Assembly: GCF_011064285.1 (NCBI RefSeq)
Contig: NZ_CP049331.1
Location: 1,550,001 to 1,614,000 of the forward strand
Length of the DNA stretch: 64,000 nt
Source of the DNA: Vibrio ziniensis
Lineage (GTDB): Bacteria; Pseudomonadota; Gammaproteobacteria; Enterobacterales; Vibrionaceae
Reading direction: 5' to 3'
In this document: in pieces, positions 1 to 64,000 of the stretch
Layout: the number at the start of each line of letters is the position of its first letter
How positions within the stretch are numbered: the stretch's first letter is position 1
Notes under the pieces: model-generated
What the model was told of the DNA's origin: nothing
What the model saw: only the letters and a program-made list of their open reading frames with translations
Database searches by the model: none
Position numbers and translations under genes: made by a program

Positions 1-2
1 TT

Positions 3-866
3 GGCCCTAATGGATGTGGCAAGAGTACGCTCTTAAAGCTTCTACTTGGCCAATTGACCGCAGATAGCGGTCGTTTGCACTGCGGTACCAAATTGGAAGT
101 AGCATACTTCGATCAGTATCGCGAAGTATTAGATCCTGAAAAAACAGTAATCGATAACCTGGCAGACGGTAAACAAGAAGTAACGGTTGGTGGTCGTCAA
201 CGACATGCGTTGAGTTATCTCCAAGATTTCTTGTTTGCGCCGAAGCGCGCGCGTACTCCTGTTAAAGCACTGTCTGGCGGTGAGAAAAACAGACTTCTGC
301 TTGCTCGTTTATTCCTAAGACCAAACAACTTGTTGGTACTGGATGAACCAACAAACGATTTAGATATCGAAACTTTGGAACTTTTGGAAGATTTGCTTGC
401 CAATTATCAAGGAACTTTATTGTTGGTCAGTCACGATCGTGAATTTGTCGATAATACAGTGACTACGAGTTGGATATTTGAAGGTAACGGTAAAATAGAA
501 GAGTTTGTTGGCGGTTATCATGATGCTCAGCAGCAACGCTTTCAAGTGATGCAGTCGCGTAGTGTTGAAAACGTTGTCAAACAAGATAAATCGGTTGAGC
601 TATCTCCCAAATTGGAGTCAGTGAAGCCTAAATCTAAAAAGTTATCTTATAAACTGCAGCGGGAATTAGAAACTCTGCCGCAAAAGCTCGAAGAGTTAGA
701 AGCAGAGATAGAATCACTGCAAGAGCAAGTTAACGATGCCGATTTCTTTAGTCGATCTGTTGATTTGACCCAACCAATTTTAGACAAGTTATCTGCCAAA
801 GAGCAGGAGCTTGAAATTGCTTTTGAACGCTGGGAAGAGCTGGAAGCAATGCAACAGGATAGTTAA
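3..866 (+). CDS. uup: ABC-F family ATPase Uup, 3' part (5' end outside window)
   Basis: The reading frame is open from base 3, so the gene starts upstream of the window. What is left is the second ABC domain: Walker [10 protein letters not shown] right at the edge, signature [15 protein letters not shown], Walker [13 protein letters not shown] and the H-loop SHD. A charged C-terminal coiled coil follows ([20 protein letters not shown]), typical of Uup. ABC-F proteins lack membrane segments and act on ribosomes or branched DNA rather than in transport. The next gene starts 7 bases downstream. The family call is firm. Uup rather than another ABC-F paralogue rests on the coiled coil and on the following DUF3466-rmf-fabA order. 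Confidence 0.9.
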
Positions 867-873
867 TGACTTT

Positions 874-2577
874 ATGAATAACAATTTGTTTAAGCTGAGT
901 ATTATTAGCGCAGCAATTTTAACAGCTACGCACGTATCAGCCGCTCTTTATAATGTGGTAGAAGTAGTTCCAAGTACGTCCTTAAGCTACGAAAGTTCTT
1001 TCGGTGAGGCTATCCAACCAGCAGCAACTAATAGCGCTGCTGATAACTGCTTTGTAACTAGCACCATTGAAGGTGATGGTGTTGATTGTAGTTCTTATGT
1101 GTTAGCCGGTGAGACTCGAATTGCAAAGTTAAATGCAGGTGGAGAAGTTGATGGACTGAGCTTTCGAGAAGAAGCTCCGTTTGCAATGGATAGCTCGTTC
1201 TATTATATCCAAGATTATTCCGATTTTGATAATTACTGTGAAGCTCAATTGGGTTATTCAACGTGTGAGCAATGGGCGACAGTTCGGTGGGATATTTGGG
1301 AGTCTGAGATTGATGGTGATACAACACCGAATTCTATAGCTTTCATCGAAGATGAATCTGGTAATGTTAGCTCAGTTGATTCGACAGAATCATTAAATGT
1401 AGTAGTTAACAGTATTTCTGATTCGGGGACTGTTATTGGGATTGACTCCACAGCTGGAGATGTTACTGATTATCGTCGCAATTCTGTAGAAGCTCGTACG
1501 GAAGGCACAGCTCCTAGTGGTTATCTACAGACCCGAGCTTGGAAAACAGATGGCACTTATACAGTCGGTAGTGTGTCTACAAGTTACGAGAACGATTATG
1601 GTACTTTTTATACTTCCAATCCAGCCATTTGGGATAATGACTCTGGAACCGTGGTTGAAATACCATGGCCAAGTGGTACAGCAAGAAAATCTAATCGTTT
1701 AGCGCAAGGTAGCATTCGAGATTTCGTTGTTGATCAAGATACCAATATGATTTATGCGGTTGGATTCAATGCCTATAATTCATCTTACAATTATATGAAC
1801 GCAACGGTGTTCAGTGTATCAGTAGATGACTACCAAACGGATACTGCTTGGACTTCCACCGCAGTCAATAATGCTCAGGTTAAAATCGACGGTGAAACAA
1901 TTCATAGTAACTCAGTTGTAACATCGGTGAATAATAATCTAATTGCTATTGGTAGTGCTAAACGGTTAGGCAGTAAGCCTTATAACGGTGCTGCTGCTAA
2001 CCGATTATTTATCATTGATGATGTCACCGCAGCTTCACCTACTGCGATATATCTTTCTGGTGGTATAGTATTTTCTGGCTCAGGCGGTAAAGCTGGCGCC
2101 ATTAATAACTACAATGAAATCGTAGGCCAACTTGATTTTGATGATACACGCGAAATTGATGGTAAGCCTCGGGCAAAGCGTGGGTTTATATATCCTTACG
2201 ATAGTACCGGAAGTGATTCAACTCGTATGGAACGTTTTGGAAATAAAGCTTGGTTCCTAGACGACTTAACCAACGATAATGAGGCTACAAGTAATAATAA
2301 CCAATACCGTATTATCGACGCTACAGATATTAATGATGCTGGTGTTATATCTGGTACAGCTTTAAAGTGCTCTGGCGGTTACGAAACAACAGCACATAAC
2401 TCCAGTTGCAATGGTGATGAATCTACAGTCGCTGTTAAACTAGTTCCAATAGTTGATTCTTCAGTAACCGATATCAGTGAAAGAGGTTCGGACGCCCAAA
2501 CTTCGAAACGATCTGGAGCTGGCTTAGGACTGTGGGGATTTATTCTGCTTGGTTTAGCTTGGTTCCGTAGAAAATAG
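874..2577 (+). CDS. DUF3466 family secreted protein with GlyGly-CTERM tail
   Basis: A 567-aa protein starting at MNNNLFKLSIIS. The open frame extends further upstream into uup, but this start gives a clean signal peptide ending in THVSA. The body is rich in Asp, Asn, Ser and Thr, as in exported Vibrio proteins of the DUF3466 family, and contains repeated short 'NNNxIAIG / INDAGVISG' blocks resembling the beta-propeller-like repeats of HAF-type proteins. The extreme C-terminus is SGAGLGLWGFILLGLAWFRRK: a Gly-rich motif, a hydrophobic stretch and a basic tail. This fits a GlyGly-CTERM sorting signal processed by rhombosortase. The molecular function is unknown. Confidence 0.82.
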   Translation: MNNNLFKLSIISAAILTATHVSAALYNVVEVVPSTSLSYESSFGEAIQPAATNSAADNCFVTSTIEGDGVDCSSYVLAGETRIAKLNAGGEVDGLSFREEAPFAMDSSFYYIQDYSDFDNYCEAQLGYSTCEQWATVRWDIWESEIDGDTTPNSIAFIEDESGNVSSVDSTESLNVVVNSISDSGTVIGIDSTAGDVTDYRRNSVEARTEGTAPSGYLQTRAWKTDGTYTVGSVSTSYENDYGTFYTSNPAIWDNDSGTVVEIPWPSGTARKSNRLAQGSIRDFVVDQDTNMIYAVGFNAYNSSYNYMNATVFSVSVDDYQTDTAWTSTAVNNAQVKIDGETIHSNSVVTSVNNNLIAIGSAKRLGSKPYNGAAANRLFIIDDVTAASPTAIYLSGGIVFSGSGGKAGAINNYNEIVGQLDFDDTREIDGKPRAKRGFIYPYDSTGSDSTRMERFGNKAWFLDDLTNDNEATSNNNQYRIIDATDINDAGVISGTALKCSGGYETTAHNSSCNGDESTVAVKLVPIVDSSVTDISERGSDAQTSKRSGAGLGLWGFILLGLAWFRRK

Positions 2578-2593
2578 TCATTTTTTGTCAAGA

Positions 2594-2632
2594 AAAGCAC
2601 AAGCTCACAAAAATAAGCTTGTGCTTTTTTTT
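2594..2632 (+). terminator. Rho-independent terminator after the DUF3466 gene
   Basis: The inverted repeat AAAGCACAAGCT / AGCTTGTGCTTT, with an A-rich loop, is followed by a run of eight T. It lies 17 bases after the DUF3466 stop codon. Confidence 0.9.
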
Positions 2633-2743
2633 ACACTTGAGAAAGGTCAGTTTTTGCGCGATTCTTTAAAGTGTGGTCATAAAAGATCCACACTAATGTA
2701 ATAGTTGTAAGTAAGACACAAGTTACTGTATGAGGACTGCACT

Positions 2744-2917
2744 ATGAAGAGACAAAAGCGTGATCGCCTTGAAAGAGCACAATCTCAAGGTTATAAAGCT
2801 GGGTTGAATGGACGATCTCAAGAAGAGTGTCCATACCAACAAAGCGATGCTCGTTCATATTGGCTAGGCGGTTGGCGTGACGCAAGAGATGACAAACACT
2901 CTGGTCTCTATAAATAA
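2744..2917 (+). CDS. rmf: Ribosome modulation factor
   Basis: A 57-aa basic protein beginning MKRQKRDRLERAQSQGYKAG and ending DDKHSGLYK, with the family's YQQSDARSYWLGGWRDAR segment. RMF binds 70S ribosomes in stationary phase and dimerises them into inactive 100S particles. TGAGGA sits about 10 bases before the ATG. The gene is monocistronic, with terminators on both sides, and lies between the DUF3466 gene and fabA as in other vibrios. Confidence 0.97.
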   Translation: MKRQKRDRLERAQSQGYKAGLNGRSQEECPYQQSDARSYWLGGWRDARDDKHSGLYK

Positions 2918-2940
2918 CCCCCACATACTAAAGGATCTTA

Positions 2941-2962
2941 AGCCCCGAAAGGGGCTTTTTAG
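2941..2962 (+). terminator. Rho-independent terminator of rmf
   Basis: The stem AGCCCC-GAAA-GGGGCT is followed by TTTTT, 24 bases after the rmf stop codon. Confidence 0.92.
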
Positions 2963-3009
2963 TTGGTGTTATTTATAACGCACTATAACTAAGTATATTG
3001 AACAAAATT

Positions 3010-3036
3010 AAAGCAGCCAGATGGCTGCTTTAATCA
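3010..3036 (-). terminator. Terminator-like hairpin after fabA
   Basis: AAAGCAGCC-AGAT-GGCTGCTTT reads as a stem followed by a T-rich stretch on the minus strand, just past the fabA stop. It is nearly symmetrical, so it could act in both directions. Confidence 0.7.
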
Positions 3037-3048
3037 ATATAGCTAAAA

Positions 3049-3567
3049 CTAAAATGCAGAAGTGTCTTGGAAAAGGCCAACTTTTAAATCTTTAGCAACA
3101 TAAATTTCTTTACCATCAACCAATACTCGTCCATCAGCAAGACCCATTACAAGCTTACGGTTTACTACACGTTTCATATTGATTTCATAAGTAACTTTCT
3201 TCGCTGTAGGTAGAATTTGTCCTGTGAATTTGACTTCACCAACACCTAGAGCGCGACCTTTACCTTTACCGCCAACCCAGCCCAAGAAGAAGCCAACAAG
3301 CTGCCACATAGCATCGAGGCCAAGGCAACCAGGCATGACAGGGTCACCAGGGAAATGGCAATCGAAGAACCATAAATCTGGAGTGATGTCTAACTCAGCT
3401 ATAATTAAACCTTTGCCAAATTCACCTTCAGTTTCAGACATTTTGCTAACACGATCCATCATTAGCATATTTGGTGCTGGTAACTGAGGGTAACCTGGGC
3501 CAAACAGCTCTCCACGGCTAGAGGCTAATAGGTCATCACGATTATATGAGTCACGTTTATTTTGCAT
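3049..3567 (-). CDS. fabA: 3-hydroxydecanoyl-ACP dehydratase/isomerase FabA
   Basis: A 172-aa enzyme that dehydrates 3-hydroxydecanoyl-ACP and isomerises the trans-2 to the cis-3 product, the branch point of anaerobic unsaturated fatty acid synthesis. The start [14 protein letters not shown] gives the standard family length; two extra codons upstream are possible but not conserved. The catalytic histidine lies in [13 protein letters not shown] and the acidic partner in [12 protein letters not shown]. The upstream region carries FabR- and FadR-like operators in the order known from E. coli fabA. Confidence 0.97.
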
Positions 3568-3602
3568 TATCATTTACTCCAATTTCTGATAGGGTGCATG
3601 TT

Positions 3603-3620
3603 AGTGAACACGTGTACGCC
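3603..3620 (-). promoter_or_regulatory. FabR-like operator upstream of fabA
   Basis: On the minus strand the site reads GGCGTACACGTGTTCACT. It closely matches the palindromic FabR box of E. coli fabA and fabB (core GTACA-CG-TGTTC). It lies about 35 bases upstream of the fabA ATG, where a repressor would overlap the core promoter. Confidence 0.75.
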
Positions 3621-3622
3621 AG

Positions 3623-3637
3623 ACAACTCCGATCAGT
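3623..3637 (-). promoter_or_regulatory. FadR-like activator site upstream of fabA
   Basis: On the minus strand the site reads ACTGATCGGAGTTGT. It closely resembles the FadR site of E. coli fabA and lies immediately upstream of the FabR box, the arrangement used for FadR activation. It is called from motif similarity only. Confidence 0.65.
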
Positions 3638-3638
3638 A

Positions 3639-5282
3639 CTAAACAAACCAGTTTCTGATACGGTCCACAAACCCAAAGGGTTGTACATGTTTCTCAAAGT
3701 TTTCAATGCGCTCCGCAATTTTACTTATTACGCTTTCTTCATCTTCACCTCTAAATGGTTTGCCCATTACCAGAGGAACGACTTCATCAACATGTGAGAC
3801 TGGCCAAATATGAAACTCACCATTCTTAATACTTTCTACTACAGTTTTATGCAGTGCTAGATGTTTTAGATTACTTTGAGGAAGAATCACGCCTTGCTCG
3901 CCTGTGAAACCTTGATGCTGACAAACATGGTAGAAACCTTCAATCTTTTCATTTAATCCACCAACAGCTTGTACTCGACCAAATTGGTCAACGGCTCCTG
4001 TCACCGCAATTTGTTGATTGATTGGATACTCAGAAAGAGCACTAACTAAAGAGCATAGTTCAGCCAACGAAGCACTGTCACCATCAACTTCACAATAAGA
4101 TTGTTCGAATACAACAGAAGCAGAATAAGGCAGGGGAACATCTAGGTTTAATTCACTACTAACAAAAGCTTGCATGATCATCATGCCTTTAGCATGTAAG
4201 TTCCCACCTAATTCTACTTTGCGTTCAACATCTGCAATATCGCCATCACCAAAATGGATTACGCAAGAAATACGAGCTGGTTCTCCGTAAGACACTGGAT
4301 GACCTGCAACATCGACAACGGTTAATCCATTAACTTGTCCAACTTGTTCACCCTGAGTTTCGATATATACCTGCCCATCTAGAATATCGTCTAAAGCACG
4401 CTCAGGAAGATAAGATTCTCTGAAATTACGAGCATCTATCGCTTCGTCTAAGTGGCGAGCTGTTATTAATCCACCATCAGCTTCTAGTGATGCCTCTTCC
4501 AACAAAGATCTGTGCCACATAACACAAAGCGGGGCATAGTGCTGGTCTTCAGTATAACGAGCTCCTGCAGTCATCAAACGTTCAAGTGCATCGGAGCTCA
4601 ATTCTGGTAACGCGTAGTAATGGCATAGCCATTTTACAAAGCAGAGATATTGTGTAATTGAATCTTCATTAATCTTTATATCTAGCTCTAGCTCACTGTA
4701 AACACACAGACCGGAGTGGATATCAGCATCCAAAAAATCAACATCACCTAATTGGTTCCTATCACCCACAATGATCAATTTAACATCGTATTGATTATAC
4801 GACGCTTCTTCGATAAGAGATTTAGGATCACAATTGAATTGTGCGATGGGTGTACCAAGTACAGCTGATTTGAGTATTGGCCAATGGCGTGGGTTTGCCA
4901 AAAGTAAATTTGCAGAGACTATAAGATAGCCACCGTGAGCTCGGGATATGAGACCTTCAGATTTAGAAATAATTTTGCCATTTTCTGCTTTTACTTGTCC
5001 CAAAATTGCTTCCATATCTAAAGATTCTGTAGAAACAACTGGTAAACCGTCAACCAAGCTTTCTACTTTCTCTTTTAACAAAGAACGATAGATGGAATTG
5101 TCTGGAGAGTTCACAACCAAGACACGGCTAAATCCTTTAATATTAAGAAATCTGTCGATTGCTTTTGTTAACCTAGTTTGTATGTCGATTAGCGAAATCG
5201 GCTGTAGGTTAGGGTACTGATCGAGCTGAACTTGAAATTCATCGTACTGGGGAGTTGCAAGGCGCCAAATATCTTGAGTCAT
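3639..5282 (-). CDS. Lon-family protease (LonH/YcbZ-like)
   Basis: A 547-aa protein whose C-terminal third is a Lon-type S16 peptidase domain. The catalytic Ser is in EVDGDSASLAELC and the catalytic Lys in VGGLNEKIEGFY. The N-terminal half resembles the degenerate AAA portion of YcbZ-type proteins; I do not see a canonical Walker A there. The start at MTQDIWRLATPQYDEF was chosen because the 22 upstream codons look non-conserved. The position between fabA and matP matches E. coli ycbZ. The substrate is unknown. Confidence 0.88.
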   Translation of the reverse strand: MTQDIWRLATPQYDEFQVQLDQYPNLQPISLIDIQTRLTKAIDRFLNIKGFSRVLVVNSPDNSIYRSLLKEKVESLVDGLPVVSTESLDMEAILGQVKAENGKIISKSEGLISRAHGGYLIVSANLLLANPRHWPILKSAVLGTPIAQFNCDPKSLIEEASYNQYDVKLIIVGDRNQLGDVDFLDADIHSGLCVYSELELDIKINEDSITQYLCFVKWLCHYYALPELSSDALERLMTAGARYTEDQHYAPLCVMWHRSLLEEASLEADGGLITARHLDEAIDARNFRESYLPERALDDILDGQVYIETQGEQVGQVNGLTVVDVAGHPVSYGEPARISCVIHFGDGDIADVERKVELGGNLHAKGMMIMQAFVSSELNLDVPLPYSASVVFEQSYCEVDGDSASLAELCSLVSALSEYPINQQIAVTGAVDQFGRVQAVGGLNEKIEGFYHVCQHQGFTGEQGVILPQSNLKHLALHKTVVESIKNGEFHIWPVSHVDEVVPLVMGKPFRGEDEESVISKIAERIENFEKHVQPFGFVDRIRNWFV

Positions 5283-5410
5283 TGAGTTTCTGAATTGTTT
5301 ATTAAGAGACAAAGAATTATATAGAAAAACCTCTAGCTCGAATAGCACACAAGATGAATGATCTCTATCTAGTTTTTGTTAGGATTAATTTGAACATAGA
5401 TACTGATTGG

Positions 5411-5423
5411 GTTACGCTGTCAC
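5411..5423 (+). promoter_or_regulatory. Near-perfect matS site in the matP promoter
   Basis: GTTACGCTGTCAC differs at one base from the matS consensus GTGACRNYGTCAC bound by MatP. It lies 26 bases upstream of the matP start codon, so MatP could bind its own promoter. Confidence 0.55.
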
Positions 5424-5448
5424 CCTAAATTTTAATGGATTGCCTCAA

Positions 5449-5898
5449 ATGAAATATCAGCAGCTTGAAAACTTGGAATGTGGTTGGAAATGGCAGTACT
5501 TGATTAAGAAATGGAAAGATGGCGAACCAATCACTTGTCATATTGATCGTAGTGAAGCGGAATCAGCCATTCAAAAATTGAAATCTATAGAACACGAACC
5601 AACATTAGTCTTAGAATGGATAGAAAAAAATATGGCTCCTGAACTTGATAACAAGTTAAAGCAGGCCATTCGAGCTAAACGTAAACGTCATTTTAATGCT
5701 GAGCAGATTCATACACGTAAAAAATCAATTGATCTTGACTACCAGGTTTGGGAAAAGCTTTCAACTAGAGCTAATGAACTTGGCTGTACCTTGTCAGATG
5801 CCATCGAATATCTATTAAGTGAAGCGTCTAGAAGTGAGAAAGCAAGTAAAGCCGTATCGAACTTAAAAGAAGATTTGAGCAAGTTGTTATCCAATTAG
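5449..5898 (+). CDS. matP: Macrodomain Ter protein MatP
   Basis: A 149-aa DNA-binding protein that organises the terminus macrodomain by bridging matS sites and slows segregation of Ter until division. It starts at MKYQQLENLECGWKW, close to E. coli MatP. The conserved RAKRKRHFNAEQIHTRKKSIDL region and the ribbon-helix-helix-plus-coiled-coil C-terminus (SKAVSNLKEDLSKLL) are present. The longer open frame upstream was rejected because the conserved N-terminus begins here. Four perfect matS words in this window are its expected targets. Confidence 0.97.
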   Translation: MKYQQLENLECGWKWQYLIKKWKDGEPITCHIDRSEAESAIQKLKSIEHEPTLVLEWIEKNMAPELDNKLKQAIRAKRKRHFNAEQIHTRKKSIDLDYQVWEKLSTRANELGCTLSDAIEYLLSEASRSEKASKAVSNLKEDLSKLLSN

Positions 5899-5908
5899 GA
5901 GTCTACTC

Positions 5909-6226
5909 ATGTTGTACGTAATTGTAATCGCGGCTGTAATCATTTTTTGGCTTGTCGCTGTTGATCGACCTGTTCTCAAAGTAATCTTTAAAGACGGCAC
6001 CTTACATAAAGTTAAGGGGCATTTTCCGCCAACGTTTAAACACAATGTGTCAGAGATTGCTGAAGTAACACCTTTTAGCGGAGAAATGAAGGTATATCAG
6101 CAACGAACAGGAATGAAATTAGTATTTACTGAGCAAGTGCCTAAAAAAGTTCAACAGAGAATTCGCAACGTATTTCCGCATCAAGGATTTAAGAGTTCGG
6201 GCGACAAGACAAAAAAGAATCGCTGA
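5909..6226 (+). CDS. DUF3634 family small membrane-anchored protein
   Basis: A 105-aa protein starting 10 bases after matP, with AGGAG before the ATG, so it is probably co-transcribed. Residues 2-17 (LYVIVIAAVIIFWLVA) form one N-terminal membrane segment. The rest is a basic soluble domain (VIFKDGTLHKVKGHFPPTF) ending in a Lys/Arg-rich tail. This layout matches the DUF3634 family found after matP in vibrios. The function is unknown. Confidence 0.75.
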   Translation: MLYVIVIAAVIIFWLVAVDRPVLKVIFKDGTLHKVKGHFPPTFKHNVSEIAEVTPFSGEMKVYQQRTGMKLVFTEQVPKKVQQRIRNVFPHQGFKSSGDKTKKNR

Positions 6227-6245
6227 ATAGTACATTCGATTAGCA

Positions 6246-6304
6246 TAGTGTTAATAGTGTTAATAGTGTTAATAGTGTTAATAGTGTTAATAGTGTTAAT
6301 AGTG
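6246..6304 (+). repeat. Tandem array of the 9-bp unit TTAATAGTG
   Basis: Six identical head-to-tail copies of TTAATAGTG occupy 6251-6304, preceded by a partial copy (TAGTG). The array sits 20 bases after the DUF3634 stop and about 235 bases before the left prophage attachment site. There are no spacers, so it is a simple microsatellite rather than a CRISPR. Confidence 0.95.
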
Positions 6305-6351
6305 TTAGAAGTTAGCGCATAGGAATCTGTTGCCGCAAGCTCGCAGTTGAA

Positions 6352-6513
6352 ATGAAACTTACGCTAGAGAAAGATCAGCAAGCATACGCAGCAGGAATTT
6401 ACACACCGCACAGTTCAAGTTATGCCATAAACAACTTTGGCGGCTTAGAGTTAAAGCGTTTTGGAATGGTTCTGGACGCAATAGACATCAAACAACAAGA
6501 TATAAGACGCTAA
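6352..6513 (+). CDS. Possible 53-aa hypothetical ORF
   Basis: An uninterrupted 54-codon frame runs from ATG at 6352 to TAA at 6513, beginning MKLTLEKDQQ and ending QQDIRR. There is no clear Shine-Dalgarno sequence and I recognise no family. It fills most of the otherwise empty stretch between the tandem repeat and the prophage, ending 27 bases before attL. It may be a real small gene, a remnant of an older insertion, or chance. Confidence 0.25.
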   Translation: MKLTLEKDQQAYAAGIYTPHSSSYAINNFGGLELKRFGMVLDAIDIKQQDIRR

Positions 6514-6540
6514 ATCAACGCCTTATCTTTATCATATCTA

Positions 6541-6569
6541 AGTGCGCATTATGTCGAATTACGGTAAAT
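6541..6569 (+). other. attL: left dif/phage hybrid site
   Basis: AGTGCGCATTA (6541-6551) is identical to the XerC arm of the Vibrio chromosome 1 dif. It is followed by a phage-type centre TGTCGAA and a degenerate XerD arm TTACGGTAAAT. The chromosomal XerC arm joined to non-chromosomal centre and XerD arm is the expected left product of XerC-mediated insertion of a VGJ-type inovirus. Confidence 0.82.
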
Positions 6570-6636
6570 TTCCTATATTTAACAAATAGATACAGAATGT
6601 CATTTTTATGCACTAGAATCATCTTGAGGTCTAGTC

Positions 6637-7008
6637 ATGCATAAAAACAGACTTTTTCGTGAATTCGAATGTGGGTTAAGTGTCGAAGAAACAGCTGAAT
6701 TGTGTTTCAAAAGTGCGAGGACTGTCACTGATTGGGATAAAGGAAATATCATTCCTCCAGAATGTAAAAGACTGATGCGTTTCGCAAAATGTCGGCAGAT
6801 CAGCCATCACGAGTCGTGGCAACAGTTCAAAATGGTGCGCGATAAACTCGAACTTCCCACCGGTCAACTTGTCTCTCCCCAACAGATTGTCATCGGCATT
6901 GCACTGCTCGAAATCCAGTCTGAACTAGAGCTTAAAACTACACGTAAGCTGATCCGATTTGCGCGGGTGTTAGCTAAGATGCTACATAATTCCAAGGCAC
7001 CTAGATAA
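6637..7008 (+). CDS. DUF3653-like phage regulator, copy 1
   Basis: A 123-aa protein with an HTH-like segment (ECGLSVEETAELCFKSARTVTDWDKG, residues about 10-36) and a conserved LPTGQLVSPQQI block. It resembles the small DUF3653/Vpf122-type proteins of Vibrio filamentous phages. It lies 68 bases inside attL. In the circular phage the upstream DUF3693 frame would run through attP and end over this start codon (ATGCATAA). It is clearly homologous to the gene at 10202 (RLFRE.ECGLS.EETA.LC.K pattern) but diverged. A regulatory role is inferred from the HTH and family context. Confidence 0.65.
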   Translation: MHKNRLFREFECGLSVEETAELCFKSARTVTDWDKGNIIPPECKRLMRFAKCRQISHHESWQQFKMVRDKLELPTGQLVSPQQIVIGIALLEIQSELELKTTRKLIRFARVLAKMLHNSKAPR

Positions 7009-7313
7009 ACACATCAAATATCACAACAAATAGAGGCGCAATTGTTTATCGTAAACTAGATTCTGCCCCATTGTATGCTACGCAATGTTTCAGGACTCGT
7101 TTCATTTGTCATTAATTGAATTATTTTTGGTAATACTAAAAACGATAACCTTGTCCAGATTGTTTTCGGCTTCCTAAAGTGAATATTCAGCATCCAACCG
7201 ATAATCGAGTATCGTGGATTGCCTAGCGTATGTGTCGTGCAACTGACGTGGAAAACTTATAGCGCTCCTGCAATAATTGTTTTTTGTATGTCTTCTGGGG
7301 AAAGTTGTAAACG
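7009..7313. other. Intergenic region between DUF3653 copy 1 and the XRE gene
   Basis: About 300 bases of A/T-rich sequence with no credible ORF. A GGGGAAAG Shine-Dalgarno lies just before the XRE start codon at 7314. No dif-like word or clear hairpin was found. Confidence 0.5.
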
Positions 7314-7865
7314 ATGGTAAATCAAGAACTAATCAAAAAGCTTCGTTCTGGAAAGTTCTGGTCTCAGGAGCAATTGGCATTCATTGCAGGGATAAGCCTT
7401 CGAACAATTCAAAGAATAGAGAGTGAAGGTAAGTGTTCGTTAGAATCAAAGAAAGCTATTGCAGCTGCTTTTGAAGTCGATGTTGCTGAATTAAGTGTTG
7501 AATCAGAATCAGCGATTTTAGATGTAAATGATAGTAGAAAAGAAGATGCTATATCATGGTTAGAGACCGTTGATTTAGGTGAGTATGCCTTAAGTTGGAG
7601 TGAGGCTGCTCCTGTATTTCAAGAAAGAATATCAAGTTCCAAATGGAAAAGAATGCTCACCCAAATACGCGCACCTTTAGGACAAATTATTTCTCGTTCA
7701 GTTAAGAGAGCATCTGAACACAACTCTCTTCCTGGAGTTGCCGATGGTCAGTATCTTGTTATCAATTTTGCAGCAAGTTTTGGTCAAAAAAGCTCGGCTA
7801 TAGAAACTGTAACGTTGCAGAAAGTAGCAAACAAATGGCGAGTGGCAGGATATTTCATTAAATGA
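7314..7865 (+). CDS. XRE-type HTH regulator with C-terminal DUF4019
   Basis: A 183-aa protein. Residues 1-55 form a helix-turn-helix (LIKKLRSGKFWSQEQLAFIAG / SLRTIQRIESEGKCSLES). Residues about 80-183 match the DUF4019 pattern: a WLE..DLGEYALSWSEAA start, SSKWKRMLTQIRAPLG, and an end in VTLQKVANKWRVAGYFIK. It has a strong GGGGAAAG ribosome binding site. It lies just before the oppositely oriented AIPR gene, so the two are convergent. It may control cargo expression, but nothing here shows its target. Confidence 0.75.
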   Translation: MVNQELIKKLRSGKFWSQEQLAFIAGISLRTIQRIESEGKCSLESKKAIAAAFEVDVAELSVESESAILDVNDSRKEDAISWLETVDLGEYALSWSEAAPVFQERISSSKWKRMLTQIRAPLGQIISRSVKRASEHNSLPGVADGQYLVINFAASFGQKSSAIETVTLQKVANKWRVAGYFIK

Positions 7866-8049
7866 GGAATCAAAAATGCGAATAGTCCAATCAATAAACA
7901 AAGATAGTTTATGCACCTTAAAAGTTTTTGCTGACATCTAAATGCCCCAAAGTGAGTTACCAGCGACATCAAAGTAAATAGTAAAATTGGGATTATGAAA
8001 TACTTTAACTAATGGTAAGAAAACTTGGTACTATGGCTTATTCAAATTT

Positions 8050-8079
8050 AAATAGGGAGTCGTTAATCTCTCCCTATTT
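8050..8079 (-). terminator. Hairpin at the 3' end of the AIPR gene
   Basis: AAATAGGGAG and CTCCCTATTT form a perfect 10-bp stem around a 10-base loop, 20 bases beyond the AIPR stop codon. It probably terminates the minus-strand AIPR transcript and may also block readthrough from the convergent XRE gene. Confidence 0.75.
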
Positions 8080-8099
8080 AACAGTTCTTAAAAATTATA

Positions 8100-9809
8100 C
8101 TAACATACGCCTAATTGCTCATTAAGAAAATCTTTAAAACGGACTTGGATCATTTTACGAGCATCTGTAATCTTTTTCTTAGACGGCTCAAACAGCTCTA
8201 GTATACGTTCAAGTTCATCAATACACGCCTGATTATCAAGATCACTACGAACTTTTCTCATATATAGTATGTAGAATACTTTTTGTTCAATCTTCTGTAG
8301 ACTTTCCTTTACTGAGTCATATGATTTTTTAATGTCAAAGTAGCTTTCTATAATCTCTGGTGCATCAGATATATTGAAATTTCTTTCCGAGAAGATGTCG
8401 TCATAATACTTACCAAAGATATGTTGTTTTTGGTTAGATGATTTTTCAGGATTACCTTGAATTGCAAACAGTATCTGTCCAAATAACTCCATGCTAATTT
8501 TGTATTTGTAATTTTTTTGATCATTCATGCCAGTATCACCATTCTTTCTTGAATAGATAATGTCATGTTCATCCAAAAGTTGTTCTAGTTGAATTTGTAG
8601 AGTACTCAAAGACTTTAAATCTACATTTGAGATTGAGTTTTGGCTATTAGTGTATTCTGCGATTTTGTTAACGGCATCACTATTTGAGGCATTGAATATT
8701 CTAACTAAGACTTCGCTTTTAGATAAAAACTCAGATATATGAGAATCATCTTGAGCATTGAAATTATGAAGCGTTCGGAGCGTTTGACCTCCATTTAGCA
8801 CTTGGAAGTCACTGATGGAAATTCTTACTTTTTTGTTACCATTAACAGGCTCTGCTTTAATATCTTTAGCAACAATTGTCATGCCATTGTTATACATGAA
8901 GAACTTGCTAGGATCTTCTTTTAGAGAACGCGCTATGGCTTCATTGTATTTTGATTTTTGAACAAAGCCTCGAACATTGTCGAATAAAACTCCATAGTCT
9001 ATGCGCTCTTTAGCTAAAACTTCAATTTTCTCGCAATTGTAGTTATTTCTTAGCTCTTGATTTTTACATGTTATTCTAATTATATCTGCCGCATTTAATC
9101 TTACTATATATGACTTTGATGTTGAGATGGTGTTTTCCGAATAAGACATTAAAGCGTCATTGTCGATTATAAGCTCTGAAGATATTGGCTTTGGCCGAAT
9201 AGACATCATTGATTTAATTTGAGGAAGACAGATGGAAATAACTTCCATATCATAAAAGTCTTTCAGTTGCTGAATAGCTGTCTCATCATTATTTATTGGA
9301 ACTGCTTCATTGCTAAGCATATAAAGAGAGGTCTTCCAGACATCATTACTATTGAGTCTTTCTATCGCGTCATCAACTAAACTCTTTAACTTTCCCTCTA
9401 GACCGTCGGAATTCCCATTCAAGATACAATTTACTAGTTTCGTTGAAACAAAAGCTTCATTTGAACTTTGCATCTGACCTGGTTTAAATGATTCTCTAAA
9501 CTTAAAGTTGAAGAGTAATATTTCTTTACTTTCATCATTAATATAAATCGCATCAATACCTTGGTCATTAAATCGATTACCCGTTAGGTATGCGTTGTAT
9601 TCAGTATCAGTGATAATATCACTGATACGATCAAGATCTTTCTCATCACACAAACTTTCAAGCATGAACAGGTAAAAACCAAACCGTTCCTTTAGCTTGT
9701 CATTCTCGGGTTGCTTAGCAAAGACAGCGCCTTTTGAGTAAAGGTCAAAGTACTTTTTACATTTAATATTTAATAACTTGAAATCGTTTAAACTAGCAGC
9801 ACCAGACAT
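8100..9809 (-). CDS. AIPR family abortive-infection protein
   Basis: A 569-aa protein matching the AIPR (abortive infection phage resistance) family. The N-terminal part has a restriction-like YLTGNRFNDQGIDAIYIND segment, in which the acidic and Lys/Phe residues of IDAIYI...ILLFNFKFR resemble a PD-(D/E)xK core. The central hallmark is KFFMYNNGMTIVAKDI followed by FQVLNGGQTLRTLHN. AGAGG precedes the ATG. The sequence is visibly more A/T-rich than the phage core, consistent with separate acquisition. Family members are linked to phage defence; the target and trigger are unknown here. It lies between two DUF3653 copies inside the prophage. Confidence 0.87.
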   Translation of the reverse strand: MSGAASLNDFKLLNIKCKKYFDLYSKGAVFAKQPENDKLKERFGFYLFMLESLCDEKDLDRISDIITDTEYNAYLTGNRFNDQGIDAIYINDESKEILLFNFKFRESFKPGQMQSSNEAFVSTKLVNCILNGNSDGLEGKLKSLVDDAIERLNSNDVWKTSLYMLSNEAVPINNDETAIQQLKDFYDMEVISICLPQIKSMMSIRPKPISSELIIDNDALMSYSENTISTSKSYIVRLNAADIIRITCKNQELRNNYNCEKIEVLAKERIDYGVLFDNVRGFVQKSKYNEAIARSLKEDPSKFFMYNNGMTIVAKDIKAEPVNGNKKVRISISDFQVLNGGQTLRTLHNFNAQDDSHISEFLSKSEVLVRIFNASNSDAVNKIAEYTNSQNSISNVDLKSLSTLQIQLEQLLDEHDIIYSRKNGDTGMNDQKNYKYKISMELFGQILFAIQGNPEKSSNQKQHIFGKYYDDIFSERNFNISDAPEIIESYFDIKKSYDSVKESLQKIEQKVFYILYMRKVRSDLDNQACIDELERILELFEPSKKKITDARKMIQVRFKDFLNEQLGVC

Positions 9810-10201
9810 AGAACCTCTAAACTAATGATTTTTCATGGCAATATCATTGTTGCATATCATGGTGAGCAAAAAAAGTATGACTTTAGGTTTGTTGATTCGT
9901 TTTAAAAGTATGTATTACGCTTTTGGTGATCAAGATCATAAACTGTATTTTTCTCGCTGTTTCCCTAACTAAATCTAATTCGAAGGTACATACCGAGATT
10001 GCCAACCTTAACTCGAAATTGTCCAGAGACGTGTTACATGTCCATGGGGACAATGCTGTCATATGGATAATAAAGCAGGAAGCGTTTATTGCCACTAAGC
10101 TATATGTGAATTTACTCGCATTAGATTGTTCATTTAACTATATGTAATTGCGAAGAATTGAGGGTTATCGGTATAACGCATATCTTTTAAACGCGCAGTT
10201 A
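9810..10201. other. 392-base non-coding stretch between AIPR and DUF3653 copy 2
   Basis: No gene can be supported. Two overlapping open frames of 70 and 74 codons on opposite strands lack ribosome binding sites and recognisable composition. The region should hold the AIPR promoter. A weak half-match to a XerC arm (CGCATTA) occurs at 10117-10123, but the XerD half is not recognisable. Confidence 0.5.
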
Positions 10202-10582
10202 ATGAAACGTCCACGTTATACAAAAAACCAACTCTTTCGTGAAATTGAATGCGGTCTCTCAATTGAAGAGACCGCTGATCTCTGTTGTAAGCATATCAAT
10301 ACTGTGAAAGCATGGGACAGAGGGCGTGAAATGCCTGAATGCTGTCGTCGATTAATGCGGCTTAACACAGGAAGAGTTATCAGCCACAAGAAGAACTGGG
10401 AAGATTTCAAAATATCCCATGATCATATCGTTACACCAACTGGTGAAACTATCACTCCTCAACAAATCCTCTTGGCTCAAGCTCTTATGTACGGTCAGGA
10501 TAAAGAAACCCTCCAAACAAGTTCAAAGTTGTTAAGGTTAGCTAGAGCTGTAGCGAAAATCTTAGTATTAGAGAGGCGCTAA
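10202..10582 (+). CDS. DUF3653-like phage regulator, copy 2
   Basis: A 126-aa protein starting MKRPRYTKNQLFREIECG. It has the same HTH-like core as copy 1 (IEETADLCCKHINTVKAWDRG) and the same PTGETITPQQI block. A longer frame upstream from 10148 lacks conservation. It is convergent with the Doc/cPP/phage operon, the place where Vf33/VGJ-type phages keep a reverse-oriented regulator, so this copy probably belongs to the phage proper. The exact function is unproven. Confidence 0.65.
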   Translation: MKRPRYTKNQLFREIECGLSIEETADLCCKHINTVKAWDRGREMPECCRRLMRLNTGRVISHKKNWEDFKISHDHIVTPTGETITPQQILLAQALMYGQDKETLQTSSKLLRLARAVAKILVLERR

Positions 10583-10623
10583 ACGTCCTCAAAACAGAGA
10601 ACGCCGATAGTTCGGTGGAATTT

Positions 10624-10652
10624 ACCCCCGTAATACAGATTCGGGGGTTTTG
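10624..10652 (+). terminator. Terminator after DUF3653 copy 2
   Basis: ACCCCCG and CGGGGGT form a G/C-rich stem around a 12-base loop, followed by TTTTG. It lies 41 bases past the DUF3653 stop. Confidence 0.8.
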
Positions 10653-10912
10653 CCTTTCCTTCAAGCGCATCACGTTTGTGCGTGCGCTCGTTCCGAGCAC
10701 ACACTCAACCGTAATTGCGCTTTATTAGTCAGACGGAAAGCCGCTATACGTATGCTGCAAAGCTATGAGCAATTTTGGGCGTTTTAGGTGATTAGGTCGT
10801 TTGGCTTAGCAGGAAGAGGGAATTTGATGCCATAAGAATATTTGGGAAGCTCCGCGCCATTTAACGACACGAGACACTCAGCTTTAGTGTGGGCTTGGTG
10901 TCTCGGTCGCGT

Positions 10913-10939
10913 AAAACGCTCCCTTATCCCTTCGGGGCG
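10913..10939 (-). terminator. Candidate terminator of the Doc/phage transcript
   Basis: On the minus strand CGCCCC pairs imperfectly with GGGAGCG and is followed by TTTTA. It lies directly after the Doc-like stop codon. Confidence 0.5.
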
Positions 10940-10942
10940 TAC

Positions 10943-11692
10943 TTAGATAGTAGCTAAATCACGCATCACTTTAGCTCTCATGGTCATGAACATATGTAAT
11001 GTATCGTTAAATCCTGCAGCGCCATAAAAACCAAAAGAATCCACTCCAAATTCGTGCGTTAAATCTAATTTTTTCCGCAGCTTCTGAATGTATTGCTTAT
11101 CGTAATCCTCTTTACCTTTGCTCCCTTTTTGCAAGATGGATGTTTTTAATACGCCATCCTTATAAATAGGTATAGTTCTACCGTCACATTCCCCCACGTC
11201 ATAACCAAATCTAACAAGGATTTCTCTCAACTGCTGAAATTTAAGAGGATGTTCACCATTAGTTCGTCTTCGAGAGTTTTTCTTCAGCCATGTTGCTATC
11301 GACTTTAGTTCGTTATCACGACTACATCCTAACTCATGAGCAGCTGCTTTACGTGTAAACTCAAACATTTCAGAGTCTGTAGGAATGGTTAACCAGTAAC
11401 CGTGTTCGCTCATGTAGACAATAGTGGAGAGGAGTGCTGTGCGCTTGTTGCCATTGTGGAAACAGTGGTTGTTGATAATAGAATGAAACAGAGCAGCACA
11501 TTTGTTATACACACCTATGTAAGCGTCTTTTCCGCCAGCCGTCATAAGTGGTCTGCAAACTGCTGATTCTAGTAGTTCTTCGCTTTTAATACCGGCAGGG
11601 GAAATAGGATCATCTCTATTGGCGAAGTATTCAACTAAGTATCCATGTATGTATTTAATTTCTTCAATTTTCATAAAAGTCCATTTGCTCAT
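10943..11692 (-). CDS. Doc/Fic-domain protein with C-terminal extension
   Basis: A 249-aa protein with an N-terminal death-on-curing (Doc/Fic) domain. The core motif HCFHNGNKRTAL is the Doc-type HxFx(D/N)xNKRTAL; the Lys replaces the Gly of AMPylating Fic enzymes, as in the Doc kinase that phosphorylates EF-Tu. Residues about 145-249 form an extension I do not recognise with certainty (KFQQLREILVRFGYDV looks HicA-like). An alternative start at MKIEEIKYIHGYLV (11674) gives the usual Doc N-terminus. No Phd-type antitoxin gene is adjacent; the neighbour upstream is the cPP gene. Whether it is toxic is not known. Confidence 0.75.
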   Translation of the reverse strand: MSKWTFMKIEEIKYIHGYLVEYFANRDDPISPAGIKSEELLESAVCRPLMTAGGKDAYIGVYNKCAALFHSIINNHCFHNGNKRTALLSTIVYMSEHGYWLTIPTDSEMFEFTRKAAAHELGCSRDNELKSIATWLKKNSRRRTNGEHPLKFQQLREILVRFGYDVGECDGRTIPIYKDGVLKTSILQKGSKGKEDYDKQYIQKLRKKLDLTHEFGVDSFGFYGAAGFNDTLHMFMTMRAKVMRDLATI

Positions 11693-11769
11693 TTTTCATA
11701 CTTTAGCAAAAGCTATTATATTTGAACGACCAAATGGAACAATCATAATTTTCAATAAAAACAAATAAT

Positions 11770-12075
11770 TCAAACAATTCTTCGATGTTTTGACATACGG
11801 TAGATTTGGTCGATTCCTTGTTCCATTTTACGTCTAGCGGATATATTAGCGGAATGAACTTTAAGCCTTGGTGGCTCAAAATTATTCAAGACCATTTGTT
11901 TTTCAATCCACAAAATAACATCATATCCAGTCCCTTTGCGGTCATCACCTAAGTCGTGATCAAGACTGATTTCTGTAACCTTGCCATCCGTTAGCATTGA
12001 AATAACTTCATTAGGCCAATAAGCACGAACCCAGCCTTCTGGAGTTGTACGTTCATCATCTAAATATACTTTCAT
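11770..12075 (-). CDS. Cyclic-phosphate processing (cPP) receiver-like protein
   Basis: A 101-aa single-domain protein. The pattern VYLDDERTTPEGW at the N-terminus, ISLDHDLGDDRKGTGYDV in the middle and VHSANISARRKMEQGI near the end matches the cPP receiver-domain family. Comparative genomics has linked that family to processing of cyclic-phosphate or ADP-ribose-type ends in RNA repair and conflict systems. It is encoded on the same strand as and 77 bases upstream of the Doc-like gene, so the two may form a cargo unit. The biochemical role is inferred from the family. Confidence 0.75.
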   Translation of the reverse strand: MKVYLDDERTTPEGWVRAYWPNEVISMLTDGKVTEISLDHDLGDDRKGTGYDVILWIEKQMVLNNFEPPRLKVHSANISARRKMEQGIDQIYRMSKHRRIV

Positions 12076-12193
12076 GATAAACCCCTAATCATGACTACGA
12101 AATCCAAACTTTCGCCAAACAACTTACATAAACAACACTAGACTATCGACACATAATTATCGAGACTAATGTAACAATTTTAGAAACAACATG

Positions 12194-12226
12194 GTCTTAT
12201 ATGTACAATTAAACGTACAGTAAGAC
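12194..12226. promoter_or_regulatory. Imperfect palindrome between the phage secretin and the cPP gene
   Basis: GTCTTATATGTAC and GTACAGTAAGAC are inverted copies separated by eight bases, with no T-tract on either strand. The site is upstream of the minus-strand cPP gene. It could be an operator or an mRNA hairpin separating cargo from the phage operon. Confidence 0.35.
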
Positions 12227-12309
12227 GATTCAAGTACCGAGATGACTTTATATGTTTAATTATTAATCGTTCTGGGTCAATAGAATTTCGGAAAAAGGTC
12301 AAAGATTAA

Positions 12310-13497
12310 TCAAATTGCCACAACATGTAGAACTACATCCAATGTCCGGTTACTGCTTTTCTCCGATTCAGAACGAAACAAAACGCCTAGGTACGGGATG
12401 TCACCAAGCACCGGTACTTTCATTGTCACGGTTTGTGAGTCTCTCGCCATCATGCCGCCTAGTGCGATGGTTTGACCGGATTTGATCGTGAGAACGGTAT
12501 CTATTTGTCGCTTGCTCGTGACAATGTCACTGGCTTCCACAGATTTATCAACACGACTAAGCTCTTGTTTTACCCTGAGTTTAATATCCCCATTCAAACC
12601 AATCATAGGCTGGACCCAAAGCGATAAGCCTACATCTTTACGTTCAATCGTCTGAAACGGTTTACTGCTTCCATCAGTTTCTGTGGTGTACGAGCCGGTG
12701 ATGATAGGCAGCTCCTGACCAACACTAATCAAGCCACTGTGACCGTGCAAGATGCTGATTTCAGGGCGGCTCAATATCTCGGTTTTGTCATTGGACTCAA
12801 TCCAACGCACAAACGCATTAAAATCGTCATTGGTTGCGGTGAAATTAGGAGAGCCGGTTAAGAACGCAATGGCTGAACCATCAAACGCCGTCTTAATTGC
12901 ACCCGCACCGGCAGCGAGATTGACCGTTAAATCTCGTAAATCACCGTCTACCGTTTCCACAATCACAGCGCGTATCTTCACTTGTTTAAGTGGTTTGTCG
13001 ACCGTATCGATGAACTCGACAATGTCACTGTGCATCGATTTAGGCGCGGTGATCATCAGTGCAGAGCCTGCAATGATACTGTCTACATTGGTTACATCAG
13101 GCACATCGAGCACGGACGATTGAACAACGAGGGACTTTCTCAGCGGTTCAAGTAAATCATCAGCAGTCAGATAGAGCAGCTTATAGGTGCGCGTGATGAT
13201 TTCATTGCCGCCAGTGAGTTTGTTGCGCTTGTCTACGCGAATGACCGAACCCGATTCGATGTAAGTGAGGCTGTGAGCGCGCATAACGCTGAACCACACA
13301 TCACGAAAGTTCGCCGCGCCCGAGGCTTGATAGAGCTTCAAGTCACCGTTCACTGACGGGTCAACGATGATGGTCTTATCAAACACTTTGCTTGAGATAA
13401 TAAAGAACTCATTGAGCGTCTTACCGGCAAGGTTGGCTTCAAAGGCAAAGGCTCGGGAAGCGAGGCACAGCAAGGCGAGGGCAAGGATGCGTTTCAT
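12310..13497 (-). CDS. Inovirus secretin (pIV/GspD-like)
   Basis: A 395-aa outer-membrane secretin through which filamentous virions leave the cell. It has a signal peptide MKRILALALLCLASRAFA, an N-domain (EFFIISSKVFDKTIIVDPSV) and a C-terminal secretin domain (ILSRPEISILHGHSGLISVGQELP; QTIALGGMMARDSQ; VPVLGDIPYLGVLFRSE). Its start overlaps the Zot stop codon (TAATG), so translation is coupled. Many Vibrio inoviruses such as CTX borrow the host EpsD secretin, so carrying one is notable. A perfect matS word lies within the gene at 12518. Confidence 0.92.
   Translation of the reverse strand: MKRILALALLCLASRAFAFEANLAGKTLNEFFIISSKVFDKTIIVDPSVNGDLKLYQASGAANFRDVWFSVMRAHSLTYIESGSVIRVDKRNKLTGGNEIITRTYKLLYLTADDLLEPLRKSLVVQSSVLDVPDVTNVDSIIAGSALMITAPKSMHSDIVEFIDTVDKPLKQVKIRAVIVETVDGDLRDLTVNLAAGAGAIKTAFDGSAIAFLTGSPNFTATNDDFNAFVRWIESNDKTEILSRPEISILHGHSGLISVGQELPIITGSYTTETDGSSKPFQTIERKDVGLSLWVQPMIGLNGDIKLRVKQELSRVDKSVEASDIVTSKRQIDTVLTIKSGQTIALGGMMARDSQTVTMKVPVLGDIPYLGVLFRSESEKSSNRTLDVVLHVVAI
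12518..12530. promoter_or_regulatory. Perfect matS word inside the prophage secretin gene
   Basis: GTGACAATGTCAC matches the MatP-binding consensus GTGACRNYGTCAC at every position. It lies within phage rather than chromosomal sequence. Confidence 0.7.
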
Positions 13498-14825
13498 TAA
13501 TAGAGCCCACCTTTGTTAAGCACGACATTGTCACCATTAGAGCGAGTTTGAGCGGTTTTACGGCGCTGATGGTTATCGCTTGAGACTTCAAACGGGTCAA
13601 AATACCCATAGCGGGCGATATTAAAACAGGCATGATCTTCCAATGCGTAGGCGGTGCCTTGCTGGGTAAAACAACTGCATTCATCATGCATAATCACACA
13701 AGTCAGCTCGGGATAATGGTTGGCTTCGTGCGTTAGTCCGTCATACACCGGTGCTGAAAAAGGTAGGGCATCGAGCCTTGGCAGAAATCTTTCTAGATAC
13801 ACTGTATTTATATCCAGTATTTTTGTTTCTTCCGTATTTTCGGCACTTTCAATGGTTGAAACCTCGCTCTGAACCACTTCAACAGATGCCGGTGTGACCT
13901 GTTTTTGAAACCACGAATAGAGGTAGAACGCCGCCGCGCTGATACCTAAAATGCCGACCGTTAAGCCGATGATGCCTTTCTTTAACTGCGGGTCGATTTT
14001 GACCTTTTGCGTGTGCTTGATGGAGCTGAGATAGACGCCATAGTATTTGTTATCGCGTTTGACTTTCTCTTTCTCAGCCTTGGCTAGTTCCGTCTTGTTG
14101 GCAGGGTCAAAGCCTTCGATGTGGAAATATCGATGCAGCCAATCACCGCCGATGAATTCGTAATGGACGTAATACTGCATACGCCGGCGGATGATTTGGT
14201 CAACATCTTTAAAGTCTTGGGAGATGTAGACTAAATCAATGCCTTTGTGCCGGTGTGTGGTTACGAACTTCACATCAGGCGACATGGCTTTACCCGCCGT
14301 TCTGTTGCCCCATATGTTCTGCACTTCATCAACCAGAATCACCGAACCGGCAGGCAGCGTGTGGATCTCTGTGGGATCATCAAACGCCGTCCAAGACAGG
14401 TTCAAGTGTTTAATGTCCTGATAGGTGATGGATTCTTCATCAAGTTCAAGCACCGCTAACGCTTCTTTAAATGCGGCGAGGCGCTTAGGGGATGCCAGTT
14501 TCTTAAACCAGTGCATCCACTGTTTGAACGGCTCATGTTTCTTGTAGTGAAACGCCAAATAGGGAAAGTCTTCGAGTGTCGCCAGACGTTGCTCGGTTTC
14601 AATGCGCAGCAGCTTTGATTCCAGCTCTTTGTTGTGACTGTTGGCAGGAAAATAGACGCCATAGAGCCAGCCTTGAAAACTGTTACACACCTTGTAATCG
14701 AGAAGCATCACGCGAATGCCGTGATAGTACACAGGACGGTCGGCAAAGTTGTCGTTCTCGATGATAAACTTGATGGCGTTAAGGCTTTTGCCTGTTCCCA
14801 TCCCGCCACTGAAACCGTGCAACAT
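13497..14825 (-). CDS. zot: Zot-family inovirus assembly ATPase (pI-like)
   Basis: A 442-aa inner-membrane morphogenesis protein. Walker A is GFSGGMGTGKSLNAI at residues about 4-18 and Walker B is GSVILVDEVQNIWG. A single membrane segment (GIIGLTVGILGISAAAFYLYSWF) lies near residue 280, and a periplasmic C-terminal domain carries Cys residues (CVIMHDECSCF). The architecture is that of phage pI/Zot, which couples ATP hydrolysis to extrusion of the virion through the secretin encoded next to it. The Zot name reflects homology; no toxin activity is implied. Confidence 0.93.
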   Translation of the reverse strand: MLHGFSGGMGTGKSLNAIKFIIENDNFADRPVYYHGIRVMLLDYKVCNSFQGWLYGVYFPANSHNKELESKLLRIETEQRLATLEDFPYLAFHYKKHEPFKQWMHWFKKLASPKRLAAFKEALAVLELDEESITYQDIKHLNLSWTAFDDPTEIHTLPAGSVILVDEVQNIWGNRTAGKAMSPDVKFVTTHRHKGIDLVYISQDFKDVDQIIRRRMQYYVHYEFIGGDWLHRYFHIEGFDPANKTELAKAEKEKVKRDNKYYGVYLSSIKHTQKVKIDPQLKKGIIGLTVGILGISAAAFYLYSWFQKQVTPASVEVVQSEVSTIESAENTEETKILDINTVYLERFLPRLDALPFSAPVYDGLTHEANHYPELTCVIMHDECSCFTQQGTAYALEDHACFNIARYGYFDPFEVSSDNHQRRKTAQTRSNGDNVVLNKGGLY

Positions 14826-14837
14826 TGCTTTTGCTCC

Positions 14838-15167
14838 TTATGCAGGGTCAACCGGTTTGCGCCACGATGGACGATAGCCGGTCGCCGACATTAAGCCGTT
14901 CAACGTAAACGAGAACACCACACAGGTGAGCACTACATTGATGTAGGTATCGACGCCCGCCATGCCCATCAGTGCCGCGAGTTTGGGTGTCACGCCGTTC
15001 ATGTTCGACTGTATGTAGTCGGCGATCGAATCGATCGCCATTGAAACACCGGTGTAAGCCACAAGAGAGAAACCAACCGAAAGCGCCACATAGGTGGCGA
15101 GTCCTTTAGCCAAACTTGGAATGAGTGGAACCAACACAGTGGCTAAAAATCCAATAAAATACTGCAT
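14838..15167 (-). CDS. DUF2523 family minor coat protein (pVI-like)
   Basis: A 109-aa, highly hydrophobic protein with about three membrane segments (MQYFIGFLATVLVPLIPSL; ATYVALSVGFSLVAYTG; INVVLTCVVFSFTLNGLM) ending in a basic tail (GYRPSWRKPVDPA). It sits between the adsorption protein and zot, the conserved place for the pVI-type virion end protein. It follows the adsorption gene by one base. Confidence 0.82.
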   Translation of the reverse strand: MQYFIGFLATVLVPLIPSLAKGLATYVALSVGFSLVAYTGVSMAIDSIADYIQSNMNGVTPKLAALMGMAGVDTYINVVLTCVVFSFTLNGLMSATGYRPSWRKPVDPA

Positions 15168-15168
15168 A

Positions 15169-16653
15169 TTAAACGGCTCCTTGTGTGCGACCGATGATGA
15201 ACAATCCCGTTAACCAGGCGAACGCGATAAGTAGGGGTCTTAACAATTCGGCGTAACGACAAGCGGGATCAAACTTAAATTCGATGGATTTGGATTCACC
15301 AAAGGCGCGAAACGAAATTCGCTCAGGTGCAGGACAGCCGCCGCCTCCAAAAGAAACGCCGCCGCTGAGGTACTTTTGATTCATGCGTGAGTAATCAACG
15401 GTGTCGCTCTGCACCAACAGCGTTTCATTGTTGAGTAACTTGATGCCTTTAAACGCCTCTTCCAGTTGCACCAGTTCGTCAGCCGTGCATGTGTTGTCGT
15501 ACTGAACTTTGAGCAGGGCACATTGAATGACATCGCCGCGACACTCAAAGATAGACTTGTCACAATCGGCTCTCGCCATCGGCTTTGTCGTAGGTTTACC
15601 GTCGTTTCCTATTTCATTCGGGATCACCACTTTAGTTCGGCTCAGTGACTCAAGCATTTCTCGCAGTACACCCAATTGATGTTGGGAGAACTCATTGCCT
15701 CGCGCCAGTTGATCAAGCAATTGACCACCGAGGTTTTTGAGATTGGCGTTCACATTGCCCAAATGCTGATTAGTGACCGAGATTTCTTGCACAATCTCGC
15801 TGTCACCCGCCGATAATGTGGAGTTGATTGGCGGCTTTCTCACGGGATTGGGATTGGGCTCAGCGCGGTTTACTGGAGGTTGCTGCTTCTCACACAACTG
15901 CGGATTCATATCACAAAAGCTAGGAATGTTTTCGACCGTATCGTAGGTGCTGCCACCGATGGGCGGCAAGTCTGACGGAGTGGTGCTCTGCGGGGGAAGT
16001 TCACACTCCTCTTTACTGGGATCACAATAGGGTAAATCATTGTCGCTTTTACAACTCAAGCCAACAATACAGTTATTGGGGTTATAGTGACAACTTGATG
16101 ACATGGTTGGAGATTCTCCCTCAACGTCCTCACACGACCAACGGTAATCGGTATTCCACAATTGGCTATTAGGGTTATTTATCTGGCACACATACTGTGC
16201 TTGCTGAAATTCCTTTTGTATGTCCGAATCGGCACAGGTTGGAATAGGGGGATCACACGACGTATTGGGAAACGTAGGTACTTGATCCGACTTGCAATTT
16301 TGCGCGGATTTTCTATTGATGAGCTGCCAGCGGGCGAATCGAATGGAGGCAGAAAACTTGCCCCAATAAAACTTCATTTGGTAAAGATCAGAAGTAAATT
16401 CAACATGATAGGTTTCGGGACTCGGTAGTGTCAGTGATTCATATATTTGGCTTTTGCATTGCTCCTTCAACGCCTCCGTAGCCGTTTCCTCTTCGGTAAT
16501 GATAAGGCAATCACGGTAGTCTTCGGTCTTCAGTATCCAAGTGGCCTTAACTTCTAATGCCGTGCAAATCGGTGTCCAGACTAGGAGTGCAGCACAAATA
16601 AGCCGAGTAAAAATACGCAAATGACATACATTTCTAACGTCATAATGAACCAT
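15169..16653 (-). CDS. Inovirus adsorption / minor coat protein (pIII-like)
   Basis: A 494-aa exported protein with a signal peptide near residues 12-33 (LRIFTRLICAALLVWTPICTA). The Cys-rich middle section contains many CxxxxxxC pairs and a Pro/Asn-rich linker (PNPNPVRKPPINSTL). A C-terminal membrane anchor (LLRPLLIAFAWLTGLFIIG) follows. By position and layout it is the host-attachment protein. Its N-terminal part is expected to set receptor choice and cannot be assigned by similarity here. AAGAGGG precedes the start. The hairpin at 16675 sits between it and the coat gene. Confidence 0.8.
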   Translation of the reverse strand: MVHYDVRNVCHLRIFTRLICAALLVWTPICTALEVKATWILKTEDYRDCLIITEEETATEALKEQCKSQIYESLTLPSPETYHVEFTSDLYQMKFYWGKFSASIRFARWQLINRKSAQNCKSDQVPTFPNTSCDPPIPTCADSDIQKEFQQAQYVCQINNPNSQLWNTDYRWSCEDVEGESPTMSSSCHYNPNNCIVGLSCKSDNDLPYCDPSKEECELPPQSTTPSDLPPIGGSTYDTVENIPSFCDMNPQLCEKQQPPVNRAEPNPNPVRKPPINSTLSAGDSEIVQEISVTNQHLGNVNANLKNLGGQLLDQLARGNEFSQHQLGVLREMLESLSRTKVVIPNEIGNDGKPTTKPMARADCDKSIFECRGDVIQCALLKVQYDNTCTADELVQLEEAFKGIKLLNNETLLVQSDTVDYSRMNQKYLSGGVSFGGGGCPAPERISFRAFGESKSIEFKFDPACRYAELLRPLLIAFAWLTGLFIIGRTQGAV

Positions 16654-16674
16654 CCTTAAACCCTCTTAATTGAT

Positions 16675-16701
16675 CAAAAAAGGGCTGAGTAAACAGCCCT
16701 T
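16675..16701 (-). terminator. Terminator after the major coat gene
   Basis: On the minus strand AAGGGCTG and CAGCCCTT enclose a short loop and run into TTTTTT. A partial terminator just after the coat gene is a known way for filamentous phages to make coat mRNA more abundant than pIII mRNA. Confidence 0.88.
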
Positions 16702-16723
16702 GAATTAGCAAGCAAAGGCGCCA

Positions 16724-16921
16724 TTAACCACCGATTTTGCCCCACGCTTTTTTAGCAATGGTCAACAACAGATAAGCACCGCCAAGCGTACCAATCACTA
16801 CACCAAATTCACCAATACTCGCCACCGCACCTGTGACATCGGGTGCCGCAGCTGAAGCCGCACCTGAAACCAAAGCCAAAGACACAGCGGAGACAACACT
16901 TGTTACATTCAACGTTTTCAT
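16724..16921 (-). CDS. Inovirus major coat protein (pVIII-like)
   Basis: A 65-aa precursor. The signal peptide MKTLNVTSVVSAVSLALVSG ends with a likely cleavage ASA^AAPDVTG. The mature part of about 40 residues has an acidic/neutral N-terminus, a hydrophobic helix (VVIGTLGGAYLLLTIA) and a basic DNA-facing C-terminus (KKAWGKIGG). This is the classic major capsid layout of filamentous phage. AAAAGGAAAA precedes the start. Confidence 0.92.
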   Translation of the reverse strand: MKTLNVTSVVSAVSLALVSGAASAAAPDVTGAVASIGEFGVVIGTLGGAYLLLTIAKKAWGKIGG

Positions 16922-16936
16922 AAAATGTTTTCCTTT

Positions 16937-17137
16937 TTAGTGGTGGAGAACCTTCTTCCAACACCAACAGAGGGCAAGAAACAATACTGTTTCAGGCATG
17001 ACCTGTTTGAGTTGGTCGAGGGTCATATAAGGCGGCGCCAGTTGAGTGGAGATCTCTTCCAACGTCACCAAACGATAGCCACTTGAGCAATCGGGATACT
17101 CACAAGTGATAATGTAAGTTCCTGAATTTTGACTCAT
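16937..17137 (-). CDS. Small inovirus membrane protein
   Basis: A 66-aa protein with a soluble N-terminus containing Cys residues (CEYPDCSSGYRL) and a C-terminal membrane segment (PETVLFLALCWCW) with a short basic tail. The start codon overlaps the stop of the preceding ssDNA-binding gene (TAATG). Position suggests a pVII/pIX-type minor coat or assembly protein, but similarity is not strong enough to choose. Confidence 0.6.
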   Translation of the reverse strand: MSQNSGTYIITCEYPDCSSGYRLVTLEEISTQLAPPYMTLDQLKQVMPETVLFLALCWCWKKVLHH

Positions 17138-17490
17138 TATTTGGTCATGCCTGATGCTTTAAAGTGGGCTTTGATTTCATCATCAATCGGGATCAACTCC
17201 GTTACGATAGCGCCCGATAATGGGTCGGTCGGGTTGATTTCCATCTTGAGTTCGTATTCACGACGCGGAACTAACGCGCCAGTTTTTTCCAGTTTCAGCG
17301 CGTACTGATAATCGAGCTGAATAGGGTGGTCAAACTGCGGATTGACATCGCCCGACTCACCTAATGTGCGGCGTTTGAACTTCTCGACGTTGATTTCACG
17401 CAGTGGACGCGAGATATTGAGCTGAGCACCATCCCCCCGAAAACTGTTCCAGATGATGTCCACGCCTAACACAAATACACCTTTACTCAT
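17137..17490 (-). CDS. Phage ssDNA-binding protein (pV-like)
   Basis: A 117-aa protein starting MSKGVFVLGVDIIWNSF, with GGAG upstream. A GTG three codons earlier is less likely because it overlaps the rep stop region. It follows rep by two bases and precedes the coat genes, the fixed place of the gene V-type protein that coats new single strands and switches replication to packaging. The call rests mainly on position and size. Confidence 0.7.
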   Translation of the reverse strand: MSKGVFVLGVDIIWNSFRGDGAQLNISRPLREINVEKFKRRTLGESGDVNPQFDHPIQLDYQYALKLEKTGALVPRREYELKMEINPTDPLSGAIVTELIPIDDEIKAHFKASGMTK

Positions 17491-17492
17491 GA

Positions 17493-18632
17493 TTAACACT
17501 CCAATGGGTCTGAGACAGACCGGTTCGTAATGGACTGGATTAACGCCGCATACGTATCAGGGAAGCGGAACTTGCGTCCGTCCCGTTGCAATAATCCAAT
17601 GACCTTGGGAATATCGCCGTCGAATTCTTCAATCAGCGCGTTAAGGATCTTTCCGTACTGGCGACGCATCCAATAGGCAGCACTTAACACATCACACGCG
17701 ACACGCTTTTCAGGCTGAGGCTTGGTATTAAAGACGGGAGTACTGCTTATCGATGCACTAAAAGCGTTCAATGCCGCAAAGGCGCCGTCAGGATTTAATA
17801 GGGCGTCGATGTCCCATTTTTTTAGCTCACACTCGGTGCGATACCAAACCATGCCGTTCTGAGCGAGATTCTGTTCAAGGGCTTTGTTGTAAATACGCCA
17901 GTAAATGCGAGAAGTTCGGGAGCCGACGGTGACCATTTCTTGGCTGTAGTGCTTAGTGCCGTTTTCACCAAAACGGTACTTGTGGTTTTCATTCACTGTC
18001 GGTGAAACGCCTCGGGAGGCGGTACGAAACGCATCTTCATAAGCGGCTTTGAGCGCGTAGTTACAATCGAACAAACCGTGATAATCGTCGAACGCCAAAT
18101 CCAGACGCGCCAGCTGTTTGATACCTAACACGTTAGACAACCAACCGTGGAGCTCCCAAGCCGGCAGCTTGGTAAACACGTGTTTGCAGCCGGTGCCGTT
18201 AATCTGAAAATGCACTGTGTCTTGGTTGCCACCGATCCCCACGAAACCGCAAAAGTCTTCGCCATCGGCGGTGGTGAGTTTCATCGATTCGGTGTAGAAC
18301 TGAAAACCAAATCCACGTGGTGCCGTCATGGTTAAACCGAGTACGTGCGTGGTAAACAATCGAAGGCAACGTTCTAAATACTCGGTGTACTGCGCTCGGA
18401 AAAATTCACGATACGTTTCAATGTCGTCGGCGCTGTGCGCACGAAAGTCGGTGAGAAATACCGGCTCTTGTGGAAAAAGGCGCGCTAACGGATTTATCAT
18501 TACCGTATTACGCCGTAACTTTTTCATTACTTTCGGATCGTGTTCATGAGTATCCATGAAAGTGGCGCGTCCACAGTGGCGTAAATCTTTGACTTTGAAG
18601 GTGAAACAGAGGTAATCAATACTGACAGCCAT
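17493..18632 (-). CDS. Phage replication initiation protein (pII/RstA-like)
   Basis: A 379-aa rolling-circle initiator. The N-terminus MAVSIDYLCFTFKVKDL, the LARLDLAFDDYHGLFDC segment and the conserved Tyr-containing TSRIYWRIYNKALEQN / MVWYRTECELKKWDI region match the phage replication initiation factor family (Rep_trans type) of Vibrio inoviruses. It would nick the plus origin, possibly in the intergenic region at 10583-10942. Its start overlaps the end of the preceding small ORF by 17 bases, implying coupled translation. The divergent DUF3693 repressor probably controls the promoter at 18835-18961. Confidence 0.87.
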   Translation of the reverse strand: MAVSIDYLCFTFKVKDLRHCGRATFMDTHEHDPKVMKKLRRNTVMINPLARLFPQEPVFLTDFRAHSADDIETYREFFRAQYTEYLERCLRLFTTHVLGLTMTAPRGFGFQFYTESMKLTTADGEDFCGFVGIGGNQDTVHFQINGTGCKHVFTKLPAWELHGWLSNVLGIKQLARLDLAFDDYHGLFDCNYALKAAYEDAFRTASRGVSPTVNENHKYRFGENGTKHYSQEMVTVGSRTSRIYWRIYNKALEQNLAQNGMVWYRTECELKKWDIDALLNPDGAFAALNAFSASISSTPVFNTKPQPEKRVACDVLSAAYWMRRQYGKILNALIEEFDGDIPKVIGLLQRDGRKFRFPDTYAALIQSITNRSVSDPLEC

Positions 18633-18834
18633 CGAATACCCCCAAGTTCATCCGCTGTTGAGCGGTCGTGTTGGTGATGTCAACCAACTCATACTGCGTC
18701 ACTTCCGCATCAGCCCAAGCGCACAAGTGATTCATACTACGAAATACATCCCATTCGGTTGAGCCGTACACCAGTACGGACACCGAATAATCGGGCAGCA
18801 AGTCGTAGTAGATCTTCGTCGTGTGCTTGAGCAT
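18616..18834 (-). CDS. Small phage protein at the start of the rep operon
   Basis: A 72-aa hypothetical protein (start MLKHTTKIYYDLLPDYSVSV, end LGVFDGCQY), the first gene of the minus-strand phage operon. It overlaps rep by 17 bases. I recognise no domain. Small ORFs in this place are common in Vibrio inoviruses. Confidence 0.6.
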   Translation of the reverse strand: MLKHTTKIYYDLLPDYSVSVLVYGSTEWDVFRSMNHLCAWADAEVTQYELVDITNTTAQQRMNLGVFDGCQY

Positions 18835-18961
18835 TTATCGGATCGCTGCCTATAATCAGAGTGGTCAGGAATTGGCTAGAGCTTAGTAACCAAATATGGT
18901 GAATGCAAGACTCACAAAATACTGATTTTTAGCCTGTAATGACAAAAACGGAGAATGTGTG
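18835..18961. promoter_or_regulatory. Divergent control region between rep operon and DUF3693 repressor
   Basis: A 127-base gap between outward-facing phage transcripts. It should contain the rep promoter and the repressor's operator. A GGAG Shine-Dalgarno for the repressor lies at 18950. No operator repeat is obvious by eye. Confidence 0.5.
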
Positions 18962-19330
18962 ATGTACCAAAACTTACTAATTGAAGCCTATAAAAAGGCT
19001 CAAAACTACCAACAAGACCAACAGATTGCAGTGGATTTGGACATTCCTAAGCAGCGAATCAGTGATTTCCGCAAAGGAAAGCGTTATATGTCTGATGAAC
19101 AAGCAATTTTTCTCGCAGAAAAAACAAAAATAGCCCCAGAACTGGCACTCATTGGTTGTCACGTTGACCGCAGCAAAAGTGTGATCTCAAAGGAGGTCTG
19201 GGAGCGCATGGCAAAAAAGTTCAGTAAGTATGGATTACAAAGATTTTCAATGAGTTATGGAGCAATTGTTATGGGATATGGTGTATTTCAACAATCTATT
19301 AATGACTACGTATTATGTATGTTATGTTAA
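18962..19330 (+). CDS. DUF3693 phage repressor-like protein, 3' end formed by dif
   Basis: A 122-aa protein with an N-terminal XRE-like HTH (AVDLDIPKQRISDFRKGKRYMSDEQAIFLAEK) and the DUF3693 C-terminal pattern (SVISKEVWERMAKKFSKYG). The ATG at 18962 has GGAG eight bases upstream. A GTG one codon earlier is possible. It is divergent from rep, like RstR-type repressors. The last codons (VLCMLC) are read from the dif site at 19305-19332, so the C-terminus depends on integration. In the circular phage the frame would run about 29 codons beyond Cys119. Confidence 0.8.
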   Translation: MYQNLLIEAYKKAQNYQQDQQIAVDLDIPKQRISDFRKGKRYMSDEQAIFLAEKTKIAPELALIGCHVDRSKSVISKEVWERMAKKFSKYGLQRFSMSYGAIVMGYGVFQQSINDYVLCMLC

Positions 19331-19332
19331 AT
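19305..19332 (+). other. dif: attR / regenerated dif site of chromosome 1
   Basis: A phage-type XerC arm ACTACGTATTA is followed by the chromosomal centre TGTATG and a perfect Vibrio XerD arm TTATGTTAAAT. This keeps the 28-base, 11-6-11 layout of Vibrio dif1. It is probably the working dif site after prophage insertion, although its XerC arm departs from the usual AGTGCGCATTA at four positions. Confidence 0.85.
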
Positions 19333-19404
19333 TATATTATTATGAGCCTACAGTTATACTCATCTCTTTTAGTGTTTTACATAATGGGTATTTACCATAA
19401 AATA

Positions 19405-19451
19405 CCTAATAACTACATTTATAATCACTGTTTATAAATGTAGTTATTAGG
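19405..19451 (-). terminator. Perfect 20-bp inverted repeat at the vpsS 3' end
   Basis: CCTAATAACTACATTTATAA and its exact complement enclose a 7-base loop. The repeat covers the vpsS stop codon and is followed on the minus strand by a modest T-rich stretch. It probably acts as the vpsS terminator, although a 20-bp perfect A/T-rich stem reaching into the coding end is unusual. Confidence 0.6.
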
Positions 19452-21162
19452 ATGCGAACTTCTCTATCACGGATGAGATTTCATTTATACGCATTGGTTT
19501 AATAATAAAACCATCCATGCCTGCTTTGAAGCACTCATCTTTATCGTCTTCCATAGTATGCGCTGTTAAAGCAATGATAGGTACATTAAGATTTTTGGAA
19601 CGAATATGTTTTGTTGCTTCAATCCCGTCCATGATTGGCATGGAAATATCCATGAACACTAAATCAAATTGAGCGTCATTTTTGATTAGCTCTACTGCCT
19701 GTAGGCCATTATCTGCTAACGTCACGTTGTAACCTAAGCGACTTAACATCAACTGTATCACCATTTGATTTGTCTTTGTGTCTTCTACCACCAATATGTT
19801 ATAGCTTTTTTCGTTGCTCTTTTTAGTTACTGTGTTTGTTATTGTATTCTGGTGTTCTTTCTGACAACTTTCTTTCAAAGGAATCGTTATTTCAAAACAA
19901 CTTCCTTCATTCAATGCACTGTTGACAGAAATTGTACCTTTCATCAGTTCGACTAGGTGCTTGGTGATGGTTAATCCAAGACCGGCGCCGCCATAATTTC
20001 TTGTATTTGAACTGTCCGCTTGTATGAACGGCGAAAACAATTGCTCAACTCTTTCGCTTTCAATACCAATCCCTGTATCGTTCACTTGAATATACAATTT
20101 GCTATTCACATCATTTAGTGACACTGTCACCATGCCGTTTTCAGTAAATTTGACAGCATTACCGACAACATTAAATAATATTTGTGTAAGTCGAACTGAA
20201 TCTACAAAGTACTCAGCATTAGGACATAGTTTGACATCTATACAAAACGTAATCCCTTTATCTTCAGCAAGTTGTCTGTGATATTCGAGAGCGTGATTAA
20301 GTTTATGGAATAGATTAACATTGTGACACTGTAGCTTAAAATGGCCAGATTCTACACGGCTTAGGTCGAGGACATCATTGATTATCACTAAAAGGAGCTC
20401 CGCAGAACTTTCCATTTGTTCAAGTAGATCTAATTGGTGTGTATTAGATGTATCTCTCAACACATCGATTAATCCTAACACTGCATTTAGTGGTGTCCTT
20501 AGTTCATGACTCATCATGGCTAGAAACTGAGATTTAGATTTGTTGGCCTGCTCGGCAATCTTTTGGGCTACAATTAGCTCTCTGGTTTTTAGGTCGACTA
20601 AGCTTTGCAGCTCTTCTTTATATTCAATATCACTAATAGCTCTCTCTAAAAGAGGTCTAAATCTGAATAAGGTCGATTTCATATCAAGGCTAAATTGCCC
20701 TTTGTTTCTACCTAGCAGCAATAACACTGAATCTGAGGTTTGAGTTCTAATGCCTGTAATAAGTGCCGAGTTAATCTGCTCTTTAAGGAAAGAATTGAGG
20801 TTTTTAAACTCATCAAGTTTAATCGGTTCAAATAGGATAATGCTTTCGCCATTAAGTACACGCTGAAATTTGCCCCCATTAACCCACTCTTTTCCTGTGA
20901 ATGAAATATTTGAAGTCAGGAATGTGGAGTAGCTTTTGACTCCTTTTCCTTTAGATATCACGACAAAATCACTGAATTTTATATATCGACTAAGTACTTT
21001 CTTGAGTTCATCAAATATCTGGTACTTGTTTTCAGCCTGGCTTAATGCTGAAAGTGCTGCCAAAATTACGCGGTTTTCTTCAGTTATTAAACGTTCTCGC
21101 TCTCGGCTACGCTCTAGCTCAAGTAACGTCTCATTGAAATGTTCTATGTATTGGTGCTTCAT
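19447..21162 (-). CDS. vpsS: Hybrid sensor histidine kinase VpsS
   Basis: A 571-aa cytoplasmic hybrid kinase with no membrane segment. The order is an N-terminal coiled coil and GAF-like region, HisKA with phospho-His219 in MMSHELRTP, HATPase (NVVGNAVKFTENG; DTGIGI; GGAGLGLTITKHLV), and a receiver with the Asp in LVFMDISMPIMDG. Its start overlaps the stop of the upstream FIST gene (ATGA). In V. cholerae the orthologous pair VpsV-VpsS feeds phosphate through LuxU to biofilm control, and the FIST protein (NosP) reports nitric oxide to the kinase. The assignment rests on architecture plus position between dif and ccoN. Confidence 0.85.
   Translation of the reverse strand: MKHQYIEHFNETLLELERSRERERLITEENRVILAALSALSQAENKYQIFDELKKVLSRYIKFSDFVVISKGKGVKSYSTFLTSNISFTGKEWVNGGKFQRVLNGESIILFEPIKLDEFKNLNSFLKEQINSALITGIRTQTSDSVLLLLGRNKGQFSLDMKSTLFRFRPLLERAISDIEYKEELQSLVDLKTRELIVAQKIAEQANKSKSQFLAMMSHELRTPLNAVLGLIDVLRDTSNTHQLDLLEQMESSAELLLVIINDVLDLSRVESGHFKLQCHNVNLFHKLNHALEYHRQLAEDKGITFCIDVKLCPNAEYFVDSVRLTQILFNVVGNAVKFTENGMVTVSLNDVNSKLYIQVNDTGIGIESERVEQLFSPFIQADSSNTRNYGGAGLGLTITKHLVELMKGTISVNSALNEGSCFEITIPLKESCQKEHQNTITNTVTKKSNEKSYNILVVEDTKTNQMVIQLMLSRLGYNVTLADNGLQAVELIKNDAQFDLVFMDISMPIMDGIEATKHIRSKNLNVPIIALTAHTMEDDKDECFKAGMDGFIIKPMRINEISSVIEKFAS
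20118..20130. promoter_or_regulatory. Perfect matS word within vpsS
   Basis: GTGACACTGTCAC fits the MatP consensus at all fixed positions. Confidence 0.72.
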
Positions 21163-22358
21163 AGATAATGCTCTGAGTCGTAAAAAATGGCTGATGAAAT
21201 CATTAAATTGCCGTGAGCATTTTCGCCTCCGACAAGTTTACCTTGTTCACCAAACGTGAATGGACAGATAAATGGCTGCTTATTCATTTGAGCTGAAATC
21301 TTTTTATACACTTCTGTCATTTGTTCACCTAGATGTAACATTGAACCTGCACAAAATATAAGAATTCCGCCAACCATCTCTGATTCATTGTAGTTTTTGG
21401 TATTGGCGTCTTTAACTACTCGCGAGGCTCTTTCTACAAGATGCTTCTTAGAGCCAGTCATCAATGTAATTGTCTCTCCTACTTTGCTCTCAGAAAACAT
21501 TTCTAATGCATCATCTTCGGTGATACGAATTGGGTGTGACAACTTGAAGTAAGGCTGGCTACCTATGTACCCGACGACATTACCGATTGGAAACTCAGAT
21601 ACATAATCAAACAGATATTCATCTAAGATTGTGAGACCAGAATGAACTCTTAACCATTCTTGATAAATCTGCTTAGCTGGTTTTTTGTTAATAGAATATA
21701 TATATCGACCATGAGCTTTGGTCACTAAGCCATAATATTCTGTAGGTGAATATCCGACACTTAGCCCAGTAGCTATGGGTATCGAAGGGAAACCTACGAG
21801 AAGAGTTAATGCTTCGGATGATTCGTTATCTTCGTTAAAGACAGACCAATTGCCGGCAATATTATTGTCTGCAGCACTACCACCGATAATAGGTACTTGG
21901 GTGCCAAACTGCGCATCAATCGCCTCGATAATACGTTCTTCATTACCTGGTGTTGCATGAAGAATAATGAAATCGGGTACTTCACCAACTCTATTTGCTT
22001 TAGATAGCGCCTTGTTTATCGCTGAATTAACGGCTTGCTTGAAATCGTTGCAGTCAGTTAGGCTGACGTTTGCCGTGCCATAGGCGCTATATGGCGAATT
22101 ATCATATATAGCCATTACTCCGATGACTGGACCGCAATGACACCCTGATTCCGTCATAAGTCCTTTACATGAGGAGCAACCAATAAGTGGAATATTAGGA
22201 AAGTGGCGAGACAGAACGTTGGATAGATTCTGATTACAGTATGCTTCAGTGTAGTAACAGACTATAGCTTTGATACCTTCAATGCTAATAGATAACTTGA
22301 TGTGTTCGATTGCTGCATTAGCATCTAGTTCATTTGATATAGCCGTCTTAAGTCGCAT
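21159..22358 (-). CDS. vpsV: FIST-domain nitric oxide sensor VpsV/NosP
   Basis: A 399-aa FIST_N/FIST_C protein with typical blocks PLIGCSSCKGLMTESGC, GNEERIIEAIDAQFG..PIIGGSAADN and a C-terminal GGILIFCAGSMLHLGEQ / FICPFTFGEQGKLVGGENAHGN. NosP-type FIST proteins bind heme and nitric oxide and inhibit a co-encoded hybrid kinase, here vpsS, with which this gene overlaps by four bases. The gene is immediately beyond the cbb3 oxidase cluster on the opposite strand, linking NO sensing with respiration genes. Confidence 0.85.
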   Translation of the reverse strand: MRLKTAISNELDANAAIEHIKLSISIEGIKAIVCYYTEAYCNQNLSNVLSRHFPNIPLIGCSSCKGLMTESGCHCGPVIGVMAIYDNSPYSAYGTANVSLTDCNDFKQAVNSAINKALSKANRVGEVPDFIILHATPGNEERIIEAIDAQFGTQVPIIGGSAADNNIAGNWSVFNEDNESSEALTLLVGFPSIPIATGLSVGYSPTEYYGLVTKAHGRYIYSINKKPAKQIYQEWLRVHSGLTILDEYLFDYVSEFPIGNVVGYIGSQPYFKLSHPIRITEDDALEMFSESKVGETITLMTGSKKHLVERASRVVKDANTKNYNESEMVGGILIFCAGSMLHLGEQMTEVYKKISAQMNKQPFICPFTFGEQGKLVGGENAHGNLMISSAIFYDSEHYL

Positions 22359-22472
22359 TTATGAGTTACTTATATATATAAACTGAATTAATTTATACCC
22401 CATATTAATTCAGATAGGTAGGACACTCTCCTCTCCATGTCACATAAGCCCTATAAATTTAACTAAAGTGAA

Positions 22473-22829
22473 CTAATTTACAATTTGAATCTTTATGGAA
22501 TCATTAATAAATAAAGAAGTACTTGTTTGAACATTGTTGGAATTAGGAAACAAGACTACATGTTGTTCATCTCTTGTTACTTCACCATCATATTTTATTT
22601 CCCAGCTTGAAGGGATTGGATAAATATCAAACACCCCAATTTGTTTATCATCTTTTGTAACAGTTATTTTTTGGTTATTTACAAATACAGAACAATTTGG
22701 CTGTGGATTACAAATAACAGTGCTTACCTCTCTATATGTGATCGTTCTCCAAAAGAATGCGATAAGAAGCAGTGTTAATGTGACGACAATTTGAGCAAGT
22801 CTGTGTTTTGTAAGCTTTTCAGCTGCCAT
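22473..22829 (-). CDS. Hypothetical single-pass membrane protein
   Basis: A 118-aa protein from MAAEKLTKHRLAQ, chosen because GAGGAA lies upstream. The first 30 residues include one membrane helix (IVVTLTLLLIAFFW). A periplasmic domain with two Cys (VICNPQPNCSVFVNN) and beta-strand-like sequence follows. It lies between vpsV and ccoN, divergent from ccoN. No family recognised. Confidence 0.6.
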   Translation of the reverse strand: MAAEKLTKHRLAQIVVTLTLLLIAFFWRTITYREVSTVICNPQPNCSVFVNNQKITVTKDDKQIGVFDIYPIPSSWEIKYDGEVTRDEQHVVLFPNSNNVQTSTSLFINDSIKIQIVN

Positions 22830-22991
22830 TAGAACGGGTTCCTCGTGTAACAAAGTTCAAAGTTTTGAAATAAAAGAGCAAAACCTGATAAAGGGTAAGG
22901 TTACTACACTGTCATTGAATTGTTAATTGCAGTATACTTTTCCGCTTGAAAATGCCACTTTTTCGTAAAGTCAGCAATAGCTATTAACGTT

Positions 22992-23005
22992 TTGATAAAA
23001 CTTAA
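22992..23005 (+). promoter_or_regulatory. Weak FNR-like box upstream of ccoN
   Basis: TTGATAAAACTTAA has a full left half (TTGAT) and three of five bases of the right half (ATCAA), about 85 bases before the ccoN start. Anaerobic FNR control of cbb3 oxidase would be expected, but this match alone is weak. Confidence 0.3.
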
Positions 23006-23088
23006 TTATGTTATGGATTTGGGTGGCATTGCGACATTTGTCGTGTTGGAAGAAAAGTGTAGTTAATTAGACATTGGAAGCATGCAAA

Positions 23089-24516
23089 ATGAGCCAAGAA
23101 AAGCAGCTTGAACAAAACTATAACTATACAGTCGTTCGTCAATTTACCTTAGTGACTATTCTCTGGGGTATTGTCGGAATGGGTGTAGGTGTTTTGATTG
23201 CCGCTCAATTAGTTTGGCCACAGCTAAACTTTGATACGCCGTGGCTGACGTACAGTCGTCTCCGTCCATTGCATACTAATGCGGTTATATTCGCGTTTGG
23301 TACAAGTGCCCTATTCGCAACATCTTATTATGTTGTTCAGCGTACTTGTCAAACTCGTTTATTCGGTGGTCCGCTTGTTGCATTTACCTTTTGGGGATGG
23401 CAAGCAATCATTTTATCTGCAGCAATTTCTCTACCATTAGGTTTTACCTCTGGTAAAGAATATGCTGAGTTAGAATGGCCTATCGATATTGCTATCGCAC
23501 TAGTATGGGTTTCTTACGCAGTGGTGTTCTTTGGAACACTTGTTAAACGTAAGACTTCTCATATATATGTAGCAAACTGGTTCTTTGGAGCCTTCATCAT
23601 TACCGTTGCTGTTCTACATATCGTTAACAGCATGGCGATCCCAGTATCAATGACTAAGTCATATTCGATTTATTCAGGTGCTGTCGATGCTATGGTTCAA
23701 TGGTGGTATGGTCACAACGCAGTAGGTTTCCTACTAACAGCCGGTTTCCTAGGTATGATGTACTACTTTGTGCCGAAGCAAGCGGAACGTCCAGTTTACT
23801 CTTACCGTTTATCAATTGTTCACTTCTGGGCATTGATTTCACTTTATATCTGGGCAGGTCCGCACCACCTACACTACACCGCTCTTCCAGACTGGACACA
23901 GTCTTTGGGCATGGTGATGTCGTTGGTTCTTTTCGCTCCTTCTTGGGGTGGTATGATCAACGGTATCATGACGTTGTCTGGTGCTTGGCATAAGCTACGT
24001 TATGACCCGATCTTACGTTTCTTAATCGTATCTCTATCTTTCTACGGTATGTCTACCTTCGAAGGCCCTATGATGTCGATTAAGACTGTAAACGCGCTTT
24101 CTCACTACACTGACTGGACGATTGGTCACGTTCACTCTGGTGCATTGGGTTGGGTTGCAATGGTTTCAATCGGTTCTGTTTATCACTTGATCCCACGTCT
24201 ATTTAACCAAGAGCGTATGTACTCTGTTGGTCTGATTAACGCTCACTTCTGGTTAGCGACAATCGGCACGGTGTTGTATATCGTCGCGATGTGGATCTCT
24301 GGTGTAATGCAAGGCTTGATGTGGCGTGCAGTTAACTCTGACGGCACTTTAACTTATAGCTTTGTGGAATCAGTTCAAGCTTCGTACCCATTCTACACAG
24401 TACGATTCATCGGTGGCTTCATCTTCTTATCTGGTATGTTCTTAATGGCATACAACACTTATAAGACGATCTCTGCTCCGAACCACAGCTTAAAAGCTAT
24501 CCAACAACCAGCGTAA
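23089..24516 (+). CDS. ccoN: cbb3-type cytochrome c oxidase subunit I
   Basis: A 475-aa catalytic subunit with about 12 membrane helices. It reduces oxygen at a heme b-heme b3/CuB centre with high affinity. Metal-ligand histidines are visible in [39 protein letters not shown] and [14 protein letters not shown]. The start [18 protein letters not shown] has GGAAG upstream; five extra codons upstream are open but not conserved. It is the first gene of ccoNOQP. Confidence 0.97.
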
Positions 24517-24529
24517 GGAGATTTAAAGA

Positions 24530-25150
24530 ATGAGTTCAGATTCTAATAATCGCCACGGCATTATCGAACGTAACGTCGGTTTGTTGGCAATTATGATTGT
24601 ATTCGCCATCAGTTGGGGTGCTTTGGTTGAAATCACACCGTTGATTTTCCAAAAGCAAACTACTGAGCCAGTAGAAAACCTGAAACCATATACTGCGCTG
24701 CAGTTGGAAGGTCGTGATATTTACATCCGTGAAGGTTGTAACGTATGTCACAGCCAAATGGTTCGTCCTTTCCGTTCTGAAACTGAACGTTACGGACACT
24801 ACTCTGTAGCCGGTGAAAGTGTATGGGAACACCCATTTTTATGGGGTTCCAAGCGTACTGGTCCTGATCTTGCTCGTGTTGGCGGTCGTTATTCTGATGA
24901 ATGGCACCGTGTTCACCTGATGAACCCGCGAGAGCTAGTCCCAGAATCAAATATGCCTGCTTTCCCTTGGTTAGCTGAAAATGTATTAGACGGAAAAAAT
25001 ACTCAGAAGAAACTTGAGGTTTTCCGCAATCAGTTCGGCGTACCATACACAGATGAGCAAATAGCGAATGCGTCAAAAGATGTTGAAGGGAAAACAGAGA
25101 TGGATGCCATCATTGCTTACCTTCAGTCTATTGGTCACGCAATGAAATAA
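24530..25150 (+). CDS. ccoO: cbb3-type cytochrome c oxidase subunit II
   Basis: A 206-aa membrane-anchored monoheme cytochrome c. There is an N-terminal helix ([20 protein letters not shown]), the heme-binding [13 protein letters not shown], and the axial Met region in [10 protein letters not shown]. It passes electrons from CcoP to CcoN. It starts 13 bases after ccoN. Confidence 0.97.
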
Positions 25151-25162
25151 ACAGAGGTATTT

Positions 25163-25333
25163 ATGGACATCGGTACTATTCACAGTATTTGGACCATAAC
25201 GTTGTTTGTCTGCTTTATCGGCGTTGTTTGGTGGGCGTTTGGCAAAAAGCGTAAAGCGCGTTTTGACGAAGCTGCAAACCTTGTCTTTGCAGATGAACAA
25301 AAAGAAACACCCTCTAATAAAAACAAGGAGTGA
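25163..25333 (+). CDS. ccoQ: cbb3-type oxidase subunit CcoQ
   Basis: A 56-aa protein starting MDIGTIHSIWTITLFVCF, with one membrane helix, the typical VVWWAFGKKRKARFDEAANL turn into a basic cytoplasmic part, and an acidic tail. CcoQ stabilises the oxidase complex. AGAGG precedes the ATG. It fills the gap between ccoO and ccoP. Confidence 0.95.
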   Translation: MDIGTIHSIWTITLFVCFIGVVWWAFGKKRKARFDEAANLVFADEQKETPSNKNKE

Positions 25334-25340
25334 CTGAGTA

Positions 25341-26318
25341 ATGACTACATTTTGGAGTCTTTGGATCATCGTAATTACGGTTGGTACCCTACTTGGATGC
25401 GCAATTCTTCTCGTTTGGTGTCTAAAAGACAAAATGGGTGTTGAAGAAGGCGCGGACATGGGCCACGAGTACGATGGTATTCGCGAAATCAACAACCCGC
25501 TGCCTAAGTGGTGGACTTATCTATTTGTTAGTACGTTCATCTTCGCTGCTGTCTATTTAACACTTTACCCAGGATTGGGTAACTTTAAAGGTGTTTTAGG
25601 GTGGCAGAGTTCAGATCAAAAAGTACGTTCATTAGAAGAATCAAAAGCTTCGATTTCTAATGCACAAGAGACAAAAACTCTTGTTCAGTATGCAAAAGAG
25701 CTAGATGACGCTGATGCGTATTTTGGCGAAGCGTTCAAGCGCCTAGCGTATAAAGATGGCGGTTCGGAATTACGTCCTGTTACTGAAATTGCAGCAGATT
25801 CTGATGCATTAAAAGTTGGACAACGTTTGTTCCTACAAAACTGTTCTCAGTGTCACGGCTCGGATGCCCGCGGTCAAAAAGGTTTCCCTAACCTAACTGA
25901 TAACGCGTGGCTATACGGTGGCGAGCCTGATGCAATCGTGACAACAATTCGTCATGGTCGCATTGGTCAAATGCCAGCATGGAAAGATGCTCTTGGTGAA
26001 GACGGTGTAGCTGAAGTTGTTAGCTACGCACTAAGCCTAAGCGGACGCTCTGTAAATGCTCGCGAAGCTGAAGCAGGTAAAGCACGCTTCGTAGTATGTG
26101 CTGCTTGTCACGGCACAGATGGTAAAGGTAACCCTGCTGTAGGTGCTCCAGACCTAACTGACCAAGACTGGCTGTTCGGCGATTCACGTGCTGCTGTAAC
26201 AGAAACAGTAATGCATGGTCGTTCAGGCGTAATGCCAGCATGGCTTGATATTTTAGGCGAAGACAAAGTGCAACTTGTTGCTTCTTATGTCTGGAGCCTA
26301 AGTAATTCAGATAAATAG
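25341..26318 (+). CDS. ccoP: cbb3-type oxidase diheme subunit III
   Basis: A 325-aa protein with two N-terminal membrane helices (WSLWIIVITVGTLLGCAILL; WWTYLFVSTFIFAAVYLTLY) and two cytochrome c domains with CSQCHGSDARGQ and CAACHGTDGKGN. Each domain has a downstream Met ligand (GQMPAW; GVMPAW). It accepts electrons from soluble cytochrome c. It is the last gene of ccoNOQP and is followed by a terminator. Confidence 0.97.
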   Translation: MTTFWSLWIIVITVGTLLGCAILLVWCLKDKMGVEEGADMGHEYDGIREINNPLPKWWTYLFVSTFIFAAVYLTLYPGLGNFKGVLGWQSSDQKVRSLEESKASISNAQETKTLVQYAKELDDADAYFGEAFKRLAYKDGGSELRPVTEIAADSDALKVGQRLFLQNCSQCHGSDARGQKGFPNLTDNAWLYGGEPDAIVTTIRHGRIGQMPAWKDALGEDGVAEVVSYALSLSGRSVNAREAEAGKARFVVCAACHGTDGKGNPAVGAPDLTDQDWLFGDSRAAVTETVMHGRSGVMPAWLDILGEDKVQLVASYVWSLSNSDK

Positions 26319-26331
26319 TAAAAATCTAATA

Positions 26332-26361
26332 ACAGCCCCTTTTCTAGGGGCTGCTTTTTTC
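26332..26361 (+). terminator. Terminator of ccoNOQP
   Basis: CAGCCCCT and AGGGGCTG pair around a TTTCT loop, followed by TTTTTT. Confidence 0.92.
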
Positions 26362-26416
26362 TTAAATTTAAGTCTTCTAACTTAAGCCCTTCTTTTTCGT
26401 TGTAGAGAACTTTTTT

Positions 26417-26896
26417 ATGGTAAAGCCTTGGTATAAACAATTTTGGCCGTGGTTCCTGATTATCCTTCCACTTACTGTCGTTGTTTGGACAATCGCTACG
26501 GTTATCGTGTTTTCTAATAATTCAGTTTCTTTAGTTACTGAGGATTACTATAAAAAAGGCAAAGGTATCAATGTAGATTTGTCTAAGATACACGTTGCAA
26601 AGGATTTAGGCCTTAACGCTGCTGTCTATTCTCAAGGTAGCGATATCGTTATTCAATTTAACAAAGGTAAATTGGATCACTATCCTGCTATTCAAGCAAT
26701 GTTCGCCCACAGAACATTACCCGACAGAGATTTTACTCAACTGATTACCGCTGATGCTAAAGGTAATTACAAAATTACCCGCGATAGTGAAATGCAAGGT
26801 CCTTGGTTTATTGAGTTAACACCACATAACGGTGAATGGTTAGTTCAAGGTCGAGTAACATTCCCTTCAGCAACGCCAACACAACTAATGAACTAG
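26417..26896 (+). CDS. fixH: FixH family protein
   Basis: A 159-aa protein with one N-terminal membrane helix ([23 protein letters not shown]), the family motif [19 protein letters not shown] and a periplasmic beta-rich domain. FixH/CcoH-type proteins assist cbb3 oxidase assembly. It is followed by ccoI after four bases. Confidence 0.88.
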
Positions 26897-26900
26897 AATC

Positions 26901-29276
26901 ATGAATAAAGCGTGTTACCACTGTGGTGAAGATGTACCAGAAAACACCAACTTTAAAGTCACGATTCTCGACGAAGAACGGGATATGTGTTGTCCCGGCT
27001 GCAAAACTGTTGCGGAAACTATCATCGAGAGCGGACTTGTCTCCTATTACCAATTCAGAACAACAACCGCAGACAAAGTAGAGCTCGTTCCTGAACAGCT
27101 AAAAGCGTTAATTCATTACGACAACTCAGACGTTCAAGCTGAGTTCGTAAGAAATGTCGATGAACACGCAGAAGTGACATTGTCACTAGAAGGGGTTTCG
27201 TGTGCTGCATGTGCTTGGTTAATTGAGAAACAACTTGTAAAACAACCGGGCGTAATCGCTATCCGAGTGAATACTACTACAAATCGCGCCTTGTTGAGCT
27301 GGGATAACTCATCTGTAAAACTGAGTGACATTCTTTCGCGAATTCATAATTTGGGCTATAAAGCAGCGCCGTTTGAAGCTGATAAGCACGAAGCTCTTTA
27401 TCATCAATCTATGAAACAGTACCTCTATCGTCTTGGCATCGCTGGCTTGGCAACAATGCAAGTAATGATGCTGGCTGTTGCTTTGTATTTGGAAGCCTTT
27501 GGTGATCTCGATAGCGAGTTTAAAAACTACTTTCGCTGGGTAAGTTTGTTATTTGCAACACCAGTGCTTCTCTATTCTGCTTTCCCATTTTATGTCAATG
27601 CATGGCGAAGTATTAAAGGTCGTACGCTTGGAATGGATGTTCCCGTATCTATTGCGTTGATATTTGCTTATGTTGCTAGCCTGTTTGCTACTGTGACTCA
27701 ACAAGGTGAAGTCTTTTTTGAGTCGATCTCAATGTTCACCTTCTTTTTGTTGGTTGGTCGATTTCTTGAAATGCGAGCACGACGTAAAGCTGCAGCGGCC
27801 AGTGGCAATCTATTAAAATTGATTCCTGCTATAGCAACTCGCATTGATGGTACTCAAACACCTGTTAAAACTCTTCAAGTTGGAGAGAAGATACGCGTCT
27901 TACCTGGTGAACATATTCCTGCCGATGGAGCAGTAATATCTAACCGAATTCATGTTGACGAATCAATGTTAACCGGGGAATCACTACCAGTTGTGAAAAA
28001 TGTTGGTGATGCCGTTTATGCTGGAACACTTAATGGTGACGAATCTTTTGAACTAGAAGTAACAGCGACAAAGGCGGATTCTGTAATTTCAAATATTGTC
28101 CGTCTTCAAGACGACGCGCAATCGTCTAAACCAAAGATTGCTGAAATGGCAGATGTTGTCGCTAGGTATTTCGTTGCGATTATTCTCGTCATTGCGCTCG
28201 GTACATGGCTTTTCTGGCATAGTTCTCGTCCAGATGATGCTTTCTGGATTATGCTCTCAGTACTTGTTGCAACCTGCCCATGTGCGCTTTCATTAGCAAC
28301 ACCAACTGCGATCACCTGTGCAACCTCACGCCTAGGTGGTTATGGGATACTGCTACGCAAAAACCATGTGTTTGAGACGCTTTGTAATGTTAACCATCTC
28401 GTATTGGATAAGACAGGCACACTCACGCACGGTAACATTGAAATCCGAGATGTAGCGATTCACTCCCAACTGTGGACGAAAGAGCAATGTCTATCTATTG
28501 CAGCGCAGTTAGAACAGTATGCAAACCATCCGATTGCACGCGCGTTTAAACCTTACCTCAAAAATCTAACGGTATCTGGTGTCAAAAACATTATAGGTTC
28601 AGGTATTGAAGGTATCTACGAAGAACATAGAGTACGTATTGGCAACGCAAATTACGTTTTAAATAGTAACGATGATCTTAAGGATCACAATGCTGTATAC
28701 ATGGCGATTGATTCTGTGCACGTTGCTACATTTTATTACCAAGATCCGATTCGAGCAGAAGCGAAGAGCTTTATTGATAAGTTCCATGAAGCAGGGATTC
28801 GAATAACGTTGCTTACCGGTGATTCTCAAATTAACGCTCAATCTGTAGCAAATGAGCTTGGGGTGGACCAAGTGGTTGCTCAGGCCAAACCTGAAGATAA
28901 ACTGAACTATCTACGTTCATTAGATGATAAAGACATAACATTGATGGTTGGCGACGGTATCAACGATGCTCCTACTCTTGCCGGAGCACATTTGTCAGTT
29001 GCTATGGGCGGCGGAACTGATGTTGCAAAGGCATCTGCTGATATGGTTTTGCTAGGCGATAAATTAGACCGCTTGCTCGATGCTAGAGAACTGGCACTGA
29101 AAACTCGTAGCATCATCAGACAGAACTTAGCTTGGTCTTTAGGATATAACGTGGTTATTTTGCCGCTAGCTGTTGCTGGATTTGTTGCTCCTTATATTGC
29201 AGTGGTCGGTATGTCGGCAAGTTCGATTATAGTAGTATCTAATTCTCTTCGATTATTGAAGGACAAGAATAACTAA
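26901..29276 (+). CDS. ccoI: Copper-translocating P1B-type ATPase for cbb3 assembly
   Basis: A 791-aa protein with an N-terminal Cys-rich metal-binding domain ([16 protein letters not shown]), an HMA domain with [10 protein letters not shown], transmembrane CPC motif ATCPCALSL, actuator TGES, phosphorylation DKTGT and hinge GDGINDAP. CcoI/FixI delivers copper for the CuB site. Its downstream neighbours ccoS and SafE are standard partners. A perfect matS word lies inside it at 27174. Confidence 0.95.
27174..27186. promoter_or_regulatory. Perfect matS word within ccoI
   Basis: GTGACATTGTCAC fits GTGACRNYGTCAC exactly. Confidence 0.72.
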
Positions 29277-29471
29277 ATGGAAAGCCTATATATTTTGATC
29301 CCAATTGCCATCGTTATTGTTGCTGTAGCTGTGGCAGTATTTTTGTGGGCGGTTAAAAGTGACCAATTCGAAGATTTGGAGCGCCAGGGCCACAACATAT
29401 TATTTGATGAAGATGAGCATCTAGCACCAAAAAGCAACGATTCTAAAAACAACGGCAATCATGACCGCTGA
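29277..29471 (+). CDS. ccoS: cbb3 oxidase maturation protein CcoS
   Basis: A 64-aa protein whose ATG directly abuts the ccoI stop. One membrane helix (ILIPIAIVIVAVAVAVFLWAV) is followed by SDQFEDLERQGHNILFDED, the signature of CcoS/FixS, needed to insert cofactors into the oxidase. It overlaps the next gene by 11 bases. Confidence 0.95.
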   Translation: MESLYILIPIAIVIVAVAVAVFLWAVKSDQFEDLERQGHNILFDEDEHLAPKSNDSKNNGNHDR

Positions 29472-30138
29472 TTTTATCGGAGCTTTTATTGTGGGCCTTC
29501 TAGGTACCGGGCATTGTGTTGGCATGTGTGGTGGTTTAGGTGCACTCCTTAGTATCGGAAATGGAGCATATAAGTCCACTGTCGCCATCATCTTTTATAA
29601 TGTTGGAAGAATCTTAAGTTATAGCCTTTTCGGAGCGCTTATTGGTGGATTAAGTACAACGTTAAGTCAGTTATCTATGCTCAATCATTCTCTCGTTTGG
29701 CTACGGATTTTATCTGCAATCATGATGATTATTCTCGGCTTATATGTTGGTCGGTGGTGGTTTGGTTTACTGAGACTAGAAAAACTTGGGACTGGAATAT
29801 GGAAGTACATTTCACCTTTAGGGCGTAAACTACTTCCATTAAAAAAAAGCTGGCATGCTCTACCTTTTGGAATAATCTGGGGGTGGCTACCTTGCGGTTT
29901 GGTCTACTCTGCGCTAACGTGGGCGGCTGTTTCCGGTGGTACCTTAGAAGGTGCTCTAATTATGGGGGCATTTGGCGTTGGAACCTTGCCTTCTATGCTC
30001 TTGGTGGGATTAGGTGCAACACAAATTAAACAGTTGCAGCAGTCACCCACATTTAGGACTATTGCTGCAATTTCAATCATTTGTTACGGCATATATACCG
30101 GCTACAGTTCAATAAATATGCTAATCAATCTTAGCTAG
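29461..30138 (+). CDS. Sulfite exporter TauE/SafE family protein (cbb3 assembly, CcoA/SafE-type)
   Basis: A 225-aa protein with six likely membrane helices and the family start DFIGAFIVGLLGTGHCVGMCGGLG, whose Cys/Met/His residues suggest metal handling. A second conserved GWLPCGLVYSALTWA repeats the motif. It lies at the end of the ccoI-ccoS unit and probably helps copper supply or assembly of the oxidase. Transport substrate not shown. Confidence 0.85.
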   Translation: MTADFIGAFIVGLLGTGHCVGMCGGLGALLSIGNGAYKSTVAIIFYNVGRILSYSLFGALIGGLSTTLSQLSMLNHSLVWLRILSAIMMIILGLYVGRWWFGLLRLEKLGTGIWKYISPLGRKLLPLKKSWHALPFGIIWGWLPCGLVYSALTWAAVSGGTLEGALIMGAFGVGTLPSMLLVGLGATQIKQLQQSPTFRTIAAISIICYGIYTGYSSINMLINLS

Positions 30139-30198
30139 ATGTTTGATTAGAAACATGATTTTTTTAACTATCCTTTAGTGTGAAGGGATGCTAAAATA

Positions 30199-30212
30199 TT
30201 GATGTAAATCAA
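30199..30212 (+). promoter_or_regulatory. Perfect FNR box at the fnr promoter
   Basis: TTGATGTAAATCAA matches the FNR consensus TTGAT-N4-ATCAA at every fixed base. It ends 16 bases before the fnr start codon, a position that suggests autorepression. Confidence 0.88.
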
Positions 30213-30228
30213 TTAGTGAAAGGTCGTT

Positions 30229-30981
30229 ATGATTTCGGAAAAGCCTGCTGCGAAGCGAATTCAATCTGGTGGATGTGCGATTCACTGTCAAGACTGTAGT
30301 ATTAGCCAACTATGTATTCCATTCACTCTTAACGAGTCTGAATTGGATCAACTTGATCAAATCATTGAGCGTAAAAAGCCAATTCAAAAAGGTCAGGAAC
30401 TATTCAAAGCTGGCGATGAGCTTAAGTCTTTATACGCAATCCGTTCAGGGACTATCAAGAGCTACACCATTACAGAACAAGGTGACGAGCAAATTACTGC
30501 ATTCCATCTTGCTGGTGATTTAGTTGGTTTTGATGCCATTACGGGCGATGCACACCCTAGTTTTGCTCAAGCGTTAGAGACTTCTATGGTTTGTGAAATA
30601 CCATACGAAATCTTAGATGACCTTTCAGGCAAAATGCCTAAGCTTCGTCAGCAAATCATGCGCTTAATGAGTAATGAAATTAAGGGCGACCAAGAAATGA
30701 TTCTGCTACTTTCGAAGAAAAATGCTGAAGAGCGTTTGGCCGCTTTCCTATTCAACCTTTCAACTCGTTTTTCACAACGCGGATTCAGTCCTAGAGAGTT
30801 CCGTTTAACCATGACTCGTGGCGATATTGGTAACTACTTAGGCCTAACCGTTGAAACTATCAGCCGTTTACTTGGTCGTTTCCAAAAATCAGAGATTTTG
30901 AGTGTAAAAGGCAAATACATTACCATTATTGATCACGATGCTTTAATGGATCTTGCTGGCGTCTCTAAAGAAAGTAAATAA
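30229..30981 (+). CDS. fnr: Anaerobic transcription regulator FNR
   Basis: A 250-aa CRP/FNR family protein. The [4Fe-4S] ligands are in [18 protein letters not shown] and the later SMVCEIPYE Cys. A cyclic-nucleotide-like beta barrel, dimer helix and HTH ([28 protein letters not shown]) with the FNR recognition residues E..SR follow. It switches respiration genes when oxygen falls. It lies directly after the cbb3 genes and before uspE. Confidence 0.97.
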
Positions 30982-30988
30982 ACATCAA

Positions 30989-31016
30989 TGACGTAGCTCA
31001 ATAATGAGCTACGTCA
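30989..31016 (+). terminator. Terminator of fnr
   Basis: TGACGTAGCTCA and TGAGCTACGTCA form a 12-bp stem around ATAA. The downstream T-tract is weak (TACTTCTTCT), so termination may be partial. Confidence 0.65.
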
Positions 31017-31111
31017 TACTTCTTCTATAATCCCGCATTTTTTGCTAAACCTCTCGCAACTTCTAAGCTACAGTTAAATAATAAATCTCCGAAACGATAA
31101 AGGAGTTTGTT

Positions 31112-32059
31112 ATGAGCATTTATAACAAAATCTTAGTTGTAGCTGATATTAATCATGATGAACAACCTGCTTTAGCCCGAGCTATCCAACTGGCTAAGAA
31201 AAGCCGCTCTACAAGCCATATTACATTTTTTTTGTCTATCTATGACTTCTCATATGACATGACATCCATGTTATCCGGGGACGAACGTGATGCCATGAGA
31301 CGTGGTGTCATTCATCAACGTGAACAGTGGATGAAAAAGGTAGCTGAACCTTATATCAAAGAGTCTATAGTTTTTGATGTTAAGGTTGTTTGGCACAATC
31401 GTCCTTATGAAGCGATCATTGGTGAAGTATTTGCTGGTGAACACGATATATTGATTAAAGGTACACGTAAGCACGATGTTTTGGAGTCGGTAATATTCAC
31501 GCCTACTGATTGGCATTTGTTACGTAAATGCCCTATTCCAGTCTTGTTAGTGAAGAATTCTGATTGGCCGGAAAATGCAAACATTCTTGCGTCTGTCCAT
31601 GTCGGTTCTGAAATTGAAACTCATCTCGATCTTAATGACAGAATGGTTGACCAACTTTTAAATCTTTCTGAACGCTTAGGCACAACACCATATCTAGTCA
31701 ATGCTTATCCTGTTACACCAGCAAACATTACTATTGAACTACCAGAGTTTGATCCTACTACTTATACCGATGCCGTTCGTGGACATCATCTAACTGCAAT
31801 GAAAGCGCTGCGTCAAAAACATGGCATTGATGAAGAGCACACTATTGTTCAACAAGGTTTACCTGAAGATGTGATTCCTCAAGCTGCGGATAAGCTTAAT
31901 GCAGCGATGGTTATCTTAGGGACTACTGGTAGAACCGGACTATCAGCCGTATTTATTGGCAACACTGCTGAGCAAGTCATTGATAAAATAAATTGTGATG
32001 TATTGGCGTTAAAGCCTAGGGGCTATGTAAGTCCTTTAGACCCTACAATTGCATCTTAG
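31112..32059 (+). CDS. uspE: Universal stress protein E
   Basis: A 315-aa tandem Usp protein: domain 1 about residues 3-150 (NKILVVADINHDEQPALARA) and domain 2 about 155-305, ending with the ATP-binding-type GTTGRTGLSAVFIGNTAEQVI. AAAGGAG precedes the ATG. The fnr-uspE-ttcA order is conserved in gammaproteobacteria. Confidence 0.94.
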   Translation: MSIYNKILVVADINHDEQPALARAIQLAKKSRSTSHITFFLSIYDFSYDMTSMLSGDERDAMRRGVIHQREQWMKKVAEPYIKESIVFDVKVVWHNRPYEAIIGEVFAGEHDILIKGTRKHDVLESVIFTPTDWHLLRKCPIPVLLVKNSDWPENANILASVHVGSEIETHLDLNDRMVDQLLNLSERLGTTPYLVNAYPVTPANITIELPEFDPTTYTDAVRGHHLTAMKALRQKHGIDEEHTIVQQGLPEDVIPQAADKLNAAMVILGTTGRTGLSAVFIGNTAEQVIDKINCDVLALKPRGYVSPLDPTIAS

Positions 32060-32075
32060 AATTTTAACTAGCTTC

Positions 32076-32109
32076 AAAGTCCCCTGACGACAGTTTGGGG
32101 ACTTTTTTT
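32076..32109 (+). terminator. Terminator of uspE
   Basis: AAAGTCCCC and GGGGACTTT flank a 12-base loop and are followed by TTTTT. Confidence 0.92.
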
Positions 32110-32197
32110 CGTGCTTGAACTCTTAACTCTGGTATATCGAAAATTTATCCGTATCATACGCACTTCATTTTGTTTCTAAGATTAAGACTGCAAGCTG

Positions 32198-33130
32198 ATG
32201 ACTGAGCAAACTCAAGAGCTGACAAAGGCTCAACAATACAATTTCAACAAATTGCAAAAGCGTATTCGTCGTAATACTGGCCAAGCAATCGCTGATTTCA
32301 ACATGATTGAAGATGGTGACCGTATAATGGTCTGCTTATCTGGCGGGAAAGACAGCTTTACTATGCTTGAAATTTTGATGAGCTTACAAAAGAGTGCTCC
32401 AGTCTCTTTTGAATTGGTGGCAGTTAACCTCGATCAGAAACAACCTGGATTTCCGGCTGATATCTTGCCGGCTTATTTAGAGCAATTAGGTGTTGAATAC
32501 AAGATTGTAGAAGAAGACACCTACTCCATTGTTCAAGATAAAATCCCTGAAGGTAAAACAACATGTTCGCTATGCTCTCGTTTGCGCCGCGGTATTTTGT
32601 ACCGTACCGCTAAAGAACTAGGTGCAACAAAAATTGCTCTAGGACACCACAGAGATGACATCATTGAAACTTTGTTCTTGAACATGTTCTATGGTGGGAA
32701 AATGAAAGGGATGCCACCGAAACTGGTATCGGATAATGGTGAGCATGTTGTTATCCGCCCGCTGGCATACTGTCGTGAAAAAGACATTATTAAGTATGCT
32801 GGTATGCGAGATTACCCAATTATTCCATGCAACTTATGTGGTTCACAGCCTAACTTACAACGTCAGAACATTAAGCAAATGCTCAATGCATGGGATAAAC
32901 AGTTCCCCGGCCGAATTGAATCTATGTTCCGCGCTATGCAAAACGTAGTACCTAGCCACTTAGCTGACTTTGAACTGTTTGATTTTAAATCAATTAACCG
33001 TGACTCTGGTGTTATTAACGGCGGTGATATTGGTTTCGATAAAGAAGATATTCCAGTTATGCCCGTGCAAGATGAAGACAGCGTGATGGAATTCGACCCA
33101 AGTTTGAAACTAGATGTGACAAACGTATAG
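32198..33130 (+). CDS. ttcA: tRNA 2-thiocytidine(32) synthetase TtcA
   Basis: A 310-aa ATP-pyrophosphatase that thiolates C32 of certain tRNAs. PP-loop [13 protein letters not shown] lies near residue 45. Fe-S ligands are in [12 protein letters not shown] and IPCNLCGSQ. The start [13 protein letters not shown] follows AAGCTGATG. It is closed by a terminator shared with the convergent gene. Confidence 0.96.
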
Positions 33131-33144
33131 AAGAAAGATTAGAG

Positions 33145-33174
33145 AAAGGCTGCCTCAATTGCAGCCTTTTTTGT
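33145..33174 (+). terminator. Terminator of ttcA
   Basis: AAAGGCTGC and GCAGCCTTT around a CTCAATT loop, then TTTTG. Confidence 0.9.
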
Positions 33175-33175
33175 T

Positions 33176-33832
33176 TTACTTTTTAGCCGTTGGTAAGTAC
33201 GGAAGAACTCGGATCGTTTTTTCAGGAAGTGTTATCCAACCTTCTTTTCCTATCTCATCCAAGGTTACTTGAGCTTTACCGTTAACAATTTGTACGCTGT
33301 TACCATTACTTAAGCTGACAACACCGCTTAAATTATTAGCGAATTCCAAAGTGACACCGGCGACTTCTGGAGTAAACCAACTTGAGAACATTCCACCCAA
33401 GGATTCAAGAATATCTTGCATCTGTGGAAGCAACTTTTCGATGTCATTGTAAGTCACTTTCCCAGTCAAAGATTCTCTGGTCATGACAACAAGGGAAAAA
33501 TCGCAACGAAGATCTTTTGGAGTATCAACAAAGACTAAAGGGTTAGCTTGTTTTAGGTTATCGTCGAGCGGCAATAGCAGTTCATTATTCGGACTGCTTT
33601 CAAGTAATTCATAATGTTCTTCTTTTTCCATCCATGCTTTTTCAATGGAACAAAGCTGTTTGGTATCGGCGTTTAAGAAAAAAACGCCAACTTTTACATC
33701 TGGATACTCAGGCTTGTTGTTGTTTTTAAGAGATGAATACAATTTACTATATGTAAACATGTATTCTTGTGCAGTAGCATGGATAGAGAAACTCGCACAA
33801 AGAAGCCCTAAGGCTAACGCTATACCCTTCAT
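33176..33832 (-). CDS. DUF2987 domain-containing exported protein
   Basis: A 218-aa protein with signal peptide MKGIALALGLLCASFSIHATA. The mature part carries EYMFTYSKLYSSLKNNNKPEYPDVKVGVFFLN, typical of DUF2987, and two Cys. The ATG overlaps the stop of the upstream glucosaminidase gene (TAATG), so an upstream TTG four codons earlier was rejected. The function is unknown; operon partners suggest the cell envelope. Confidence 0.8.
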   Translation of the reverse strand: MKGIALALGLLCASFSIHATAQEYMFTYSKLYSSLKNNNKPEYPDVKVGVFFLNADTKQLCSIEKAWMEKEEHYELLESSPNNELLLPLDDNLKQANPLVFVDTPKDLRCDFSLVVMTRESLTGKVTYNDIEKLLPQMQDILESLGGMFSSWFTPEVAGVTLEFANNLSGVVSLSNGNSVQIVNGKAQVTLDEIGKEGWITLPEKTIRVLPYLPTAKK

Positions 33833-34629
33833 TAATTTGTCCAAAATTGTTCGTTATGACGCATCATTGTCTGTAAATCTTTCACGTACGCTTCACCGCG
33901 CTCGGAGTATTTTAGCAGGCCATTACTCATTTCCATTGCACTACTAATGTTCAGCAAATCTGCACCATCTTCTCTGAGTTGAAAGCGTATTTCACGCAGG
34001 TCCTGATAGGCTCGGTTCCGATTTACATTCATGAAATAGCGATGGATGGATTCTTGTACAGAACTAAATTTTGCTACTTCATGAGTCATACCTTCGCTAC
34101 GTTGCAAAGGAACCACACCGCAACCTTTGCTGTAACACCACTGACCAAAATAGTTTTTTGCCGTGCGGGCAAATCGCGAAGTACCCCATGCGGACTCATT
34201 TGCTGCTTGGGTTAACACTAACGCTTCTGGGATTACATCGACGCGATGTAACATGTCATCAATCCAGTCGTATGTCAGTTCATTATTTTGAAGTTCGATC
34301 TGATACAAATGAGAAAGTTTTGCAGCATCATCTAAGTCTGAGTCTGAAAGGCTTCCAGATTGCAGATGTTCTCTAAGTCTATTTAGCCTTGTTCTTTCTT
34401 TTTCAATTCGTTGGTTTTCTAAATCAATTCCAGGTTTGAGATATGAGAAGAAAGCATGTTTCTTCTCATTCACATCAGTGTAAACAGTAAAATCTGGTGC
34501 TTTTGCTACTGCTTTACCTTTGTTAGTAATAGATTCATTGAGGTTATTCTGGCTTTCGAAATTGTAATAGCCATAACCAGCAACTGCGATAATTCCGCCC
34601 AAAGCGGCTAACTGAAAGAACTTATGCAT
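33832..34629 (-). CDS. Glucosaminidase-domain protein (Bax-like)
   Basis: A 265-aa protein with an N-terminal membrane anchor (LAALGGIIAVAGYGYYNF) and a C-terminal Bax/FlgJ-like glucosaminidase domain: LTQAANESAWGTSRFARTAKNYFGQWCYSKGCG, with the catalytic Glu in ANES. It probably cuts peptidoglycan. It overlaps the preceding membrane gene by eight bases and is translationally coupled to the DUF2987 gene. Confidence 0.85.
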   Translation of the reverse strand: MHKFFQLAALGGIIAVAGYGYYNFESQNNLNESITNKGKAVAKAPDFTVYTDVNEKKHAFFSYLKPGIDLENQRIEKERTRLNRLREHLQSGSLSDSDLDDAAKLSHLYQIELQNNELTYDWIDDMLHRVDVIPEALVLTQAANESAWGTSRFARTAKNYFGQWCYSKGCGVVPLQRSEGMTHEVAKFSSVQESIHRYFMNVNRNRAYQDLREIRFQLREDGADLLNISSAMEMSNGLLKYSERGEAYVKDLQTMMRHNEQFWTN

Positions 34630-35422
34630 TAAATACCTGAGAGTTATTATCCTGATTGTCGTCGCTGTCTTTGTTGCTCGTGATGATCTTTAAACGAACC
34701 CCAAACATGTTGCGATAGATAATTCCTTTTAAGTGAAAGAAAAAAGGAACAACAAAAATCAAACCTATTCCGTACAAAAGTGCCGCAGTAACAAACATAA
34801 TCATGACGATTAAGTAAAGCGACGCTAAAGGCAAAAGCTTTTTGTTTGCAGCACGCAGTGACAAAAATAGCGATTGCACAGGTGGTACTCGTTTTTCGCA
34901 AATTAGCAAAATAGAGTTACTAAAAGCAATAGATAGATACATAGAAAGCAATGGGAAGATCATTCCTGCGATTCCCTGAAGCACTAAACCAATCAGAGTG
35001 GCAAGAATCACAGGTACAGTAAACTGTAACCCTTTACTCATGTGCCTTGTTTGGGTTTTAAGCCCAGCCGCATGGCTCATCGCCATTAAACTAACACCAG
35101 CAAAGATTGGTGCACTCACCACTTCATAGCTAAAATTGGCAATAAAAATGGCTTCGATCATACCTTCTGGAAAGTTGCTGCCCTGCTCAAGTGCAGTAAT
35201 AATTACTGAAGGATCGCCAAGCTGTAGCTTTAACGCTATGAAAAATATTGCGATTTGGATGGCAACCATTATCACGATTGCTGGAGAAAAAGAGACAAAA
35301 TGCTTAAGTGTAGTATCCCAAGACTCCTTCAAAACCTCACCAACCTTTAGTTGGTATTGGCCTGATAATGCTTGCTCAACTGTCCCACCTACGTTGAAAT
35401 CTCTCTCTATATCCTTGTTCAT
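34622..35422 (-). CDS. Predicted multi-pass inner-membrane protein
   Basis: A 266-aa protein with about six hydrophobic segments after a soluble N-terminus (MNKDIERDFNVGGTVEQALSG): for example FSPAIVIMVAIQIAIFFIAL, VPVILATLIGLVLQGIAGMI and LIVMIMFVTAALLYGIGLIFVVPFF. I recognise no precise family; it resembles YciC/BPSS1780-like membrane proteins only in layout. It is the first gene of an operon with the Bax-like and DUF2987 genes. Confidence 0.65.
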   Translation of the reverse strand: MNKDIERDFNVGGTVEQALSGQYQLKVGEVLKESWDTTLKHFVSFSPAIVIMVAIQIAIFFIALKLQLGDPSVIITALEQGSNFPEGMIEAIFIANFSYEVVSAPIFAGVSLMAMSHAAGLKTQTRHMSKGLQFTVPVILATLIGLVLQGIAGMIFPLLSMYLSIAFSNSILLICEKRVPPVQSLFLSLRAANKKLLPLASLYLIVMIMFVTAALLYGIGLIFVVPFFFHLKGIIYRNMFGVRLKIITSNKDSDDNQDNNSQVFNA

Positions 35423-35791
35423 AAAATGCCCTAAGTTGGCGAGTCATATTTGGATTTAAAATATGACAACATGAAATTTTGAGTCATTATACTGAAATGC
35501 ACCCGAGTCTAAAATCCAATCTCAATTTGCATCTTGCTTTCTTATTAATATGGTTGATAATTAACCAGTTGAAAGCATTGACAGTTATCGAAACATGGAT
35601 GTTAATGAAAGTTTGCTTTTAACTACAAAACTTTTTGTGTTTCAAGTTAAGAAAACGCTTTGAGATCGCCTTTTTCGTGATTATTATGCGCCCCTAATTT
35701 GTATTTATTTGACAGGTCCAACAAGTAGATAGATTGCTGCAAGTAGATAGTTAGCTACTTATCTGCGGATCAAGGTGGAGAAAGACAGACG
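35423..35791. promoter_or_regulatory. Divergent intergenic region upstream of potABCD
   Basis: About 370 bases without a gene. Two TTGACA words (near 35577 and 35709) could be -35 elements for potA. CAAGTAGATAG is repeated directly at 35722 and 35740, just before the potA ribosome binding site region, and could be an operator or leader element. Confidence 0.4.
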
Positions 35792-36907
35792 TTGAACAAA
35801 CCAAATTCAGTAGGAAAACCAGTTGTTAAACTATCTGGTATTAGTAAAAGCTTTGATGGTAAACAGATCATCGGAAATTTGCAGCTAGATGTTAACCATG
35901 GTGAATTCCTAACAATTCTTGGCCCATCAGGGTGTGGTAAAACTACCGTTTTAAGAATGATTGCAGGTTTTGAAACTGCAGATAGCGGTCAGATTCTACT
36001 GGATAGTCAAGACGTTACTCAAGTTCCTGCTGAACAGCGACACGTCAACACCGTATTCCAAAGTTATGCATTGTTCCCTCACATGACGGTTTTTGAAAAC
36101 GTAGCGTTTGGTCTACGTATGCAAAAAGTGCCTGCGAATGATATTGAACCCCGTGTAATGGAAGCATTACGCATGGTTCGCTTAGAAGAGATGGCACAAC
36201 GTAAGCCTCATCAACTTTCTGGTGGTCAACAACAACGTATCGCTATTGCACGTGCAGTTGTTAACAAACCAAAAGTGCTTCTGTTAGATGAATCTTTATC
36301 TGCACTTGATTACAAACTGCGTAAGCAAATGCAAATCGAGCTTAAACAGCTACAACGCCAACTGGGCATCACTTTCATCTTCGTAACACACGATCAAGAA
36401 GAAGCTCTATCAATGTCCGACCGCATTATTGTTATGCGCAACGGTAACATTGAACAAGACGGTTCACCTCGTGAAATCTACGAAGATCCTAAAAACTTAT
36501 TCGTTGCTCGTTTCATCGGTGAAATCAACGTCTTCTCTGCTAAAACTATTAAGCGTCTTGATGAGAAGCGCATCTTAGTTGAAACCGAGGGCGTTGAGTC
36601 TGTGGTTTATTATGACAAACCAGTAAACGAAGGCGACAAACTCCAAGTTCTTCTTCGTCCAGAAGATTTACGTATTGAAGAGATCAAAGAGTCAGAGACC
36701 ATTGGTATTGTTGGTCACGTGACAGATCGCACCTACAAAGGCATGACTTTAGAATCTGTTGTTCAATTAGATTCAGGCATGAGTGTAACCGTTAGTGAAT
36801 TTTTTAACGAAGACGATCCTGACGTTGACCACTCTATCGGCCAAAAAGTTACTATCACTTGGGTAGAAAGCTGGGAGGTAGTCCTCAATGATGAGCAAGA
36901 AGCTTAA
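35792..36907 (+). CDS. potA: Spermidine/putrescine ABC transporter ATPase
   Basis: A 371-aa protein starting at TTG ([16 protein letters not shown]), with GGTGGAG upstream. Walker A is GPSGCGKTT, signature [14 protein letters not shown] and Walker [13 protein letters not shown], where Ser-Leu replaces the commoner Pro-Leu. A C-terminal TOBE domain follows. It powers uptake through PotB-PotC. It overlaps potB by 20 bases. Confidence 0.95.
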
Positions 36908-37748
36908 TCTTCAAACATCGATCATCAGTTTAATTGTTGGCTGGTTAGTTCTTTTTGTTCTAATCCCTAACGTGATGATTATCGGTACGAGTTTTTTGAC
37001 TCGTGACGAAGCGAATCTGATTGAGCTGACGTTTACTTTTGATAACTACTTAAGATTATTAGACCCGCTATATGCGAGAGTAATGCTTCATTCGTTCTAT
37101 ATGGCGATTGTTGCGACAATTCTGTGTTTAATTATCGGTTATCCGTTTGCATACATCGTTGCTAAGATGCCAGAGAAGTGGCGTCCAATCATGTTGTTTC
37201 TAGTTATTGTTCCGTTTTGGACAAACTCATTAATTCGTACTTATGGTTTAAAAATTGTGCTTGGTACTCAAGGTATTTTGAACAAAGCATTGTTGGGTAT
37301 CGGCCTTATCACTGAACCTTTGCGCCTTATGTACACAGAAACGGCCGTAATGATTGGCTTAGTATACATTTTATTGCCTTTCATGATTCTACCGCTTTAT
37401 TCAGCTATAGAAAAATTGGATGGAACGTACATTGAAGCTGCTCGCGATCTTGGTGCAAACAAAATCCAAACGTTAACCAAGGTAATCCTTCCTCTGACGA
37501 TGCCTGGCATTATTGGTGGCTGTTTGTTAGTTCTACTTCCTGCTCTAGGTATGTTCTATATTTCTGACTTACTAGGTGGCGCGAAAAACTTGCTGATCGG
37601 TAACGTTATTAAGAGCCAGGTCCTGAATGCTCGTGACTGGCCGTTTGGTGCAGCTACAAGTATTGCATTGACGATTGCAATGGCAATTATGCTTTACGCA
37701 TATTACCGTGCTGGGAAATTGTTGAATAAGAAAGTGGAGCTAGACTAA
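36888..37748 (+). CDS. potB: Spermidine/putrescine ABC transporter permease
   Basis: A 286-aa membrane protein with six helices and the EAA loop [33 protein letters not shown] lies nine bases before the first ATG; a second ATG follows directly. Its stop abuts potC (TAATG). Confidence 0.95.
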
Positions 37749-38518
37749 TGGGGAGAGTTGTTAGATTTAGCTTTATGAGTGCAGTGTACCTATTTTTGTA
37801 CCTACCTATCATTGTGCTGATTGCAAACTCATTTAATTCCAATAAATTCGGTATTAAATGGGGTGGTTTTACTACTAAGTGGTACCACGCTTTGATGAAC
37901 AATGACAGCTTAATGCAAGCTGCATGGCATTCAATCAGTGTTGCTGTTTTCTCTGCGACAGCTGCCACTATCATTGGTAGTTTGACTGCTGTTGCCCTAT
38001 TCCGTTACCAGTTCCGTGGTAAGAATATGGTTAACAGTATGCTGTTTGTTGTAATGATGTCACCAGACATTGTTATGGCAATTTCTCTACTTGCACTATT
38101 CTTAGTGTTAGGTGCGAAATTGGGCTTTTTGACACTGCTGATCGCTCATATTACATTCTGCTTGCCATTTGTCGTTGTAACTGTATTCAGTCGACTTAAT
38201 GGTTTTGATGTGAAAATGCTAGAAGCAGCAAAAGATTTAGGTGCAAGCGAATGGGTAATTTTGAAAAGAATCATTTTGCCTTTAGCAAAACCAGCTGTTG
38301 CAGCCGGTTGGCTACTCAGTTTTACCCTATCTCTTGATGACGTCATCATTAGTTCGTTTGTAACTGGCCCAACATACGAGATTTTACCTTTGAAGATTTA
38401 CTCAATGGTTAAAGTTGGTATTTCACCTGAAGTGAATGCACTAGCAACAGTGATGTTGGTAGTGTCGCTGGCACTTGTTGTCACTTCACAGCTAGTGGCA
38501 AAAGAGAAAATGAAATAA
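37748..38518 (+). CDS. potC: Spermidine/putrescine ABC transporter permease
   Basis: A 256-aa membrane protein with the EAA loop MLEAAKDLGASEWVILKRIILPLAKPAV and the PotC-typical FNSNKFGIKWGGFTTKWY segment. It pairs with PotB. Coupled by TAATG to potB. Confidence 0.95.
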   Translation: MGRVVRFSFMSAVYLFLYLPIIVLIANSFNSNKFGIKWGGFTTKWYHALMNNDSLMQAAWHSISVAVFSATAATIIGSLTAVALFRYQFRGKNMVNSMLFVVMMSPDIVMAISLLALFLVLGAKLGFLTLLIAHITFCLPFVVVTVFSRLNGFDVKMLEAAKDLGASEWVILKRIILPLAKPAVAAGWLLSFTLSLDDVIISSFVTGPTYEILPLKIYSMVKVGISPEVNALATVMLVVSLALVVTSQLVAKEKMK

Positions 38519-38624
38519 TTTTCAGTTAATTGACTAACTGAGATTCGAACCGGAATAACCTATGTTATTCCGTTATCCTTTTAAAATGCCCTTGAGGGCA
38601 ACGTTTGGTTTGGAGCTAACGTCA

Positions 38625-39644
38625 ATGAAAAAATGGGCTACTTTATTAGCTGGGATTTCACTGTTATCTGCGCAAGCAGTAGCAGAGGATAAAGAACTGG
38701 TATTCATGAACTGGGGACCATACATCAACAGTGGTATCCTAGAGCAGTTTACTGCGGAAACCGGTATCAAAGTAATCTATTCAACTTACGAGTCGAATGA
38801 AACTTTATACGCGAAGCTGAAGACTCACAACGTAGGCTACGACCTTGTTGTACCTTCTACTTACTTCGTGTCTAAAATGCGCGACGAGGGTATGATTCAG
38901 AAGATTGATAAGTCAAAACTTACTAACTTCAAGAATTTGGATACTAACTATCTAAATAAGCCTTTCGATCCAAATAACGACTACTCTATCCCACACGTTG
39001 TTGCTATCACCGGTCTTGCGGTGAATACAGACATGTATGATCCAAACGACTTCCAAAGCTGGGGTGATCTATGGAAGCCTGAGCTTAAAGGTCAATTGAT
39101 GCTAATGGATGATACTCGTGAAGTATTCCACATTGCACTTCGTAAACTAGGTTACTCAGGTAATACTACTGACGAAAAACAAATTGATGAAGCATACGCT
39201 GAACTACAAAAATTAATGCCAAACGTATTAGTATTTAACTCAGACAACCCTGCTGACCCTTACCTAGCTGGTGAAGTTGGTCTAGGTATGCTTTGGAATG
39301 GTTCAGCTGCCGCTGCACAAAAAGAAGGTCTACCTCTTAAACTTGTATTCCCTAAAGAAGGTGGTATCGGTTGGGTTGACAACTTTGCTATTGCATCAGG
39401 TGCAAAAAACATAGATGCTGCGCACAAAATGATCGACTTCCTACTACGTCCAGAAATCGCAGAGCAAATTTCTAACGATACTGGTTACCTAACTGCTGTT
39501 GCTCAATCTAACGAGAAATTCAAAGATGTAGCTCCACTATTCCCTTCTCAAGAAGATCTTGACCGTGTGGAATGGCAAGCAGCTGTAGGCGACAAGACTG
39601 TGAAGTACGAAGACTACTTCATGAAGCTTAAAGCGGGTCAATAA
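38625..39644 (+). CDS. potD: Polyamine-binding periplasmic protein, operon copy (PotD1)
   Basis: A 339-aa protein from MKKWATLLAGISLL, with signal peptide ending QAVA. It shares the PotD core (TGIKVIYSTYESNE; YDLVVPSTYFVSKMRDEGMIQKIDKSKL). Relative to E. coli PotD several pocket-side segments differ: MNWGPYIN for YNWTEYVP, SIPHVVAIT for SIPYIWGAT, LVFPKEGG for VVWPKEGG. The ligand preference may therefore differ from spermidine. A longer upstream frame was rejected because it lacks the signal peptide start. Confidence 0.93.
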   Translation: MKKWATLLAGISLLSAQAVAEDKELVFMNWGPYINSGILEQFTAETGIKVIYSTYESNETLYAKLKTHNVGYDLVVPSTYFVSKMRDEGMIQKIDKSKLTNFKNLDTNYLNKPFDPNNDYSIPHVVAITGLAVNTDMYDPNDFQSWGDLWKPELKGQLMLMDDTREVFHIALRKLGYSGNTTDEKQIDEAYAELQKLMPNVLVFNSDNPADPYLAGEVGLGMLWNGSAAAAQKEGLPLKLVFPKEGGIGWVDNFAIASGAKNIDAAHKMIDFLLRPEIAEQISNDTGYLTAVAQSNEKFKDVAPLFPSQEDLDRVEWQAAVGDKTVKYEDYFMKLKAGQ

Positions 39645-39663
39645 CCCAGCAAAAAGAATTAAA

Positions 39664-39690
39664 TAGGCAGCTTTGGCTGCCTATTTTGTT
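39664..39690 (+). terminator. Terminator after potABCD
   Basis: AATAGGCAGC and GCTGCCTATT pair around TTTG and run into TTGTTT. Confidence 0.88.
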
Positions 39691-39766
39691 TGTAGCTGTT
39701 ATACTGTTTTTCCTTTTTGATAACGCGTTTGCCTAGGTAGGCTCTTGCACAAAACATGGAAAAGTA

Positions 39767-40804
39767 ATGAAAAGTAAACTGTATGTTGGTGCTCTTTGTG
39801 CCGCGACTCTATTCACTACCAATGCAATGGCTAATGACCAAGAACTCTATTTCTATAACTGGTCAGAATATATACCAAGCGAAATTCTAGAAGACTTTAC
39901 CAAGGAAACAGGTATAAAAGTCATCTACTCTACATACGAATCAAATGAGAGTATGTATGCCAAACTAAAGACTCAAGGTTCAGGTTATGACTTAGTGGTC
40001 CCTTCAACTTATTTTGTTTCTAAAATGCGTAAAGAAGGAATGCTACAAAAGATCGACAAGTCTAAACTGACTCATTTTGCTGATTTGGATCCTAACTACT
40101 TAGATAAACCTTTTGACCCAAACAACAACTACTCTATTCCTTACATCTGGGGCGCAACTGGTATCGGTATTAACACTGATATGTTGGATAAATCCAATAT
40201 CCACAATTGGGGTGACTTGTGGGATGCTAAATGGGCTGGTCAACTCATGATGATGGACGACTCACGTGAAGTCTTCCATATTGCTCTGGTTAAACTGGGT
40301 TATTCACCAAATACTACCGATGCAAAAGAGATAGAAGCCGCATACGAAGAACTGAAAAAGCTAATGCCAAATGTATTGGTATTTAATTCAGATTTTCCCG
40401 CCAACCCTTATCTAGCTGGTGAAGTCTCACTAGGCATGCTATGGAATGGCTCTGCATACATGGCTCGTGAAGAAGGTGCAAAAATCGATATTATTTGGCC
40501 AGAGAAAGGCACTATCTTCTGGATGGACAGCTTAGCAATTCCTTCTGGTGCTAAGAATATTGAAGCTGCTCATAAGATGATTGATTTCCTTCTTCGCCCA
40601 GATAATGCAGCAAAAATTGCTGTTGAAATTGGTTATCCAACACCCGTTAAATCAGCATACAAGCTACTTCCTGAAGAGTTTGTAAATGACCAAAGCGTAT
40701 TCCCGCCGCAAGCGATTATGGATAGTGGTGTGTGGCAAGATGAAGTTGGCGACGCAAGCGTACTATACGAAGAATACTTCCAAAAACTTAAAGTCGATAA
40801 GTAA
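39767..40804 (+). CDS. potD: Polyamine-binding periplasmic protein, second copy (PotD2)
   Basis: A 345-aa PotD paralogue with signal peptide MKSKLYVGALCAATLFTTNAMA. It keeps the E. coli-like ligand segments YNWSEYIP, YSIPYIWGATGIGIN and TIFWMDSLAIP that the operon copy has lost. It has its own transcription unit, since a terminator separates it from potABCD. It likely shares the PotABC membrane complex. Confidence 0.93.
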   Translation: MKSKLYVGALCAATLFTTNAMANDQELYFYNWSEYIPSEILEDFTKETGIKVIYSTYESNESMYAKLKTQGSGYDLVVPSTYFVSKMRKEGMLQKIDKSKLTHFADLDPNYLDKPFDPNNNYSIPYIWGATGIGINTDMLDKSNIHNWGDLWDAKWAGQLMMMDDSREVFHIALVKLGYSPNTTDAKEIEAAYEELKKLMPNVLVFNSDFPANPYLAGEVSLGMLWNGSAYMAREEGAKIDIIWPEKGTIFWMDSLAIPSGAKNIEAAHKMIDFLLRPDNAAKIAVEIGYPTPVKSAYKLLPEEFVNDQSVFPPQAIMDSGVWQDEVGDASVLYEEYFQKLKVDK

Positions 40805-40823
40805 TCGAACAAAGTTAGTGGAT

Positions 40824-40853
40824 AAAAAAGCGGCATTTAGCCGCTTTTTTTTT
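40824..40853. terminator. Bidirectional terminator between potD2 and cobB
   Basis: AAAAAAGCGGC and GCCGCTTTTTT around ATTTA serve both convergent genes. Confidence 0.9.
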
Positions 40854-41595
40854 AATGGTTGCTGACTTTGCAATCAGGACGTTGAAGTTCCAATATCTCT
40901 TCTACAAGACGAGGTACTTCAATACTCGCTTTACCATAACGCTTTTCAGCGAATTCACTTTCAACCGCACTTGGCTCTAGGTTAATTTCTATCGTATGTG
41001 CGCCATGCATTTTCGCATCATGTACAAATCCAGCGGCTGGGTAAACAACGCCGGATGTGCCGATAGAAACAAATAGGTCGGCTTCTTCCAATGCTGAATA
41101 GATGTCTCCCATTCTCAGCGGCATTTCACCAAACCAAACGATATGTGGGCGCATCTGTGCTGGGATTTGGCAGCAATGACAAAGATCGCCAGTTAGTAGA
41201 TCGCCTTTCTGCTCTATAGTCTGATTAGAGGTACTACAACGAGCTTTAAGCAGCTCGCCATGCATATGAATGATGTTCTTGCTTCCACCGCGTTCGTGCA
41301 GATTATCGATATTTTGAGTGATGATAGTCACTTTCCCATCAAGCTCTTGTTCAAGCTGACCAAGAGCGATATGAGCTGGATTCGGTTTAATCACATCTGA
41401 CTGCAATTTGCGTCTGCGTTGATTGTAAAAATCTTGAACTAAGTCCGGATCTTTAGCAAAACCTTCTGGGGTAGCCACATCTTCAATTCGGTGATTTTCC
41501 CAAAGTCCATCTTGAGCACGAAAAGTCTGAATGCCCGATTCCGCAGAGATTCCAGCACCGGTTAGCACAACAACATTGCGATACGGAAATTTCAT
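40852..41595 (-). CDS. cobB: NAD-dependent protein deacylase CobB (sirtuin)
   Basis: A 247-aa sirtuin. NAD-binding [20 protein letters not shown], catalytic [12 protein letters not shown]...IHMHGE, zinc Cys in LKARCSTSN and [13 protein letters not shown] holds the Tyr/Arg pair linked to desuccinylase activity in CobB-type sirtuins. It removes acyl groups from lysines, including acetyl-CoA synthetase. Confidence 0.94.
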
Positions 41596-41720
41596 ACTAC
41601 ATCCTTATTCTGATTGGCTTTTTGGTAGATTAGCACTGAAGCCAAACCAACTGTAGTTTTCACCGTTAGACCATAGTCTTAATTTTAGTACTAATTGTGT
41701 ATTCTGTGATTCAGAAAAGC

Positions 41721-41747
41721 CAAGAGCAGGCATATGGCCTGCTCTTG
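41721..41747 (-). terminator. Terminator of amt
   Basis: CAAGAGCAGG and CCTGCTCTTG form a 10-bp stem downstream of the minus-strand amt gene, followed by GCTTTTC. Confidence 0.75.
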
Positions 41748-41782
41748 TAACTTTGTTTCAATGAGTTTAACAACGCCAGTTA

Positions 41783-43003
41783 TTACTCTTCGCTAACCGA
41801 CGAAATCTTATGAATTGCTAAGTCAGCACCAATAAATTCATCTTCCTCAGATAAACGTAGCCCAGTCAGCATATTAAGTGAACCATACACAACAAAAGCA
41901 CCAACTAACGCAACGATGATACCCATAACCGTACCAATTAACTGCACGGTGAAACTCACGCTACCTAAACCACCAAGCGCAGTTTGGCCAAATATCCCGG
42001 CAGCAATACCACCCCATGCACCGCAAACACCATGCAATGGCCATACACCGAGTACGTCATCAATCTTAGTTTTGTTCTGAAGTTGCGTGAATAGCCAAAC
42101 AAACAAAGCGCCAGCAACGATACCCGTCACTAAAGCACCTAGTGGATGCATTAAATCTGAGCCAGCACAAACCGCAACGAGTCCAGCTAAAGGTCCATTG
42201 TGAATGAAACCAGGGTCGTTCTTACCTACCACAAGTGCAGCCAAGATACCGCCAACCATAGCCATAAGAGAGTTCATTGCAACAAGGCCGCTAATTCCTG
42301 CGAGTGCTTGAGCTGACATCACGTTAAAGCCAAACCAGCCTACACAAAGTATCCATGCACCTAACGCTAAAAACGGAATATTTGATGGAGCAAAGTTGGT
42401 ATGTTTGCCCGCTCGGATACGGCCTTTACGCATACCGAGGAAGTACACCGCAACCAGAGCAATCCAACCACCGACACTATGTACTACTACAGAACCGGCA
42501 AAGTCATGAAAGCCCGCGCCAAAACGGTTTTGCAATGCTTCCTGAATACCGTAATTGCCGTTCCAAACGATACCTTCAAAGAAAGGATAGATAAGACCTA
42601 CAGTGAAAAATGTGGCGATAAGCACAGGGTAAAAACGTGCTCTTTCTGCAATACCACCGGATACAATCGCTGGAATAGCAGCGGCAAAAGTAAGCAGGAA
42701 AAAGAATTTAACCAGTTCATAGCCATTGCCTTGGGCTAGGGTCTCTGCATCAGCAAAAAAGTTAGCGCCATAAGCTATCCAATATCCTATAAAGAAATAT
42801 GCGATAGTTGATACACCAAAGTCCGCTAGTATCTTAACTAATGCGTTTACTTGGTTTTTCTTACGAACTGTCCCTACTTCCAAAAATGCGAACCCTGAAT
42901 GCATTAAAAACACCATGATGGCGCCAAGCAGCAAAAATAAAGTATCTGAACTTTGGGTCAGGACTTGTACAGCCCCATAAACCTGACTTTCAGTTTGAGT
43001 CAT
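41783..43003 (-). CDS. amt: Ammonium transporter
   Basis: A 406-aa Amt family channel with eleven helices. Signature segments are FLEVGTVRKKNQVNALVKI, DFAGSVVVHSVGGWIALVA (with the pore-associated DFAGSxVVH) and GVWPLHGVCGAWGGIAAGI (second pore His). No glnK lies beside it, unlike the usual glnK-amt pair. The leader contains an NtrC-like palindrome. Confidence 0.94.
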   Translation of the reverse strand: MTQTESQVYGAVQVLTQSSDTLFLLLGAIMVFLMHSGFAFLEVGTVRKKNQVNALVKILADFGVSTIAYFFIGYWIAYGANFFADAETLAQGNGYELVKFFFLLTFAAAIPAIVSGGIAERARFYPVLIATFFTVGLIYPFFEGIVWNGNYGIQEALQNRFGAGFHDFAGSVVVHSVGGWIALVAVYFLGMRKGRIRAGKHTNFAPSNIPFLALGAWILCVGWFGFNVMSAQALAGISGLVAMNSLMAMVGGILAALVVGKNDPGFIHNGPLAGLVAVCAGSDLMHPLGALVTGIVAGALFVWLFTQLQNKTKIDDVLGVWPLHGVCGAWGGIAAGIFGQTALGGLGSVSFTVQLIGTVMGIIVALVGAFVVYGSLNMLTGLRLSEEDEFIGADLAIHKISSVSEE

Positions 43004-43313
43004 TCTCGTTACACTCCATGCAGAATAAAAATCGCACCAACTGGGTGCTAAAGGTTTTGCAATTCACAATATTGGTGAATTTATTATGTTTGTGCCCTGC
43101 ATGAGCAAATTACATTCCATCACTATGGGGAAATAAAGATTTTTTAATAAATATCTGATTTATAGCTAATTAAAATTAAATCAGAGTATAAGAGATGCTA
43201 GATAAGAGGGCTTTTACGTTTCCATGAAGCACCACATTAGTTCATTTGAACTAATGTGGTGCGCACAATTATTGTACAAATATTATCCTGTATGAGTGTA
43301 GGAGGATATATTT
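43004..43313. other. amt upstream region
   Basis: A 310-base gene-free stretch between amt and the end of the formate dehydrogenase operon. GCACC-AACTG-GGTGC at 43034-43048 matches the NtrC half-site spacing but is only about 31 bases before the amt start, so it may instead be a leader hairpin. No convincing sigma-54 -24/-12 element was found here. TAGTTCATTTGAACTAATG near 43230 is a small palindrome at the far end. Confidence 0.4.
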
Positions 43314-43751
43314 TTACAAGTTTGGTCCCTTTGATGGTGCATGTGGAATGTTGTTTTTTAGCTGCTGCATTCCTTTGTACATCCTTACGAACCATATAGT
43401 AATAGCGAAAAGAGCTATCAATGCACCAACATAAGGGATTGCGCCTCCGACGGTTGTTAACCACGAATGGGCATACCAGTAACGGTTAACTCCCATAATC
43501 AGCCCATTTGTAGTCGCAACACTGATAATGAGCACAACGAAGAAAGTTAAAAATAGGAAAAAGGTACGAATCAAACCGTAATAGTGTGAATTCGCCACTT
43601 CACCATCTTCGTTCTTGTCTAAGCGGTATCCAGCGTAAATGATTCCAATCACACCGGAGATTAGACAAGTAAACGGCGTAAGTATATTAGCGATGTATAC
43701 AAACCAAACGGATTTGTTGTCTGCGGCATTTTTCGAATTAGCGCTTGTCAT
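43314..43751 (-). CDS. DUF4870-like membrane protein at the end of the fdh operon
   Basis: A 145-aa protein with three or four membrane helices (SVWFVYIANILTPFTCLISGVIGIIYAGY; TFFLFLTFFVVLIISVA; IPYVGALIALFAITIWFVRMY). The order and the YAGYRLDK and RMYKGMQQL segments resemble DUF4870/Tic20-like proteins. It overlaps the cytochrome b subunit by 14 bases, so it belongs to the operon. Role unknown. Confidence 0.65.
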   Translation of the reverse strand: MTSANSKNAADNKSVWFVYIANILTPFTCLISGVIGIIYAGYRLDKNEDGEVANSHYYGLIRTFFLFLTFFVVLIISVATTNGLIMGVNRYWYAHSWLTTVGGAIPYVGALIALFAITIWFVRMYKGMQQLKNNIPHAPSKGPNL

Positions 43752-44817
43752 GCATTGGCTCCCCTATCGGTAAAGATTGAGAATTGCTTATCGTGGCATC
43801 AGCTTCTTCGATCTCGCCTTTTGCTTTCACTTCTTCATACCATAAGTCGTGATGCTCTTTGGCCCATGTTTCATCCACTTTACCAGTCACCATACCTTCT
43901 AAAGCGCCTTCCATACCAAACAAACCAATGTAAATATGGAAAACAAAACCACAGATCAAAATAAGTGCTGAGAACATGTGTACAAGATTCGACATTTCCA
44001 TATCTCGGCGTGTTTGACCGAAGATCGGAAAATCTAGGAACAATCCGCTAACAGCTGCAAAAGCTCCAAATACAATAAGCAGCCAATAAACGGCTTTTTC
44101 ACCTGCATTGGAAAAGCCAGCAGACGGATGAGTACCTTTGTGTTTGCCAACCATTCCGCCTAACTTCAAAGCCCATTGAATATCCACTTTAGTGAACAGA
44201 GATTTTCTCCACCACTTGAGCAGAATAAACACCAACAAGACAAAGAACAGAGGGCCAACGTAGTTGTGATACTGCTTCGCAGCGAAAACTATATAACCCC
44301 ACAGCTCTGTTGGTATGTATGGTTTTAAGAAATGCTTACCGTAAACCAACATCAAGCCACTGAACGCTAGAGTAAGAAATGTGAAAGCCATTGACCAGTG
44401 TAATGCCCTGTCTAATCGAGACCAACGGTTGAGCTTTCTCCCTGTTCTAGGTTTGCTTAACATAATGGGGCCAACAATCACATAAGCTAGCACAACTAAG
44501 GCAATACTGCCGAATATGGCAATTGCACCCGCTGGAGACATCCATTTTTCTTTCAAAATGAACCATGTTTCGCCCGGCTTACTGATCAGTACTCCATGTT
44601 CTGGCGATTGAGAAGTCGTATCTCCAGATACACCTTGACGAACTTGTCGCCAGTAATCAGCACCAGCGAGTTGGCTCATCTCACTTTGCGCAACATCAGC
44701 CTTGCCATTTACTGCTTTGCTACTGTCCTCTGCGAAAGCAGGAGGAAATGCTAAGCACAGCAGTGCTGCCAATAAAGGCAGCACCCGACTAGCAGCGCGA
44801 ACAATTAGATTTCGCAT
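43738..44817 (-). CDS. Formate dehydrogenase gamma subunit (cytochrome b556)
   Basis: A 359-aa protein with signal peptide ending PPAFA, an extra helix near residue 105, then the FdnI-type four-helix diheme domain: SRLDRALHWSMAFTFLTLAFSG with heme His, KQYHNYVGPLFFVLLVFILLKWW, and a final NLVHMFSALILICGFVFHIYIGLFG. It anchors the enzyme and passes electrons to quinone. Confidence 0.92.
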   Translation of the reverse strand: MRNLIVRAASRVLPLLAALLCLAFPPAFAEDSSKAVNGKADVAQSEMSQLAGADYWRQVRQGVSGDTTSQSPEHGVLISKPGETWFILKEKWMSPAGAIAIFGSIALVVLAYVIVGPIMLSKPRTGRKLNRWSRLDRALHWSMAFTFLTLAFSGLMLVYGKHFLKPYIPTELWGYIVFAAKQYHNYVGPLFFVLLVFILLKWWRKSLFTKVDIQWALKLGGMVGKHKGTHPSAGFSNAGEKAVYWLLIVFGAFAAVSGLFLDFPIFGQTRRDMEMSNLVHMFSALILICGFVFHIYIGLFGMEGALEGMVTGKVDETWAKEHHDLWYEEVKAKGEIEEADATISNSQSLPIGEPMHDKR

Positions 44818-44823
44818 AAACTA

Positions 44824-45432
44824 CTAGCTCCTCGTTGCGTCATAAGAAAGATCTTCACCGTTTGTCCAACCAGCTCCTTTCGCGCCACGCTCAACAACAC
44901 GTTGACGGAAGATGTCTGAAACTGTTTCTGCATCGCCCGCCATAAGCGCTTTGGTAGAACACAAAGAAGCACACATTGGTAGTTTGCCTTCCGCAATACG
45001 GTTAGCACCGTATTTTTTACGCTCTTCTTCAGAGCCTGCTTCGGTTTCCGGACCACCTGCACAGAATGTACATTTGTCCATTTTTCCACGTTCACCAAAT
45101 GCAGTTTGCTTAGGAAATTGCGGAGCACCAAACGGACAAGCAAATAAGCAATAACCACAACCGATACAAAGATCTTTATTGTGTAATACTATGCCGTCTT
45201 CAGTGTGTACGAAGCAGTCTGCTGGGCAAACAGCCATACAAGGTGCATCTGTACAGTGCATACAAGCAACAGAAATCGAGTTTTCGCCCGGCTCACCGTC
45301 ATTCAATGTAACGACGCGGCGGCGCTGAATACCCCATTCTAATGCGTCGTCGTTTTCGTTTTTACATGCGGTCACACAACCATTGCATTCGATGCAGCGC
45401 TTGGTGTCACAAAGGAATTTCATTCTAGCCAT
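44824..45432 (-). CDS. Formate dehydrogenase iron-sulfur beta subunit
   Basis: A 202-aa protein with four 4Fe-4S motifs: CIECNGCVTACKNEN, CMHCTDAPCMAVCPADC, CIGCGYCLFACPFGAPQFP and CTFCAGG...CASLC. This is the FdhB (fdh3B) pattern, carrying electrons from the catalytic to the gamma subunit. It starts 11 bases after the alpha gene. Confidence 0.95.
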   Translation of the reverse strand: MARMKFLCDTKRCIECNGCVTACKNENDDALEWGIQRRRVVTLNDGEPGENSISVACMHCTDAPCMAVCPADCFVHTEDGIVLHNKDLCIGCGYCLFACPFGAPQFPKQTAFGERGKMDKCTFCAGGPETEAGSEEERKKYGANRIAEGKLPMCASLCSTKALMAGDAETVSDIFRQRVVERGAKGAGWTNGEDLSYDATRS

Positions 45433-45443
45433 CGTGGTGCTCC

Positions 45444-48299
45444 TTACGCTTTACGGATGTTACATAGTGTGACTTTGGTTTCTTGCATCTGAGTCGTTGG
45501 ATCGTAACCGTAAGTGGTTGCAATGTTTGCTGACTCGCCAACAACATAAGGCTGTGTACCTTCTGGGTACTTACCTCTTAAGTCTTCACCTTGGAACTTA
45601 CCGCCGAAGTGGAAAGGAATAAATGCCATCCCCGGACGAACTCGACGAGTAACCATCGCTTTTACGTGAATACGCCCTTTTTCCGCACCTTCAACCCAAA
45701 CCATATCACCGTCTTTGAATCCTAAATCATTTGCATCTTTAGGGTTCACTTCCACAAACATCTCTTGTTGAAGCTCAGCTAGCCATGGGTTTGAACGAGT
45801 TTCATCACCACCACCTTCATACTCAACCAAACGTCCAGAAGTCAGAATAATTGGGTATTCTTGAGACTTATCCTGAGCCTGAATTGACTTATAAAGCGTC
45901 GGCAGACGATAGATGGACTCTGCGTCATCCCAAGTTGGGTAATCAGCAATCAAGTCACGGCGTGGTGTGTATAACGGTTCGCGATGTAACGGAACTCTAT
46001 CTGGGAATTCCCAAACAATGGTGCGTGCTTTCGCGTTACCAAACGGAATGCAGCCATGTTTAATCGCAACACGTTGAATACCGCCAGACATGTCGGTTTT
46101 CCAGTTTTTGCCTTCTGCTTCGGCCTTCTCTTCAGGGGTAAGATCATCCCACCAACCAAGATGTTGCAGTAACTTAGCACTAAACTCTGGGTATCCATCT
46201 TCGATTTCACTTCCTTTAGAGAAGCTATCTTCAGCTAGTAGGTTTTTGCCTTCAAATTCCACACCGTAGCGAGCACGGAATGTACCACCACCTTCTGCCA
46301 CTGTTTTAGATGTGTCGTAAAGAATATGGGTACCAGGGTGTTTCATCTCTGGAGTACCCCAACATGGCCAAGGTAAGCCATAGGTTTCCCCATTCGCTGG
46401 ACCACCTTCTGCTGCAAGCGTCGTTTTATGGAAGGTGTGCCAGTTTTGTTGGTGCTCTTTAAGACGTTCAGGGCTTTGACCTGTATAACCAACCGTCCAC
46501 ATGCCTCGGTTGAATTCGCGAGTCACGTCTTCAATTACTGGCTGGTTATTCTCGACACGAATGTTTTTGAATAACTGCTCTGCGAAACCCAGTTTAGTGG
46601 TCAGCAAATACATGATTTCGTGGTCTGGTTTAGAATCAAACAAAGGTTCGATAACTTGGTCACGCCACTGGATTGAACGGTTTGATGCAGTAACACTACC
46701 GTAAGTTTCAAACTGAGTTGTGGCAGGTAAAAGATAAACACCGTCTGTACGATCGTTCATCACAGCAGCCACCGTTGGATATGGGTCTACAATGACCATC
46801 ATGTCCAGTTTCTGCATCGCTTTTTTCATCTCAACACCACGAGTTTGTGAGTTTACTGCGTGTCCCCAGTAGAACATTGCTCTGATGTTGTCGTTCTGTT
46901 CGATGTTTGATTTGTCTTCTAGCACGCCATCAATCCAACGAGATACGGGAATACCCATATTATTCATTGGCTTGTGGCCACGATATTCTGTTTGGTCGAA
47001 TCGATTTTTAATCCATTCGTAATCAACATCCCACACGCGAGCCCAATGTTTCCAAGAACCATCAAGCAAACCGTAGTAACCCGGCAATGTATGAGAAAGT
47101 ACACCTAAGTCGGTTGCACCTTGAACGTTGTCGTGGCCACGGAAGATGTTTGCGCCCCCTCCCGACTTACCTAAGTTGCCAAGAGCAAGTTCAAGTACGC
47201 AGTATGCACGAGTATTATTGTTACCTGTGGTGTGCTGAGTACCACCCATGCACCAAACGACACAACCAGGGCGATTTTCGGAGAGTATTTTCGCTGTGTG
47301 ATATACGTCCTCTTCGCTCACACCTGTTACACGTTCAACTTCTTTAGGATTCCACTTAGCAACTTCAGCGCGAATTTCGTCCATACCAAATACACGTTGG
47401 CGGATGAACTCTTTGTCTTCCCATTGGTTGTTGAAGACATGCCATAGAAGACCCCAAATAAACGCTACGTCAGTACCAGGGCGTAAAGAGACAAAGTGAT
47501 CTGCTTTTGCTGCAGTACGGGTACGCCGCGGGTCTGCGACGACAATCTTACAGCTGTTTTTTTCTTTAGCGATTAAGATGTGTTGCATTGCAACAGGGTG
47601 AGCTTCAGCAGGGTTTGAACCAATAAACAGAATTGATTTGCAATTATGCATATCGTTAAAAGAGTTGGTCATTGCCCCGTAGCCCCATGTGTTTGCAACA
47701 CCGGCTACTGTAGTTGAGTGACAAATACGCGCTTGGTGGTCAACGTTATTGGTACCCCAAAGTGACGCCATTTTTCTAAAAAGATATGCCTGTTCGTTGC
47801 TGTGTTTTGCACTACCAAGCCAATAAACCGAATCTGGACCTGATTCTTCACGGATCTTCAGAACATTGTCACCGATTTCGTTGATAGCTTGATCCCATGA
47901 GATCTTTTTCCACTTACCGCCTTCTAGCTTCATTGGATATTTTAAACGGCGCTCACCATGACCATGTTCTCGCAGAGCTGCACCTTTCGCGCAGTGTCCA
48001 CCAGCATTAAATGGATGATCAAACGCAGGCTCTTGTCCTGTCCAGACACCATTTTGCACTTCAGCGTAGATACCGCAGCCAACAGAGCAGTGAGAACAAA
48101 TCGTGCGTTTCACTTCTGTTTTTGCATTACGGTCAACTTCTTCAGCTTGTGCCTTTTTGATCATACCAGGAGCAAACAGTCCTGCGCCGACAACTGCGCC
48201 ACCAGCTGCTAATGAACTGTTTTTCATGAAAGCACGACGGCTAATCCCGAGCTGATTCTTTTCTTTTGTCACGTTATCCGAACGTTTAGTTAGTCTCAT
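45444..48299 (-). CDS. Formate dehydrogenase catalytic alpha subunit (Cys form)
   Basis: A 951-aa molybdopterin oxidoreductase starting MRLTKRSDNVTKEKN, with AGGAG upstream. Tat signal: ISRRAFMKNSSLAAGG. The N-terminal 4Fe-4S cluster is in CSHCSVGCGIYAEV. The metal ligand lies in HQARICHSTTVAG, where Cys replaces the selenocysteine of E. coli FdnG. C-terminal molydopterin-binding blocks include ILTSGRLVEYEGGGDETRSNPWL. It oxidises formate in the periplasm using Mo or W. The tungstate importer and FdhD encoded nearby fit this. Confidence 0.95.
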   Translation of the reverse strand: MRLTKRSDNVTKEKNQLGISRRAFMKNSSLAAGGAVVGAGLFAPGMIKKAQAEEVDRNAKTEVKRTICSHCSVGCGIYAEVQNGVWTGQEPAFDHPFNAGGHCAKGAALREHGHGERRLKYPMKLEGGKWKKISWDQAINEIGDNVLKIREESGPDSVYWLGSAKHSNEQAYLFRKMASLWGTNNVDHQARICHSTTVAGVANTWGYGAMTNSFNDMHNCKSILFIGSNPAEAHPVAMQHILIAKEKNSCKIVVADPRRTRTAAKADHFVSLRPGTDVAFIWGLLWHVFNNQWEDKEFIRQRVFGMDEIRAEVAKWNPKEVERVTGVSEEDVYHTAKILSENRPGCVVWCMGGTQHTTGNNNTRAYCVLELALGNLGKSGGGANIFRGHDNVQGATDLGVLSHTLPGYYGLLDGSWKHWARVWDVDYEWIKNRFDQTEYRGHKPMNNMGIPVSRWIDGVLEDKSNIEQNDNIRAMFYWGHAVNSQTRGVEMKKAMQKLDMMVIVDPYPTVAAVMNDRTDGVYLLPATTQFETYGSVTASNRSIQWRDQVIEPLFDSKPDHEIMYLLTTKLGFAEQLFKNIRVENNQPVIEDVTREFNRGMWTVGYTGQSPERLKEHQQNWHTFHKTTLAAEGGPANGETYGLPWPCWGTPEMKHPGTHILYDTSKTVAEGGGTFRARYGVEFEGKNLLAEDSFSKGSEIEDGYPEFSAKLLQHLGWWDDLTPEEKAEAEGKNWKTDMSGGIQRVAIKHGCIPFGNAKARTIVWEFPDRVPLHREPLYTPRRDLIADYPTWDDAESIYRLPTLYKSIQAQDKSQEYPIILTSGRLVEYEGGGDETRSNPWLAELQQEMFVEVNPKDANDLGFKDGDMVWVEGAEKGRIHVKAMVTRRVRPGMAFIPFHFGGKFQGEDLRGKYPEGTQPYVVGESANIATTYGYDPTTQMQETKVTLCNIRKA

Positions 48300-48309
48300 C
48301 TGCGAGCTC

Positions 48310-48513
48310 CTATAGCGTGTCGTAGTAATCACGGATGTGTTGAGTCTCGTGATAACCGTCTTTCTTTGTTGTAGGTACAGTTAAAGATGGCTCTTGTGCA
48401 CTGACACTTTGTGAAACGGTTGCTCCTACAGCACCCGCTACCGCGGCAGTTCCAAGTCCTTTGAGCAGGTCACGTCTGCTTGTGTCGATGTCTTGTTGTT
48501 GTTTTTTCATCAT
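48310..48513 (-). CDS. Small Tat-signal protein of the formate dehydrogenase operon
   Basis: A 67-aa protein with twin-arginine signal TSRRDLLKGLGTAAVAGAVG and a short tail (PSLTVPTTKKDGYHETQHIR). It matches the 'formate dehydrogenase region TAT target' type seen ahead of fdhA in many bacteria. A second ATG lies one codon in. Role unknown; it may be a co-exported subunit. Confidence 0.88.
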   Translation of the reverse strand: MMKKQQQDIDTSRRDLLKGLGTAAVAGAVGATVSQSVSAQEPSLTVPTTKKDGYHETQHIRDYYDTL

Positions 48514-48572
48514 TGCTTCCTTATCTCGTCCCTGCTGTTGCCAACAAGGTAAGTCTGAAGGTGCGTTGGCAC

Positions 48573-49187
48573 TTATTCAGTCAGGTTCTTTACTTCTATT
48601 TTGTGAGTATTGCGTTTACTTACCTTCGCCTCAGTAAAAGACACTTTTTCTAAAGACAAAAATGCATCCATCAATTTGGCGACCGCATGGTAATAACTGG
48701 TGTGTTGCGCATCGGTAATTTGAGTGACAAGTCGCTCATACCATTGCGCTAAATGACTATTGAAAAACGATTTCTGTGCCGATTCAGTTTGTTCACATAA
48801 ATAAGCCATCGTTTCACAAAGCGCAGCTATGTGATCTTCCGGTTCTTTTACATTCTCGCTACGCTCAAGACCGAGTTGGCTGAGATCTAAACGAATATCG
48901 GCAAGTGGCTTTTCCATCAATGAACCGGTTAAGTGCCAAGATGCAAATGGCACAACTTCCCCACGGCCAATTCCAATGAATAATTCGTGATATTCATCCT
49001 CGACCGCTTCAAGATTGATTTTCGCTGATGCTATCGATAACTCAGACCACGCTTGAGCCATTGGTGTGCCGTTATCTTCAAACTCTAAATCTGAAAGAAA
49101 TTCCAAAAGTTCTTTTGTCGGCGGTTGTCTGAACAAAGTTGCCAGCAATAAATAGATATCTGAGCGCATTGATTGTTGCTGTTCCAT
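48573..49187 (-). CDS. TorD/DmsD-family chaperone
   Basis: A 204-aa all-helical chaperone. Typical motifs are LLATLFRQPPTKELLEFL, the EYHELFIGIGRGEVVPFASWHLTG block and PEDHIAALCETMAYLCEQ. Such proteins bind Tat signal peptides and guide cofactor loading, here presumably of the formate dehydrogenase alpha subunit in the same operon. Confidence 0.9.
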   Translation of the reverse strand: MEQQQSMRSDIYLLLATLFRQPPTKELLEFLSDLEFEDNGTPMAQAWSELSIASAKINLEAVEDEYHELFIGIGRGEVVPFASWHLTGSLMEKPLADIRLDLSQLGLERSENVKEPEDHIAALCETMAYLCEQTESAQKSFFNSHLAQWYERLVTQITDAQHTSYYHAVAKLMDAFLSLEKVSFTEAKVSKRNTHKIEVKNLTE

Positions 49188-49196
49188 TCTCTACTC

Positions 49197-50858
49197 CTAA
49201 TATCTCAACTGTTGTTCTGGATCGTTAGCCATTGACTCGAACACATCGATCACTCGGCAGTCTTCGCACATAGCAATACGGTTCAAGGCTTCAGGTGTCG
49301 CAAAGTGTGAGTGACCTTGTAACTTATTTTGCAGCATTGTGATCATCGATTGTGGTGCGAAAGGTTTATGACAGCGCAGACACTTCGCTGGCTCTTCTTG
49401 ATGCAGTGTGACCGCAGATCGACGCGCAACTTTATTCCAGTTCATTTGCTGAACGCTTGTTAGCGCATTTTCAGGACAAGCTTTGATACATAGGCCGCAT
49501 TGAACACAATCTTGTTCAACAAACTTAATTCCGGGAATGTCTCCATCATGATGAAGGGCGCGAGTTGGACAAACTGCAACGCACCCCATACATAAGGTGC
49601 AATCTTTAGTCGAACACTCTATCGCTCCATACACTGAAGAGGCTTCCAGTGGCTGAGTAACTTGAGCAATATTGAATTGTTGGGCGAGCGCATCAAGTGA
49701 CGTAAACAAACGAGTACGTTTATTGCCTTCTAACTCGCCCAGACGAAGTTGTAGATCTTCAATAACTAGATTTGGAGCTCCTTCACGAAGCGTTTCCAAA
49801 TAAAGTATGTTGATAGTCTCTTTAGCTAATCCTAATTGCGACAGCAATGTTTGAGCCGTTGCAACCTCTTGTTCAAGAACACGTTGAATCGTTTTGGGCA
49901 TACGACGACTTGCGGCAAATAGCACTTGTGTTGCACCATTCGTTAATGCCGCAAACCAAGTATCTATCCCCACAGATGGTAGTTCTTCTACGGTAACAGG
50001 AATAACATTCTCTGGTAGGACTTTCAGCGCCATTAAATTATGAGTTTCATGTTCTGAACCACAGATAAGAACAATCGGTTTTTCGCCACCAGCCTGAAAA
50101 TAGTTTCTCAACAAACGTTCGATAAACTTTTGTGTCTCTTTTGGTGTAGGTAATGCGTAGTGAATAGCTTCAGTGGGACAAGCTGTCGCACATGTACCAA
50201 CGCCTTGACATAGATAAGGATTTATCTCGATTCTATGGCCGGTTTTATCCGAACCTTCACTTGATAATGCGCCGGCTGGACAGGCATCTACACAACGTTC
50301 ACAGCCTTTTACACCGCGAGAACTGTGCGCACACAGATCGGTATCCAGTCTGAAAAACTTCGGTTTATCAAATGTACCGACCAAGTTTGGGATTTGTTCT
50401 AGTGCATCAGCCAATTTAGGATAGCCACGTCCGACAGGAAAATATCCGGGAACAGGGACTTCTTCAGTCATCACACCGTTCAAAGACATATCGAGGATAA
50501 TATCGAACGAGTCTTTACCAATAGCTACTTTAGATAGCGAGGTTGAGACACCATGATTTTGTATTTGAACATCAAAAGCACCGAGATAGCCGCTAATTTG
50601 AACACTATCTGCAAAGTAGACATTCGGCTCTTTACCTTTTTCTCCATCAACGGAAAGTAAAGAGATAGATTGAACTTGAGGTAATTGCTCTGCGATACGT
50701 TCGATTAGGCTTGTTGGGCCGATAATCAATGTATCTCCAGAGGTTTCGTAACTCACGGTTGGAGGAATAAGGTTTGCTAGTTCGACGGTATTTTCAATGG
50801 CAGAATACCGCGCGATTCCATTTTGCGAAGTCGATTGTTGTAAGTATTGTTTTAGCAT
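49197..50858 (-). CDS. 4Fe-4S ferredoxin-type protein, first gene of the fdh operon
   Basis: A 553-aa protein from MLKQYLQQSTSQNG, with GGAAG upstream. It carries four 4Fe-4S motifs in two pairs (CERCVDACPAGAL, CQGVGTCATACPTEAI; CTLCMGCVAVCPTRAL, CVQCGLCIKACPENAL) and two C-terminal CxxC pairs (CLRCHKPF, CEDCRV). The middle section has a Cys-containing IVLICGSEHETHN stretch. It is regularly found with fdhA and TorD genes and may route electrons. A sigma-54 promoter lies at 50914. Confidence 0.85.
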   Translation of the reverse strand: MLKQYLQQSTSQNGIARYSAIENTVELANLIPPTVSYETSGDTLIIGPTSLIERIAEQLPQVQSISLLSVDGEKGKEPNVYFADSVQISGYLGAFDVQIQNHGVSTSLSKVAIGKDSFDIILDMSLNGVMTEEVPVPGYFPVGRGYPKLADALEQIPNLVGTFDKPKFFRLDTDLCAHSSRGVKGCERCVDACPAGALSSEGSDKTGHRIEINPYLCQGVGTCATACPTEAIHYALPTPKETQKFIERLLRNYFQAGGEKPIVLICGSEHETHNLMALKVLPENVIPVTVEELPSVGIDTWFAALTNGATQVLFAASRRMPKTIQRVLEQEVATAQTLLSQLGLAKETINILYLETLREGAPNLVIEDLQLRLGELEGNKRTRLFTSLDALAQQFNIAQVTQPLEASSVYGAIECSTKDCTLCMGCVAVCPTRALHHDGDIPGIKFVEQDCVQCGLCIKACPENALTSVQQMNWNKVARRSAVTLHQEEPAKCLRCHKPFAPQSMITMLQNKLQGHSHFATPEALNRIAMCEDCRVIDVFESMANDPEQQLRY

Positions 50859-50913
50859 TTGCTCGCTTCCAGTGTTTATCCACACACTTTTTATCTGGAT
50901 ATGAACCTATATT

Positions 50914-50929
50914 AGCAAATAGTGTTCCA
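50914..50929 (-). promoter_or_regulatory. Sigma-54 promoter of the formate dehydrogenase operon
   Basis: On the minus strand the site reads TGGAACACTATTTGCT. The GG and GC doublets have the obligatory 10-base separation, and the -12 side TTTGCT is canonical. It is 56 bases upstream of the first operon gene. Confidence 0.8.
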
Positions 50930-50999
50930 ATAAATTTATTCAATAATTACAACAATATACGTAGATAACACTAAGCTAAGTAAGGATGTATCCATGTTA

Positions 51000-51016
51000 T
51001 GAGACAAATTGTCTCA
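51000..51016 (-). promoter_or_regulatory. Palindromic candidate enhancer (UAS) for the fdh operon
   Basis: TGAGACAAATTGTCTCA is a palindrome with 7-base arms, located about 80 bases upstream of the -24 element. A related sequence lies at 60314 before the tupA sigma-54 promoter. Spacing and symmetry suit a dimer of an NtrC-type activator. Confidence 0.65.
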
Positions 51017-51054
51017 CATGCTTATTTATCGTTTAGTCAAAATGTACCTATGAT

Positions 51055-51684
51055 TTATATGGTATTTTTTGTCTCACCTTCGAATTGAGAATGCTCGGCC
51101 AAAGGCTCTATCTCGTTTTCAATCGACTCGGCTTGGTCTAACGAGTCCAAATCGGTCTCTGAACCTGTTGATCCATCAATAATCTCATCCATAGCTGGCT
51201 GGTTTTCTGTCAACAATTCACCTTGTTGCTCTGAGTTTTCAGTCGACTCCTTCAACCATCCCCTTAGAGTCTGCGCAACTTCCGGAGAGAGAGGTTTAAT
51301 TGAACTGAAATCTTGTGCGTAATCATTCATTCGACACACTTCGCTAAACTCTCCACCTAAAAACAATTTACGCAGAGCAGCCTTTTTGATTTCTCTATCA
51401 GCTTCGGAGGTAAGTAACGAAGCAAGTGTTTGAGCCTCTTCATGGCTCTTAGAACCGCTGTCGGCATGATGGGCTAAGTTACTGACGGTTTCACTTGCTG
51501 AACAGGAATCCATTGTCTCTACTGGCGAATTCCCAAGACAAACATTTTCCTTAGCTGTTTCTGGATCGTTATTAACGTATTGTGTTTCAATCGCTTTCTT
51601 ATCAGCCGATTGAGAGACAGAATCCTCTTTCTCACTTTCAAGCTTGCGCTTGGACCAACGCGTTAAGAATGAATCATTGACCAC
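51055..51684 (-). CDS. DUF3306 domain-containing protein
   Basis: A 209-aa acidic, low-complexity protein. It starts at GTG (VVNDSFLTRWSKRKLESEKE), preceded by GGGGAGG and overlapping the DUF3305 gene by 11 bases. SFLTRWSKRKLE is the DUF3306 signature, and a second conserved segment is LRKLFLGGEFSEVCRMNDYAQDF. It occurs with formate dehydrogenase genes. Function unknown. Confidence 0.85.
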   Translation of the reverse strand: MVNDSFLTRWSKRKLESEKEDSVSQSADKKAIETQYVNNDPETAKENVCLGNSPVETMDSCSASETVSNLAHHADSGSKSHEEAQTLASLLTSEADREIKKAALRKLFLGGEFSEVCRMNDYAQDFSSIKPLSPEVAQTLRGWLKESTENSEQQGELLTENQPAMDEIIDGSTGSETDLDSLDQAESIENEIEPLAEHSQFEGETKNTI

Positions 51685-52156
51685 TAGACCTCCCCGCGCC
51701 TTTGCGCTTCTTACCACGGATTTCTAACAGTTCTCCGTGTCTACCGATGAAGGCTTCCATCCATGCTTGAACGGGTAATGGCATGTCATTGGATAGCACC
51801 AAGTATTCTCCATCCATATACTGACCAGCCACGCTTTGTGATGCGATTAAGCGGATAATTTTTGGTGTTTCACCGTCTTCCGGTTGTTCCAAGATTAGAA
51901 ACAGTTTTGGGCTTTGAGAACTGAGATTGAATCGGTAGTCTGTGCGTTCATCCCGATAGAGCTCAAGAGTAGCAACGTGCTCTGAACTCTCGTCCACAAC
52001 TAGGTCAAATCCAAGCAATTGCCATTGTGTGGTTACCCACATCCCTGCCGTGATTTCATGTTCTTTGAGGCGACAATTTATCGGCCAACTGTTTTCTGTT
52101 TTTGCCTTAGGTTGGTTTGCTACAAGAGGCTGAGCTTGTACTTGTTTTTCTGACAT
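51674..52156 (-). CDS. DUF3305 domain-containing protein
   Basis: A 160-aa protein from MSEKQVQAQPLVANQ. The conserved parts are WPINCRLKEHEITAGMWVTTQWQLLGF and PVQAWMEAFIGRHGELLEIRGKKRKG. It is paired with DUF3306, a combination restricted to formate dehydrogenase neighbourhoods. A sigma-54 promoter precedes it at 52217. Confidence 0.85.
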   Translation of the reverse strand: MSEKQVQAQPLVANQPKAKTENSWPINCRLKEHEITAGMWVTTQWQLLGFDLVVDESSEHVATLELYRDERTDYRFNLSSQSPKLFLILEQPEDGETPKIIRLIASQSVAGQYMDGEYLVLSNDMPLPVQAWMEAFIGRHGELLEIRGKKRKGAGRSSGQ

Positions 52157-52216
52157 AGGAAACCTAATCAATTCTTGTTTTTGTTTATGTTTATATAGTT
52201 GTGTAAAGTGACATAA

Positions 52217-52232
52217 AGCAAATATTAAGCCA
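52217..52232 (-). promoter_or_regulatory. Sigma-54 promoter of DUF3305-DUF3306
   Basis: On the minus strand TGGCTTAATATTTGCT has the -24 GG and -12 GC doublets at correct spacing and TGGC / TTTGCT cores, 61 bases before the DUF3305 start. TGTC half-sites lie further upstream (about 52263-52312), but no full palindrome. Confidence 0.7.
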
Positions 52233-52427
52233 TTGACTCAAGCCTAGTTGGTATTTTGCGAATGTCATGGGTTAAATGTCGCATTAATTTGCGCTTAAAT
52301 GATGAAAATGTCCTAATCGGCTCAACTCACTGAAAAGCAGTGGAATAGAAATTGCTGTTTCTAACTTGTTTATCAATCAGTGCCTATTAATTTGTTTAAT
52401 GCATCAACACTCCATCAGGAATATCAC

Positions 52428-53267
52428 GTGGCAAAACCAAAAATCATAAAAACCAGTGAAAACCCACTTCAAACTATCGAAGTTGACGTATTCGACGAAT
52501 ACGGTGAACGTTTAACTAAATCTATTGCATGCGAACGTCCTTTAACAGTCATGCTTAACTGGAAAGAGATAGTCACCTTAATGACATTAGGCTCTCGGCC
52601 TGAAGCCTTGGTACTTGGGTATTTGAAGAACCAAAGTTTTCTCAACGATCCTGAAGCACTTGAATCAGTCATTATTGATTGGGAAACCAATAGTGCTGTC
52701 ATCATTACCAATGAGTCTCTTGAGCATTTAGAACCTGCGTTGAAGAAAAAAACTGTTACTTCAGGGTGCGGACAGGGAACCATGTATGGCAATGTGATGA
52801 AACAGCTTGAAGGCTACAAGGTTCCACAATCTCCGATTAAGCAATCGGCAATTTACGATGCGCTTGAAGCTCTCACCCATCATAACGACACCTATAAAGC
52901 CGCTGGCGCAGTTCATGGCTGTGCGGTGTGCCAAGGTCATGAAGTACTTTCTTTTGTCGAAGATGTTGGCCGCCATAACGCTGTAGATACCCTGGCGGGA
53001 GAAATGTGGCTTAACGGAGAGACTGGTGACGACAAGATTTTCTATACCACTGGGCGATTGACTTCAGAAATGGTCATCAAAGTCGCTCAAATGGGCATTC
53101 CCGTTTTGTTATCACGCTCTGGTGTGACACAAATGGGTTTAGAGTTGGCACATCAGTTTGGCATAACCACGATTGCACGAGCTAAAGGTCGTCGTTTTCA
53201 AGTGTATAGCGGTGTGGAGAAAATAGAATTTGATGTTAAAGGTCATTTGGCAGATGAATCTGAGTGA
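52428..53267 (+). CDS. fdhD: Formate dehydrogenase sulfurtransferase FdhD
   Basis: A 279-aa protein that transfers sulfur to the molybdenum cofactor and is required for formate dehydrogenase activity. The GTG at 52428 has AGGA upstream; a GTG 16 codons earlier is open but has no such site. It shows SGCGQGTMYG, the sulfur-relay GAVHGCAVCQGHE (CxxC) and EDVGRHNAVDTLAG. It is divergent from DUF3305-DUF3306 and the fdh operon. Confidence 0.93.
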   Translation: MAKPKIIKTSENPLQTIEVDVFDEYGERLTKSIACERPLTVMLNWKEIVTLMTLGSRPEALVLGYLKNQSFLNDPEALESVIIDWETNSAVIITNESLEHLEPALKKKTVTSGCGQGTMYGNVMKQLEGYKVPQSPIKQSAIYDALEALTHHNDTYKAAGAVHGCAVCQGHEVLSFVEDVGRHNAVDTLAGEMWLNGETGDDKIFYTTGRLTSEMVIKVAQMGIPVLLSRSGVTQMGLELAHQFGITTIARAKGRRFQVYSGVEKIEFDVKGHLADESE

Positions 53268-53339
53268 TGAATTCAATCGCTCACAAAATAAGTCACTCAA
53301 ATAAGTAAAAACTCTCTATACAACCTTATATACATGGGC

Positions 53340-53355
53340 GTATCAGATTTGATAC
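53340..53355. promoter_or_regulatory. Palindrome upstream of the ATPase-MscS pair
   Basis: GTATCAGATTTGATAC has inverted GTATCA/TGATAC arms. It is about 105 bases before the next gene and could be an operator; the binding protein is unknown. Confidence 0.3.
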
Positions 53356-53461
53356 AGCGTTATTTTGATTACATTTTTTACTCAGTGTTCCTGTATCTAA
53401 AACCCGATATACGATCTACACTATTTTATGAAATCAATGGCTTACTTTAACGATAACGCAT

Positions 53462-55810
53462 ATGCAAAATTTGTTACGTCTTTTCTTGATATTTTGGCTA
53501 GCCAGTGGGCAGCTTGCTCACGCTGAATGGGATGCTGATGATATCAGCACAACTCCCAAAGCGAATAACAGCGCTTTAGAAATTGAACAACAGATAAAAA
53601 AGCTTCCAGATTCGCTCTTTATGACGCAAAGAGAGTATCTGGTCGTTTCTAATCTGTTGCATACAACACTATCTCTTCAATCCAAGAACATCAGTGACTT
53701 CTCTCAATCTCTGATTGCTTATCGAAACCAGAACGATGACTTTAACTGGTTTAACTTGGAGCAGAGCTATCTCACTCAAGTAAGTTTAACTCAATCGAAA
53801 CAACATCTGTTACGTTCTGTCGATGAACATACTCGCGCTGAAATTACCGGCTTTGGCCCAACGGGTGTCACTCAGTTCAAGCAAGAATGGAAGTTGGCTC
53901 AGCTCAACGTTGAATACTTGTTCTTCTTTCAAATTAGAAGTTTCAAGTCACTGTTCGATGACTTATTGATATCACCAGTGCCCTTCATTTGGTCTGTGTG
54001 TAAGGTGTTGTTTATTTATTTTCTATTGGTCTGGTGGTTACGTCACAGTCGTCGTCTGATAGAACTGTTTAGAAATACATATTTAAAAGACAAATCTGAG
54101 CCGTCATTATGGGCGAGGATCATTTGGTACGCCAGTAAAGCAAACAAAGCAATTGCCTGGCTAATTGCCATTACGCTTTCACTGCAAGTACTGGCAGAGA
54201 TCAAGAGTCTTCAACACCTTGTTTTCCTAGAAATATTTATTTGCTGGATTTGGGGCGGAGCTATTGCGGTTAGCTTGATTCTCGAATTTACCTATCGAAC
54301 CAGCCATACCTCTAACAAAACGTTAATGGCTTTAAGGCTCAGCACTATTCGTCGTATTGTATGGACAGTGATTATTACAGGTGTGATCCTTCAGCTGTCT
54401 ATGCGAACTTTGGGTAAGGGAACCATCTATTACTGGATTCTCAACACTATGTACGCATGGTTCTTTGTCATGATTGTCTCAGTGCTCAACCTTTGGCGTG
54501 AGCGCATCTTTGCTTATGCAGAAAAAGCTTCAGACAGACCTCTGTGGGTAAACTGGACCATCAGCAAAAAAGATGCATTTGCGGTAAGAGTTTTTGCAAC
54601 CACACTCACTCTTGCTTGGTTATTGATGCACGCATTGCAATACCGCCTAATTGCTGCACTATCCAACTACACCTTCTTTAGTCAGGCTCTTGCCTATTTA
54701 TTTAGAATTGAAGTGGCTAAGCAGAATGAGAGTATCGCTTCAGATCACAACCACGTTCGGATTAAAGGCAATGAGGCATTTGAATACATATTGCCGGGTT
54801 CAATCGACAGTGAACTGATTGATTACGCTTCCGATGAGATTAAGCAGTTATCTCGATATCTGATGACAGACAGCCCTGCGATCTGTGTAGTAACGGGCGA
54901 ACGTGGCATCGGTACGACAACGCTGCTATACACCTTGCTACACAAAGTGAAAAACGCCGAGCCTTTGTATTTAAACTGCCCATATTCAGGCTATACCGAA
55001 TTGCTAGAATTATTGGCGTTAAGTTTGGGGTTAGAAGACGACGCATCTGAGATACAAATACTCTCCCATTTACGTAAAAGCGAGCAAACATATCTCATCG
55101 CAATAGATAACGCCCAACGTCTCGTAAAGCCAATGGTCGGTGGCTTAAACAGTTTGATGAAGTTAACGAATCTACTTCGTCGCTCTAAGAAAAATCATCG
55201 TGTCATCATGGCTATTGAAAAATCGAACTGGCGATTTGTTGATAGAGCACGCGGTGAACGCTTGTTGTTTGACTGGGTGACGGCTCTGCCTCGCTGGAAT
55301 GAGAAACAGATGCAAGCACTGCTGGATAGCCGTATCAACCGCGATATCGAATCACCGGTTTGCTTTGATGGCCTCGTCGTTCCACGTCAGTGGGATCAAG
55401 ATGATTCCAGCGATGACGAGCGTGCAAAACAAGGTTTCTACCGCATACTCTGGCACTATTCGGATGGTAATCCTACCGTTGCATTACGTTTCTTCCGTCG
55501 CTCGTTGAATCGCAATAAAGAAACTGGTGTTGTGAATGTCAGTTTATTTCATGTTCCTGATTCCCAAGACCTTGAACAAATGCCTAAGCCAATGCTCGCG
55601 GTATTGCGTTCTATTGTGCAACTTGAAGTAGCATCGAGTGAAGAGTTATCTAAATGTACTCAACTTAGTATTGCTGAAGTGATTGGTATCGTGCGTTATT
55701 TCCAAAGCCGTGGATATCTTGAATGGGCGGAAGACAAAGCCCGAGTTTCTGATCACTGGTATCGCACTATTACCAACGTTCTTGATCGCCAACATCTACT
55801 GGTGAAATAA
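53462..55810 (+). CDS. Membrane protein with degenerate AAA/STAND-type ATPase domain
   Basis: A 782-aa protein with signal peptide MQNLLRLFLIFWLASGQLAHA, a periplasmic helical part, and about six membrane helices between residues 170 and 410 (for example VPFIWSVCKVLFIYFLLVWWL and YWILNTMYAWFFVMIVSVLNLW). A C-terminal cytoplasmic NTPase-like domain and a winged-helix-like end follow. The P-loop position reads VTGERGIGTTT, where the invariant Lys is Thr; a Walker B-like TYLIAIDNAQ follows. Nucleotide hydrolysis is doubtful. The MscS gene starts four bases later, so the two probably act together. Confidence 0.7.
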   Translation: MQNLLRLFLIFWLASGQLAHAEWDADDISTTPKANNSALEIEQQIKKLPDSLFMTQREYLVVSNLLHTTLSLQSKNISDFSQSLIAYRNQNDDFNWFNLEQSYLTQVSLTQSKQHLLRSVDEHTRAEITGFGPTGVTQFKQEWKLAQLNVEYLFFFQIRSFKSLFDDLLISPVPFIWSVCKVLFIYFLLVWWLRHSRRLIELFRNTYLKDKSEPSLWARIIWYASKANKAIAWLIAITLSLQVLAEIKSLQHLVFLEIFICWIWGGAIAVSLILEFTYRTSHTSNKTLMALRLSTIRRIVWTVIITGVILQLSMRTLGKGTIYYWILNTMYAWFFVMIVSVLNLWRERIFAYAEKASDRPLWVNWTISKKDAFAVRVFATTLTLAWLLMHALQYRLIAALSNYTFFSQALAYLFRIEVAKQNESIASDHNHVRIKGNEAFEYILPGSIDSELIDYASDEIKQLSRYLMTDSPAICVVTGERGIGTTTLLYTLLHKVKNAEPLYLNCPYSGYTELLELLALSLGLEDDASEIQILSHLRKSEQTYLIAIDNAQRLVKPMVGGLNSLMKLTNLLRRSKKNHRVIMAIEKSNWRFVDRARGERLLFDWVTALPRWNEKQMQALLDSRINRDIESPVCFDGLVVPRQWDQDDSSDDERAKQGFYRILWHYSDGNPTVALRFFRRSLNRNKETGVVNVSLFHVPDSQDLEQMPKPMLAVLRSIVQLEVASSEELSKCTQLSIAEVIGIVRYFQSRGYLEWAEDKARVSDHWYRTITNVLDRQHLLVK

Positions 55811-55813
55811 ACA

Positions 55814-56713
55814 ATGATGAAAAGTATCACACATTTATTTTCTCGTTTAATTGTAATCGCTTTATTGGCACTAGCATGGCCAACTTATGCAGCGGAAGAA
55901 TCTGTCAATGCAGAAAGTTTCCAACAGATTGCCAGTTTAGTGCGATGGAGCGGTGTGTTCTTCTCCATTCTCATCATCGCAGGCACGTGGCTACTACTGA
56001 AATTCATGAGTTCGATAGTCGATACTGTAGGGAGTCAATTCGCACAATATCGAATGCTGCTGCAGAAACTCCAATCTTTCCTTCAGTTCTTTATCTATAT
56101 GACTGCTGGTGTAGTGGTATTTGTCTTGAGCTTTAGGATTAATGATCAAATATTAACACTGATTGGTGGTACGCTAGCAGTTTCCATCGGCTTTGCACTT
56201 AAGGACTTAGCTGCATCATTTATCGCCGGTATGACAGTGATGATTGACCGCCCATTTCAGGTAGGTGACCGCGTCACCTTTGAGGGGCATTATGGTGATA
56301 TTATTACCATTGGTTTGCGTTCTGTTCGCATGCGAACCTTATCAGATGACATTATTACGATTCCAAATAACAAGTTTTTAAACGAAGTCGCAGTCAGCGG
56401 TAACTATGGCGCACTTGATATGCAGGTGGTAATACCTTTTTATGTGGGCATGGATGAAGACATCGTATTGGCACGTAACCTTATTCAAGAAGCGGCATCT
56501 TCCAGTCGTTATATCCACTTGCCTAAGCCTGTCGCAGTGTTGGTTAAACAAACCATTACTGATAACTATTTGGCGGTGCAATTAACCTGTAAGGCTTATG
56601 TGGTCGATACTACATATGAGAAGCTATTTGAAACTGATATTACTTTGCGCGTTATGGATGAATTCAAACAGCATGGCATTAAGCCGCCAAAGATAGCGAT
56701 TCAAACTCAATAA
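55814..56713 (+). CDS. MscS-family mechanosensitive channel
   Basis: A 299-aa protein with signal-like N-terminus (LIVIALLALAWPTYA), about three membrane helices, and the MscS pore/beta core: LTLIGGTLAVSIGFALKDLAASFIAGMTVMIDRPFQVGDRV and VRMRTLSDDIITIPNNKFLN. It opens under membrane tension or by partner control. It is co-transcribed with the upstream ATPase-like protein. Confidence 0.92.
   Translation: MMKSITHLFSRLIVIALLALAWPTYAAEESVNAESFQQIASLVRWSGVFFSILIIAGTWLLLKFMSSIVDTVGSQFAQYRMLLQKLQSFLQFFIYMTAGVVVFVLSFRINDQILTLIGGTLAVSIGFALKDLAASFIAGMTVMIDRPFQVGDRVTFEGHYGDIITIGLRSVRMRTLSDDIITIPNNKFLNEVAVSGNYGALDMQVVIPFYVGMDEDIVLARNLIQEAASSSRYIHLPKPVAVLVKQTITDNYLAVQLTCKAYVVDTTYEKLFETDITLRVMDEFKQHGIKPPKIAIQTQ
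56265..56277. promoter_or_regulatory. Near-match to matS within the MscS gene
   Basis: GTGACCGCGTCAC differs at a single position (C for R) from the matS consensus. Confidence 0.35.
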
Positions 56714-56727
56714 CTCGGCTCAATTAG

Positions 56728-56757
56728 AGAGACCTCCATTTGGAGGTCTTTTCTTTT
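56728..56757 (+). terminator. Terminator after the MscS gene
   Basis: GAGACCTCCA and TGGAGGTCTT form a stem followed by TTCTTTTC. Confidence 0.85.
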
Positions 56758-56771
56758 CAATACTTGAAACA

Positions 56772-58802
56772 TCAAGAGACTGTTTTGGCGATGATGACAT
56801 CTGTTTCTGCTTTGACTGGCAAAAAGACACTGAACACACTGCCCTTACCAACCTCCGATTGCACACGAATTTCTCCCCCAGTCTGACTGAGCATACTTTG
56901 GGAAACCGACAGTCCTAACCCAGTGCCATCACGTTTTGTTGTATAGAAGGGGTCAAAAATGCGTTTGAGGTTCTCTGGTTTGATACCACAACCTTCATCT
57001 TCAATCATGATAATTGCGCCAGCACAGCGGTCTTCTTCATACCAATCTTTACTCTGTATTGTCAGCTTTCCTTTTCCGTTCATCGCATGTATGGCGTTCA
57101 TCTGTAAGTTGACTAGTATCTGCAACAGAAGATGTCGATTCACTTCCACAGAGGTACGAGCTTTAAGATCGACAACGAAATCGATGTCACGCTTCTTCGC
57201 TCCAGTTTTTACTAGCGTAATACTCTCTTCAATAATTGGATTTACATGTTGCCAAGTAATTTCATCCTGCACGCCGCCTTGTCGGCTGTACTGAAGCAAA
57301 CTACGGGTGATATTTCGTATTCTGTCTACCTGTTCGAGAATAGCTTGAATCTCTTCTTCCACTCTTGCACTATCCTCGCCTAGTTCAAATTGAATAAGTT
57401 CGGTATTGCCGAGGATCACTGCTGTCGGGTTATTAATTTCGTGCGCAATTCCAGCCGTTAACTCGCCAAGAGCTGCCAGTTTTTCATGAACGATAAGTTT
57501 ATCTCGAGTGGTGTGAAGCAGTTCAATATGGTGTTCTAGCTGCTCGGTTTTTTCTCTCAATTTGGTAGTACGGGAATGGACTTTCTCTTCAAGTTCATTG
57601 GCTGCATTTTGAATTTCATTATTTCTTTGCTGAAGGAGATCAAGCATGTTGTCGAACTGCTTAGCTAGCTGCGCAAGCTCATGCTTTTCATCCAACCCAA
57701 TTTTCCCTATGCGTTGGTTTTTACCCAATTGAACAAGTTTTACTACCCTATGTATGCGTTCAATTGGGCGGAACAAGTCGCGAGATCCGCGATAAACAAA
57801 CAAACTTGATACCGCAAGTAAAACCAAGGTTGTGACAGCGATTTCTAAAATATTGGTAAGGTATGTCTTAACAAAAGGCCACATTAAATAACCGGTGTAT
57901 AGCATCCCTATAACCTGCTGATTTTGATCTCGGACTGGCTGATACGCAGTGATATACCAAGCATCGTATACATAGGCTCTGTCTATCCAATCTTTTCCTT
58001 GCACTAAAACTGCTTGCTTAACTTCATTGGAAACCTTTGTGCCAATTGCACGCCCTTCTCTCTCATCACTATTAAGAGGGACGTTAGTACTGACGCGTAA
58101 ATCATCCAAAAATAGGGTTAACGTCCCAACAGGTCTAAGTTTATCGTGTGCAAATGGGTAAACAATGTCACGGATCTCATCAATTAATGTCGTGCTGTTG
58201 TTTAGCAACAAACCACCATCAAGAAATCCAACAAGTTGTTGCTCTTCATCCTTTACAGCGATCACGGTTCGGCTTACTAACCCTCTACTTTCAAAGGATT
58301 CTTCAGCCAGTTGTTTGACTGTTGCCCTCCGAGCTAGATCTGGTGAGCGGCGATTAAGTTCACTGACTGTGAGTACGTCAAAAAACGCCTGTTTCTCGCT
58401 CAGAGTGAGATAATTCTCTCTCTCTAGAGAGCTATCAATAGTTTGGAACGTTAAGAAATCAAGCTTATACCGTTCCCTCTGATTATTGACCCACAGTTCA
58501 ACATCATGAAAAGGTTGGTTTTTAAGCCTGCTTCTAAACTCATATGAGTCTGCAAGCGCTTGGATTCGGTTGGCTTGGTTATCCTGCTGCATTGCAATAG
58601 AACGATTTGCAACCCCAAGACGCTCCGCCACATCAATGAGTGTGCTCTGCCATGTGTAATGTAGCGACCAGTATACTGAAATGCCGATCAGAGCGAGTAA
58701 CGTGAAGCCTATTGGTACAGATGTGAGAATCAATAAACGATAACGAACCATAGTTTGGAATCGGTTTTTCCATTTACGCCACAACGGAAAATCATTCCAC
58801 AT
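56772..58802 (-). CDS. Membrane sensor histidine kinase (cache-type)
   Basis: A 676-aa kinase. The first helix (LLILTSVPIGFTLLALIGISVYW) and second (ILEIAVTTLVLLAVSSLFVYRG) enclose a periplasmic region of about 260 residues resembling a cache sensor. HAMP and a coiled coil, the H-box ELTAGIAHEINNPTAVI, N-box LVNLQMNAIHAMNG and G-boxes DEGCGI and GTGLGLSVSQ follow. It overlaps the sigma-54 activator gene by 11 bases, so the two form a two-component system. The ligand may be a metal oxyanion, formate or a related signal; this is inference from the neighbours. Confidence 0.9.
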   Translation of the reverse strand: MWNDFPLWRKWKNRFQTMVRYRLLILTSVPIGFTLLALIGISVYWSLHYTWQSTLIDVAERLGVANRSIAMQQDNQANRIQALADSYEFRSRLKNQPFHDVELWVNNQRERYKLDFLTFQTIDSSLERENYLTLSEKQAFFDVLTVSELNRRSPDLARRATVKQLAEESFESRGLVSRTVIAVKDEEQQLVGFLDGGLLLNNSTTLIDEIRDIVYPFAHDKLRPVGTLTLFLDDLRVSTNVPLNSDEREGRAIGTKVSNEVKQAVLVQGKDWIDRAYVYDAWYITAYQPVRDQNQQVIGMLYTGYLMWPFVKTYLTNILEIAVTTLVLLAVSSLFVYRGSRDLFRPIERIHRVVKLVQLGKNQRIGKIGLDEKHELAQLAKQFDNMLDLLQQRNNEIQNAANELEEKVHSRTTKLREKTEQLEHHIELLHTTRDKLIVHEKLAALGELTAGIAHEINNPTAVILGNTELIQFELGEDSARVEEEIQAILEQVDRIRNITRSLLQYSRQGGVQDEITWQHVNPIIEESITLVKTGAKKRDIDFVVDLKARTSVEVNRHLLLQILVNLQMNAIHAMNGKGKLTIQSKDWYEEDRCAGAIIMIEDEGCGIKPENLKRIFDPFYTTKRDGTGLGLSVSQSMLSQTGGEIRVQSEVGKGSVFSVFLPVKAETDVIIAKTVS

Positions 58803-60246
58803 TTTCAGATCCTTCGCTTTCCCACTCTTTATATTTACGTTCTAGTGTTTTTCTTGCGACGCCCAAATCTCTTGCCGCTGCAGACTTATTGCCGTCATGA
58901 AACTCAACTAATTGTTCAATGTGTGCGCGTTCGACATCTTTGAGCGTCCAAGCGTTGGGATAACCTGTTGCAGGCTCTCGATCCCTTGTTTCTATATACT
59001 CTGGCACGCCTGCCACATGTGACAATGTCACTGAAATATTAGTAGGATGCGGTATACCACTAATCTCACGCCAGTAATGTGCTGGTGGTTTACCGAGCAA
59101 AATACAACGTTCAATCAGGTTTTTGAGTTCTCGAATATTGCCCGGCCAATTGTAGTCGTTCATTGCACTCACATCTTCGTGAGCCCATTTTGGTAGTGGC
59201 ATAGCCAGCTCTTTACACAGTTTCTGAGTAAAAAACGGCACTAGCTCCCTTAAATCACTTTTACGGTCACGTAAGGGGGTGACATCAATTTTAAGAACGT
59301 TTAAACGATAGTAAAGATCACTGCGAAAACGTCCTTGTTCCACTTCTTTTTGCAAATTGCGGTTCGTTGCAGCAACGATACGCACGTCAACGTTAATTTC
59401 TTTTTCAGATCCTACAGGACGGATAGCGCGCTGCTCCAATACTCGCAGCAATGATGATTGCATGGTTAATGGCATTTCCCCTATTTCATCCAGAAACAAG
59501 GTGCCACCATTCGCAACTCGGAATAAACCTTCACGACTTTTCTTCGCTCCGGTGAAGGCTCCAGAAGTGTGTCCAAACAACTCACTTTCTAATAGTTCAG
59601 GCGCAATAGCTCCGCAGTTCACTGGAACAAATGGTCCTTTACGCCCACTCGCTTCATGTATTCCTCGTGCCACCAATTCTTTTCCTGTCCCGGATTCACC
59701 TTCAATTAATACAGAAGCTCGAGAAGGCGAAAACTGCACGATAAGCTGTTTCAGTTGCTTAGTTTTCTCTGACTGGCCAATGATCTGACTGGTTGTATGA
59801 CGTTCGAAATCATGTTTGAGCGCATATTGCATACGCTCATTTAAGCATTTATCCATACAGCGCTTAACGGCTTGCATCATTTGTTCGAGGTTAAAAGGCT
59901 TGAGAATAAAATCGGATGCTCCTAGCTTTAAAGCACTGATTGCCGTTTCCAAATCCGCGTAGCCGGTCATGAAAATAACTTCTGCTTTATTATATTCGTC
60001 GCTGAAGACTTCTTCCCATTCGATGCCAGACCTACCCGGCAAATTGATATCGAGGATAATCAAATCGTAGTGATTTTCGCTACGTAGTGACTCAGCTTCA
60101 TCCACTGAACTTGCGCAATCAACTTTAGAAAACCATTTAGTGAGCGCCTTTTTTAAAATGGTCTGCATTCCCTGTTCATCATCGACGACAAGGACTGAAA
60201 ATGCTTGGTACAAAGGCGCTTGTTTGGAGTCTATAGTATTAGTCAT
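58792..60246 (-). CDS. Sigma-54-dependent response regulator (NtrC family)
   Basis: A 484-aa protein. Receiver with phospho-Asp in LIILDINLPGRSG. The AAA+ domain has GESGTGKELVARGIH, the sigma-54 loop ELFGHTSGAFTGAKKS, and GGTLFLDEIGEMP. A Fis-type HTH at the end reads GNKSAAARDLGVARKTLERKYKEW. It is divergent from tupABC, whose promoter is of sigma-54 type, and probably activates that promoter and the one before the fdh operon. A perfect matS word lies in the gene at 59019. Confidence 0.93.
   Translation of the reverse strand: MTNTIDSKQAPLYQAFSVLVVDDEQGMQTILKKALTKWFSKVDCASSVDEAESLRSENHYDLIILDINLPGRSGIEWEEVFSDEYNKAEVIFMTGYADLETAISALKLGASDFILKPFNLEQMMQAVKRCMDKCLNERMQYALKHDFERHTTSQIIGQSEKTKQLKQLIVQFSPSRASVLIEGESGTGKELVARGIHEASGRKGPFVPVNCGAIAPELLESELFGHTSGAFTGAKKSREGLFRVANGGTLFLDEIGEMPLTMQSSLLRVLEQRAIRPVGSEKEINVDVRIVAATNRNLQKEVEQGRFRSDLYYRLNVLKIDVTPLRDRKSDLRELVPFFTQKLCKELAMPLPKWAHEDVSAMNDYNWPGNIRELKNLIERCILLGKPPAHYWREISGIPHPTNISVTLSHVAGVPEYIETRDREPATGYPNAWTLKDVERAHIEQLVEFHDGNKSAAARDLGVARKTLERKYKEWESEGSENVE
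59019..59031. promoter_or_regulatory. Perfect matS word within the response regulator gene
   Basis: GTGACAATGTCAC fits the MatP consensus at all fixed positions. Confidence 0.72.
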
Positions 60247-60313
60247 GATTTTCTCGAAAATAACTCATTAGGACAGAACGACTCACATAACAATACTACC
60301 AATGTGTCTATAC

Positions 60314-60330
60314 TGAGACATTTTGTCCCT
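60314..60330 (+). promoter_or_regulatory. Candidate activator site (UAS) of the tup operon
   Basis: TGAGACATTTTGTCCCT resembles the palindrome TGAGACAAATTGTCTCA found at 51000, with intact left arm and degenerate right arm. A further TGTCT half-site lies at 60306. It is about 80 bases upstream of the -24 element, a normal enhancer distance, and is also upstream of the divergent regulator gene. Confidence 0.55.
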
Positions 60331-60411
60331 ACAATTGTGCGCTATCGCCTAATTTTCTAATACAAATCATGATATTGTCTATTTCCCATACAAAAAACCT
60401 TGGTTTAAATC

Positions 60412-60427
60412 TGGCATCTAGTTTGCT
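60412..60427 (+). promoter_or_regulatory. Sigma-54 promoter of tupABC
   Basis: TGGCATCTAGTTTGCT matches the sigma-54 consensus TGGCAC-N5-TTGCW with exact GG-GC spacing, 80 bases before the tupA ATG. Confidence 0.82.
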
Positions 60428-60506
60428 ATAGAGTCTGCTTTGCTAACTTTCTCAGTGAAGGTTAGTGAATGAATTAGCTCAGCCCAAAATCAAAATGGAT
60501 TTCATA

Positions 60507-61325
60507 ATGAATAATAAAGTTTCTCTTACTCTTGCAACGGCGTCATTGGTTTTAGTCAGCTACTCAGCATCAAGTGCAGATGATGCACACCGTATTCGTT
60601 TAGCGACCACTACCAGTACGTACCATTCAGGCTTACTAGACTATTTGCTGCCTATTTTTGAAAAAGAAGCAGGCTACAAAGTTGATGTTATTGCTACTGG
60701 AACCGGCAAAGCGCTTAAAATGGGCGAAAATGGCGACGTTGATTTAGTGATGACACATGCTCCTAAATCAGAAGCTGACTTCGTGAACAGCGGTTTTGGC
60801 GTTCTACCTCGCAAATTGATGTACAACGATTTTGTTTTGGTTGGTCCAAACAATGATCCAGCTAAAGTCACTGAACAGAAAAATGTGCTGGATGCGTTTA
60901 GCCACATCGCGAAAGATGGCGTGACTTTCATTTCACGCGGCGATGATTCAGGTACTCATAAGAAAGAGCTAGGTATTTGGGCTCAAGCGAAAATTGAACC
61001 AAACTTTGGCGGCTACAAGTCTGTTGGTCAAGGTATGGGGCCAACGCTTAACATGGCGTCTGAAATGCAAGCTTACACTCTGACTGACCGTGGTACTTGG
61101 CTGGCATACCAAAACAAACTGGAACTTAAAATTGTTTTTGAAGGCGACGATAAGCTATTTAACCCTTATCAAGTCATTCTCATTAACCCAGAACGTTATC
61201 CTGCAACGAACTACGAAGGTGCCAAGGCCTTCAGTGATTGGTTAGTTTCTGCAGAAGGTCAGCAACAAATCAACAGTTTTACTCTAAACGGTCAACAGCT
61301 TTTTGTTGCTAACGCTGACAAATAA
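60507..61325 (+). CDS. tupA: Tungstate ABC transporter substrate-binding protein
   Basis: A 272-aa periplasmic protein starting MNNKVSLTLATASLVL, with signal peptide ending SASSA. The oxyanion-binding motif TTTSTYHSGLLDYLLP and later ISRGDDSGTHKKE are those of TupA, which binds tungstate very tightly. The upstream 14-codon extension was rejected as it precedes the signal peptide. It is the first gene of tupABC-mobA-mobB/moeA. Confidence 0.92.
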   Translation: MNNKVSLTLATASLVLVSYSASSADDAHRIRLATTTSTYHSGLLDYLLPIFEKEAGYKVDVIATGTGKALKMGENGDVDLVMTHAPKSEADFVNSGFGVLPRKLMYNDFVLVGPNNDPAKVTEQKNVLDAFSHIAKDGVTFISRGDDSGTHKKELGIWAQAKIEPNFGGYKSVGQGMGPTLNMASEMQAYTLTDRGTWLAYQNKLELKIVFEGDDKLFNPYQVILINPERYPATNYEGAKAFSDWLVSAEGQQQINSFTLNGQQLFVANADK

Positions 61326-61334
61326 CGGTCTTGT

Positions 61335-62033
61335 ATGAGCCTTTGGCAAACTACTCAAGAAGCATTTACGTTACTGATCAATTTTGATGCTGAACTATGG
61401 GAGATCGTTGCGGTCTCCTTTAGTGTCTCTCTTTCTGCTATCTGTGTGGTGTTAATCCCCGCGATGTTGTTTTCCTTCGTACTTGCGTACAGTAACTTTC
61501 GAGGGAAATGGCTGTTGTTGTCGGTAATAAATACCCTACAAGCAGTGCCTACAGTCGTCATTGGTTTGTTGCTGTACATGCTTCTTTCTCGTTCTGGCCC
61601 CCTTGGGAACTGGTCTCTGCTCTTTACTCAGAAAGCAATGATCATTGGTCAGATGATGATTTGTTTCCCTATTCTCGTGTCTATGATGCACGGCACATTG
61701 CAGTCGAGTGACAGGCGTTCAGTAGAGACGGCAATGACTCTTGGCGCTTCAACGCCCAGAATTGCAGCCACTATCATATGGGAAACCCGATTTCCTCTTC
61801 TCGCTGCCGTTATTGCGAGTTTTTCACGAATCGTTACTGAAGTAGGCTGTTCTATGATGGTTGGTGGAAATATTATGGGCTTGACCCGAAATATCCCAAC
61901 AGCTATTGCTATGGAAAGTCACAAAGGCGCTTTTGCTCAAGGAGTTGCATTAGGAATGGTGCTACTATGCCTAGCACTAGCCTTGAATTTTGCTCTTTCT
62001 GCAATGCGTGGAAAAGGCTTTTTGAGAACGTAA
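61335..62033 (+). CDS. tupB: Tungstate ABC transporter permease
   Basis: A 232-aa membrane protein with about five helices and the EAA-like loop VETAMTLGASTPRIAATIIWETRFPLL. It follows tupA by nine bases. Confidence 0.92.
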   Translation: MSLWQTTQEAFTLLINFDAELWEIVAVSFSVSLSAICVVLIPAMLFSFVLAYSNFRGKWLLLSVINTLQAVPTVVIGLLLYMLLSRSGPLGNWSLLFTQKAMIIGQMMICFPILVSMMHGTLQSSDRRSVETAMTLGASTPRIAATIIWETRFPLLAAVIASFSRIVTEVGCSMMVGGNIMGLTRNIPTAIAMESHKGAFAQGVALGMVLLCLALALNFALSAMRGKGFLRT

Positions 62034-62041
62034 GGATAAGA

Positions 62042-62752
62042 ATGTCGATAACACTTAACGCTCAACAGTTATCAATGCGTTTCAAAGATCGTGTGTTATT
62101 TCATATCGATCATCTTTCTATAGGACCAAACGATGCCATTTATCTCAAAGGAGACAATGGTGTCGGTAAAACAACGTTACTGAAAGTCTTGGCAGGTCTT
62201 CAAAAGCCTTCAAAAGGCAATGTTTCTAACTCTTTACCTTGGTGGCAACGAGTTTTTCAATCATCAGCACGCCAACAGGTTATCTATTTACATCAAACAC
62301 CTTACTTGTTTGATGCAACTGTCTACCAAAATGTGCTTTACGGCATTAAGTTTTCATCACTGAGTACCAAGGTAAAACGTTCTACAGTCATCAATGCTCT
62401 ACGAATGGTTGGCTTAGAAACGTTAGCTGATGAGCATATCTCCGTTCTTTCCGGTGGAGAAAAACAGCGAGTGGCGATGGCCCGCGCTTGGATTTTAAAT
62501 CCCTCCATTTTGTTGATGGACGAACCAAGTGCTTCACTTGACCAAGAATCCATCGATAGATTGGTCATCATGGCGAAGGACTTGCTAGCCAGAGGCTCTA
62601 GCCTTGTCATTACCAGCCATCAAGCCAACGCCTTGACTGCAATTTGCAAGAAACAATGGTGGATAAATGACTGCACACTTATCGAAACACCATTGCTACA
62701 CATAGTAAAACCAGAAAAAGAGAGTACCAATGTTACTTCCCTCTCAAACTAG
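62042..62752 (+). CDS. tupC: Tungstate ABC transporter ATPase
   Basis: A 236-aa protein starting [14 protein letters not shown], with AAGGATAAG upstream. Walker A is GDNGVGKTT, signature [15 protein letters not shown] and Walker [13 protein letters not shown]. An in-frame upstream extension within tupB was rejected. It overlaps mobA by 23 bases. Confidence 0.93.
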
Positions 62753-63317
62753 TTGGGTCATACTTGCCGGAGGGCAAGCGACTCGAATGGGTGGACATGA
62801 TAAAGGGCTTATTAAGCTTAATAACAAACCGCTAATTGAACATGTCATAGAACGTTTGAAACCACAAACATCTAAGATACTTATCAATGCGAATCGTAAT
62901 CTAGAACAATACAGCCACTACGGAACGGTTATCAGCGACAGTTTTGCAGGTTACCCTGGACCTTTAGGTGGTATTCACAGCGGATTAATGAATGCACCAA
63001 CAGACTGGGTTGGATTTGTTCCCTGCGATAGCCCACTGATTTCTGAAGATTTAGTGGAGCGTTTTTGTCAGGTTGTGACCGAGCAAACCGATATCATTGT
63101 CGCCCACGACGGTGAACACTCTCAGCCGGTTTTTACGCTTTACCATAAACGTGTCCTTCCTAAGCTCACAGCATTTTTAGAACGTGGAGATCGAAAGATA
63201 ATCTTACTTTACAACGACTGTCATACTGAATATGTCGACTTTAGCGACTCACCACAGTGTTTTGTTAACTTAAATACGCCAGATGAACTAACCCAATTCG
63301 GAGCGTTACAAATATGA
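62730..63317 (+). CDS. mobA: Molybdenum cofactor guanylyltransferase
   Basis: A 195-aa protein that attaches GMP to molybdopterin to give the bis-MGD form used by formate dehydrogenase. It shows the nucleotide-binding [33 protein letters not shown] and [10 protein letters not shown]. It overlaps tupC and ends with ATGA over the next start. Confidence 0.95.
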
Positions 63318-64000
63318 GCTTACAACGCCCTCGTCTGCCCCTTTTAGGCTTTGCCGCATATTCAGGCACAGGTAAAACGACGCTGCTTGAAGCGCTTATC
63401 CCAATGCTTACCAGTGCGGGTTTGCGTTTAGGTGTACTAAAACATGCTCACCACGATTTTGATGTCGATATACCAGGTAAAGACAGCTATCGCTTACGCA
63501 AGGCCGGAGCTAGTCAGATGCTGATTGCTTCACGTAATCGACACGTGTTGATGACGGAAACGCCAGAGGCAGAAGCGGAGTTCAACTATCTTCTCAGTCG
63601 TTTCGACAGTGAAAAACTCGACATCATCTTAGTGGAAGGCTGTAAAAACATAGCTTTCCCAAAGGTTGAATTGCATAGAAGTGAACTTAACAAGCCTTGG
63701 CTCTACTTAAACGATAACAACATCATTGCAATTGCCGCAGATGAAATCGTTGAGTCCGATCTCCCTCAACTCAACATCAATGATTTAGAAAGCATTGCCA
63801 AGTTTGTCGTTGATTACGCTAATCGTTTTGGTAAAGAAAAACTGCCTCCTGAAAGCTGTGATACGTTATCTCCAGCCTTTCTTTCAGTAGAACAAGGTCG
63901 CCAATCCATTCTAGATCGCGTGCCTGTTCTATCAGATATTGAAACAATTCAACGAGCAAACATTTATAACCGAGTGTTAGCTAAAGACATTTCATCCCCC
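63314..64000 (+). CDS. MobB-MoeA fusion protein, 5' part (3' end outside window)
   Basis: The frame is open for 229 codons from ATG at 63314 to the window edge. Residues 1-165 are MobB: Walker [42 protein letters not shown] and the DIILVEGCK segment. After a linker ([16 protein letters not shown]), residues about 190-229 ([30 protein letters not shown]) match the N-terminus of MoeA, the molybdopterin molybdotransferase. A bifunctional MobB-MoeA is therefore likely. Coupled to mobA by ATGA. Confidence 0.85.

Follow-up and report, generated by a model that had tools for sequence, protein, structure and literature searches.

Integration at dif may uncouple a DUF3653 gene from the repressor cistron of a Vibrio filamentous prophage

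The window, that is the whole 64,000-nucleotide stretch of DNA analysed here, carries a Vibrio inovirus of the VGJ type, and its integration at dif is rather likely to uncouple a DUF3653 gene from the repressor cistron to which, in the circular phage, it would be bound by translational coupling across attP. This uncoupling is favoured over a sensor based on the C-terminal tail that the repressor loses on integration. The prophage and its borders are the following:

6552..19318: whole filamentous (inovirus) prophage of about 12.8 kb at the dif site of chromosome 1, recognised by coat B, Zot/pI, secretin and Rep and by its att ends
6541..6569, plus strand: attL, with host XerC arm (6541-6551), 7-bp phage-type centre (6552-6558) and phage XerD arm (6559-6569), from the dif scan
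19305..19332, plus strand: attR, with phage XerC arm (19305-19315), dif-type 6-bp centre (19316-19321) and host XerD arm (19322-19332)
17493..18632, minus strand: replication initiation protein (Rep_trans; Pfam 8.5e-20, phrog_453 1e-110), on the strand opposite to the repressor

The left site reads AGTGCGCATTA/TGTCGAA/TTACGGTAAAT and the right one ACTACGTATTA/TGTATG/TTATGTTAAAT, with the core ATTATGT common to both (6548-6554 and 19312-19318). In the dif scan they are the top two dif-like sites of the window, with 2 and 3 mismatches against 6 for the next best, and the rebuilt attP is a single dif-like site of 11+7+11 bp, as expected of a VGJ-type Xer-integrating inovirus. The inovirus core genes (Rep_trans, coat, Zot/pI and a divergent regulator) are recognised by Pfam and PHROGs, and no phage-encoded integrase is found among the 10 window proteins (part of the ORFs) scanned in each of these searches. 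The minus strand carries the genes for coat, Zot/pI, secretin and Rep, and the plus strand those for the DUF3693 repressor and DUF3653, at opposite ends of the prophage; once joined in the circle these two would be neighbours, in the order repressor, attP, DUF3653.

A second DUF3653 gene (10148-10582, ATG 10199) lies within this prophage, some 3.2 kb beyond the first, and an alternative attP before it was considered and rejected: the best site there (10113) is weak and in Vibrio sp. Y2-5, which likewise has a DUF3653 pair, 929 bp apart, attL precedes the first copy, and therefore the att pair 6541-6569/19305-19332 stands. Fusion of two phages may be the origin of this prophage. Pfam identifies cargo in the stretch from the first DUF3653 gene to the secretin gene, namely an AIPR (abortive-infection-type) gene (8100-9809) and a Fic/Doc gene (10943-11692), and positions 7314-7865 encode a protein with an HTH and DUF4019 (Pfam DUF4019 4e-30). 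Near dif and just beyond attL, at 6236-6312, a repeat finder reports a 9-bp unit (ATAGTGTTA) in tandem, in seven registers, and just beyond attR a 23-bp inverted repeat, 96% complementary and terminator-like on the minus strand, spans 19405-19451; Rfam gives no match within 6000-20000.

The elements of the regulatory region are the following:

18959..19330, plus strand: DUF3693/HTH repressor in its prophage form, 123 aa from GTG 18959 or 122 from ATG 18962, with its last residues MLC derived from host dif
18827..18856, plus strand: candidate sigma-70 promoter before the repressor (TTGAGC-18-TATAAT, 10/12 matches), weak evidence from a consensus scan whose site count in the region is not above that of shuffles
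6555..6644, plus strand: continuation of the repressor frame in the circular form (attP), 29 codons plus stop, with an orthologous open tail in Vibrio sp. Y2-5
6637..7008, plus strand: DUF3653-type HTH-like protein of 123 aa (phrog_1668 1.8e-51), which begins within the final codons of the extended repressor frame (ATGCATAA)
6603..6647, plus strand: predicted RNA hairpin at the DUF3653 start, with TTGAGG in its apical part and a 3'-arm bulge that contains part of the ATG

The repressor matches Pfam DUF3693 at residues 64-120 (8e-9), HTH_3 just below the cut-off (6e-4) and phrog_638, a transcriptional regulator (1e-34), and a fold search with the extended form returns XRE/lambda-type HTH proteins at E 0.08 or worse. 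As a sequence-only reading of this DNA had proposed, the gene runs into the attachment site, since the ORF from 18959 or 18962 to 19330 enters attR, which gives the prophage repressor its stop (TAA 19328-19330, within the XerD arm of dif). The same reading had assigned the final VLCMLC-stop to chromosomal dif; this is correct for MLC-stop (19319-19330) and not for VLC, which consists of phage XerC arm plus the shared core. When the join from 19318 to 6555 is recomputed, VLC is followed by RITVNFLYLTNRYRMSFLCTRIILRSSHA and a stop, and the frame stays open for the 29 additional codons anticipated, up to TAA 6642-6644; the circular form thus has 149 codons from GTG 18959 or 148 from ATG 18962, versus 123/122 in the prophage.

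The two forms expected, of about 148 and 122 aa, are both found in sequence records. The extended one needs no join in eight free-phage records, seven of which annotate it, and measures 154 aa in VGJ, VFJ, VCY and fs1, 150 aa in VP24 and 148 aa in Vf33, VfO3K6 and Vaf1. In prophages the short form predominates: dif-type ends (L-C/W/G-stop at 112-126 aa) occur in 170 of 262 repressor matches with more than 60 aligned residues each, matches that are not all independent because the loci come from overlapping scans and duplicated record ends. Exceptions among the free phages are VEJ, whose stop at codon 99 precedes att (98 aa), and VSKK (113 aa) and one VK05K4_2 copy (111 aa), both with early frame breaks; in VK04M1 and VK05K4 the repressor length varies via frame changes. 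Where records are cut from prophages, the short form gets annotated as the phage gene. Five PQ189 phage records that were examined are apparently cut at gene borders, with attP not seen. Annotation is also in conflict, as a DUF3693 gene (L156 9295-9663) is labelled antirepressor in MT188665 and, in the available text of PMC10790759, ORF9 of f237, the DUF3653-side gene, is labelled repressor by analogy and ORF10 unknown.

The openness of the extended frame was surveyed across relatives. Att junctions beside a DUF3653 gene are present in 73 of the 262 matches, the other 189 being dropped (135 without attR and 54 without attL near DUF3653), and the distinct junctions are 43, of which 39 have a 7-bp centre and four an 8-bp centre, the allowed centres being 6-8 bp in direct junctions and 7-8 bp in rejoined ones. 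Four joins obtained by a looser rule (L029, L035, L040 and L148) were left out because their left site is unconvincing; L139, whose junction is direct, with a centre of 8 bp and no anchor, is outside the junction counts, and L074, whose repressor is 99% identical, covers the second DUF3653 gene onward and is outside the tail comparison. In 34 of the 39 7-bp-centre junctions (13 direct and 21 rejoined from attL and attR) the repressor frame has no stop between att and the first DUF3653 start position, versus 6 and 3 junctions for the other two frames; among clusters below 80% identity the corresponding figures are 20/25 versus 4 and 3, and a 17-codon frame of the same composition would be open by chance in about 27% of cases. 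The five closed junctions are VSKK, L024 (of which L085 is a copy), L051, L054 and L073, and in L051 a 5-nt overlap remains with the start given by tblastn instead of the anchor. All four 8-bp-centre junctions are closed, namely L047, L055, L071 (Photobacterium) and L152 (viral contig); the tail is closed in L139, also a viral contig, too, and in all five DUF3653 is more distant as well. The closest relative usable at both prophage ends, Vibrio sp. Y2-5 (L021, L276), has a repressor 95% identical, an attL built alike, with TGTCCCG as its centre, and a tail that is open over an equal length, and the repressor frame is without stops in both tails versus 1-3 stops in the other frames.

In contrast to the frame, the amino acids of the tail vary freely, and no selection on them is detectable by pN/pS in Vibrio phages, in samples so short that weak constraint is possible. 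In 11 disjoint pairs drawn from 28 same-length junctions the tail has a pN/pS of 0.87 (bootstrap 0.60-1.29), no different from the other two frames of the same region (0.86 and 1.08), versus 0.56 for the adjoining repressor codons (core) and 0.22 for DUF3653, and the median of a neutral simulation in which stops are forbidden is 0.91 (0.67-1.32; earlier set of 9 pairs). Between the window and Y2-5 the identities are 114/119 for the repressor, 100/123 for DUF3653 and 12/24 aa for the tail, with pN/pS of 0.08, 0.17 and 1.20, respectively. Given a conserved frame and a freely varying peptide, selection seems to keep the tail frame open and not its amino acids; conservation of the extension codons in free phages, on which the sequence-only reading had staked its proposal, is thus seen at the level of the frame and fails at that of the peptide. 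Two roles for the tail were also considered and rejected: a degron, as 0/36 listed forms end in AA or ALA (ssrA-like) and the window form ends in SHA, and a membrane segment, as the Kyte-Doolittle maximum is 0.89 in the window and up to 2.3 in some relatives, with no consistent segment. In the AlphaFold model of a 154-aa form the tail has pLDDT 45-54, which adds little because confidence has already dropped by about residue 91, ahead of att, and the tail is covered by just 4 of the 62 alignment rows.

Inovirus regulators that contain attP and are cut when the phage integrates have been published before, for Ralstonia phage phiRSS0 (2013, where the hypothesis is the same) and for Xanthomonas phage XacF1 (2014, 2017). 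In phiRSS0, as far as the available text goes, attP lies inside the regulator ORF13, which acquires a new stop on integration and passes from 156 to 130 aa, and the two forms may differ in function (Yamada 2013, PMC3816273). Like the window phage, phiRSS0 is an inovirus with attP (dif) in the 3' end of an HTH regulator and relies on host XerCD, and the shortening amounts to 26 aa in both (149 to 123 in the window phage); in contrast, coupling to DUF3653 is absent from the available part of its description, on which the comparison is based. In XacF1, attP is located in ORF12, which is split on integration, with the suggestion that its function may be affected, and the ORF12 region matches the Cf immunity determinant (available text of PMC4076744 and PMC5666396); moreover, prophages lose stability when the 5' part of ORF12 is deleted (available text of PMC5666396). 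XacF1, Cf1c and phiXv2 resemble the window phage in having attP within the regulator and a next gene that overlaps the regulator end by 4 nt. In particular, cp8 of Cf1c is a DUF3693 protein (5e-14) with attP at codon 138, and cp7, which overlaps it by 4 nt, is DUF3653-like (4.5e-4, just below the Pfam cut-off); therefore, the arrangement is common to the Vibrio and the Xanthomonas cases, although the Xanthomonas phages have a different host and a tail that looks conserved (3 compared).

Other systems are related in part. Mycobacteriophage BPs, with its integration-dependent immunity, is the proven case of a state-dependent repressor; according to the available text of PMC4557955 it has attP within the repressor gene and, like the window phage, a shorter repressor in the prophage, integration truncating the C-terminus from 136 to 103 aa; unlike the window phage, it has its own integrase and a tail that is an ssrA-like degradation tag. 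VGJ shares with the window phage a 29-bp dif-like attP contained in a DUF3693 gene (ORF154, 154 aa) that overlaps ORF136; the available part of a review (PMC4246890) describes its integration as XerC-mediated and reversible and its attP as agreeing with dif in its XerC half, with the differences located in the part of the centre that adjoins the XerD arm, and does not discuss truncation of the repressor. According to the available text of PMC7412436, integration of the Vibrio anguillarum phage VAI at dif-like sites changes the end of ORF9 in frame, with altered function suggested, as for the window repressor; unlike the latter, ORF9 becomes longer on integration and is a hypothetical protein, not the RstR-like ORF11. 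The additions of the present analysis are the Vibrio-phage survey, the contrast between conserved frame and free peptide and the predicted hairpins, for which no paper was found in the open-licence literature; a search of the same literature found nothing on DUF3693, on the VGJ ORF154 attP or on translational coupling at a filamentous-phage attP.

These comparisons bear on the possibility that the tail itself alters the repressor, so that the long free-phage and the short prophage forms differ in activity, stability or partners, an idea that the available text of Yamada 2013 (PMC3816273) gives as hypothesis 1 for phiRSS0. Both forms do exist, in BPs the short one is active and the long one degraded (available text of PMC4557955), and the shortened ORF13 of phiRSS0, the unstable prophages of XacF1 lacking the 5' part of ORF12 and the likeness of the tails of Cf1c, phiXv2 and phiLf all point the same way. 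For the Vibrio phages such an effect is nevertheless unlikely, in view of a tail free of detectable amino-acid constraint, the complete lack of ssrA-like ends among the listed forms, the absence of a tail in L024, L073 and the 8-bp-centre relatives and, as a weak argument, the low pLDDT of the modelled tail. Of the built-in lysogeny sensor put forward by the sequence-only reading, the two forms and the overlap geometry are borne out; the tail-dependent repressor activity that it implied is not what the Vibrio sequences show, since the tail amino acids are not conserved, and tandem copies keep the extended frame. In fact, in the tandem arrays L037, L088 and L117 the upstream copy, at the inner junction, retains the extended frame, and in the tandem prophages found at a dif-like site of the organism's own chromosome 2 (L019, 1091500-1111400) the inner long-frame repressor copy stops at codon 12 and the outer one ends at dif. 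With the long frame retained at an inner tandem junction, what the device would sense is the surroundings of attP and not integration as such.

The gene that follows attP has a product that is HTH-like by prediction. The protein encoded at 6637 has no Pfam match, its relatives (the 10148 gene, VGJ and Cf1c) match Pfam DUF3653, and the PHROGs label of phrog_1668, 'tail assembly protein', is unfitting. Its AlphaFold model (pLDDT 82, pTM 0.45) has no Foldseek match at E<=0.001, the top-ranked structures being mostly weak XRE/lambda-type HTH hits, and the sequence has no match in the PDB. In the circle the TAA 6642-6644 of the extended frame overlaps the ATG at 6637, an overlap that, as foreseen, is lost in the single-copy prophage, and a consensus scan, which is weak evidence, finds no promoter match on the plus strand of 6200-6700.

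The start of DUF3653 is also the site of predicted hairpins. Over the 45 nt that lead up to the first DUF3653 start position, 29 of 32 7-bp-centre leaders have z below -2 against shuffles (median -3.3), and the three non-significant leaders (window, L019 and L028) have their start 15 nt further on; at the real starts the window alone becomes significant, given that the first codons are included, and L019 and L028 stay non-significant. In particular, the window hairpin has -14.0 kcal/mol and z -2.5 for the segment from -45 to +15, z -0.8 when the fold ends at the ATG, and z of about +1.0 at the position standard for the other leaders. RNAalifold on a MAFFT alignment of the leaders gives no consensus structure, the stems being in different registers, and for this reason they were compared one by one: in 19 of 24 clusters there is a stem of 6 bp or more in which each position shows several pair types, and 16 of these 19 have a purine-rich Shine-Dalgarno-like motif in the 3' arm by a permissive motif test, and shuffled leaders match the real stem strength in 4.1 of 24 clusters on average. 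Examples are L034 (GATACTCTTG-TTTT-TGAGAGTATC) and L093 (GTATCTCTCG-TTTC-TGAGAGATAT), whose Shine-Dalgarno-like purines lie in the 3' arm, a few nt upstream of the start; in Y2-5 a hairpin is predicted over GGGAG at the DUF3653 start (no shuffle control). The hairpin is present in L024, L054 and L073 despite the earlier stop of the repressor frame, and the 8-bp-centre leaders have z of 0.0, -3.6, -2.0 and -1.9; because closed-frame leaders and part of the 8-bp-centre ones retain it, its role may be a different one.

The whole arrangement could also be passive, that is, the outcome of a compact phage genome in which attP occupies the dispensable 3' end of the repressor gene, the overlap reflects compaction and the dif stop leaves a working repressor, with no switch. 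VEJ, VSKK (as sequenced) and the 8-bp-centre relatives in fact manage without the extension, the DUF3693 match stops at residue 120, at the att core, and a stop from dif falling in the repressor frame has a one-in-three chance. This account is improbable, however, as the same order recurs in Xanthomonas, with attP also in the regulator of Ralstonia phiRSS0 by published description, and neither a frame kept open over diverged sequence (34/39 versus 6 and 3) nor hairpins at the DUF3653 start would be expected of an idle spacer. Some insertion sequences hide a ribosome-binding site on read-through transcripts by means of a hairpin, and it is very unlikely that the hairpin acts in much this way as an insulator, masking the ribosome-binding site of DUF3653 when host transcription runs through dif into the prophage, with the open repressor frame as the circular phage's way round. 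In its favour, the prophage retains the hairpin next to DUF3653 at attL, and relatives with a closed frame have it too; this account in any case overlaps the favoured explanation rather than excluding it.

Uncoupling of DUF3653 by integration would operate as follows. With attP near the 3' end of the repressor cistron, inside what would be a two-gene regulatory unit (DUF3693 repressor, attP, DUF3653), ribosomes finishing the repressor on the circle or at an inner tandem junction would read on through about 30-40 tail codons, whose amino-acid sequence would hardly be important, and halt just past the DUF3653 start. In most relatives the Shine-Dalgarno sequence of DUF3653 lies inside the predicted hairpin, and therefore passing ribosomes would open the hairpin and with it the start. 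Exchange at dif replaces the tail with about three residues (usually x-L-C) and the built-in TAA of dif and puts DUF3653 at the other prophage end, far from the promoter and the ribosomes of the repressor; with the tail replaced and DUF3653 moved away, integration would most likely switch off or sharply lower DUF3653, leaving the DNA-binding part of the repressor unchanged, and excision would re-establish the link. A lysogeny sensor that works by way of DUF3653 is possible, provided that the coupling operates and that DUF3653 takes part in the switch. Counting against uncoupling are the window's own leader with its non-significant fold at the standard position, the hairpins kept in closed-frame leaders, the lack of an RNAalifold consensus, VEJ, which exists as a phage despite its stop before att, the 8-bp-centre phages without overlap, and the Xanthomonas tails, which, unlike those of Vibrio, look conserved in three phages and are hydrophobic in Cf1c.

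In a wider and more tentative reading, which is possible though rather doubtful, Xer recombination at dif would be a switch on translation and not on repressor structure, in which a ribosome relay through attP unmasks the DUF3653 start and integration cuts the relay, the same device being used by Vibrio and Xanthomonas inoviruses and perhaps in Ralstonia; if so, ribosomes would read the state of the phage from DNA topology. The question bears on how dif-integrating filamentous phages, some of which help to move toxin genes, tell the prophage from the replicating state. At least in Vibrio phages, the C-terminal tail lost on integration need not matter as protein, which tempers a reading that has been in print since 2013.
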